35,333 nt of DNA. Origin: an uncultured Ectothiorhodospiraceae bacterium. GTDB taxonomy: Bacteria > Pseudomonadota > Gammaproteobacteria > S012-40. This document shows, in pieces, positions 1 through 35,333 of this stretch (position 1 is its first letter; each line of letters begins with the position of its first letter). The position numbers were made by a program, and so were the translations under genes. The notes beneath the pieces were generated by a model. That model was not told where the DNA came from and searched no databases. It was given only the letters and a program-made list of their open reading frames with translations. Location of the stretch: positions 1-35,333 of the forward strand of contig CALZHW010000019.1 in NCBI GenBank assembly GCA_945787125.1. Direction: 5' to 3'.

Positions 1-1
1 A

Positions 2-1882
2 TTGAGCAACGTCGAATCACGTCAGCATGTGACCGATGAACGAAAATGTAAGCGTCAAGGCGCACGTCTCAGATTGCCAGCAAACTCACTGGTTTACTCA
101 GATCAGTCACCTGCTAAAGGCCCCATATCGTTATCCATGGCAACATTAAATCCCGCTCGTCGTGCGCTTCCCGGTGATTATCGTGCGCTTGATAATAGTG
201 GCGACAATATGGAATTGGTAAGTTACGGCGCATTGTTCGCGGAGTTTCGTGATGCTTTTGGAAAAGAAGTTAATTTAAAAAATGGTATGCAGGCTTTGTT
301 AGATGTGCCTATTTCAGATGATCAGTTAGCTATTGCAAAACCAACAATTCCTATGTGGTCCTACGATGAATCTAACGGTTTTTGGATTGAAGAAGATAAG
401 GGACAAATGGTGAGCGATGCAACAGGATTTATGTACGAAGGCACCACTAAACATTTTTCCACGATTAATATGGATGTTGCTGGCAACGACCCAAATGTCG
501 CAACGTGCGTTCGACTCGAATTAGATCCGTCATTGAGTGCATGGTCGAACCTGGTACTTCGTGCGTATGTAACGGAAGCGGGTTCAACCGCATCTCAAGT
601 TAAGGAAACAGCGTTAGACGGCGATCAATATCATGCCATCTATCGCATTCCTTATTCTAATCCACCTGCGGGAAACACATTACGCCTTGAATTGCGCGGA
701 AAATTACCCAGCGGCACAGACGTCGTTTTGTTGAACGATACTATAAACACTGATGATCGTCCGAAAATGTCGGGTAATGATCTTTGGCCGCCATATCCTT
801 ATGTAGAATGTGGTGAACCTATAGTATTAACCGCTGATCTTGTAGATTTGCCCTACTATGGAGATATTGATGCCACCGGACGCCCCAGTTTTTTAACGGG
901 CCCCATAGGACAATATTTACCGGCAAACCCGGTGCAATCAGTATTAGATTATTATGCCGCAATCGATCCCACTGACGCCAAACTCACATTAGGAGATTGG
1001 TGGGCTGAAAATGGTTTTGGTGCTGATGGTTCAGGTGGAACCAGGGCAAGTTACTTAAATCATAACGATTTGGGCTTTGGTCGAGATATGCATTGTTTGG
1101 GTAACAGCGCTGATTATTCCTGTTATGTGACAAATTATGGGTCACCTGATCAGAATCCAAGTAATGCTAATGATGCCGAAAATCAAAATCCTGATACGCA
1201 AGGTGCCACAGTCACGATGGAATATCATGGTTCTGCGGGCAATAATGCGGTGAGCTTCTACGCTTACGGTGGTGGGACGGCAGGATCGGTTCGAATAAAT
1301 TTTGCCGATCTTGATGGCTTGGGTCCGAAACCATTACCGCATTTATGCATGGTTTGTCACGGTAGCGATGGAGCAGTACTGGATGCCAACAATCTGGTTG
1401 TGAATGCCAAGTTCAGGGAATTCGATTTGCCTTCTTTCCGCTATTCCAATGATCGAGCTTGGGATTATTCAAATGGTGCGTCAGTGCTAAGTGGGTCTGA
1501 ATTTGCTAATTTTCATACGTTGAATGATGAAGTGGCAGCCATAAACTCAGGCAATAAAATTGCTGAGCTTATCAACGCTTGGTACCCTGGCGCGAGTGAT
1601 GTGCCGGTTCTACCTGCTGTTCCTTCTAATTGGACTCCGGGAGCATCGAATGCGGCAGAAACAAGTTTGTATCATAATGTCTATGGTAAAACTTGCCGTA
1701 CTTGTCACATAGCGAGAGGGTTTCCTGAAACTTATGCTCAGTTTCTTGGTGCAAGTTATGTGGTTTGTGGTCAACCGAAGACAATGCCAAATGCGTTTAT
1801 TACGTATAAAAACTTTTGGTCGGATCCTATCAGAGTTGATGAATATGAAGCCGCAATAAATAATTTTAATTGCGAACAATAA
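2..1882 (+). CDS. Secreted FAM171-like protein with two CxxCH motifs, 5'-partial
   Basis: The reading frame is open to the left edge, so the true start and any signal peptide are probably outside the window. Residues ~20-165 have the pattern I associate with FAM171/ZU5-like extracellular beta domains: LRLPANSLV, then ALPGDYRALDNSG, LVSYGALF, IPMWSYDES and FWIEE. The C-terminal third carries two possible c-type haem sites, CMVCH (~residue 450) and CRTCH (~residue 567). The middle is rich in Asn, Asp and Gly, as in exported proteins. A strong terminator follows the stop codon. I infer an extracytoplasmic, possibly haem-binding protein; its partner and substrate are unknown. Only two CxxCH motifs are present, so it is not a classical multihaem cytochrome. 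The PKD protein at 23719-24915 is another exported protein here with a CxxCH motif. Confidence 0.7.
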   Translation: MSNVESRQHVTDERKCKRQGARLRLPANSLVYSDQSPAKGPISLSMATLNPARRALPGDYRALDNSGDNMELVSYGALFAEFRDAFGKEVNLKNGMQALLDVPISDDQLAIAKPTIPMWSYDESNGFWIEEDKGQMVSDATGFMYEGTTKHFSTINMDVAGNDPNVATCVRLELDPSLSAWSNLVLRAYVTEAGSTASQVKETALDGDQYHAIYRIPYSNPPAGNTLRLELRGKLPSGTDVVLLNDTINTDDRPKMSGNDLWPPYPYVECGEPIVLTADLVDLPYYGDIDATGRPSFLTGPIGQYLPANPVQSVLDYYAAIDPTDAKLTLGDWWAENGFGADGSGGTRASYLNHNDLGFGRDMHCLGNSADYSCYVTNYGSPDQNPSNANDAENQNPDTQGATVTMEYHGSAGNNAVSFYAYGGGTAGSVRINFADLDGLGPKPLPHLCMVCHGSDGAVLDANNLVVNAKFREFDLPSFRYSNDRAWDYSNGASVLSGSEFANFHTLNDEVAAINSGNKIAELINAWYPGASDVPVLPAVPSNWTPGASNAAETSLYHNVYGKTCRTCHIARGFPETYAQFLGASYVVCGQPKTMPNAFITYKNFWSDPIRVDEYEAAINNFNCEQ

Positions 1883-1908
1883 ATCATTTAGTCAATTCAT
1901 AATAGCTA

Positions 1909-1941
1909 AGCGGGAGACAGTTATGTCTCCCGCTATTTTTT
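1909..1941 (+). terminator. Rho-independent terminator after the CxxCH protein
   Basis: A perfect 11 bp stem (AGCGGGAGACA with TGTCTCCCGCT), a 4-base loop and a run of T follow the stop at 1882 by 27 bases. This is a textbook intrinsic terminator. There are fewer T-equivalents on the other side, so it mainly serves the rightward gene. Confidence 0.9.
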
Positions 1942-2084
1942 GTGCAGATTTACTTGGCCACAACAAGCTCGGCAGCTGGCCGATGATGCCCTTCCAAGTG
2001 CTCCGTTTTTCTTGAGCTTTTGCGCGAAATCCATGAGATGTTTAGAAGAGAGGTGCATGCCTATTGTGTAAAAAAACATCTCGA

Positions 2085-2975
2085 TCACTGACATGTATTG
2101 TCATCGATTCGGCATGTTTCGCTGATATATTCTATCTCTACGGTTGAATGGTAAATATTGATTTCTTTCACCATATGTCTAATCGCTTCTTTTATTCTAA
2201 GAATATTTTCTTGTGAAGTATTGTCATCGATCACGACATGCGTTGAGAGTACATTTTTTTCACCATCCATAGACCACACATGGGTGTGGTGAACATCCAG
2301 CACACCCTGGATAGTTTTAATTTGTTGATTGAAAGATTCGATATTGGTTTCATCAGGTACTGCTTGAAGAAAAATAGATACCGTTTTTTTCAGATTTTTT
2401 ACCACGTTAAATAATATATAGAGTGTGATAAGAATTGACAGAATAGGGTCGAGTATCGGGATGTCTTTAAACAGCAAAATGATGCTAACAATTAAAACTG
2501 CAACCCAGCCAAGTACGTCTTCGATAAAATGCCAGGCAATGGCTTGTGAATTTATACTGGAATCTTTTTTAAGTCGCAAGGCCGCTACGCCATTAACAAC
2601 GATGCCAATGATAGCAAACATGAACATCCCTTCGGCATGCACACTTTCAGGCTCGAACAATCGGGGGATCGCGACGCTTAATACGAATAAAGAGCCGATA
2701 ATTAAAATCAAGGTAGTGATTACGGCGCCCAATAATGAAAACCGACGATAACCATAGGAGTATTTTTTGTCGCCTTTTTTGTGCGACAAATTTTCTAGAT
2801 ACCAAGCAGAACCTAATGCAAGAGTATCTCCCAAATCATGGACAGCATCCGCCACAATGGCTAGACTATTCGTCCATATTCCGCCAATGATTTCGAATAT
2901 AGTAAACCCAAGATTCAGAAAAAAAGCGAGTTTAATATTGCCCGTTGTGTGGTGGTGATCTGTATGGTCATGCAT
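2085..2975 (-). CDS. Cation diffusion facilitator (CDF) family metal exporter
   Basis: The 296-residue protein has the CDF layout: a His-rich start (HDHTDHHH), about six membrane segments, and a cytoplasmic C-terminal domain with the VHHTHVWSMDG signature. The metal-site motifs are visible in TM2 (AVHDLGD) and TM5 (WHFIED), both His-xxx-Asp, typical of Zn2+/Cd2+ exporters of the CzcD/ZitB group. The family exchanges divalent metal for protons at the inner membrane. The frame extends 18 codons further upstream, but the ATG at 2975 is preferred because it lies just after the stop of the upstream permease (8 bases), which suggests one transcript, and because the protein then begins with the His-rich tail. 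Metal specificity is inferred. Confidence 0.9.
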   Translation of the reverse strand: MHDHTDHHHTTGNIKLAFFLNLGFTIFEIIGGIWTNSLAIVADAVHDLGDTLALGSAWYLENLSHKKGDKKYSYGYRRFSLLGAVITTLILIIGSLFVLSVAIPRLFEPESVHAEGMFMFAIIGIVVNGVAALRLKKDSSINSQAIAWHFIEDVLGWVAVLIVSIILLFKDIPILDPILSILITLYILFNVVKNLKKTVSIFLQAVPDETNIESFNQQIKTIQGVLDVHHTHVWSMDGEKNVLSTHVVIDDNTSQENILRIKEAIRHMVKEINIYHSTVEIEYISETCRIDDNTCQ

Positions 2976-2983
2976 GTTGTGTC

Positions 2984-4756
2984 TTATGGCCGTAGCGGAT
3001 AGATAAGGGTAATAAGTACGATGGCGCAAATGCCGATAATGATGTTCATGGGTATACCCACTTTGAGAAAGTCACTAAAGCGATAGTCGCCTGGTCCCTG
3101 TACCATAAGATTGGTTTGATAACCAATCGGGGTGGCAAAGCTGGCAGAGGCGGCCATCATGATGGCGAAAATAAACGGCTCCTGGTTTAGGTTGGCGGTA
3201 TTGGTGATGTCGAGTACAACAGGTAGCATTAATACCGCGGCCGCGTTGTTGGAGATTATCTCAGTCAGGATGGAAATGGTGATATAGATGAGCACTAACA
3301 TTAGCCATGCCTCGCCACCGCTGAGGGTTACGACCTTTTCGGCGATTAAGCTGGTGGCACCGGTATTCTGTAATGCCGCTCCTAAAGCAAATGAGGCGGC
3401 AATGGTAATCAGGACGCCAAGATCAAGACTCTTCTGTGCCTGGTTAGCGGAGCAACATCCGGTGGCTATCATCGCTGCTGCGCCGAGCAGTGCGGCATTC
3501 ATCATGCTCGTAATCTCAAAACTCGCGATAACAACGATTCCCAATAGAATGCCCCAGGCAAGATAAGCATGTTGATGTCGCGGCGGTTCACTGTCGAGGT
3601 CGTTGATCAGTAGAAAATCTTTGTTATAACGTTGACGGGTAACAAAAGCGGGGCGCGCATCCAGTAGCAGGGTGTCGCCTGATTGTAACTGAATACTCCC
3701 GAGATTGCCGGCAACACGTTCGCCATTGCGCGCTACGGCCAATACCGCGGCACCATAACGGCCGCGAAAATTTGATTCACGAATCGTTTCACCAATGCAG
3801 TCCGAGTGAGGTGAGATAACCGCTTCCACCAGCCGTCGTTCGTTCTGGTGACCCGCCAGCAGCGGTTCTCCTTCGTGAGTCGAAGGAACCAGTCCATTAA
3901 TGCGTAACAGATCTGTGATTGCCTCTGTATCACCGGCAAAGACTAGGCGGTCGCCGCTTTTGAGTAATTCATCGGGTGTCACTACGGATAAAATGTGTCC
4001 CTCGCGCTCGATCTCTACCAAATAAACACGTTTTAAATTCCGCAGCCCGGCCTGCTGCACACTCTTGCCGACCAGCGGCCCGTCCTGAGCCACTGCTACT
4101 TCCAAGGTAAACTCGCGCATCTGGTCGAGCAAAGGGTCGTTGCGATAATTAGGCAGGACGCGTGGAAATATCCAAAATATAAGACATATACCGATTAGCG
4201 CGACAGGCAGACTAATGATTGTGATGGAGAAGAGTGAAAAGCCTGGATTGCCAGTGAGTGTCTGATATTGACCGTTAACTACTAAGTTGGTGCTGGTGCC
4301 GATCAGCGTTAATGTGCCTCCCAAAATCGCTGCATAGCTTAGTGGTATCATCAGTTTGGATGGCGCGATATCGGCTTTCTTTGCCAGTGAGTGTACCGCT
4401 GGAATCATGGTCGCCACCAACGGTGTATTATTCAAGAATCCGCTCAGCATCGCTACCGGAAGGCAAATGCGCATCTGCGCCTGACGGATCGTTTTAGGGT
4501 GCCCCAGAATGTGGTGCACCAGAAGATCGACGCCTCCGGAAGCGTGAATGCCGGCCGCGACCACGAACATTGCCGCTACCGTAATCAAGCCAGGATTACT
4601 GAAACCTGCCAATGCCTCAGGTGCGCTGATGATGCCACAAACACTCAGTATGGTGAGCGCCGCCATTAATACGAGATATGAGCTGATTCGGGTAAAGGCC
4701 AGTGTAATTAATACCATTAGCGTAAGCCCTAGCGAAAACCAACCTTGCCATTCCAT
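2984..4756 (-). CDS. SLC13-family permease with paired TrkA-C domains
   Basis: About 590 residues. Two blocks of hydrophobic segments surround a soluble middle (~residues 195-400) that holds two RCK_C/TrkA-C modules (VAVAQDGPLVGKSVQQAGLR and AVISPHSDCIGETIRES). The conserved SLC13/DASS hairpin sequences NNTPLVATMIP and SNNAAAVLMLPV are both present. Family members are Na+-coupled inner-membrane carriers of sulfate or dicarboxylates; the TrkA-C form is often annotated as a sulfate or undefined anion permease. The substrate cannot be read from sequence. An ATG at 4792 is also possible. I chose 4756 because AGGAG lies 12 bases upstream and the hydrophobic segment then starts near the N-terminus. 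The CDF exporter follows directly, probably as an operon. Confidence 0.88.
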   Translation of the reverse strand: MEWQGWFSLGLTLMVLITLAFTRISSYLVLMAALTILSVCGIISAPEALAGFSNPGLITVAAMFVVAAGIHASGGVDLLVHHILGHPKTIRQAQMRICLPVAMLSGFLNNTPLVATMIPAVHSLAKKADIAPSKLMIPLSYAAILGGTLTLIGTSTNLVVNGQYQTLTGNPGFSLFSITIISLPVALIGICLIFWIFPRVLPNYRNDPLLDQMREFTLEVAVAQDGPLVGKSVQQAGLRNLKRVYLVEIEREGHILSVVTPDELLKSGDRLVFAGDTEAITDLLRINGLVPSTHEGEPLLAGHQNERRLVEAVISPHSDCIGETIRESNFRGRYGAAVLAVARNGERVAGNLGSIQLQSGDTLLLDARPAFVTRQRYNKDFLLINDLDSEPPRHQHAYLAWGILLGIVVIASFEITSMMNAALLGAAAMIATGCCSANQAQKSLDLGVLITIAASFALGAALQNTGATSLIAEKVVTLSGGEAWLMLVLIYITISILTEIISNNAAAVLMLPVVLDITNTANLNQEPFIFAIMMAASASFATPIGYQTNLMVQGPGDYRFSDFLKVGIPMNIIIGICAIVLITLIYPLRP

Positions 4757-4899
4757 ATTGTTATTAATCTCCTGGCAGTCAATGGCCATCATTAGTTAAA
4801 AACCTAAATCCTGCAAGTGCTCGCACCTACTCAGCACAAGCTCTTGATCCGTAGAGTAATATCACTATTTTCGGCAATCACAATAAGGATTGCGCTCAA

Positions 4900-4926
4900 A
4901 TATTGATTTGCTCTACGAATCAATAT
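4900..4926. promoter_or_regulatory. 9 bp inverted repeat upstream of the SLC13 permease
   Basis: ATATTGATT and AATCAATAT form a perfect 9 bp inverted repeat with a 9-base spacer, about 145 bases upstream of the permease start. There is no T-run, so an operator is more likely than a terminator. Its role is a guess. Confidence 0.3.
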
Positions 4927-5042
4927 CTCACACTGCGTAAGTACGATCACTTGCAGGATCTAGGTAAAAGTTAAGCGCTATTTTACGCTAAATGGGAATC
5001 GCCTGGGTAGTTAAATACTAAAATTCCAGAGCTATATTATTA

Positions 5043-5230
5043 CTCACAATCGGAGTTCAAAGTTGCAAAAGTGCCACCTTCCAGCACCCGTAGTGGCAAG
5101 GCTTTATCGAGAGACATCGTGAATACGTCCCTATAGGCTTGAGGCGGCATCCATGCCGCCAACACTCTCGATAAAGCCTTGCCGCTACGCGCGCTGATTA
5201 TGGGGGAAATATTTGAATTCCGATTGTGAG
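5043..5230 (+). repeat. Palindromic MITE-like repeat, copy 1
   Basis: A 188 bp element with terminal inverted repeats (CTCACAATCGGAGTTCAA and a near-matching TTGAATTCCGATTGTGAG). Inside are long complementary arms (GTAGTGGCAAGGCTTTATCG with CGATAAAGCCTTGCCGCTAC) and a central hairpin GGCGGCATCCATGCCGCC. Nearly the whole unit can fold into one cruciform or RNA hairpin. It has no coding capacity. The bases next to the two ends share TATTATTA, consistent with an 8-9 bp target duplication. Three more copies occur in the window. Confidence 0.9.
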
Positions 5231-5459
5231 TTATTATTACCGATAGCCGCAGCTCGCAATGACATGTTCACAGGCTTTAGGAGCCTGTTGGCGAGATGGG
5301 TGTCAGTACTAAGCTGTATGAGCGTATTCTCAATGTTTCATGCTAAGATTGTGCCGCTACGGTTGTGGAGGGGAAGGGAAGGGTTTAGTTCCGATTCTGG
5401 CTAGAATTTAACTATGAGCGAGGTATAGTTGTTCCAGCTAAAACAAAGTAGGAATGTAG

Positions 5460-6830
5460 ATGCTGAACCCCAAAATTTGCCAAAAAGCCAGATTGTCTCG
5501 AGATCCACGTTTTGATGGTAAATTCTTCACGGCAGTTAAAACCACCGGAATCTATTGTCGGCCTATTTGTCCAGCAACGACACCCAAAGAAGAAAATGTT
5601 ACCTATTTCCCTTCCGCCATACAAGCCGCTAACGCTGGTTATCGACCTTGTTTACGTTGCCGACCTGATAGTGCACCTGGGTCACCCGCATGGAAAGGGG
5701 TAAATACCACAATGGATAGAGCAATTCGCCTGATCGGTGAAGGCATTTTACAAGATGATTCTTTGTATGGGCTGGCTGCAAGACTGGGTATTAGTGATCG
5801 GTATCTAAGGCAGCTGTTCAAAAAACACCTGGGTATTTCACCCAAAGCATATGCACTTTATCAACAATGTTTATTTGCTAAACAATTGTTACATCAAACA
5901 AAACTTTCTGTCACTCAAATTGCGTTGGCCAGTGGTTTTAACAGCGTTCGCCGATTTAATGATTGCTTTCAATTACAACTTAGTTTGACACCTTCGCAAA
6001 TACGACGATCCGGAATAACAAAACCTAAGTCTTTACAGATGCAATTGCAACTGTCTTACCGGCCTCCTTATGATTGGTCTTATATGCAGAAATTTTTTAT
6101 GGCGAGAGCAATTCCTGGTCTCGAATGGTGTGATGAGCAGAGTTATGGCCGCACATTTGAGTGGCTGGGTTCTATTGGAAGTTTTACGGCGCAACATGTT
6201 AAAAATGAAAACAGGTTCGATGTCGCCATCGAATTAGACGATGTGACGCATTTAAAAGCTATTGTTAATAACATTCGGCGGCTGTTAGATCTGGATGTTG
6301 ATATCCAGGCGGTAGAGCAGGGTTTACAGCAATGTTTTGCTGATGCCACCTTAATCAAAACAGGGCTACGTCTGCCCGGCACATGGAATATGTTTGAAGC
6401 CGGAATAAGGGCTATTTTAGGGCAGCAAATTTCCGTTGTTGCGGCACGTAATCTAGTTACGACGTTGATTACTGTTCTCGGTCAATCAACCGGAACGACT
6501 CGATTATTCCCGCTGCCACAATCTATCGCCAACAATGAGCTTAGCTTTTTAAAAATACCCGCATCACGCAAACAAACATTGCGTAATCTCGCGCAACATT
6601 ACATAAGCCATGATACGCCGAACGACCCTCAACTATGGTTGATGTTAAAAGGAATAGGGCCATGGACCGTCGACTATGCGCAGTTACGCGGACTAAGTGA
6701 TCCCGATATTTATCTCGGTGCTGATCTTGGCATCAAGAAAGCCGTGGTGAAATCAGCGCATAATTTCAATCCTGACCTGGCGTCTCCTTGGCGAAGTTAT
6801 TTAACACTGCAACTATGGGCTCAACTGTGA
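5460..6830 (+). CDS. alkA: Ada-AlkA fusion: AraC-type regulator / 3-methyladenine DNA glycosylase II
   Basis: A 456-residue multidomain repair protein. Residues ~1-75 are the Ada zinc/methyl-acceptor domain with all four cysteines (C33, C37, C64, C67 in YCRPIC and CLRC). Residues ~85-185 are an AraC-type helix-turn-helix domain. Residues ~195-300 are the AlkA N-terminal domain, and ~300-456 the HhH-GPD glycosylase with LKGIGPWTVDYA and the catalytic Asp in the GADLGIKKA segment. It should sense methylphosphotriesters, activate alkylation-response genes and excise alkylated purines. An SD-like TAGGAA lies about 6 bases before the ATG. The stop overlaps the next gene (Ogt) by one base, so the two are translationally coupled. 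Confidence 0.93.
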   Translation: MLNPKICQKARLSRDPRFDGKFFTAVKTTGIYCRPICPATTPKEENVTYFPSAIQAANAGYRPCLRCRPDSAPGSPAWKGVNTTMDRAIRLIGEGILQDDSLYGLAARLGISDRYLRQLFKKHLGISPKAYALYQQCLFAKQLLHQTKLSVTQIALASGFNSVRRFNDCFQLQLSLTPSQIRRSGITKPKSLQMQLQLSYRPPYDWSYMQKFFMARAIPGLEWCDEQSYGRTFEWLGSIGSFTAQHVKNENRFDVAIELDDVTHLKAIVNNIRRLLDLDVDIQAVEQGLQQCFADATLIKTGLRLPGTWNMFEAGIRAILGQQISVVAARNLVTTLITVLGQSTGTTRLFPLPQSIANNELSFLKIPASRKQTLRNLAQHYISHDTPNDPQLWLMLKGIGPWTVDYAQLRGLSDPDIYLGADLGIKKAVVKSAHNFNPDLASPWRSYLTLQLWAQL

Positions 6831-7291
6831 TGTATATCGATTATATGGACTCACCTATAGGCATTATAAAAATTCAGGCTTCCCTGCAAGGGATCACCAG
6901 AGTTGATTTTTCTGGGTCAGAAAATAATGCAGTTCACACCAGCGAGCTAACCAATCAATGCAAACAACAACTAAAAGAATATTTTGATGGAGAACGACAA
7001 ATATTTGATTTAGCGCTGGATCAACAGGGCACTTTTTTCCAAAAATCTGTTTGGGTTTACCTGATGAAAATACCATTTGGCCAAACTGTTTCTTATCGCG
7101 ATATTGCTGACATGGTAAATAACCGCAAAGCTGTTCGTGCGGTAGGAGCGGCCAATGGTAAAAATCCAATTAGCATTATTGTTCCTTGTCATCGTGTAAT
7201 TGGCAGCAATGGAACGTTGACTGGATATGCTGGAGGGTTAGAGCGAAAATCCTGGTTGTTAAAACACGAAGGCGTTGCGTTTAAGAAATAG
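6830..7291 (+). CDS. ogt: Methylated-DNA-[protein]-cysteine S-methyltransferase
   Basis: A 153-residue protein with the acceptor-site motif VPCHRVIG, the preceding RAVGAANGKNP helix-turn-helix and the downstream GYAGGLERKSWLL, all diagnostic of O6-alkylguanine-DNA alkyltransferases. It transfers the alkyl group to its own cysteine in a suicide reaction. I chose the ATG at 6830 because it forms an ATGA overlap with the Ada-AlkA stop and starts the usual YIDYMDSPIG N-terminus; the frame also stays open upstream inside alkA. With the preceding gene it supplies the three Ada/AlkA/Ogt activities as a two-gene operon. Assignment to ogt rather than the Ada C-terminal half rests on it being a separate gene. 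Confidence 0.93.
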   Translation: MYIDYMDSPIGIIKIQASLQGITRVDFSGSENNAVHTSELTNQCKQQLKEYFDGERQIFDLALDQQGTFFQKSVWVYLMKIPFGQTVSYRDIADMVNNRKAVRAVGAANGKNPISIIVPCHRVIGSNGTLTGYAGGLERKSWLLKHEGVAFKK

Positions 7292-7545
7292 AGAATGACG
7301 CGGTTCTGTTGTCATCTAATGAGTAAGATTTTTTGATATTATTCAATGCAATAAATACCTAGATACTTTATAACTGCGCAGTCTTGCCAGTTCAGTTTTT
7401 TTAGTTTGTTCAGCAAGGATTGTCGTTAAATCCTGACATGTTTTTCTTGATTTTTCTGGTACACTTGCTCATGAACTCCGGTTTTCAAGTAATCAGGTGA
7501 CTTAAATAGTGTTGTATGATTTCAATGGTTAAAGCAGGTTAAATA

Positions 7546-9093
7546 GTGTTTACAGACGCGCGTAGTCTTCCGAATCATTCGGTTGTTGAGGCCGATTTAG
7601 CCATCATCGGTGCTGGTCCCGCAGGTATCACTCTTGCGCGGGCGTTGGCGGCAAGTGGTATGAAAATCTGTTTGATTGAATCGGGAGGATTAGAGTTAGA
7701 TCCCGATGTACAAGCACTTTACGAAGGTGAAAGCATCGGCATTGATTATCCATTGTCCCGCTCGCGTTTGAGATTCTTTGGTGGTAGCTCTAATCATTGG
7801 GGTGGTTACACCCGTCCGCTGGATGAAATTGATTTTGAGGCACGTGAATGGATTCCCTACAGCGGATGGCCTTTTGGACGCAATGAACTCGATGCCTATT
7901 ATCCACCAGCAAATGAGATCTTGCAGGTCGCGCCAGGTCGTTATGAGCAGTTTGATTACTGGGCTGAAAAAACCGGTGAAGACATGCTTGAATTGGCCAC
8001 CGGGCGCCTTAGGACGGAATTTGTGCATTACAGCCCGCCAACCCGCTTTGGGCAGCGTTACAGAGATGAGTTGAAGCGTGCGCCGAATGTTCAGGTATTA
8101 TTAAATGCCAACGTGACAAACATTGCAGTCGGTAGCAATGGTCAAGTGGTTAACGCGTTGGCCATTCGGACGCTAACAGGTCTTAGTCATACAGTTAAGG
8201 CGCAACGTTATGTGGTTGCAGCCGGGGCATTGGAAAATGCGCGTTTGTTGCTGTTATCTAATGATGTTATGCCGACAGGTGTGGGTAATCAAAACGATTT
8301 GGTAGGCCGGTTTTTTATGGAGCACCCTCACTTGTCGGGTTTTTGTGAAATTGTGTCCGCTGAACCTGAGCGCTTGCCGAAAATATATCGACAGCGTGTC
8401 AGGGTAGATGGGCGTTCCGCAAAGGTATCGTTTAAGCCGTCGGAATCTTTTCTCCGTCAGCGTCGTTTGCTTAACGCAACGTTTCAATTTGGGGTAGCAG
8501 GAGAATACAAGGCGTCTGAAGGAAATCCTATTGGTGATGCCAGTCGCGCCACAGCGCATGTGGATATGTTGCGCGCTGCTCGACGATTTCTTGCTGATGG
8601 GCAAGAGCTGCTTGATCCGCAGGATGCCAGTTATGCGGGTGTTTGGCTTGGGGTGGGTTGTGCCTGCGAGCAAGTGCCGAACCCTGATAGTCGTGTCAGC
8701 TTGTCGAATGAACGCGATGCACTGGGTTTAGAAAAAATTCGGCTTGATTGGCGTCTAACTGAGCAGGACCGGCGCAGTGTGGTTGAACATATGCACTCAC
8801 TGGCACTGGAGTTTGGTGCGCTCGGCATTGGTAGGACAGTCATGAATGTGGCAGATGACGGTCGCTGGCCGTCTCAAGTGCAAGGCGGAAACCACCATAT
8901 GGGAACGACGCGTATGAGTGATGATCCCAAGACAGGCGTGGTCGATGGCAACGCTAAAGTTCACGGTATTGACAACCTTTATGTGGCAGGCAGCTCGGTT
9001 TTCCCCACATCAGGTACGGCAAACCCAACGCTCACGCTTGTGGCGCTGGCGTTGCGCCTTACTGATCACTTGCAACGGAAGAAAACGATTTGA
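7546..9093 (+). CDS. GMC-type FAD-dependent oxidoreductase (sorbitol dehydrogenase-like large subunit)
   Basis: 515 residues. An N-terminal Rossmann FAD site (IIGAGPAGITLARAL, ~residues 20-35) is followed by GGSSNHWGGYTRPL, the GMC family's FAD-contacting segment. The C-terminal active-site region reads GGNHHMGTTRMS followed by NLYVAGSSVFPTSGTANPTLT. Members oxidise an alcohol group of sugars, polyols or cholines. The next gene encodes the FAD-sorbitol dehydrogenase small subunit, which places this enzyme in the periplasmic two- or three-subunit sugar/polyol dehydrogenase group; the substrate is not readable. Translation probably starts at GTG 7546, as an upstream in-frame stop excludes earlier codons. 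The SD is weak. No cytochrome c subunit gene is adjacent. Confidence 0.88.
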   Translation: MFTDARSLPNHSVVEADLAIIGAGPAGITLARALAASGMKICLIESGGLELDPDVQALYEGESIGIDYPLSRSRLRFFGGSSNHWGGYTRPLDEIDFEAREWIPYSGWPFGRNELDAYYPPANEILQVAPGRYEQFDYWAEKTGEDMLELATGRLRTEFVHYSPPTRFGQRYRDELKRAPNVQVLLNANVTNIAVGSNGQVVNALAIRTLTGLSHTVKAQRYVVAAGALENARLLLLSNDVMPTGVGNQNDLVGRFFMEHPHLSGFCEIVSAEPERLPKIYRQRVRVDGRSAKVSFKPSESFLRQRRLLNATFQFGVAGEYKASEGNPIGDASRATAHVDMLRAARRFLADGQELLDPQDASYAGVWLGVGCACEQVPNPDSRVSLSNERDALGLEKIRLDWRLTEQDRRSVVEHMHSLALEFGALGIGRTVMNVADDGRWPSQVQGGNHHMGTTRMSDDPKTGVVDGNAKVHGIDNLYVAGSSVFPTSGTANPTLTLVALALRLTDHLQRKKTI

Positions 9094-9095
9094 AC

Positions 9096-9509
9096 ATGGA
9101 TTTCAATTATTATTCCCAACGCAGGCTGTTTATCAAGGCATTGGCGATGACTGTTATTACTGGCATTTCCGGTTGCCAAGTGCTAACAAATGTGCCAGTA
9201 AAAAAGGCTGCAACATCTGATGAATGGTTGGCTAAAGCAATTGGCGATGCACAAGCCGCAGGTCGCATTGGGCAGGCCTATCTGAAAGTTTATCCTGAAG
9301 AGCGACGGCGTGATTGGCTTATCGAAACCATTGATAAGGCTATTCAACCCTATGTTGATGGCAATCGGCCAGCCAATGCTGAACGCGTATTTTTGGCCCT
9401 TAAGCAGGCAGTTCAGCAGGAATATGTGCGTGGCGAAGTAAGTTTGGTTGAAGGCTGGGTGCTGAGTCGCACCGAGGTTCGACTTTATGCGTTTTTGGTC
9501 GTTAAGTAA
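9096..9509 (+). CDS. FAD-dependent dehydrogenase small subunit, Tat-type lipoprotein signal
   Basis: 137 residues. The N-terminus has a twin-arginine-like motif (SQRRLFIKALA) and a lipobox-like GISGC, so export by Tat and lipid anchoring are plausible. The mature part ends in VEGWVLSRTEVRLYAFL, which I recognise from the membrane-bound FAD D-sorbitol dehydrogenase small-subunit family. In that family it is needed for export and maturation of the catalytic subunit, which itself lacks a signal peptide. The large subunit stops 2 bases upstream, so they are one operon. A TTG at 9090 is an alternative start, overlapping the previous gene. Confidence 0.82.
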   Translation: MDFNYYSQRRLFIKALAMTVITGISGCQVLTNVPVKKAATSDEWLAKAIGDAQAAGRIGQAYLKVYPEERRRDWLIETIDKAIQPYVDGNRPANAERVFLALKQAVQQEYVRGEVSLVEGWVLSRTEVRLYAFLVVK

Positions 9510-9718
9510 GCAAAGTTAATATGTAACTGTTCAGCGTGTTTAGATTTTGTTTCAGATCGAGGCGTTTTCGCGCGGAGAGAGGGCGCATATAGAAATATGT
9601 AACCGATTGAGTACGACAACAACGCTGATATGGGACAAAAGATGAATGCGCTGAGTAGTTACGTTAATATTACGGTTGTTGTTAAATTAGTGAATAAATA
9701 TAAGACACAAAATACCTC

Positions 9719-12340
9719 ATGACACGGATCAGTTTTCTCATCGCAGTGGCCATTGCCGCCATTACCATAGGTGCATGGGCAATGTTCAACCAACCCCAGG
9801 TCGAACCGCCTTGGCCCGAACGCGTCCAGGGTTTTTCATTTTCCCCAATGCGGGCTGAGCATGACCCGATAGAGAAAAAGCTACCCACCTTAAATCAGAT
9901 CGAAGCAGATTTAGTCTTGCTGCAGGGTAAAGCCCATGCAGTGCGCACTTATATCGTTGAAGGTGCCATGGGGGAGGTTCCTCGATTGGCTGCCAAGGTT
10001 GGCCTCAATGTGGCATTGGGGGCATGGCTGACAGATGATACTGAACGCAATAATGAAGAAGTCGAGCGGTTAGTTAATATTACGAGAAATCATACGAATG
10101 TTGTTCGGGTTATTGTGGGAAATGAAGTGCTGTTACGTGAAGACATGGGTTCCGTTGAGCTCATGGCTTATCTTGATCGCGTACGCCAACAAGTATGGGC
10201 GCCGGTCAGTACGGCAGAGCCTTGGCACGTTTGGGCAAATAATCCTGAGCTGGTTGAACATGTTGATTATCTTGCGGTGCATATGTTGCCATACTGGGAA
10301 GGTATCGATTTCAAAAACGCGGTAGGTCATATTGTCAACCGGATGGAATACTTGAGCATATTGTATCCCGACAAACCGATTGTGATCGCTGAGGTAGGTT
10401 GGCCAAGTAATGGCCGTGCACGCAGTGATGCCGGAGCATCGGTTGCCAACCAAGCTAAATTTTTACGCCGTTTTCTCGAGGAAGCTGAACGAAGAAACTA
10501 TGTCTATTACGTCATGGAGGCTTTTGATCAACCTTGGAAAAGACGAATAGAAGGTACTGTAGGTGCTTATTGGGGTGTCTACGATGTGGAGCGACGGGCA
10601 AAATTCGAATTCACTGCACCAGTGGTAGCGATTAAACATTGGCATGTTCTAGCGGCGATGTCAGTGGTAGTTGCCCTTATTACTTTTACCATGCTGCTTA
10701 TCGATAGTCGCACCTTGCGAAGTCGTGGCCGGAGTTTTCTCGGAATTATCGCTTATGCAGCTGCGACACTCGCGGTTTGGGCAGTCTATGATTACACTAA
10801 TCAATACCTGACCACAGCTAGCATGGTGATCGGTGTTTTACTCATGCTTGGCATGATTGGCGTATTACTTATTATCTTTGCCGAAGCGCATGAGTGGGCC
10901 GAAGCATTATGGGTGAAGGAAAAACGGCGTCCGTTTTGTCTATTGCCGTTACCTGATGCTGAGTTGCCCATGGTATCAATCCATGTGCCAGCCTACAACG
11001 AGCCGCCTGACATGATGATTGAGACGCTGGCTGCTTTAGCGCGGTTAGAGTATCCCAACTATGAAGTCATCGTAATCGATAATAATACGAAGGATCCTTC
11101 TGTCTGGAAACCCGTACAAAATTATTGTGCACAACTCGGGTCGCGTTTTCGATTTTTTCATGTTGATCCACTGGCGGGATTCAAGGCAGGCGCACTCAAT
11201 TTTGCACTTAAAAAAACCTCACCGAAAGCCAAGGTTATAGCGGTTATCGATAGCGACTACGTTGTTGATCCCCATTGGTTGCGGGATCTCGCTCCGCAGT
11301 TCAGTATGCCTAATGTTGGCATTGTGCAGGCGCCTCAAGATTACCGCGATGGCAAGCAGAGTGTTTTTAAATCGATGTGTTATGACGAATATCGAGGCTT
11401 CTTTTCTATCGGCATGATCACCCGCAATGAGCGAAATGCGATTATTCAACATGGCACTATGACCATGGTGAGCCGCGAAGTATTGGATAAGCTAGGTGGT
11501 TGGGGTGAGTGGTGTATTACTGAAGATGCTGAATTAGGTCTACGGGTTTTTAAAGAGGGTTACGACGCCGTTTATATTGACAAAAGTTATGGTCGAGGTT
11601 TGATGCCTGACACCTTCATCGATTTTAAAAAACAGCGGATTCGTTGGGCTTACGGCGCGACACAAATCATGCGTCGACATTTATTGGATTTATCAGGCTT
11701 CGGTAAAAATAAATTAACGCGTGGTCAGCGTTACCATTTTGTTGCTGGATGGTTACCCTGGGTTGCTGATGGTTTCAATTTTATTTTCACGTTAGGTGCC
11801 TTGGCTTGGTCTATCGGTATGATCATTGATCCCAGGAATATCAACCCTCCACCGATTTTATTCGCCATCTTGCCGATGCTATTGTTTGTCTTTAAATTTG
11901 CCAAAATACTGTATTTATATCGATCGAGTCTCAAAGCGAGCATAGGGCAGACTCTGTCTGCTGCGATTGCCGGGTTGGCCTTGTCTCATGCTATTTCATT
12001 GGCGATGTTAAATGGCTTGTTCACGAAGTCTAAACCATTTTTTAGGACACCCAAAAAAGCCAAAAGTCATGCCTTGGCCAGAGCGTTTATGGCATCATCT
12101 CAGGAGGTAGTACTCATGCTGGCACTATGGACAGTGGCTATTGCTGTATCGTTACGACCTGATGCTGACTCATTTGATATGCTGTTGTGGATCGGGTTTT
12201 TAGCCATTCAATCGTTGCCATATTTGGCCACGTTCGTGGTCGCCCTGATCAGTGCGTTGCCTGAGCGTCGAGTGACCACCAAGGAGGTAGTGGCAACGGG
12301 CCAAGAGAACGCTAACGATGCTAAAATTGAAAAGCTATGA
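9719..12340 (+). CDS. ndvB: NdvB-like GH17-GT2 beta-1,3-glucan synthase
   Basis: 873 residues. After an N-terminal membrane segment, residues ~30-300 form a GH17-like (beta-1,3-glucanase fold) domain with VGNEVLL and IAEVGWPSNGRA, matching the acid/base and nucleophile glutamate regions. Two membrane spans follow (~305-390), then a family 2 glycosyltransferase (~420-660) with IDSDYVVD (D,D), TEDAELGL and QRIRWAYGA (QxxRW), and a C-terminal block of membrane spans. This order and length match Pseudomonas NdvB, which makes cyclic beta-1,3-glucans linked to biofilm drug tolerance. Function here is inferred from that architecture. The symbol is given by analogy only. Nothing in the context confirms it, and no export partner is next to it. 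Confidence 0.82.
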   Translation: MTRISFLIAVAIAAITIGAWAMFNQPQVEPPWPERVQGFSFSPMRAEHDPIEKKLPTLNQIEADLVLLQGKAHAVRTYIVEGAMGEVPRLAAKVGLNVALGAWLTDDTERNNEEVERLVNITRNHTNVVRVIVGNEVLLREDMGSVELMAYLDRVRQQVWAPVSTAEPWHVWANNPELVEHVDYLAVHMLPYWEGIDFKNAVGHIVNRMEYLSILYPDKPIVIAEVGWPSNGRARSDAGASVANQAKFLRRFLEEAERRNYVYYVMEAFDQPWKRRIEGTVGAYWGVYDVERRAKFEFTAPVVAIKHWHVLAAMSVVVALITFTMLLIDSRTLRSRGRSFLGIIAYAAATLAVWAVYDYTNQYLTTASMVIGVLLMLGMIGVLLIIFAEAHEWAEALWVKEKRRPFCLLPLPDAELPMVSIHVPAYNEPPDMMIETLAALARLEYPNYEVIVIDNNTKDPSVWKPVQNYCAQLGSRFRFFHVDPLAGFKAGALNFALKKTSPKAKVIAVIDSDYVVDPHWLRDLAPQFSMPNVGIVQAPQDYRDGKQSVFKSMCYDEYRGFFSIGMITRNERNAIIQHGTMTMVSREVLDKLGGWGEWCITEDAELGLRVFKEGYDAVYIDKSYGRGLMPDTFIDFKKQRIRWAYGATQIMRRHLLDLSGFGKNKLTRGQRYHFVAGWLPWVADGFNFIFTLGALAWSIGMIIDPRNINPPPILFAILPMLLFVFKFAKILYLYRSSLKASIGQTLSAAIAGLALSHAISLAMLNGLFTKSKPFFRTPKKAKSHALARAFMASSQEVVLMLALWTVAIAVSLRPDADSFDMLLWIGFLAIQSLPYLATFVVALISALPERRVTTKEVVATGQENANDAKIEKL

Positions 12341-12348
12341 TACAAGAT

Positions 12349-12536
12349 CTCAAGTTTCGGAGTTCAACTATTCCCCATAATCAGCGCGCGCAGTGGCAAC
12401 TCTTATTGAGAGTGTTGGCAGCATGGAAGCTGCCGCCAAGCCTACAGGGAGGTATTCACGGCGTCTCTCGATAAGGGTTGCCGCTGCGGGCGCTAGAAGG
12501 TGGCAGTTTTACAACTATTGAACTCCGAAACTTGAG
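12349..12536 (-). repeat. Palindromic MITE-like repeat, copy 2 (inverted)
   Basis: 188 bp, in reverse orientation relative to copies 1, 3 and 4. Its ends are CTCAAGTTTCGGAGTTCAA and TTGAACTCCGAAACTTGAG, a perfect 19 bp terminal inverted repeat that differs from copy 1 in the outer part. The core (CAGCATGGAAGCTG, GGTATTCACGGCGTCTCTCG) matches the other copies. It starts 8 bases after the ndvB stop, and the helicase operon starts 47 bases after it ends. As RNA it could act as a bidirectional stem-loop terminator for ndvB. Confidence 0.88.
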
Positions 12537-12583
12537 TAAGATAATCAACCCCATGCCGCATCAACCCCGTGCCAGGAGATTTG

Positions 12584-14323
12584 ATGAACGTAAAAACCCA
12601 ACTTGATGCTTTAAGAGATTTTGTTCAAACAGAGCAAGAAGCGAATTTAAATCAGCTATTAAATATTTGGGAAAAGCCACTTGCGGGGAAATTAGCCTCT
12701 GGCGAAACACAAACCTTTAGCCACCTGGAATTAATCAGTAAAGACACATTAATCGCAACTTTGACTGCGGAGGAGTCACGCTTTCGAGAGGGGGATATGC
12801 TGTGCCTGCATACCGGTGATCCCTGTGAAAATACATTTGTGCGCCAGGTGACCATTGATGAAGAAGACAATAGAAAATGGATCTTAAGTGGTAAAGACTT
12901 GCAGCAACAGATACAAAGTTACCGCGGTGGAGTCTGTTATGCTGATGCAGATAGTATGGATTTAACGCCTTTTTTCGATAAAGCATTGACAGAAATAGCG
13001 GCATCAAGTATTGGCAAAGAAATAATTTTACCACTGCTTGCAGGCCAACTTGATGTTGGTTTTTGCTACATGGATAACTACGATAGTGCGGCGGATTTAG
13101 CCGAGTCGATGGGTTTCAATGAAGGCCAACAGGAGGCGGTGGGCTATGGGGTGGCAGCGCGCTATGTGGCCTGTATACAAGGGCCACCTGGCACAGGTAA
13201 AACGAAAGTCATTGGTTTAATTGCAAAAATTTTGGTGGATGAAGGTCAGAATGTTTTACTGACCTCACATACACACATGGCGATAAATAATGCACTGAAT
13301 AAAATTCACCATGAAAATGTCCCCGTTGTTAAAGTGGGTGCGACTACCTCACGTAAAGCACTGAATCCGAACATTAAACTTTTTGCTCAAGGCAATGATT
13401 GGCATGACCGACCTGAGCAAGGATATGTGATTGGCGCAACACCTTTTGCAACCTGCACCAAACGTTTGGAAAATTTTGAGTTCGATACCGTTATTTTTGA
13501 CGAAGCCAGTCAAATAACAGTGCCGCTCGCGGTGATGGCCATGCGCAAAGCCAGGCGCTTTGTTTTTGTGGGCGATCACCAGCAACTACCCCCAGTCGTT
13601 TTATCAAAATCCATTCTGGACAAAGAATCTTACTCAGTATTTGCCCAGCTGATAGAGAAAAATAATAAAACGTCCGTGATGTTAGGTGAGACCTATCGCA
13701 TGAATCAATGGCTAACAACATGGCCCAGTGATAATTCCTATCATTCAAAATTATCATCGGTTGGGTCAAATCAACAACGAACATTTGATTTACCTATTAA
13801 ACCTACGTCATTCAAAACGATATTATCCAATGAACATTCACTGGTTTACATACCCAGCCCAGGGGTAGCGTGTAAAACACTCAATATTGCTGAAGCAGAA
13901 TTGATCAGCAACATAGTAAAAATTGTACTTGAATGTAAGATGGAATCGAGTGATATTGGTATAGTCACGCCATTTCGTAATCAGGCTCGTAGACTTAAAA
14001 CACTACTCGCAAAAAAATTGAGCAAACATAACATGCAACAAATCGTAATCGATACGGTTGAACGCATGCAGGGGCAGGAACGCGAATTGATCATCCTTTC
14101 TCTTTGCGCAACGGATCTTTTGTTTATTAGAAATATAGCGCCGTTTTTCTTTCAGCCGCAACGATTAAATGTTGCAATAACCCGGCCTATGACTAAACTC
14201 ATTATCATCGGGCCTGATATAGAAAACGATTTTATAGATGATGACGAACAGATAATGTGCTGGATTAAGCGTTATCTCAGCCTGATTAATCAAGCCTATC
14301 GCCCCAATATTGGAGACCTGTAA
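12584..14323 (+). CDS. SF1B (UPF1/DNA2-like) helicase, AAA_11/AAA_12
   Basis: 579 residues. An N-terminal ~190-residue non-helicase part is followed by the SF1 motifs in order: Walker A GPPGTGKTKVIG (~residue 200), motif II FDEASQ (~305), motif III VGDHQQLPPV (~330), TYRMN, IGIVTPFRNQARRL, MQGQERELIILSL and LNVAITRP. It is therefore an active-looking ATP-dependent nucleic-acid helicase of the UPF1/DNA2 group. The ATG at 12584 has AGGAG 5 bases upstream; a GTG 15 bases earlier is less likely. The second helicase gene starts 3 bases after the stop, so they form one operon. I do not recognise a named system. DNA repair or anti-phage defence are possibilities, neither shown by the sequence. Confidence 0.88.
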   Translation: MNVKTQLDALRDFVQTEQEANLNQLLNIWEKPLAGKLASGETQTFSHLELISKDTLIATLTAEESRFREGDMLCLHTGDPCENTFVRQVTIDEEDNRKWILSGKDLQQQIQSYRGGVCYADADSMDLTPFFDKALTEIAASSIGKEIILPLLAGQLDVGFCYMDNYDSAADLAESMGFNEGQQEAVGYGVAARYVACIQGPPGTGKTKVIGLIAKILVDEGQNVLLTSHTHMAINNALNKIHHENVPVVKVGATTSRKALNPNIKLFAQGNDWHDRPEQGYVIGATPFATCTKRLENFEFDTVIFDEASQITVPLAVMAMRKARRFVFVGDHQQLPPVVLSKSILDKESYSVFAQLIEKNNKTSVMLGETYRMNQWLTTWPSDNSYHSKLSSVGSNQQRTFDLPIKPTSFKTILSNEHSLVYIPSPGVACKTLNIAEAELISNIVKIVLECKMESSDIGIVTPFRNQARRLKTLLAKKLSKHNMQQIVIDTVERMQGQERELIILSLCATDLLFIRNIAPFFFQPQRLNVAITRPMTKLIIIGPDIENDFIDDDEQIMCWIKRYLSLINQAYRPNIGDL

Positions 14324-14326
14324 GCT

Positions 14327-16321
14327 ATGGCTCAATTAATGAATTCATTAGTCAATCTGGATAACAAGGTACGAAGGCATTTTAAGCGAGCATTGGAAGC
14401 ATTAGATGAGCAGTTTATTGTTCGTTCACCGATATTAGACAACGATAAAGTTGCGCAAATTGTTATTGAAGGGGCTAATAATACGTGGTTGTTTGTGGGA
14501 TATCACCTTGCTGCGCCGACTAAGGTGGAATTACAGGCTTTTGTTGATTTTGTTATAGAGTCTCATAATGGTGAGTGGCGACAACTAAACTATCTGGCAA
14601 TCATCGAAAAACCTGCAGACTTAAACGATCATCCTCATCAATTAATTCAAGGCGTGCATCATGTTGATAAAGCCGATTTTCTGAATGATACTCAAACAAT
14701 TGTTGATAAGCACTTGGTGCAACTTTCACACGTATCACATCAGCAGCTTAAAATACGACTTTTTTCCGAATCCAGTATCCATGCTGCATGCACGACAAGA
14801 CAAAGCTTGCAACGTGATAACAGTGCACAACTACAGCACGTCTTTTTAGATTATGATCAGGAGTGGGCCGCTAAACTTGATATTATAGACGATGAACGTA
14901 ACCTGGATACGAAGCAAGATTTCACACTGAGATTGATAAATGGTGTCGCCGGCAGTGGCAAAACCTTGATTCTTATTAATCGTGCTTTGTTGTATTGTAG
15001 AAAATATCCAACGAAAAAAATCTTGTTTCTTATACACAATAAACCGATTACCACCGATATTAAATTAAGATTAGATCGCTATCTCGGTGGCAAACCTGAT
15101 AATCTTAATTTGCAAACATTTCATGCATTTGCCAGAGCACAAAAGCTGAAAGCATCAAATGCAAAAACTAAAATAAACATTATTTTTTCTAGTGATTCAC
15201 CTCCTGTTCAATTGCAAGACTTGTTCTCTGAGAAAAGTGAAACTATTCAACAAACGAAATTGTCTGCAACGCAGCTGTGGAGTGAGATTGAATATATCAA
15301 CGCGCACTTAATTGCGAATGAAAACGATTATTTAACAGTAGAGCGCCATGGACGAGGTTTTGCTTTGCAGCAAAATCAGCGAAAACTCATCTGGCAACTA
15401 TACACACTTATTATGCAGCGATTGTGTTCTTATGATAAAGGCTATTTGGCCAGTTTATATATCCGGGAAATGTGTTTGAATCATGACACGGAAAATTCTT
15501 TAGATAAATATCATCACATTCTTTTGGATGAGGCGCAGTTTTTTCTACCCTCCTGGTTAGAACTTGTTAAAAAGTCTATTTTGCCCAACGGTCAGCTATT
15601 CATGTGCGCTGATCCAAATCAAGGCTTTTTAAAAAGCCGACTAAGTTGGAAAAGTATCGGTTTAAACGTGCGAGGTAGAACTAAAATACTCACCTATTCT
15701 TATCGAACAACATATTCCATTTTGAAAGCGGCTAACGCGTTGCTTGATGTGTTTAAAGAAGACCCAGAAGAATTTTTAAAGCCAGAATTTGATAAAATGG
15801 AAATTGGCAGTCAACCTCAAGTTATATTTAGCGCAACACCGCAAGACGAATTATCTCGCTTTCTGAATGAGCTGGACAGTTGCGTACATCAAATGGGAGT
15901 CCCATTAAATCAAATTCTCATCTTATGTGGTGAAACCTATAAACCTTGGGATCTTAAAAAGCAGATTGAAAACCGAATTAAAAATGTTAATGTCTTGAAT
16001 TATAATGATTCAAACGCTTTCGCTAAGCCAGACAGCATTAAACTGATGACGATAAATAGCTGCACTGGAATGGAAGCTGGAGTGGTTTTTATATTGGGCA
16101 TCGGTGAGCTGTTATCAAAAAGTAATACTCTGGATATGAGCGAAGAGGAAAAGCAGATCGCCAAGCAAGAGACCTATAGGAAACTTTATGTTGCTATGAC
16201 ACGTGCCGGGCAGAAATTATTTATGTTTAGTACGGATGATGTGCCTGAAGAGATAATTCCGTTTGTAGAATGCAAAAATTCCCAACTCCAGCAATCCAAC
16301 ATGACTGAAGAAATATTATAG
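14327..16321 (+). CDS. UvrD/Rep-like SF1A helicase with long N-terminal domain
   Basis: 664 residues. The first ~200 residues match no domain I can name; they contain WLFVGYHL and YLAIIEKPADL, which resemble an alpha/beta domain. Walker A is GVAGSGKTLILINRA (~residue 205). LQTFHAFAR (motif Ic-like), LLDEAQFFLP (motif II), MCADPNQGFLK (motif III), YSYRTTYSILKAAN (motif IV), MTINSCTGMEAGVVFILG (motif V) and LYVAMTRA (motif VI) follow. It is a complete UvrD-type core, shorter than UvrD itself (~720 aa). It lies 3 bases after the first helicase gene. A physical or functional pairing of an SF1B and an SF1A helicase is inferred from the operon. Copy 3 of the palindromic repeat follows 35 bases after the stop. 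Confidence 0.85.
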   Translation: MAQLMNSLVNLDNKVRRHFKRALEALDEQFIVRSPILDNDKVAQIVIEGANNTWLFVGYHLAAPTKVELQAFVDFVIESHNGEWRQLNYLAIIEKPADLNDHPHQLIQGVHHVDKADFLNDTQTIVDKHLVQLSHVSHQQLKIRLFSESSIHAACTTRQSLQRDNSAQLQHVFLDYDQEWAAKLDIIDDERNLDTKQDFTLRLINGVAGSGKTLILINRALLYCRKYPTKKILFLIHNKPITTDIKLRLDRYLGGKPDNLNLQTFHAFARAQKLKASNAKTKINIIFSSDSPPVQLQDLFSEKSETIQQTKLSATQLWSEIEYINAHLIANENDYLTVERHGRGFALQQNQRKLIWQLYTLIMQRLCSYDKGYLASLYIREMCLNHDTENSLDKYHHILLDEAQFFLPSWLELVKKSILPNGQLFMCADPNQGFLKSRLSWKSIGLNVRGRTKILTYSYRTTYSILKAANALLDVFKEDPEEFLKPEFDKMEIGSQPQVIFSATPQDELSRFLNELDSCVHQMGVPLNQILILCGETYKPWDLKKQIENRIKNVNVLNYNDSNAFAKPDSIKLMTINSCTGMEAGVVFILGIGELLSKSNTLDMSEEEKQIAKQETYRKLYVAMTRAGQKLFMFSTDDVPEEIIPFVECKNSQLQQSNMTEEIL

Positions 16322-16356
16322 GTCACTCGATTCGGTAGGTTGGTGATTGCTTTAAG

Positions 16357-16553
16357 CTCACAATCAGAGTTCAATAATTGCAGAAGTACATAAGTGCCAC
16401 CTTCCTAGCGCCCGTAGCGGCAGACTTTACCGAGAGACGCCGTGAATACGTCCTTGTAGGCTTGACGGCAGCATCCATGCTGCCAACACTCTCGCTAAAG
16501 TCTGCCGCTACGGACGCTGATTATGGAGAAAAAAATAGAATTACGATTGTGAG
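16357..16553 (+). repeat. Palindromic MITE-like repeat, copy 3
   Basis: 197 bp with ends CTCACAATCAGAGTTCAA and a diverged TAGAATTACGATTGTGAG. The inner arms are CGTAGCGGCAGACTTTA with TAAAGTCTGCCGCTACG, and the central hairpin is GGCAGCATCCATGCTGCC. Flanking TTTAAG and TTTAAA may be a target duplication. An open frame reads through it into the TonB receptor gene, but this is fortuitous: the receptor's signal peptide begins after the element. Confidence 0.9.
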
Positions 16554-16560
16554 TTTAAAT

Positions 16561-18654
16561 ATGCTTGTTGTAGACAACATTAGAATGATTCAGCGGATTC
16601 GAAACGCTACTTTCTGTGTCCGCGTGTGGTGGTATTTACTGTTGATCCTGGGTTCTCCTGCGGCAGTGATGGCTCAAGCTCCCGCGAGTCAGGAACCTCT
16701 GCAAATTATCATTAATTCAGGTCGCCTTGAAAAACCGTTGGAAGAAATGCCCGCAGCGGCGACCGTGTTAGAGCATGAAGCCATTCATGGTGGGCGCCAG
16801 CAATTGGGTTTGGACCAAGCGCTGGCCAATGTGCCAGGCATCTTTGCCCTCAATCGTTACAACTTTGCCCAGGATCTGCGCCTTTCGATTCGCGGCTTTG
16901 GTGCCCGCGCTAATTTTGGTATCCGTGGTGTGCGTATCTTGATCGACGGCATGCCAGCCACAACACCTGATGGTCAATCGAGTATTGATGATATTGATCT
17001 TGGCAACTTAGCACGAGTGGAAATTATTCGTGGCCCCGCAGGTGCGCTTTATGGCTCTTCTGCGGGCGGAGTATTAAGTCTCGAAACCGAAAAAGGCAAA
17101 GGTCCGCCTTCTCTTGAAGCCGGGTTCAGTGCCGGCGCCTATGGTTTCCGCGATGTTAAATTTAAGGGCAGTGGTGCGCGGAATTATCTGAGTTATTCAT
17201 TAAATGCTTCACGCCTCAGTATTGATGGTTACAGAGCGCAATCGGTTGCACAAAGGGACGTGTTGAATGGCCGGTTTGACTACAGCCTAGCTGGTGGCGG
17301 TGAATTCACTGCAGTTCTCGCCTTGCTTGACGCACCTTTGGCGCAAGATGCTGGCGGACTCACTGCTGAGCAAGTCAGTATGGATCGAAGCCAGGCTGCT
17401 CCTCTCAATGTGCGTTTTGATACCAGCGAAACAATCCGCCAGCAGCGTTTTGGTTTGCATAGCCGTCATCCTTTAGACAGTAACGCTGAACTGCGCCTGC
17501 GCGGTTATTATGTGCAGCGCGATTTTGCTAATCGCCTGCCGTTTAATAAAATTGAACTTGATCGTCGCTTCGGCGGCAGCAGTGTTGAATACGTGAGTGA
17601 TAATCAATGGTTGGGTACTCCGGGTCGTCTATTGTTGGGGTTGGACATTGATTATCAAGATGACATGCGACGTCGTCTTGACAATCTCGATGGTGTGACG
17701 GGCGATTTAAATTTTGAGCAGCGTGAGCGCGTACTGAGCAGCGGAATTTTTATCGCCCGCGAGCACAATTTCTCAGCGCGAATCCGTTTGGACATGGGTT
17801 TGCGATATGATTACCTGCGCATCGAAGCCAACGATCGTTTTCTCAGTGATGGTGATGACTCAGCGAGTGTGATATTTACTCGCTGGAGTCCGAGTATCGC
17901 GCTGCTCATGCAACAAAATAATAATACCCGTTATTACGCCCGCATCGCGACCGGATTTGAAACCCCAACCACTACTGAGCTCTCCCGTCCAGATGGCAGC
18001 GGGGGATTCAATAAAACCCTGATGCCCGAGAGCACTCTAAGTTACGAACTGGGCGTTCGCAAAAAGTTGACTCAGTTCGTGCACGGTGAAATCGCCTTGT
18101 TCGAGAGCCAAATAGAAGATCAGCTGGTGCCTTTTGGAATTGCTAACTCACCAGACCGTTTCGCCTATGAAAACGCCGGGCGTTCACGTAATCGCGGTCT
18201 GGAATCAGCCCTGTCAATCGGCGAATACACAGGCTGGAGCATACAACTTGCATACACTTATTCGCATTTTCTCTTTATCAATTTTACTGATCAAAATGGG
18301 CAGAAACTGGATGGCAAACGATTGCCTGGTGTACCCGAAAATTTGTTTAATCTGGAGCTGCGTTATCGCACCAATTTTGGTGTATTTGTCGCGCTGGAGA
18401 CCCGCTACACCGGTCGTTATTATGCTGACAATAATAACAATATAAAAATAACACCGAGCATGGTCAGCGGTCTGCGTATAGCTTATCAGCAGACCATCAG
18501 TCACTGGCAGTTACACGTTCGGGCGGGAATAAACAATCTTTCTAATGAAAATTATTACGCAAATATTCGCCTCAACGCGACCGCCGAGCGTTATTATGAA
18601 CCCGCACCCCCTCGCCATGTTTACATCGGCTTTAGCGCGCGATATTTTTTTTAA
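16561..18654 (+). CDS. TonB-dependent outer-membrane receptor
   Basis: ~697 residues. A signal peptide ends near VMAQA. The plug domain (~residues 40-165) has SIRGFGARANFGIRGVRILIDG and VEIIRGPAGALYGSSAGGV, the hallmark of TonB receptors. The rest is a beta-barrel ending in an aromatic residue (SARYFF) as expected for BAM-dependent insertion. Such receptors import ferric siderophores, cobalamin, metals or glycans. The ligand cannot be read, and no transport genes lie beside it. Start: the frame is open back into the repeat, but ATG 16561 or 16585 gives a normal signal peptide. 16585 gives the shorter, more typical n-region. Neither has a clear SD. The 5' leader lies inside or next to the palindromic repeat, which may affect expression. 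Confidence 0.9.
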   Translation: MLVVDNIRMIQRIRNATFCVRVWWYLLLILGSPAAVMAQAPASQEPLQIIINSGRLEKPLEEMPAAATVLEHEAIHGGRQQLGLDQALANVPGIFALNRYNFAQDLRLSIRGFGARANFGIRGVRILIDGMPATTPDGQSSIDDIDLGNLARVEIIRGPAGALYGSSAGGVLSLETEKGKGPPSLEAGFSAGAYGFRDVKFKGSGARNYLSYSLNASRLSIDGYRAQSVAQRDVLNGRFDYSLAGGGEFTAVLALLDAPLAQDAGGLTAEQVSMDRSQAAPLNVRFDTSETIRQQRFGLHSRHPLDSNAELRLRGYYVQRDFANRLPFNKIELDRRFGGSSVEYVSDNQWLGTPGRLLLGLDIDYQDDMRRRLDNLDGVTGDLNFEQRERVLSSGIFIAREHNFSARIRLDMGLRYDYLRIEANDRFLSDGDDSASVIFTRWSPSIALLMQQNNNTRYYARIATGFETPTTTELSRPDGSGGFNKTLMPESTLSYELGVRKKLTQFVHGEIALFESQIEDQLVPFGIANSPDRFAYENAGRSRNRGLESALSIGEYTGWSIQLAYTYSHFLFINFTDQNGQKLDGKRLPGVPENLFNLELRYRTNFGVFVALETRYTGRYYADNNNNIKITPSMVSGLRIAYQQTISHWQLHVRAGINNLSNENYYANIRLNATAERYYEPAPPRHVYIGFSARYFF

Positions 18655-18732
18655 TTATTTTGAATATTGGTCGATAAATATCACCAACCTTTACAATTAT
18701 CATTTTCTGACTATTTTCTGCTAATATGATAA

Positions 18733-18921
18733 CTTACAATCGGAGTTTAAAGTTGCTAAAGTGCTACCTTCCGGCACCCGTAGTGGCAAGGCCTTACCGA
18801 GAGACGCCGTGAATACATCCTTGTAGGCTTGACGGCAGCATCCATGCTGCCAACACTCTCTATAAGGTCTTGCCACTACGAGTGCTGATTTCGGGAATAA
18901 TAATTGAACTCCGATTATGAG
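18733..18921 (+). repeat. Palindromic MITE-like repeat, copy 4
   Basis: 189 bp with ends CTTACAATCGGAGTTTAA and TTGAACTCCGATTATGAG. Inner arms GTAGTGGCAAGGCCTTA and TAAGGTCTTGCCACTAC flank the central hairpin GGCAGCATCCATGCTGCC. It is closest to copy 1. It sits between the TonB receptor stop and the large envelope gene, where it could end or attenuate transcription. The flanking bases give no convincing target duplication. Confidence 0.9.
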
Positions 18922-19076
18922 TGGTAAGAATCGAAAACGAATTTTGCGACATAACCTGAGGTCAGGCACCCCAATAAAAGACAATGGATGTGAAAATAAA
19001 TGACTCTCGACAACAATGTTATTAGTTCGCTGTTATGGCTCAGAAAAAATTCCAATTCATTAATCGGGAGTGCAGC

Positions 19077-22000
19077 ATGATGCAATGGTTTTCGATGTTT
19101 ATTTTGTTGTTTTTCGTTTCCTCGGCTCACGCCGCGCAGGAAGTCGCTATCCCTGATGAATTGAAGAACTGGGTTCCATGGGTGTTGCAAGGCAAAGAAG
19201 AAACTAACTGTCCTTTTCAGTACAATCATGCAGAGAGCCGTCACTGCGCCTGGCCTGAAATGCTCTCACTGGAGGTGAATAATCAGGGTGGAAAATTCAA
19301 ACAAAGTTGGGATGTCTATGAACAAAGTTGGATCGCACTACCCGGCAATAGAAAAAACTGGCCGCAGGATATAACCGTTGATGGAAAACCTACTGTGGTG
19401 GTTGAGAAAAAGGGCATGCCTTTTGTTCAGTTGGCAAAAGGCAATTACCAGATAGCAGGTCGTTTTATCTGGAATAAATTGCCTGAATTTATTAATTTAC
19501 CTGCAAGAACAGGTTTGCTCGATGTCGTCATTAATGAAAAAAATCTTGAATTTCCACAGCTTGAAGCCAGTGGCCGCTTATGGTTAAACAAAACCACACC
19601 AGAATCTTCAACAGCCATTGAAAATAAGTTACAACTGGATGTGTTTCGCCGAGTTATTGATGATGTGCCATTGCGAATCATTACTCGGCTGGATATGAAT
19701 GTTGTTGGTCAGCCGCGTGAAATTGTGCTTGGGCCTTTGCTGTCTGAAAACGATGTTCCGCTATCCATTTCCGGGCAGTTGCCTATGCGGCTCGAAGTTG
19801 ATGGTAAACTGCGTATGCAGGTGCGACCGGGTCACTGGGTTGTGCACGTTGAAGCGCGACATAAAACACCCGTGGATAGTTTGTCATTGACCCCCTCTAA
19901 TTTACCGGACAATGAAGTCTGGGTATTTGATGCGAAACCGTCATTACGACTGGTAGAAATCGAAGGTGTTGTTTCGCTTGACCCTCGGCAAACGCGTCTT
20001 CCTAAAGAATGGCATAATCTGCCTGTCTATCAAATGTCTAAGTCAGATACATTGCAGATTGTCACCAAACGCCGTGGCGATCCTGATCCTGTTGCCAATG
20101 AACTTACCCTCAATCGCAATCTTTGGCTTGATTTTGATGGGAGTGCTTATACTTTTCAAGACACGCTTACCGGTCAAATGCGTCAAGGCTGGCGCCTGAA
20201 TATGTCACCGGACATGATACTTGGTCGTACGGTAGTTAATGGTGTTGATCAACTTGTAACACGCTTGCAAGATGGGGCAGAGCAGGGCATAGAAGTTCGA
20301 CAAGGTGAAATATCCGTGCAAGCAGAAGGCCGTTATCAAGGTGATATTTCTGCGGTGCCGGCTATTGGCTGGTTAGATAATTTCACGCGTGCCCAGGCGA
20401 CATTACATCTGCCGCCGGGTTGGCAATTGTTTGCGGCATCTGGGGTGGATTCTGTCAGTGGCGCTAGTTGGATTGATCGCTGGAGTTTGCTGGATATTTT
20501 TTTAGTGTTGATTGCTGCATTAGCCGTTTATCGATTGCTCGGTTGGTTTTGGGGTGCAGTTGCCCTGGTTTGTTTCGTTTTTTCGTGGCATGAAAGCGGG
20601 GCGCCACAATATATATGGCTCTTCGTTATTGCTGCCATCGCCTTGCTGCGCGTCGCACCGGAAGGGCGATTGAGAAAAAGTATGGTGGTGCTGCGTTACC
20701 TGAGTCTGACGGGACTGGTGGTCATTGCGATTCCTTATATGGTTGATACGGTGCGTACCGCGATTTATCCACAGCTAGAGCGGCCTGATATGTTAGTTTC
20801 CCCAATGAGCCCGGTTATGCAGCAAGATTCGTCTTTGTCGCGCAAGTCGGATGAAATGTTGGAGCAAGAAATCAGCCAAAGCATGAGTATACCTCGTGTT
20901 GAGAAGCGAAGTAAGATAAGTTCGTCCATTTCACTTTATAGCGATGCAATTGATCCACGCGCCAAAGTACAAACCGGCCCTGGTTTACCGCAGTGGTCAT
21001 GGCAATCAATTCCGATTCGTTGGAACGGGCCCGTGCAAGCCGGGCAGGTGCTTGGGTTAACATTGATGCCACCAGCCTTAACCGCGAGCATTAAATTAGT
21101 CAGTGTATTTCTAGTGCTACTGTTAGGTTTAGGTTTGGCCGGTATTACATTGAAAGGTAAACGAGTGACAGTCGAAGTCGTCAAACTTGGCATAATAGGT
21201 TTATTCATAGGCTCTTCGCTATTATTTATGCCGAATCAAGCTTCGGCAGATATTCCGTCAGCGGAACTCTTAATGGAATTACAAGATCGACTATTGGCAC
21301 CACCTGAATGTTTACCGCAATGCGCACAGATATCGCGAATGAAACTCGAGATAAAATCTGATCTGCTGCGAATATTATTGGAAGTTCATACCAGTGAAGA
21401 TGTTGCCGTGCCTATACCCAGTGAATTAAAGGGTTGGATGCCTAATCTCGTCACCCTGGATGGTGAAAAAACACCGACTATGCGTGGGGCACAGAATGCG
21501 CTGTGGTTGCAGGTGCCAAAAGGTATTCACAATATCCAGATTGCCGGCCCCATAAGGCAAGTACGAATGCTACAGCTTCCTCTACCGCTGCAACCTAGCC
21601 GTATTGAAATAAACGCAACGGGTTGGAATGTAAAAGGTGTGCATCAGGATGGCACTATTGAAAAGGCGTTACAGCTTGAGCGCGAAGTTGTCGAAGGCGA
21701 GAAAGCCAAAGTATTGGAGCAAACAGTGTTACCATCGTTTGTGACCGTGACTCGCATCCTGCGCCTGGGTCTCGAATGGCAGATCGAAACAGTCGTTAAA
21801 CGGCTAACGCCATTGGGTAGCGCAATTGCGTTGGAGATTCCATTGATCGCCAATGAGTCGGTTACTACCGATGGTATTCGTATAGCACACGGTAAAGCGG
21901 TTATTCAATTCGCTCCGCAACAACAGAGTGTGCGTTGGCAATCTGTTTTGCAACAATCGACGTCTATTTCGCTGCAAGCAGCAAATAGCCTCGACTGGAT

Positions 22001-23195
22001 CGAGCAGTGGCGGCTGGATGTTAGTCCGATTTGGCATGTCGAACTGGATGGCATTCCACAGATTCATCACCAAAGCAAGCAGGGCACATGGTTTCCACAG
22101 TGGCACCCCTGGCCGGGCGAGCAGCTTAGTATTCAGGTATCGAAACCCAGTGGTGTAGCAGGCAAGACGAAAACTATTGATCGCACCCAACTCACGGTCA
22201 AACCTGGCCAGCGTGCAACCGATGTATCGTTGGCCTTACGGCTGCGCAGTAGTCAGGCTGACCAACATATTATTCAGTTACCAGAAGGTGCGACCTTGGG
22301 TGCCGTCCTGGTCAATGGCAAATCACAACCTATTCGTCAGGAAGACGCAGGCGTTGTGCGCCTGCCGATTGCGCCCGGTGAGCAGAATATAACATTGAAC
22401 TGGCAGACCGCAACCGGCATTGGCAGTTTATTGGAGACACCCAGCGTGAATACTGGACTTGATAGTGTTAACGCTAACATCGAAATTCAACTACCACAAA
22501 ACCGTTGGACGCTGTTAACTTTTGGCCCTCAATTAGGGCCTGCTGTACTTTTCTGGGGTGTATTGATCGTTGTCGTAATCATCGCCATCGGTCTGGGGCG
22601 TACAAAACAAACACCATTAAAAACGCATCAATGGCTATTGCTTGGTATTGGTCTTTCACAAGCCGCTATCGGTGTCGCGATGCTGGTTGTTGGGTGGTTA
22701 TTTGCAATGGCATGGCGTAAACGAGCAGGTTCGACGGTTAAGTCCCGATCTTTTAATATAATGCAAGTTGGTCTGGGGTTTTTAACTATACTGGCTTTAT
22801 TTGGTTTAGTCGGCGCGGTAGGTTTTGGTTTGTTAGGTCATCCAAATATGCAAATTAGTGGCAATGGTTCATCTGCGGCTAACCTGCAATGGTATGCAGA
22901 TCAATCCACTGAAATTCTGCCAACCGCCACCGTGATATCTGCACCTTTGTGGTTATATCGTGTATTGATGCTGGCTTGGAGTCTTTGGCTGGCCTTCGCT
23001 TTATTGGGATGGCTAAAATGGGCCTGGCAATGTTTCATCGCAGATGGTTTGTGGCGACATCTACCCCCAAAATCCGAGCCTATAAAAAGTAAGCCAAGTA
23101 AAAATGAAAATAATGATGCTTGGTTAGGTGGAAAATCAAAAGTGGATGTTAAAGAGAGTAAAAGTGATAAAAGCGAAGGCGATAAGATTGAGTGA
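19077..23195 (+). CDS. Large inner-membrane/periplasmic protein with internal duplication, function unknown
   Basis: 1372 residues from ATG 19077, chosen because GGGAG lies 6 bases upstream and a clean signal peptide (FILLFFVSSAHA) follows; the frame is open for 14 more codons. Layout: periplasmic domain ~20-465; membrane segments ~469-555; a short loop; membrane segments ~672-720 ending in a signal-like FMPNQASA; a second periplasmic domain ~722-1150; about four C-terminal spans ~1155-1320; and a Lys/Ser/Asp-rich cytoplasmic tail. The two periplasmic parts look related: each starts with a cysteine pair region and then has DG...AKGNYQIAGRF or DG...PKGIHNIQIAGPI. I do not recognise the family. 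It may be a fused tandem duplication of a signal-peptide plus membrane-anchor module. No neighbour explains its role. Confidence 0.85.
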   Translation: MMQWFSMFILLFFVSSAHAAQEVAIPDELKNWVPWVLQGKEETNCPFQYNHAESRHCAWPEMLSLEVNNQGGKFKQSWDVYEQSWIALPGNRKNWPQDITVDGKPTVVVEKKGMPFVQLAKGNYQIAGRFIWNKLPEFINLPARTGLLDVVINEKNLEFPQLEASGRLWLNKTTPESSTAIENKLQLDVFRRVIDDVPLRIITRLDMNVVGQPREIVLGPLLSENDVPLSISGQLPMRLEVDGKLRMQVRPGHWVVHVEARHKTPVDSLSLTPSNLPDNEVWVFDAKPSLRLVEIEGVVSLDPRQTRLPKEWHNLPVYQMSKSDTLQIVTKRRGDPDPVANELTLNRNLWLDFDGSAYTFQDTLTGQMRQGWRLNMSPDMILGRTVVNGVDQLVTRLQDGAEQGIEVRQGEISVQAEGRYQGDISAVPAIGWLDNFTRAQATLHLPPGWQLFAASGVDSVSGASWIDRWSLLDIFLVLIAALAVYRLLGWFWGAVALVCFVFSWHESGAPQYIWLFVIAAIALLRVAPEGRLRKSMVVLRYLSLTGLVVIAIPYMVDTVRTAIYPQLERPDMLVSPMSPVMQQDSSLSRKSDEMLEQEISQSMSIPRVEKRSKISSSISLYSDAIDPRAKVQTGPGLPQWSWQSIPIRWNGPVQAGQVLGLTLMPPALTASIKLVSVFLVLLLGLGLAGITLKGKRVTVEVVKLGIIGLFIGSSLLFMPNQASADIPSAELLMELQDRLLAPPECLPQCAQISRMKLEIKSDLLRILLEVHTSEDVAVPIPSELKGWMPNLVTLDGEKTPTMRGAQNALWLQVPKGIHNIQIAGPIRQVRMLQLPLPLQPSRIEINATGWNVKGVHQDGTIEKALQLEREVVEGEKAKVLEQTVLPSFVTVTRILRLGLEWQIETVVKRLTPLGSAIALEIPLIANESVTTDGIRIAHGKAVIQFAPQQQSVRWQSVLQQSTSISLQAANSLDWIEQWRLDVSPIWHVELDGIPQIHHQSKQGTWFPQWHPWPGEQLSIQVSKPSGVAGKTKTIDRTQLTVKPGQRATDVSLALRLRSSQADQHIIQLPEGATLGAVLVNGKSQPIRQEDAGVVRLPIAPGEQNITLNWQTATGIGSLLETPSVNTGLDSVNANIEIQLPQNRWTLLTFGPQLGPAVLFWGVLIVVVIIAIGLGRTKQTPLKTHQWLLLGIGLSQAAIGVAMLVVGWLFAMAWRKRAGSTVKSRSFNIMQVGLGFLTILALFGLVGAVGFGLLGHPNMQISGNGSSAANLQWYADQSTEILPTATVISAPLWLYRVLMLAWSLWLAFALLGWLKWAWQCFIADGLWRHLPPKSEPIKSKPSKNENNDAWLGGKSKVDVKESKSDKSEGDKIE

Positions 23196-23212
23196 TCTGA
23201 CGTCACAGATCA
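23193..23212. other. 20 bp near-perfect palindrome over the stop of the large envelope gene
   Basis: TGATCTGACGTCACAGATCA reads nearly the same on both strands and includes the stop codon. There is no T-run, so it is not a standard intrinsic terminator. It may be an RNA 3' hairpin or a protein-binding site. Confidence 0.35.
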
Positions 23213-23254
23213 AGCAATAGAGTTATTGATAATAGGTGATTATACTGTTTAAAC

Positions 23255-23443
23255 TCATAAATTTTTAGAAAGAAAAGTGGAAACATATTCCATTCTTTGA
23301 TCCTCAGGCACGGATTTTAATTCTGTGCCTAACTGCACTCCTAATTGAATGCTGCCAATCATCAAAAAACTTAAATAAATGAGATACGCGCTTCCAACTA
23401 CTTTGCCAGTTTTAGTTGTAAAAATAAGCTGTTTCAGTTTCAT
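23255..23443 (-). CDS. Small single-pass membrane protein, hypothetical
   Basis: About 62 residues from ATG 23443 (or 65 from ATG 23452). One hydrophobic stretch (VVGSAYLIYLSFLMIGSIQLGV, split by polar residues) lies in the middle, followed by a charged tail KSVPEDQRMEYVSTF. No clear SD is visible. It is on the opposite strand from the large envelope gene and converges with it. It could be a real small membrane protein or a chance frame; nothing else occupies this stretch. Confidence 0.4.
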   Translation of the reverse strand: MKLKQLIFTTKTGKVVGSAYLIYLSFLMIGSIQLGVQLGTELKSVPEDQRMEYVSTFLSKNL

Positions 23444-23718
23444 CAAATACATAATATAGCCTTTGAAATATAAAAAACTTTACGGTGAGATTTTATTTTG
23501 AATCCGAAAAAAGTGTTTTTTTATTCGTGGTATGAATTATCCGGGTTAAATAGGCACGTTATTAAACTCTTTTTTAGTCGCGTTAATATGTATGATAATT
23601 GCATTAGGTTATATGTGGCTTAATGCTATAAGAAGAAAGGCTTTGCTTAGAAGTGGGGAGAAGCAGGCGCCTCTCCCCGGTTTATAGCTCTACAACATCC
23701 TAGTTGTCGAAAGGGCTA

Positions 23719-24915
23719 TTAATCATCGTCATCGTCATCGTCACCGTCACCGTCACCGTCACCGTCACCGTCACCGTCACCGTCACCGTCACCGTCACCG
23801 TCACCGTCATCGGCACCGTCATCGTCATCGGCACCGGCACCGTCATCGGCATCGCCATCGTCATTATCATGGCGACTGCGACGGCTTCGTTCGCTATCGT
23901 TGTCTCCATCGTTATCGCGATCTGCGTCATCACGATCACCTTCATCATGATCCCTGTCACCGTCATCATCATCATCCCCGGGTTGTGGAGGCTCTACCGG
24001 TGGTGGAGGTTCCACAGGTGGTGGAGGCTCTACAGGTGGTGGAGGCTCTACCGGTGGTAGATCGGAGATAGTGGCTGTTGAACTAGCTGACCCAGTAGCA
24101 CCCACACTATCCATTACAGTCAAAGTAACATTGTAGATACCTGCAGAGGTATACGTGTGGGTTGGATTCACACCACTACCGACATTGCCATCACCGAAGT
24201 CCCAGGCATAGCTTAGTGAGCCATTTTCTGGGTCTGATGAACCTGAGCCATCAAACTGCACGGGCACATCCACTGTACCAGTGTATGGGCCATTGGCATC
24301 GGCTGTTGGAGCTATGTTCCCGACACCGATGGTGACTGAGGTGGAAGCTGTATCAGTTGCGCCCATATCATCGGTTACTGTCAGAGACACGGTAAAGACT
24401 CCATCAGTGTCGTAAGTGTGGCTGGGACTCACGCCCGTGCCGCTGGCACCATCACCGAAGTTCCACGCATAAGAGACAATGGTTCCGTCCTGATCACTTG
24501 AGCCGGATCCATCGAACTGCACAGAAGCGCCGACAGTACTGTTATACGGACCATTCGGATCTGATACTGGTGGTTGATTGACCGTGGTGACGGGGAAATC
24601 GCTGGAATCACCTGGAAAAGTTAAAGCGCTAATTTCGGTGATATTGGAAAACCCATCACCATCCGAATCCATAGACTCAATTGCGCTAAAATTTATTCCT
24701 GCGTTTCCAAGATCATTACCATATGGGTTGAAGCCCAAACTACTGGTGTGGCAAGTATCGCAGGTATCTAACCGCGTACCTGCCGTGCCATAAGTGGAAT
24801 TAAAGTTTCCAAGAATGGATGAAAAAGCCTGAGCCGGCGGCTGCCAGGCTGCCATAATAAACGTTGCTGTAAACAACGCTATTAAGCCATTTCTATATCG
24901 AAATTTAGTACTCAT
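23719..24915 (-). CDS. Secreted PKD-domain protein with CxxCH motif and Asp/Gly-rich repeat tail
   Basis: 398 residues with a good SD (AAGGAAGG) before the ATG. In order: signal peptide (cleavage near PPAQA, residue 30); a short domain with CDTCH (C52, C55, H56) and NPYGNDLG; a calcium-type loop DSDGDGFSN; two PKD domains (~residues 113-200 and 203-285) with SYAWNFGDG and SYAWDFGDG; a PPPPVEP repeat of four units; and a highly acidic tail with an (DG)n run ending in consecutive Asp. PKD domains usually mediate surface or polymer contacts. The CxxCH plus DxDGDG arrangement occurs in exported proteins of marine proteobacteria. The tail is encoded by a pure hexanucleotide repeat and probably varies in length. 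No C-terminal anchor or sorting signal is visible. Confidence 0.85.
   Translation of the reverse strand: MSTKFRYRNGLIALFTATFIMAAWQPPAQAFSSILGNFNSTYGTAGTRLDTCDTCHTSSLGFNPYGNDLGNAGINFSAIESMDSDGDGFSNITEISALTFPGDSSDFPVTTVNQPPVSDPNGPYNSTVGASVQFDGSGSSDQDGTIVSYAWNFGDGASGTGVSPSHTYDTDGVFTVSLTVTDDMGATDTASTSVTIGVGNIAPTADANGPYTGTVDVPVQFDGSGSSDPENGSLSYAWDFGDGNVGSGVNPTHTYTSAGIYNVTLTVMDSVGATGSASSTATISDLPPVEPPPPVEPPPPVEPPPPVEPPQPGDDDDDGDRDHDEGDRDDADRDNDGDNDSERSRRSRHDNDDGDADDGAGADDDDGADDGDGDGDGDGDGDGDGDGDGDGDDDDDDD
23743..23808. repeat. Hexanucleotide microsatellite, 11 perfect copies of ACCGTC
   Basis: Eleven identical 6 bp units encode alternating Asp-Gly on the minus strand, inside the 3' end of the PKD protein gene. 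Degenerate units continue on both sides. Because the unit is a multiple of 3, length changes keep the frame and would alter the length of the acidic tail rather than switch the gene off. Confidence 0.95.
23997..24058 (-). repeat. 18 bp tandem repeat coding Pro-Pro-Pro-Pro-Val-Glu units
   Basis: Slightly diverged copies of GGTGGTGGAGGCTCTACC encode a Pro-rich spacer (PPPPVEP repeated four times) between the second PKD domain and the acidic tail of the PKD protein. Confidence 0.8.
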
Positions 24916-24955
24916 TTTAGATTCCTTCCTTTTGCAAGTTTAAAGGTTTAATAAC

Positions 24956-24970
24956 GCCTGATAATCAGGC
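24956..24970. promoter_or_regulatory. 15 bp palindrome upstream of the PKD protein gene
   Basis: GCCTGATAATCAGGC is a perfect palindrome around one central base, ~41 bases upstream of the PKD gene start. It is followed on the plus strand by ATTTTT. It could be an operator or a leader hairpin; I cannot decide. Confidence 0.35.
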
Positions 24971-25143
24971 ATTTTTCAGGAATAGCATGACCCCGCTGGA
25001 AATATCTTAGACATATCCTGTCTAACCTGCTGATAATTCAGTAAGCTCATTATCAGATGCTGCTTGTTTTCACTTTCCACTTCACTTTCTGCTTCATAGT
25101 TAAGTGAATGGCGAAATGCAATATCTGACTTCCCGTTTTCTCT

Positions 25144-25170
25144 CAGACGGATAGTTTGGCTATCCGTCTG
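25144..25170. other. 11 bp perfect stem hairpin in the gene-poor region
   Basis: CAGACGGATAG and CTATCCGTCTG form a perfect stem with a 5-base loop. No T-run follows on either strand, so I do not call it a terminator. It lies ~230 bases upstream of the PKD gene. The stretch 24916-26577 has no well-supported gene apart from one weak small frame and an inverted-repeat element. Confidence 0.45.
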
Positions 25171-25725
25171 CAGAAACTACAAATTCATCTTGCAACAAGA
25201 CGAAGTTTTGCATAGTTACTGATGAGAAATTTTAGCAAAGAGATCCCGTGAGTGAATGGCACGTCTTTATTAATTTATTGTCTTTAACTTGTCATTTAAT
25301 TTCAACGTGAACTCTTTAAATTCTATCTTTTCCACTACCAGTGGAATAATTGAGAAGTGTCGCCCCAATACTTATTTTAATTTTTATGTTCGTATACTGC
25401 ATGTCAACATGATGGATGAAAAATATTACAAGAAGTATTCCAATATATTAAAATTTGGCAATGTTTTGGTGTTTTGACGAGGGAAAACAAGTTGGCTCGC
25501 GGCAAATCGCGTAGTTCGACAGGATCATAGGTCTTTATTTTCAAAGAAATATTTGTGATTAATGGCTGCATAACATGACCCCCATTCTCAATGATTAAAT
25601 AGGGGGAGCGAAAGTTAATACACAATAAAAATTTTTCGAAAAAATTTCTTAATGAAGATGGGTAGCTCGATTCTGTCGTGGAATAGATGAATGCTCTAGG
25701 TAGTTACAAGCAGATAAATTAAGAG

Positions 25726-25914
25726 CTATATGTATATACCAAATAAATTATTGAAAGCGTGAATAACATTTGTTGCGAGCAATAGAAGCAAAAGAACGAG
25801 AATTAAATACAACATTTTATTTTTGGTTGATATTGTTAGCTTGTCAGAAAATATTAATTGCTCTGTGATATCCTTTTCAATAATTTGTTTGGATCTGTTG
25901 TTCAAAAAATCCAT
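25726..25914 (-). CDS. Possible small membrane protein, hypothetical
   Basis: 62 residues: a charged N-terminal half (NNRSKQIIEKDITEQL) and one strong C-terminal hydrophobic segment (MLYLILVLLLLLLATNVI). This is a tail-anchored-like layout that a chance frame rarely gives. No SD is evident, and the surrounding DNA is A/T-rich, which raises the chance of spurious hydrophobic frames. Confidence 0.35.
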   Translation of the reverse strand: MDFLNNRSKQIIEKDITEQLIFSDKLTISTKNKMLYLILVLLLLLLATNVIHAFNNLFGIYI

Positions 25915-26283
25915 GATGCACTTGTTATGTTTCTTAATTATTGTTTACTTACCTGCAGATAGCGTTCAATTATTGAGATTCCATTAGTGTATTCTCGTTA
26001 AAACTATTGTTTTCTTTAAAAGTTGTGATTTGAATAGTATAGGATTCATGATCTAGTTCACAATTTGTGGAAGCCTCTCCATGCTGCAAAGGGTGCAAAT
26101 CTATTTTTTACCCCGAGTTAACGATAAGTTTGAATTCCGTAGGTTTTTTCTCAGTCTTTCATCATTGCTGAGATCCACCACGCCCCCAAGTTATGGTCGT
26201 TATTTAGCATAGTTGACCGAATTCGAAGTGGGTGATACTTTACAAGGGTTCGAAGGGGGCGCCTGGATTTTGGTCCTAAATCT

Positions 26284-26447
26284 AAGGAGCCTGTCCGAGA
26301 ATGGAGAGCCTACTGCGGAAAACCCGTTTTGCACACATTTCCCGATCCTTTTCAGCGAATAGCGATGGCTATTAACTTCAAACGATCGAAAAATCTGCAC
26401 GGACCAGTTTCCCCTCGCGACGGCTCCCATTCTCGGACAGGCTCCTT
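26284..26447. mobile_element. 164 bp inverted-repeat element (MITE-like), unrelated to the four-copy repeat
   Basis: A 21 bp terminal inverted repeat (AAGGAGCCTGTCCGAGAATGG on the left, its complement on the right, extending imperfectly to AGCC/GGCT) encloses ~120 bp with no gene. The shape fits a non-autonomous transposable element. I see no matching transposase in the window and no convincing target duplication. It lies ~130 bp upstream of edd. Confidence 0.75.
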
Positions 26448-26577
26448 GTCGATGTCTAAAGATCACTTTATGTGCAGTTATCTATGCTTGCCAACGCCGG
26501 CAACAATTAATTCAATATTCTTATCCCTGCCACGCCTCAAAACATAAGGCGCGAGCCGGGTCCTATCGGAGGAAATG

Positions 26578-28404
26578 ATGAAGTCAGTTATTCAAGAAGT
26601 GACCGAGCGAATTTGCGAACGTAGCAAACAATCACGCCGGGTCTATCTGGATAAAATTGAAAAAGCGCGTCGCCAAGGCCCACATCGCGGAGTTTTATCG
26701 TGTGGCAATTTGGCGCACGGTTTTGCAGCTTGCGGTAAGGATGACAAGAATGATCTTCGTGTCATGAGCAAAGCCAATATTGCTATCATATCTGCTTATA
26801 ACGATATGCTATCAGCGCATCAACCGTATGAGGCTTTTCCCCGAATTATCAAACAAGCGGTTAGTGAAGCGGGAAGCGTCGCGCAATTCGCGGGTGGCGT
26901 GCCGGCCATGTGCGATGGTATTACCCAGGGAAACCCGGGCATGGATTTAAGTTTGATGAGTCGAGATGTTATTGCCCTGTCGACGGCTGTTGCTTTGTCG
27001 CATAATATGTTTGATGGCGCGTTGATGTTAGGTATTTGCGACAAAATAGTGCCAGGTCTGTTAATTGGTGCTTTGAGTTTTGGGCACCTGCCCACTGTGT
27101 TTGTCCCTGCTGGGCCAATGTCATCAGGATTACCGAACAAAAAGAAAGCCAGGGTGCGGCAGGAGTTTGCTTTAGGAAAAGTCGGGCACGAAGAATTACT
27201 GGCAGCTGAGTCGGCGTCTTATCATTCGCCAGGTACCTGTACTTTTTATGGTACCGCAAATAGTAACCAACTAGTGGTTGAAGTTATGGGTTTGCATCTG
27301 CCAGGCTCATCATTTGTTCATCCCTCTGCGCCATTGCGAGAAGCATTGACAAGAGAGGCGGCCAAACAAGTCACCCGATTGACAGACCTAGGTGATAATT
27401 ATATGCCGGTGGGTCATATTATTGATGCAAAATCTATTGTTAACGGCTTAGTAGCGCTGCTGGCAACGGGTGGTTCAACTAATCACACTATGCATATGGT
27501 TGCTGTTGCCAAGGCTGCTGGTTATGACATTAATTGGGATGATTTCTCTGCTATCTCAAAGGCTGTGCCTTTATTAACGCACATCTACCCCAATGGTTCT
27601 GCCGACATTAATGACTTTAGTGCGGCAGGTGGTACGGCGTTGTTGATAAAAGAGTTAATCGATGCCAAATTACTGCATACCGATGTTAATACTATCTGTG
27701 GTCATGGCCTCGAGCATTATACCAAGGTGCCGGTGTTAATTGATGGTGAGCTAACATGGCAAGATGGGCCCACTCAATCCAGCGATCTTGAAGTACTAAC
27801 CAGTGTTGCTAAGCCCTTTAAACCTGACGGAGGGTTGTCATTGTTGCAGGGGAATTTAGGACGGGCAGTGATGAAAACATCTGCACTTCGTGAGCCGCAG
27901 TATCAAATCAAAGCGCCTGCAGTGGTGTTTGAAGATCAGTTTGAGCTGGATGCAGCATTTAAAGCGGGTGAGTTAGATAAAGACTGCGTTATTGTCGTGC
28001 GTTTTCAGGGGCCATCTGCCATCGGCATGCCTGAACTACATCGTTTGTCGCCGCCACTGGGCGTGCTGCAGGATAAGGGCTATCATGTTGCATTGGTCAC
28101 TGATGGGCGAATGTCCGGTGCATCAGGCAAAATTCCTGCGGCAATTCATGTCACCCCTGAAGCCTATAAAGGTGGGTTGCTAGCTAAGGTAAATAATGGC
28201 GATATTATTGTACTTAATACGCAAACCGGCGAAATGAATTTAATGGTTGATGCTGAAATTCTAGCAAAACGCGAGTGCAAATCATTTGACAATGCCAATC
28301 ATCAGGTGGGTATGGGTAGAGAAATGTTTGCCGCTATGCGTCACAACTTAAGCGGTGCGGAGCAGGGTGCGTGTTCTTTGTTTTCAGCGCGATCACAATC
28401 TTAA
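26578..28404 (+). CDS. edd: Phosphogluconate dehydratase
   Basis: 608 residues, close to the ~603 of E. coli Edd. It belongs to the IlvD/Edd family with an iron-sulfur cluster: GGVPAMCDGITQG, LGICDKIVPG and TGGSTNHTMH are family motifs that include cluster cysteines, and MSGASGKIPAAIHVTPEA is the C-terminal signature. It converts 6-phosphogluconate to KDPG in the cytoplasm, the first committed Entner-Doudoroff step. ATG 26578 is preferred over 26575 because GGAGG is 5 bases before it. The KDPG aldolase gene follows after 78 bases, completing the pathway as an operon. Confidence 0.96.
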   Translation: MKSVIQEVTERICERSKQSRRVYLDKIEKARRQGPHRGVLSCGNLAHGFAACGKDDKNDLRVMSKANIAIISAYNDMLSAHQPYEAFPRIIKQAVSEAGSVAQFAGGVPAMCDGITQGNPGMDLSLMSRDVIALSTAVALSHNMFDGALMLGICDKIVPGLLIGALSFGHLPTVFVPAGPMSSGLPNKKKARVRQEFALGKVGHEELLAAESASYHSPGTCTFYGTANSNQLVVEVMGLHLPGSSFVHPSAPLREALTREAAKQVTRLTDLGDNYMPVGHIIDAKSIVNGLVALLATGGSTNHTMHMVAVAKAAGYDINWDDFSAISKAVPLLTHIYPNGSADINDFSAAGGTALLIKELIDAKLLHTDVNTICGHGLEHYTKVPVLIDGELTWQDGPTQSSDLEVLTSVAKPFKPDGGLSLLQGNLGRAVMKTSALREPQYQIKAPAVVFEDQFELDAAFKAGELDKDCVIVVRFQGPSAIGMPELHRLSPPLGVLQDKGYHVALVTDGRMSGASGKIPAAIHVTPEAYKGGLLAKVNNGDIIVLNTQTGEMNLMVDAEILAKRECKSFDNANHQVGMGREMFAAMRHNLSGAEQGACSLFSARSQS

Positions 28405-28482
28405 CCGGCGATAATATCGTGTTTCAGTGAGAACTTCGGGTTATATTTTTATTGAGTAGAAAACTATTTAAAGGTTGGTTTT

Positions 28483-29124
28483 ATGACGAAAAACTGGAAA
28501 GTTTCCGCAGAAGATGTTTTTAAGCAAGGCCCAGTCGTACCCGTATTAATTGTTAACAACATAGCGCATGCAGTGCCCTTGGCTAAAGCATTACTTGCTG
28601 GCGGAGTTAGCGTATTGGAAGTGACTTTACGTACCCCAGTGGCACTTGACGTTATTGCTAAAATTGTAGCTGAAGTACCCGAAGCGCTCGTAGGCGCTGG
28701 TACGGTAACCAATAAAGCACAACTCAAACAAGTTGAACAAGCGGGAGCGCAGTTTGCGTTAAGCCCAGGTATAACCTCTGATTTACTGCAGGCGGGTAAT
28801 GATGGTGGCATTCCGCTGATTCCAGGTATTGCAACAACGTCTGAACTGATGCAAGCGATGGATCTTGGTTATACACATTTTAAGTTTTTTCCAGCTGAGG
28901 CAGCTGGTGGAATTCGTGCGGTAAAATCTATTGGCGGGCCATTCCCGGATGCTGTATTTTGCCCCACTGGAGGTATTAGCCTGAATAACTACCAAGATTA
29001 TTTGGCGTTACCTAATGTGCGATGTGTTGGCGGCTCTTGGTTAGCACCGGACGATGCCATGCAAGCGGGTGATTGGTCACGTATTACAAAACTTGCTCGA
29101 CAAGCTGTGGCAGGTGTTGTGTAG
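28483..29124 (+). CDS. eda: KDPG / 4-hydroxy-2-oxoglutarate aldolase
   Basis: 213 residues, the normal length. [25 protein letters not shown] and [11 protein letters not shown] are present; the lysine in FKFFPAE forms the Schiff base. It splits KDPG to pyruvate and glyceraldehyde-3-phosphate. An SD-like AAGG precedes the ATG. It follows edd in the same direction. Its last ~303 coding bases and the next 12 bases are repeated at 32989-33303. Confidence 0.96.
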
Positions 29125-29136
29125 CTGGAAACTGCA
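28822..29136 (+). repeat. Direct repeat, left copy (eda 3' end)
   Basis: 315 bp covering the last third of eda and the bases just after its stop. The right copy is 32989-33303, same length without gaps, with ~23 differences counted by eye (~93% identity), mostly at silent codon positions. Confidence 0.9.
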
Positions 29137-29300
29137 ATGATCTTTTAATTTTTTCGTTGCTTGCAAAACACTCGATGAAAGAAAATATTTCACATTAATT
29201 TCTAACTTTGAGTGTTCTTGTTAAGGTTTATACAAGCATGCTGAAGAAAACCGAGCATGTGCAAAACAGACACTCTGTATTTATGTATAAGGGTTTCAAT

Positions 29301-29717
29301 ATGAGCAGTATACAGTTAATTAGTGGTGAAAAAGGCGGTGTAGGTAAATCCGTTGTTGCGCGATTGTTGGATCGTTTTGGCAGCTCAGTTCAGTATGTTG
29401 TGGTCAAGAATAAAGGTCGGGGTAAGCGGTTCTCTATTTTCGAAAGTTCGCGAGCTAAAGAAAAAGCACTCGCGTTAAATGCTCATATTCTAGAACTTGA
29501 TGAGCTCTATCCAAATACAATGAATAAAATTGACGAGTTAAACTGCAGTTTCTGGGCGGCTACTAATAATACTGATCCTCAAGCAGGGCCATGCCTGAGT
29601 TTTTTAGAGCGACGACGAGTCAAAATATGGTTGGAAAACAGTTACCGTAAACTAAATGAAACGGGCTGTTTTACTTGTTCATCCGCGCTTGGCGATGTGG
29701 TGAAATTTACGGGGTGA
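29301..29717 (+). pseudogene. ParA/MinD-like ATPase with internal deletion
   Basis: 138 residues from ATG 29301 (SD-like AAGGG upstream). The N-terminus IQLISGEKGGVGKSVVARLL is a deviant Walker A as in a family of ~230-residue ParA-like proteins. It then runs directly into DRFGSSVQYVVVKNKGRG, KIDELNCSFWAATNNTD and ERRRVKIWLENSY, which belong to the C-terminal half of the same family. The ~90-100 residues in between, with Walker B, are missing. Both edges contain an RLL-type sequence, so a deletion at short homology is likely. The frame is kept, so a small protein may still be made, but ATPase function is doubtful. It stops ~10 bases before the integrase remnant. Confidence 0.65.
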
Positions 29718-29727
29718 GGTGATTGAT

Positions 29728-29998
29728 TGAATATAAAAAATTCTGTATAGCAAGAACAGCCTGACGAAATTGCCAATCCGCCACTTCAGTTTCTTGACCG
29801 AGTTTATTGATATATTGATGACATTACCAGGTGTGTTCTGTGCCATGCGTAAATCAGCATACACCTTGATATATTGCTCTGCTTGATAGGCATACCAGCG
29901 CTCCTCATCGGACTTAATCCCTTTTTTCTAATTCAATCTATGGTGTTACCCCAAAAGCGTTGGATATTTTTTTCAGAAGGAGAATAAGAATTTTTCAT
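29728..29998 (-). pseudogene. intI: 5' remnant of an integron integrase gene
   Basis: This stretch matches codons 1 to ~94 of the complete integrase gene at 33870-35276, start codon included (MKNSYSPSEKNIQRFWGN against [18 protein letters not shown]). It is dead: codon 22 (Leu) is TGA, one A is lost from the A-run that follows, and another base is lost near codon 60. The rest of the gene, including the catalytic part, is absent. It is oriented away from the cassette array at 30144 onward, exactly as an intI gene lies beside its attI and first cassette. Confidence 0.88.
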
Positions 29999-30149
29999 AA
30001 TATTTAAGCATATTTTTATTTTGTTAGATTTAGTGTAGTGTGCTATTTTTATTATTATGACAAAATATAAACATATTCTTGGAATTCGTGCAACAGGCAG
30101 AATCCGTCTATTACCCTATTGGCGCATTCTGTCTCATTAACTGTTAGCC
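29999..30149. other. Probable attI region with GTTAGCC core of the first cassette
   Basis: This is the 150 bp between the integrase remnant's start codon and the first cassette. It ends in GTTAGCC (30143-30149), the 7-base core at which integron integrases cut after the first G. The start codon of the DUF5071 gene follows 12 bases later. The core is the exact complement of GGCTAAC at the start of that gene's attC, which fixes the cassette boundary. A LexA box or clear Pc promoter was not found by eye. Confidence 0.65.
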
Positions 30150-30747
30150 TGATAAAAAATTATGATTAATAGCAAACATGACAACGAATCAGTAGAAAAG
30201 ATTATTTCAATCGGGTATCCGGAAAATAAAGAATACCTTGATGAGTTATTATCTTGGACTGCAGATCCAAATTGGCCAATAGCTGGAAATATTTACGATT
30301 ATTTTGTTGCTCTAGGTGAAAATGAAGTTTCTCGTGTTCTTAACCTTGCAGGGAAAGACACTACTGATTTTTGGTGGAAATATAATCTCATAACACAAGT
30401 TATTTCTGCCTATGATGATGAGACAGTTACGGCATGTGTAAATTGGCTAAAGTTTTGTGCAGGCCAACCAGGCACAGAAGAATGTGATATTGAAGCACTT
30501 AGAATTCTGGCTTCTCGGAGTCTGATTGGGGAAGAAGAGATTTCTAGAATAGCTAGACGCAATCTCTTCGTTTATAACATGCATATTAAGGAAACGCTTG
30601 AAATTGCAGAAGCAGCTATTTATAAATTTCCGCTCTCAGAGCACACGTTGTAACAGGCTAACCATTAGCTCCAGCGGACAGGCTAAAGCGGCACTTGTTT
30701 TGCTTTCGCAAAAACGTACCGCTTTAGCCTGTCCGCTGAGCTAGACG
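30144..30747 (+). mobile_element. Integron gene cassette 1 (DUF5071 gene + attC)
   Basis: A 604 bp unit bounded by G/TTAGCC on the left and G/TTTGCT on the right. It holds one gene almost filling the cassette, with its stop 3 bases before the attC, the classic compact cassette layout. As a closed circle its attC would read GGCTAAC ... GTTAGCC, a perfect R''/R' pair. Confidence 0.82.
30162..30653 (+). CDS. DUF5071-domain protein (cassette 1)
   Basis: 163 residues, soluble and acidic, helical in appearance. LLSWTADPNWPIAGNIYDYF matches the DUF5071 signature (LL.W..D.NWPVA..I), and FWWKYNLI fits the following W-K-x-x-L segment. The family's biochemical role is not known to me; HEAT-like and immunity-like roles have been proposed for related DUFs, but nothing here supports them. 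There is no membrane segment or catalytic motif. It starts 12 bases after the cassette core and has no obvious SD, so translation may depend on the array transcript. Confidence 0.8.
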   Translation: MINSKHDNESVEKIISIGYPENKEYLDELLSWTADPNWPIAGNIYDYFVALGENEVSRVLNLAGKDTTDFWWKYNLITQVISAYDDETVTACVNWLKFCAGQPGTEECDIEALRILASRSLIGEEEISRIARRNLFVYNMHIKETLEIAEAAIYKFPLSEHTL

Positions 30748-30753
30748 TTTGCT
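30656..30753 (+). other. attC recombination site of cassette 1
   Basis: R'' is GGCTAAC (30656-30662) and R' is GTTTGCT (30747-30753). Between them, complementary arms (30667-30691 and 30719-30742) of ~24 bp pair fully apart from one unpaired extra C on the left arm. That is a G on the bottom strand, the kind of extrahelical base that sets strand choice in folded attC sites. A smaller hairpin with TTTTGC and GCAAAA sits at the tip. R' belongs to the next cassette, so R'' and R' match only partly here. Confidence 0.82.
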
Positions 30754-31508
30754 TAAATGAGCATACCACCAGAAGCTTCAATCCTTTCTCCGGTGATCCA
30801 ACCAGCCTCATCGCTAAGCAAAAAAGCAACGGCACCACCAATATCATTCGGCAAGCCCACTCTGCCAAGTGCTGTCTGGCTGGCGATATGTTTGTTCAGT
30901 TCATGATTGTCCCGAACTGCGCCGCCACCAAAGTCGGTTTCAATAGCGCCCGGAGCAAGGGTGTTAGCGCGAATTTGTCGCTCACCTAACTCTTTCGCCA
31001 AGTAATGTGTCAGCACTTCAAGACCACCTTTCATCATGGCATACGCGCAGTATCCAGGAAAGCTAAACCGCGTCAGTCCGGATGAGACATTGATAATTTT
31101 TCCTCCATCCTGAATCAGTGGCAGTAGGGACTGGGTAATAAAGAAAGCCCCTTTTAAATGCACATTCATCAAAGCATCGAATTGAGCTTCGGTGGTCTCA
31201 GCAATGGAAGCCGTATCTCCCATGCCTGCATTATTTACAAGAAAATCAATGTGATTGCATTTAAAATTTTCCTCAAGTGTTGCTTTCAGTTTTTCAACAA
31301 AAGCAGGAAAGTTAGCGCTATCGCCAATGTCTAACTGCAATGCTGCGGCTTTACCTCCTTTTTCCTCAATGCCATCAACCACTTCTTGCGCTGCCACTTC
31401 GTTGTTGTGATAGGTGAAAACCACATCAACACCTTTATCGGCGAGCGCCAATGCGCTGCTCTTGCCCAAACCACGGCTTCCACCTGTAATTAATGCTAAT
31501 TTGTTCAT
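30753..31508 (-). CDS. SDR-family NAD(P)-dependent oxidoreductase
   Basis: 251 residues, the classical SDR size. Cofactor motif TGGSRGLG (residues 8-15), NNAG (92-95), catalytic Ser142/Ser143 region (NVSSG), Tyr156 and Lys160 (YAMMK), and the C-terminal WITGERIEASGGML. It is similar in layout to 3-oxoacyl-ACP reductase and glucose-dehydrogenase-like SDRs; the substrate is unknown. The ATG at 31508 has AGGAAATAAAG just upstream; the frame stays open further but without SDR sequence. It lies back to back with a LysR regulator, a standard pairing in which the regulator controls the SDR gene. It runs against the cassette direction, so an array promoter would give antisense RNA. Confidence 0.93.
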   Translation of the reverse strand: MNKLALITGGSRGLGKSSALALADKGVDVVFTYHNNEVAAQEVVDGIEEKGGKAAALQLDIGDSANFPAFVEKLKATLEENFKCNHIDFLVNNAGMGDTASIAETTEAQFDALMNVHLKGAFFITQSLLPLIQDGGKIINVSSGLTRFSFPGYCAYAMMKGGLEVLTHYLAKELGERQIRANTLAPGAIETDFGGGAVRDNHELNKHIASQTALGRVGLPNDIGGAVAFLLSDEAGWITGERIEASGGMLI

Positions 31509-31589
31509 CTTTATTTCCTCATATAATGTGTTTGTGAAGCACAGAATAATGTGTTTATTGTAGATAATAAACCGTACAAAACTGATATC

Positions 31590-31612
31590 ATTGTTCGTAT
31601 TAAACAAACAAT
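31590..31612. promoter_or_regulatory. Likely LysR operator between the SDR and LysR genes
   Basis: ATTGTTCG and CAAACAAT form an 8 bp inverted repeat with one mismatch and a 7-base spacer, in the 117 bp divergent promoter region and 13 bases before the LysR start. The position suits negative autoregulation plus control of the divergent SDR gene. Inference from symmetry and location only. Confidence 0.5.
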
Positions 31613-31625
31613 AGGTGTAGAAAGA

Positions 31626-32534
31626 ATGGACAAATTTGAGGTTATGCAACGTTTTTTACAGGTCGCGCATTTTGGTAGCTTCACACGTGCAGCAGAGACT
31701 TTGGGTTTGCCTAAATCCAGCATCTCCAATGCTGTGCAGTCCTTAGAAAAGCAGTTAGGAACACGGTTATTTCATCGCAGTACTCGCAGTGTCACACTGA
31801 CTCAGGATGGTGAAATATACCAGGTGCAATGCCGTGCATTATTGAGGGAACTGGATGCACTGGAAAGTCAGTTTCGGCAGCAAAGGGAGGATGTTCATGG
31901 GATTATCAGAGTCGATATGTCTAGTCGTTTCGCAAGCACTATTGTGCTTCCGCACTTGGAAGAATGGCTGGACATTTACCCCAAAGTTAAGGTTAAGATC
32001 AGTAGCGCGGATCACCAAGTTGATCTGATCAAAGAAGGCATTGACTGCGTGGTTAGGGTGGGAAAATTATCCGATAGCTCTTTAATTGCCAGACCTCTAG
32101 CAACGTACCAGATATTCAATTGTGTCAGCCCCGGTTACTTAAAAAAATTTGGTGAGCCGAAAACGCTGACCGACCTCCAACATCACCAGATTATTGACTA
32201 TGCACTCAAGATGGGAAATAACTCTGCTATGTTTGAGTATGTCGAAAATGGTCAAGTCAAACAGTTACCTATGCCCAGCGTTTTAGCTGTTAATGGTACG
32301 GATGCTTATATTTGTGCTTGTTTGTTTGGCTTGGGGATTGCCCAAATTCCAGCGATAGGTGTAACGGAATATCTGAAAAGTGGGACTCTAATTCGCGTAT
32401 TACCTAAGTTTGAGGCAGAGAGTATGCCGGTGTCGTTACTCTATCCATCGCGCCAACAAACGTCCAAACGAGTATCCTTATTTATGGATTGGTTAGATGC
32501 GCTGGTTAAACGATTGCAAGGCACAGTGGGTTAA
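31626..32534 (+). CDS. LysR-family transcriptional regulator
   Basis: 302 residues. The N-terminal winged helix-turn-helix (residues ~1-60) shows FTRAAETLGLPKSSISNAVQSLEKQLGTRLFHRSTRSVTLT split over the recognition helix. The rest is a type 2 periplasmic-binding-like effector domain. It is closest in style to the CrgA-type LysR group often next to oxidoreductase genes. ATG 31626 gives the standard N-terminus; upstream in-frame codons add sequence outside the family. It probably regulates the divergent SDR gene, perhaps in response to a quinone- or aldehyde-like compound (guess). Confidence 0.93.
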   Translation: MDKFEVMQRFLQVAHFGSFTRAAETLGLPKSSISNAVQSLEKQLGTRLFHRSTRSVTLTQDGEIYQVQCRALLRELDALESQFRQQREDVHGIIRVDMSSRFASTIVLPHLEEWLDIYPKVKVKISSADHQVDLIKEGIDCVVRVGKLSDSSLIARPLATYQIFNCVSPGYLKKFGEPKTLTDLQHHQIIDYALKMGNNSAMFEYVENGQVKQLPMPSVLAVNGTDAYICACLFGLGIAQIPAIGVTEYLKSGTLIRVLPKFEAESMPVSLLYPSRQQTSKRVSLFMDWLDALVKRLQGTVG

Positions 32535-32627
32535 TCTGCCCATCTCAAAATTACTTGTCTGGTATTAATGGTCGGTATATCGGAAATAAGATTCTGCTAG
32601 TATCTTATTTTCTGGCAGGAAAAAGTG

Positions 32628-32675
32628 AGCTAACAAAGCGTTGCACCGGACAAGCCGGTGAACGCGGCGTTAGGC
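32628..32675 (+). other. attC recombination site of cassette 2
   Basis: R'' AGCTAAC (32628-32634) and R' GTTAGGC (32669-32675) enclose a hairpin: CGTT pairs with AACG and CACCGG with CCGGTG around a 5-base loop ACAAG, with one unpaired G at 32643. At 48 bp it is shorter than most attC sites, but the order R''-L''-L'-R' and the extrahelical base are present. A start-like GTG with AAGGAG follows 14 bases later, as in a following cassette. Confidence 0.75.
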
Positions 32676-32988
32676 GATAAGGAGTTGCAGTGTCACCAAT
32701 TCGATTCCTAGACAAAGACTTGATCAAAAAAGGGGACGCCATCCTTATTTATCAACAGAGATGAAAATATGATAAGAATGCTAGGGAGTGTGTCTCGGTT
32801 TCTTGCTTATGAAAACGTCTGATTTTGAATATTAGCATTAACTAAATCATCGTTAATTGGCAAAAGTAACTAAAATAGAGCATTAAATTTAGCGTTGTGA
32901 TTAAGGGTAAAGTAGCGTTTTCGAAACTTATTTTTTGATGCGTTAACTCACTCATTCGGCAAATAATAGGGGTATCGTCCCCTTTTCC
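32676..32988 (+). other. Truncated cassette 3 / junction DNA
   Basis: DNA after the second attC up to the second eda copy. It starts like a cassette (GTTAGGC, AAGGAG, GTG start) but only a 24-codon frame is left, and no attC closes it. The last ~220 bases are A/T-rich without a gene. It ends abruptly where the eda fragment begins, so the array is broken here. Confidence 0.5.
32690..32764 (+). CDS. Short cassette-3 frame, probably truncated
   Basis: 24 codons from GTG 32690 (AAGGAG 5 bases upstream), reading SPIRFLDKDLIKKGDAILI and ending at TGA. The strong SD right after an attC core suggests this was the start of a cassette gene. The rest is missing or frameshifted. I do not recognise the sequence. 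Confidence 0.35.
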   Translation: MSPIRFLDKDLIKKGDAILIYQQR

Positions 32989-33291
32989 CCAGGTATTGCA
33001 ACTACACCTGAACTGATGCAAGCAATGGATCTTGGTTATACACATTTTAAGTTTTTCCCAGCTGAGGCAGCTGGTGGAATTCGAACGGTAAAATCTATTG
33101 GCGGGCCATTTCCGGATGCAGTATTTTGTCCGACGGGCGGTATTAGCCTGAATAACTATCAAGATTATTTGGCGTTATCAAATGTGCGATGTGTTGGTGG
33201 CTCTTGGTTGGCGCCAGATGATGCCATGCAAGCCGGTGATTGGTCACGTATTACAAAACTTGCTCAACAAGCTGTGGCAGGTGTTGTGTAG
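32989..33291 (+). pseudogene. eda: 3' fragment of a second eda gene
   Basis: It encodes the last ~100 residues of KDPG aldolase, including the Schiff-base lysine in FKFFPAE, but lacks the N-terminal half. It differs from the complete eda at ~23 of 315 positions, mostly silent, with a few amino-acid changes (S to P, A to T, P to S, R to Q). Homology runs 12 bases past the stop and then ends. Silent divergence this high argues against a recent tandem duplication and for arrival from a related strain. A weak internal ATG at 33016 is unlikely to give a working enzyme. Confidence 0.88.
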
Positions 33292-33303
33292 CTGGAAACT
33301 GCA
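32989..33303 (+). repeat. Direct repeat, right copy (eda 3' end)
   Basis: Right partner of 28822-29136, in the same orientation. Homologous recombination between the two would delete ~4.2 kb (ParA remnant, dead intI and the whole cassette array) and leave eda directly before the small gene and intact integrase. Confidence 0.9.
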
Positions 33304-33373
33304 GAATTATTTTAATCTGCTTTTGCCTAGCCCAGATAAAAGGACATTACATTGAGTCGCCAAAAATCGCATA

Positions 33374-33844
33374 TTATGATTCAGTATTTTTGCCTCCCTT
33401 AGGAAAAGGAATAATTCTGGCGCTTTTTTCAGGGTGCAACGTCTTAACATAATTCTCCAGCTCGCCCTGTTCAAGGAGAGTTAATTGCGCATTCCAATCC
33501 TGACAAAGGTCAGCGATCATCAACGGGTTTTGCTGAATTAACCACGGTTGCGGAATAATGCCGCCTTCAGCGGTGTCCATATCCGCCTGTAAGATCATAT
33601 ATTTTCTTGTTTCATTAATATCTTCGCTGCCACTATCAAACTCATCATGCTCGATGACCGATTCAACAAACCCTGTATAGTTATCCCCATCAAACTCCCC
33701 TGACCACTGCTTTTCTTTCTCGTCGTCGGTCATTAAGGTATGGACTGCACTAAAAATGGCCTCTTCTTCACTGGAGGCCGTAACCTCAAGGGTAAGCCTC
33801 TCGAAAACAGGTCGTGCAAAATGAATCGTGTATTTTGTTTCCAT
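33374..33844 (-). CDS. Hypothetical acidic protein downstream of the integrase
   Basis: 156 residues, very acidic, with no membrane segment. An N-terminal beta-alpha start (YTIHFARPVFERLTLEVTAS split by FERL) with SSEEEAIFSAVHTL resembles small DpnD/PcfM-like or phage-accessory folds, but I do not recognise the family. It follows the integrase stop by 25 bases on the same strand and has AAAGG 11 bases before the ATG, so co-transcription is likely. Near the first eda copy the equivalent place holds the ParA remnant instead, so this gene belongs to only one of the two eda-intI arrangements. Its link to integron function is untested. Confidence 0.7.
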   Translation of the reverse strand: METKYTIHFARPVFERLTLEVTASSEEEAIFSAVHTLMTDDEKEKQWSGEFDGDNYTGFVESVIEHDEFDSGSEDINETRKYMILQADMDTAEGGIIPQPWLIQQNPLMIADLCQDWNAQLTLLEQGELENYVKTLHPEKSARIIPFPKGGKNTES

Positions 33845-33869
33845 AATATTGTGATCCTTTGGGCTCCAG

Positions 33870-35276
33870 TTATAGTTGATCCAGTGGGCTTACCACGCCT
33901 TTGCCTCCCCGATTCAGTACATGGGTATAAATCATCGTGGTAGATACATCGGCATGGCCTAACAATTCTTGCACGGTTCGAATATCATAACCCGATTCTA
34001 GTAGGTGTGTCGCAAAACTGTGGCGCATGGCTCTACAATTCACTTTTTTTAAAATTCCTGCTGCATCTGATGCAATTTTAACAGATTTTTGCAGGGTGTT
34101 TTCGTGTATATGATGACGACGAGTCTTCCCACTGCGCGGATCAACAGACAAACGCGCACTGGCAAAAACATATTGCCATTTCCATTCTGTTGCGGCATTG
34201 GGGTATTTTCTTTCTAGTGCATGCGGCAAATAAACACCGCCAAAGTTAACTGCCAAATCTTTGTCATGCTGTCCTTTTCTTTTTTCTATATGCGCTTTAA
34301 GTGCGGGAATCACTTTTTGCGGTAAGGGAACCACACGATCTTTCTGACCTTTGCCATCACGGATGACAATTTGTCGATACTCAAAATCAATATCCATCAC
34401 CCGCAAACGAATGCATTCCATTAATCGCATGCCTGCACCATAGAGCAATGATGTCATTAGCCACTGTGTGCCGCTCAATTGAGATAATAGTTTGTCTACT
34501 TCACTGCGTGTTAAAACTACTGGCAGCTGTTTAGGTCGTTTTGCGCGAACGAATCCCTCTAAATCATCCAGCGGTTGTTTCATGACTTGGTGAAACAAAA
34601 AAACCAACGCATTTAACGCTTGATTTTGGGTACTTGCCGCAACATTGCGATTGACTGCCAGATACTCCAAGTAGTGCGAGACGTGTTTGCTGGTGAGAGA
34701 TGCTAGAGGTTCACTGTCATAATAGGCGAAAAATCGAACTATCCATTCCAAATAAGCTTGTTCAGTTCGAATAGAATACGCACGTCGACGAACTTCGGCT
34801 ATAAATTCGGATAAGACCACTTTATGCTTTTGTTTTACCGCTTTGAGACCAGCTTGCTTCTGTTCAAGGGTTTGTTTTTCCGAGACAAAACCCCCGTCCG
34901 GTGGAAAATATTCACGCGCGAGAGTCGGATGATTCGCGGTTAGTGATGTGCTGGACTGTAGCCAATGAGACCAGTCCACCTCGTCGAGCCAAGGAGATTT
35001 CGTTAATACAAACAAATTCTGTATAGCAAGAATGGCCTGACGAAACTGCCAGTCCGCTAACTGGGTTTCCTGACCGAGTTTATTGAGATATTGAGTCACA
35101 TTATCGGGTGTGTGCTGTGCCAAGCGTAAATCAGCATACGCCTTGATATATTGCTCTGCTTGATAGACATACCAACGCTGCTCGCCGGTTTTAATCCCTT
35201 TTTTTCTAATTAAATCTATGTAGTTATCCCAGAAGCGTTGGATACTTTTTTCAGAAGGCGAAGAAGAATCTTTCAT
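33870..35276 (-). CDS. intI: Integron integrase (long form, tandem N-terminal domains)
   Basis: 468 residues against ~320-340 for IntI1-type enzymes. Residues ~8-110 form an extra SAM-like/core-binding domain ([30 protein letters not shown]); ~150-235 are the usual core-binding domain ([16 protein letters not shown]); ~250-468 the catalytic domain. The IntI-specific insert is clear ([30 protein letters not shown], 353-388). Catalytic residues: R284, K309 or K312, R418, H441 and nucleophile Y450. The box II His expected at 415 (HxLRHS) is Arg (AGA), so activity is uncertain. The attI and cassettes of this copy should lie beyond 35276, outside the window. A diverged, dead 5' copy lies at 29728-29998. 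Confidence 0.93.
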
Positions 35277-35333
35277 AATATTTAAGCTTATTGTAACTAC
35301 TCAGCGAAATTATCCCAAAAAAACTCTTGACAC

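What the first reader, a model, noticed from the sequence alone, without database searches (positions are those of the whole stretch)
12584..16321. Two-gene SF1B + SF1A helicase operon between inverted copies of a palindromic repeat
Two different superfamily 1 helicases, 3 bases apart, each with a long uncharacterised N-terminal domain (~190-200 residues), are bracketed by repeat copies 2 (reverse) and 3 (forward). The pair has no housekeeping neighbours. Paired helicase operons of this kind occur among anti-phage and DNA-maintenance systems, but I cannot match this one to a named system. Candidate undescribed module.
Basis: inference. Interest (0 to 1): 0.65.

Follow-up and report, generated by a model that had tools for sequence, protein, structure and literature searches.

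The report
Mobile two-helicase candidate defence module
Two different DNA/RNA-motor genes that always travel together between bacteria, usually among anti-virus genes, look like an undescribed two-part bacterial defence system; its activity has not been tested.

Summary
In detail: HelA (12584-14323, 579 aa) and HelB (14327-16321, 664 aa) lie 3 bases apart with intact SF1 motifs. The flanking repeat is a high-copy MITE-like element (at least 40 copies), so the bracketing means little. HelA's N-terminus is the ordinary 1B barrel and stalk of Upf1/IGHMBP2/Dna2 helicases. HelB's N-terminus weakly resembles a PD-(D/E)XK nuclease fold without catalytic residues.

The main suspicion is supported. All 25 other HelB loci have HelA directly upstream; no third gene is conserved. 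The pair is patchy: 0 of 36 relatives, 14 of 197 Vibrio. It occurs on plasmids and in tRNA-anchored islands. By my count 13 of 17 Vibrio loci carry restriction, Gabija, Septu or Abi genes nearby. Two islands bounded by tRNA-end repeats hold the pair plus restriction or Septu genes. In one island type HelB was swapped while HelA, hsdM and hsdR stayed about 95-97% identical, as was the specificity gene hsdS. No library names the pair as a system.

Best reading: an undescribed, horizontally moving two-helicase anti-phage/anti-MGE module, probably a paired opposite-polarity motor. Activity and mechanism are inferred, not shown.

The parts
12584..14323 (+). HelA: Upf1/IGHMBP2/Dna2-like SF1B helicase, 579 aa
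   Evidence: Pfam AAA_11/AAA_12; TIGR00376 IGHMBP2 family 2e-57, below its cutoff; Foldseek of the full model: Dna2 2e-33, Upf1 2e-31, IGHMBP2 5e-30 with over 600 alignment columns
12584..13108 (+). HelA N-terminal region (about residues 1-175): stalk helices and 1B beta-barrel, not a nuclease
   Evidence: model pLDDT 86.7: helix 3-30, strands 42-122, helices 128-152; whole-chain alignment to Upf1/IGHMBP2
13181..13204 (+). HelA Walker A, GPPGTGKT (residues 200-207), invariant
   Evidence: invariant in 22 sequences
13499..13510 (+). HelA Walker B, DEAS (residues 306-309); D306, E307, S309 and Q310 invariant
14327..16321 (+). HelB: UvrD/Rep-like SF1A helicase, 664 aa
   Evidence: Pfam UvrD-helicase/UvrD_C; PADLOC C3a187 (NERD+UvrD) 8e-32, best stretch in the helicase core
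14327..14776 (+). HelB N-terminal domain (about residues 1-150): alpha-beta-beta-beta-alpha-beta core, weakly PD-(D/E)XK-like, no catalytic residues conserved
   Evidence: model pLDDT 69.9; Foldseek best 3dnx prob 0.90, E 0.019, then EndoMS, VRR_NUC, NucS, SfsA at low probability; only M1, A2, L26, R33, W54, L90 invariant in 24 sequences; no profile match to NERD
14846..14869 (+). HelB conserved LDYDQExA (residues 174-181), at the SF1 Q-motif position
   Evidence: L174, D175, Y176, Q178, E179, A181 invariant in 24 sequences
14942..14965 (+). HelB Walker A, GVAGSGKT (residues 206-213)
   Evidence: G206, G209, G211, K212, T213 invariant
15527..15538 (+). HelB Walker B, DEAQ (residues 401-404)
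   Evidence: D401, E402, Q404 invariant
12349..12536 (-). MITE-like palindromic repeat, copy 2 (bystander)
16356..16555 (+). MITE-like palindromic repeat, copy 3 (bystander)

Best explanation
HelA-HelB is a self-contained, horizontally moving two-gene anti-phage/anti-MGE defence module not described under any name I could find. Shown by sequence: two intact SF1 motors of different subfamilies, strict co-occurrence in fixed order, exchange as a unit between unrelated neighbourhoods, residence on plasmids and in tRNA-anchored islands among restriction, Gabija, Septu and Abi genes, and replacement of HelB inside otherwise conserved islands. Inferred mechanism: the two proteins act together on foreign DNA. 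HelA, as an Upf1-like SF1B enzyme, should move 5'->3'. HelB, as a UvrD-like SF1A enzyme, should move 3'->5'. On the two strands of one duplex they would run the same way from an end or gap, as RecD and RecB do, unwinding or stripping the DNA and so blocking phage replication or exposing ssDNA to host or partner nucleases. Neither protein has a recognisable intact nuclease. HelB, with its nuclease-like but inactive-looking N-terminus and its swap behaviour, is the likelier recognition subunit. Confidence: defence function about 0.78; the opposite-polarity joint motor about 0.35. The confidence field refers to the defence function.
For: HelA directly upstream of HelB in 25 of 25 other loci, with HelA interrupted in L067, frame-broken in L012 and cut by the contig end in L007. 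No other gene shared by all loci. Patchy: of 36 relatives only one has weak, unpaired HelA-type matches; 1 of 369 genomes of the class, its own; 14 of 197 Vibrio. Plasmid-borne in V. parahaemolyticus, V. coralliilyticus and V. nigripulchritudo. Neighbours: Gabija 4e-217/2e-266 and two Septu systems; type I R-M; McrBC; type III MTase with a DrmD-like helicase and type IV REases. V. salilacus island: 57-bp repeat, 98%, 9480 bp apart, starting at the tRNA-Ser 3' end, holding HelAB, an MTase-HNH gene and PtuAB. V. splendidus island: about 105-bp repeat from the tRNA-Val 3' end, score 137 against a random maximum of 33, holding HelAB, hsdMSR and McrBC. Pair on the tRNA 3' side in 11 of 11 tRNA/tmRNA-linked loci. 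Unit transfer: 90.5% over 4090 bp between two plasmids with unrelated flanks. HelB swap: HelA about 97%, HelB 49-72%, hsdM about 95%, hsdS 50-79%, hsdR about 95%. HelA/HelB distances correlate, r 0.88, p 0.0002. Polarity by subfamily: PMC13238157, PMC6138625.
Against: No phage or plasmid assay exists. In the window itself, and in the Zooshikella, Thiopseudomonas, Lampropedia and Gynuella loci, no defence gene was recognised beside the pair among the genes scanned. No effector nuclease was found in either protein. A HelA-HelB complex is not shown. Polarity is assumed from the subfamily. The HelB N-terminal model is of modest confidence and profile comparison gives no support for NERD homology. 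The empty site of the V. salilacus island could not be shown. Defence-gene enrichment was counted, not tested against matched control genes.
Confidence: 0.78

Rival explanations
1. The pair is an accessory to restriction: a RecBCD-like dual motor that takes over DNA ends made by neighbouring restriction enzymes and finishes off the cut DNA, rather than an autonomous defence system.
For: Type I, III or IV restriction genes lie near many Vibrio copies, in one island type only about 70 bp downstream of HelB; opposite polarity is expected from the subfamilies.
Against: The restriction neighbours are of different, unrelated types; several copies have none recognised nearby (window, L005, L011, L013, L014); others sit beside Septu or Gabija instead.
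Confidence: 0.15
2. The pair acts against or for mobile DNA other than phages, for example blocking incoming plasmids or stabilising the islands and plasmids that carry it.
For: Found on three Vibrio plasmids and at island edges.
Against: Also stands alone in chromosomes without an obvious element (L005, L014, window); no partition, relaxase or integrase gene is conserved beside it.
Confidence: 0.15
3. An ordinary accessory DNA-repair or recombination helicase pair.
For: Both proteins belong to families that include repair helicases (UvrD, Rep, Dna2).
Against: Absent from nearly all relatives and 93% of Vibrio genomes; unrelated neighbourhoods; transfer as a unit; swapping of HelB.
Confidence: 0.06
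4. The pair works on RNA or R-loops rather than on DNA ends: HelA belongs with RNA/DNA helicases of the Upf1/IGHMBP2/Senataxin group and might remodel phage transcripts or transcription complexes with HelB.
For: Structure matches to Upf1, IGHMBP2 and Sen1.
Against: Dna2 is an equally good or better match to HelA; HelB is UvrD/Rep-like; the neighbours are DNA-directed systems.
Confidence: 0.1
5. A composite mobile element made by the two flanking inverted repeats.
For: Inverted copies lie within 50 bp of each end of the operon.
Against: The repeat is spread over the genome in at least 40 copies; the boundaries of the pair in other loci are tRNA ends or unrelated sequence.
Confidence: 0.03

Closest known systems
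Gabija (GajA + GajB)
   Same: Two genes; HelB and GajB are both UvrD-like SF1A helicases (GajB profiles match HelB, best 7e-14 over the family); a Gabija system lies next to one copy of the pair.
   Different: No OLD-family nuclease partner: HelA is a second helicase. HelB has an extra N-terminal domain of about 150 aa. HelB is far from the GajB models compared with the true GajB next door (E 1.5e-266).
NERD+UvrD candidate protein (PADLOC C3a187)
   Same: Best PADLOC match of HelB (8e-32); a nuclease-like fold in front of a UvrD-like helicase.
   Different: The best-matching stretch is in the helicase core. HelB's N-terminus has no D...ExK and no profile similarity to NERD. No C3a187 hit in the own genome at E <= 1e-60, whereas true members score 1e-150 or better.
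Mokosh (MkoA/MkoC)
   Same: MkoA carries a helicase domain that matches HelA (2e-47).
   Different: Only the helicase core of a much longer protein (1100-1600 positions) matches; no PLD or NERD domain in HelA; no MkoB was found among the genes scanned.
RecBCD (RecB SF1A + RecD SF1B)
   Same: Works like: an SF1A and an SF1B motor of expected opposite polarity encoded together.
   Different: Not a member: no RecC, no active nuclease domain; HelA is Upf1/Dna2-like and far below the RecD cutoff.
Hachiman (HamAB)
   Same: Two-gene, helicase-centred defence; the helicase acts as DNA-state sensor (PMC12278908).
   Different: Hachiman has an active nuclease effector and a Hel308-like helicase; here there are two SF1 helicases and no visible nuclease.

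Membership tests
Upf1-like SF1B helicase (HelA) | SF1 motifs I, II, III, V, VI of the AAA_11/AAA_12 type | tested here: met
   Pfam above cutoff; motif residues invariant in 22 sequences
Upf1-like SF1B helicase (HelA) | 1B beta-barrel with stalk helices packed on RecA1 | tested here: met
   predicted model and whole-chain Foldseek matches to Upf1, IGHMBP2, Dna2
Upf1-like SF1B helicase (HelA) | 5'->3' translocation | not testable with these tools
   subfamily property only (PMC13238157)
UvrD-like SF1A helicase (HelB) | UvrD N and C domains with intact motifs | tested here: met
   invariant residues in 24 sequences
UvrD-like SF1A helicase (HelB) | equivalog to Rep, UvrD, PcrA, HelD or RecB | tested here: not met
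   all NCBIfam equivalogs far below cutoff
Gabija | GajA OLD-family ATPase-nuclease beside the UvrD-like gene | tested here: not met
   the partner is HelA in every locus; no third conserved gene
NERD+UvrD (C3a187) | N-terminal NERD nuclease domain with D and ExK | tested here: not met
   no NERD profile match; catalytic residues absent
PD-(D/E)XK fold (HelB N-terminus) | alpha-beta-beta-beta-alpha-beta core | tested here: inconclusive
   predicted topology fits; best Foldseek hit prob 0.90 but E 0.019 and TM 0.33-0.43
Mokosh | MkoA with PLD or NERD domain in addition to the helicase | tested here: not met
   HelA is 579 aa and matches the helicase part only
Anti-phage defence system | association with known defence genes and mobile elements, patchy distribution | tested here: met
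Anti-phage defence system | protection against phage or plasmid | not testable with these tools
   needs an infection or transformation assay

The most novel reading that the evidence does not exclude
A nuclease-free immune machine: two SF1 motors of opposite polarity jointly disable foreign DNA, with HelB as an exchangeable specificity subunit that evolves by gene replacement as HsdS does in type I restriction.
Probability: 0.27. Interest if true: 0.85.

Novelty: new variant of a known kind. Interest (0 to 1): 0.64.

Why it matters
Most characterised helicase-containing defence systems pair a helicase with a nuclease or another effector. A conserved module of two different SF1 helicases with no visible effector would show that motors alone, or motors feeding host nucleases, can be immunity. 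The HelB swap inside otherwise conserved islands gives a direct, testable handle on which subunit recognises the invader. The pair also marks small tRNA-anchored defence islands without a recognised integrase.

Tried and rejected
Composite element formed by the repeats: rejected, high copy number. Nuclease at HelA's N-terminus: rejected, 1B barrel and stalk. NERD homology of HelB's N-terminus: profile-profile comparison in both directions gave probability about 0.1 on hhalign's 0-100 scale. A third conserved gene: none. Empty-site test for the V. salilacus island with joined flanks: uninformative, the tRNA-Ser side matches nearly all 61 Vibrio genomes but the right flank matches none. Synteny of the window's own flanks in relatives: the glycosyltransferase and TonB-receptor neighbours are themselves absent at the thresholds used, so no empty site could be read. 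Repeated tRNA ends for the L011 and L013 loci: none within about 20 kb. Viral contigs: no relative; phage records: only two distant helicase matches. Rfam: no hit in the window. E. coli genomes: no near DNA match. Literature: ten searches found no description of this pair; supplements and most subscription papers were not searchable.
Full report
OBSERVATION. The window carries HelA (12584-14323, + strand, 579 aa) and HelB (14327-16321, + strand, 664 aa), three bases apart. HelA matches AAA_11 and AAA_12; HelB matches UvrD-helicase and UvrD_C. All helicase motifs look intact. Palindromic repeat copies lie about 47 bp before HelA (reverse) and 34 bp after HelB (forward). This repeat is about 200 bp with terminal inverted repeats and is present at high copy in the genome: 257 first-look candidates, and the 40 scored all match, 39 of them other copies at 83-88%. 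Four are in this window. The bracketing is therefore no evidence for a unit.

WHAT THE PROTEINS ARE. HelA modelled with eight homologues gives pLDDT 86.7. Foldseek matches it over the whole chain to Dna2, Upf1 and IGHMBP2 (E 2e-33 to 5e-30). Its first 175 residues are a long helix, a beta-barrel and stalk helices: the 1B barrel and stalk of Upf1-like helicases. There is nothing uncharacterised there. HelB is a UvrD/Rep-like core beginning with a conserved LDYDQExA at the Q-motif position, preceded by about 150 residues. That region was modelled at pLDDT 69.9 with an alpha-beta-beta-beta-alpha-beta order. The best solved-structure match is 3dnx (probability 0.90, E 0.019), with EndoMS, VRR_NUC, NucS and SfsA among the weaker ones; nuclease-named proteins (restriction endonuclease, VRR-NUC, Mrr, NERD) also recur among weak viral matches. 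That 3dnx belongs to a PD-(D/E)XK-like repair family is from memory. Profile comparison with NERD domains fails. In 24 HelB sequences only M1, A2, L26, R33, W54 and L90 are invariant in residues 1-160, so no conserved D...(D/E)XK site exists. I call it possibly a degenerate PD-(D/E)XK fold; this is suggestive only.

THE PAIR IS A UNIT. A scan of about 85,000 species genomes with HelB found ten loci; plasmids gave further Vibrio copies and Vibrio genomes more. In all 25 other loci examined HelA lies directly upstream of HelB; in L067 HelA is interrupted by an inserted ORF, in L012 its frame is broken, and in L007 it is cut by the contig end. HelA-HelB distances correlate (r 0.88, Mantel p 0.0002). 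No other gene is shared by all loci, though subsets share a type I R-M system or an MTase-HNH gene. Two Vibrio plasmids share 4090 bp at 90.5% that covers the pair and about 400 bp upstream, while the rest of the fetched stretches has no match.

DISTRIBUTION. Among 36 relatives none has the pair; only one has weak HelA-type matches, in longer unpaired proteins. One of 369 genomes of the class has HelB, namely the window's own. In a phylum sample one further, distant and short HelB-like match turned up, at 25% identity and with no HelA match reported beside it. In Vibrio 14 of 197 genomes have it. There is no relative among viral contigs.

NEIGHBOURHOODS. In Vibrio: Gabija and Septu beside the V. 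coralliilyticus plasmid copy, Septu in V. salilacus, type I R-M in V. splendidus and others, type III MTase with a DrmD-like helicase, type IV restriction enzymes, McrBC, an AbiC-like gene in V. parahaemolyticus. By my count 13 of 17 Vibrio loci have a recognised defence gene within about 10 kb (L006, L009, L015, L016, L057, L058, L059, L060, L061, L063, L064, L066, L068; L057, L059, L063, L064 and L068 by homology to scanned genes). Outside Vibrio only L008 has candidates (SoFic, PDC-S01). The window itself has none among the genes I scanned. This is a count, not a test against matched controls.

ISLANDS. tRNA or tmRNA genes lie near eleven loci, and in all eleven the pair is on the 3' side, where islands integrate. 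These include orthologous tRNA-Ser and tRNA-Val sites, so they are not eleven independent events. In V. salilacus a 57-bp direct repeat (98%) starting at the tRNA-Ser 3' end recurs 9480 bp away; between lie HelA, HelB, an MTase-HNH gene and PtuAB. In V. splendidus a repeat of about 105 bp from the tRNA-Val 3' end recurs about 14 kb away (score 137; random maximum 33); between lie HelAB, hsdM, hsdS, hsdR and McrBC. No integrase was recognised in either. In Thiopseudomonas (GreA/GreB-family gene - pair - tRNA-Leu) and Lampropedia (benE - pair - tRNA-Ser - amino acid kinase, aspartokinase-like) the pair sits beside a tRNA with no recognised defence neighbour.

HELB SWAPPING. Two genomes with the same tRNA-Val island were aligned: HelA is about 97% identical, HelB drops to 49-72% from about 180 bp after its start to its stop, hsdM returns to about 95%, hsdS drops to 50-79%, hsdR is about 95%. 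HelB of the V. splendidus copy is instead close (89% protein identity) to that of V. salilacus, whose HelA is only 67% identical. So HelB was replaced inside a conserved island, just as the specificity subunit next to it was. HelB is thus the better candidate for the recognising part. This is an inference from few events.

MECHANISM. Upf1-like enzymes are SF1B (5'->3') and UvrD-like enzymes SF1A (3'->5') (PMC13238157; PMC6138625). A joint complex would move along both strands of one duplex in the same direction, as RecB and RecD do (established knowledge). Without a nuclease, the likely outcome is disruption of phage replication intermediates or delivery of ssDNA to host or neighbouring nucleases. 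Helicases as DNA-state sensors are known from Hachiman (PMC12278908), and GajB is described as a nucleotide sensor in Gabija (PMC10822852). Shown: genes, motifs, linkage, mobility, context, swapping. Inferred: defence function, complex formation, polarity, target.

KNOWN OR NEW. PADLOC 2.0 and NCBIfam 20 give only domain-level matches. Gabija, Mokosh and C3a187 each fail a tested defining feature. Ten literature searches found no description. DefenseFinder models, preprints outside PMC and supplements could not be searched, so a recent description may exist. I rate it a new variant of a known kind: a helicase-based defence system with a new make-up.

Noticed in passing
window 33870-35276 (-) and 29735-30014: Integron integrase (TIGR02249, 2e-139) in a 468-aa frame, about 150 aa longer at the N-terminal side than the profile; the 5' part of this frame is duplicated (86-89%) about 5.3 kb away. 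A chromosomal integron may lie here.
   Followed up: no
window 28822-29121 and 32989-33288: A 300-nt direct duplication (92%) covering the end of the KDPG aldolase gene (eda); the second copy is a fragment near the integron integrase.
   Followed up: no
window 5036-5237, 12349-12536, 16356-16555, 18724-18923: About 200-bp palindromic MITE-like repeat with terminal inverted repeats, high copy in the genome (at least 40, up to 257 candidates); no mobilising transposase was sought.
   Followed up: partly
window 19035-23195 (+): 1386-aa open frame with no Pfam match at E 0.01.
   Followed up: no
L006 5856-15392; L009 5955 to L041 about 2550: Small tRNA-anchored islands flanked by long direct repeats (57 and about 105 bp), carrying defence genes and no recognised integrase. 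How they move is unexplained.
   Followed up: partly
L006 10633-12339; homologues L062 7184-8890 and L066 11599-13305: Single gene with an N-terminal methyltransferase-like and a C-terminal HNH domain, shared downstream of HelB in three Vibrio loci; the only PADLOC match of the L006 copy is mad2, in the methyltransferase part.
   Followed up: no
L067 6658-9637: HelA interrupted by an ORF (8299-9150) that clusters with IS-like ORFs of other loci, while HelB stays intact: a natural HelA knock-out.
   Followed up: no
L015 about 10055-17490 and L016 about 23280-29280: Arrays of about 125-bp repeats shared by the V. parahaemolyticus and V. coralliilyticus plasmids between small genes, like integron attC cassettes, beginning a few kb downstream of the pair.
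   Followed up: no
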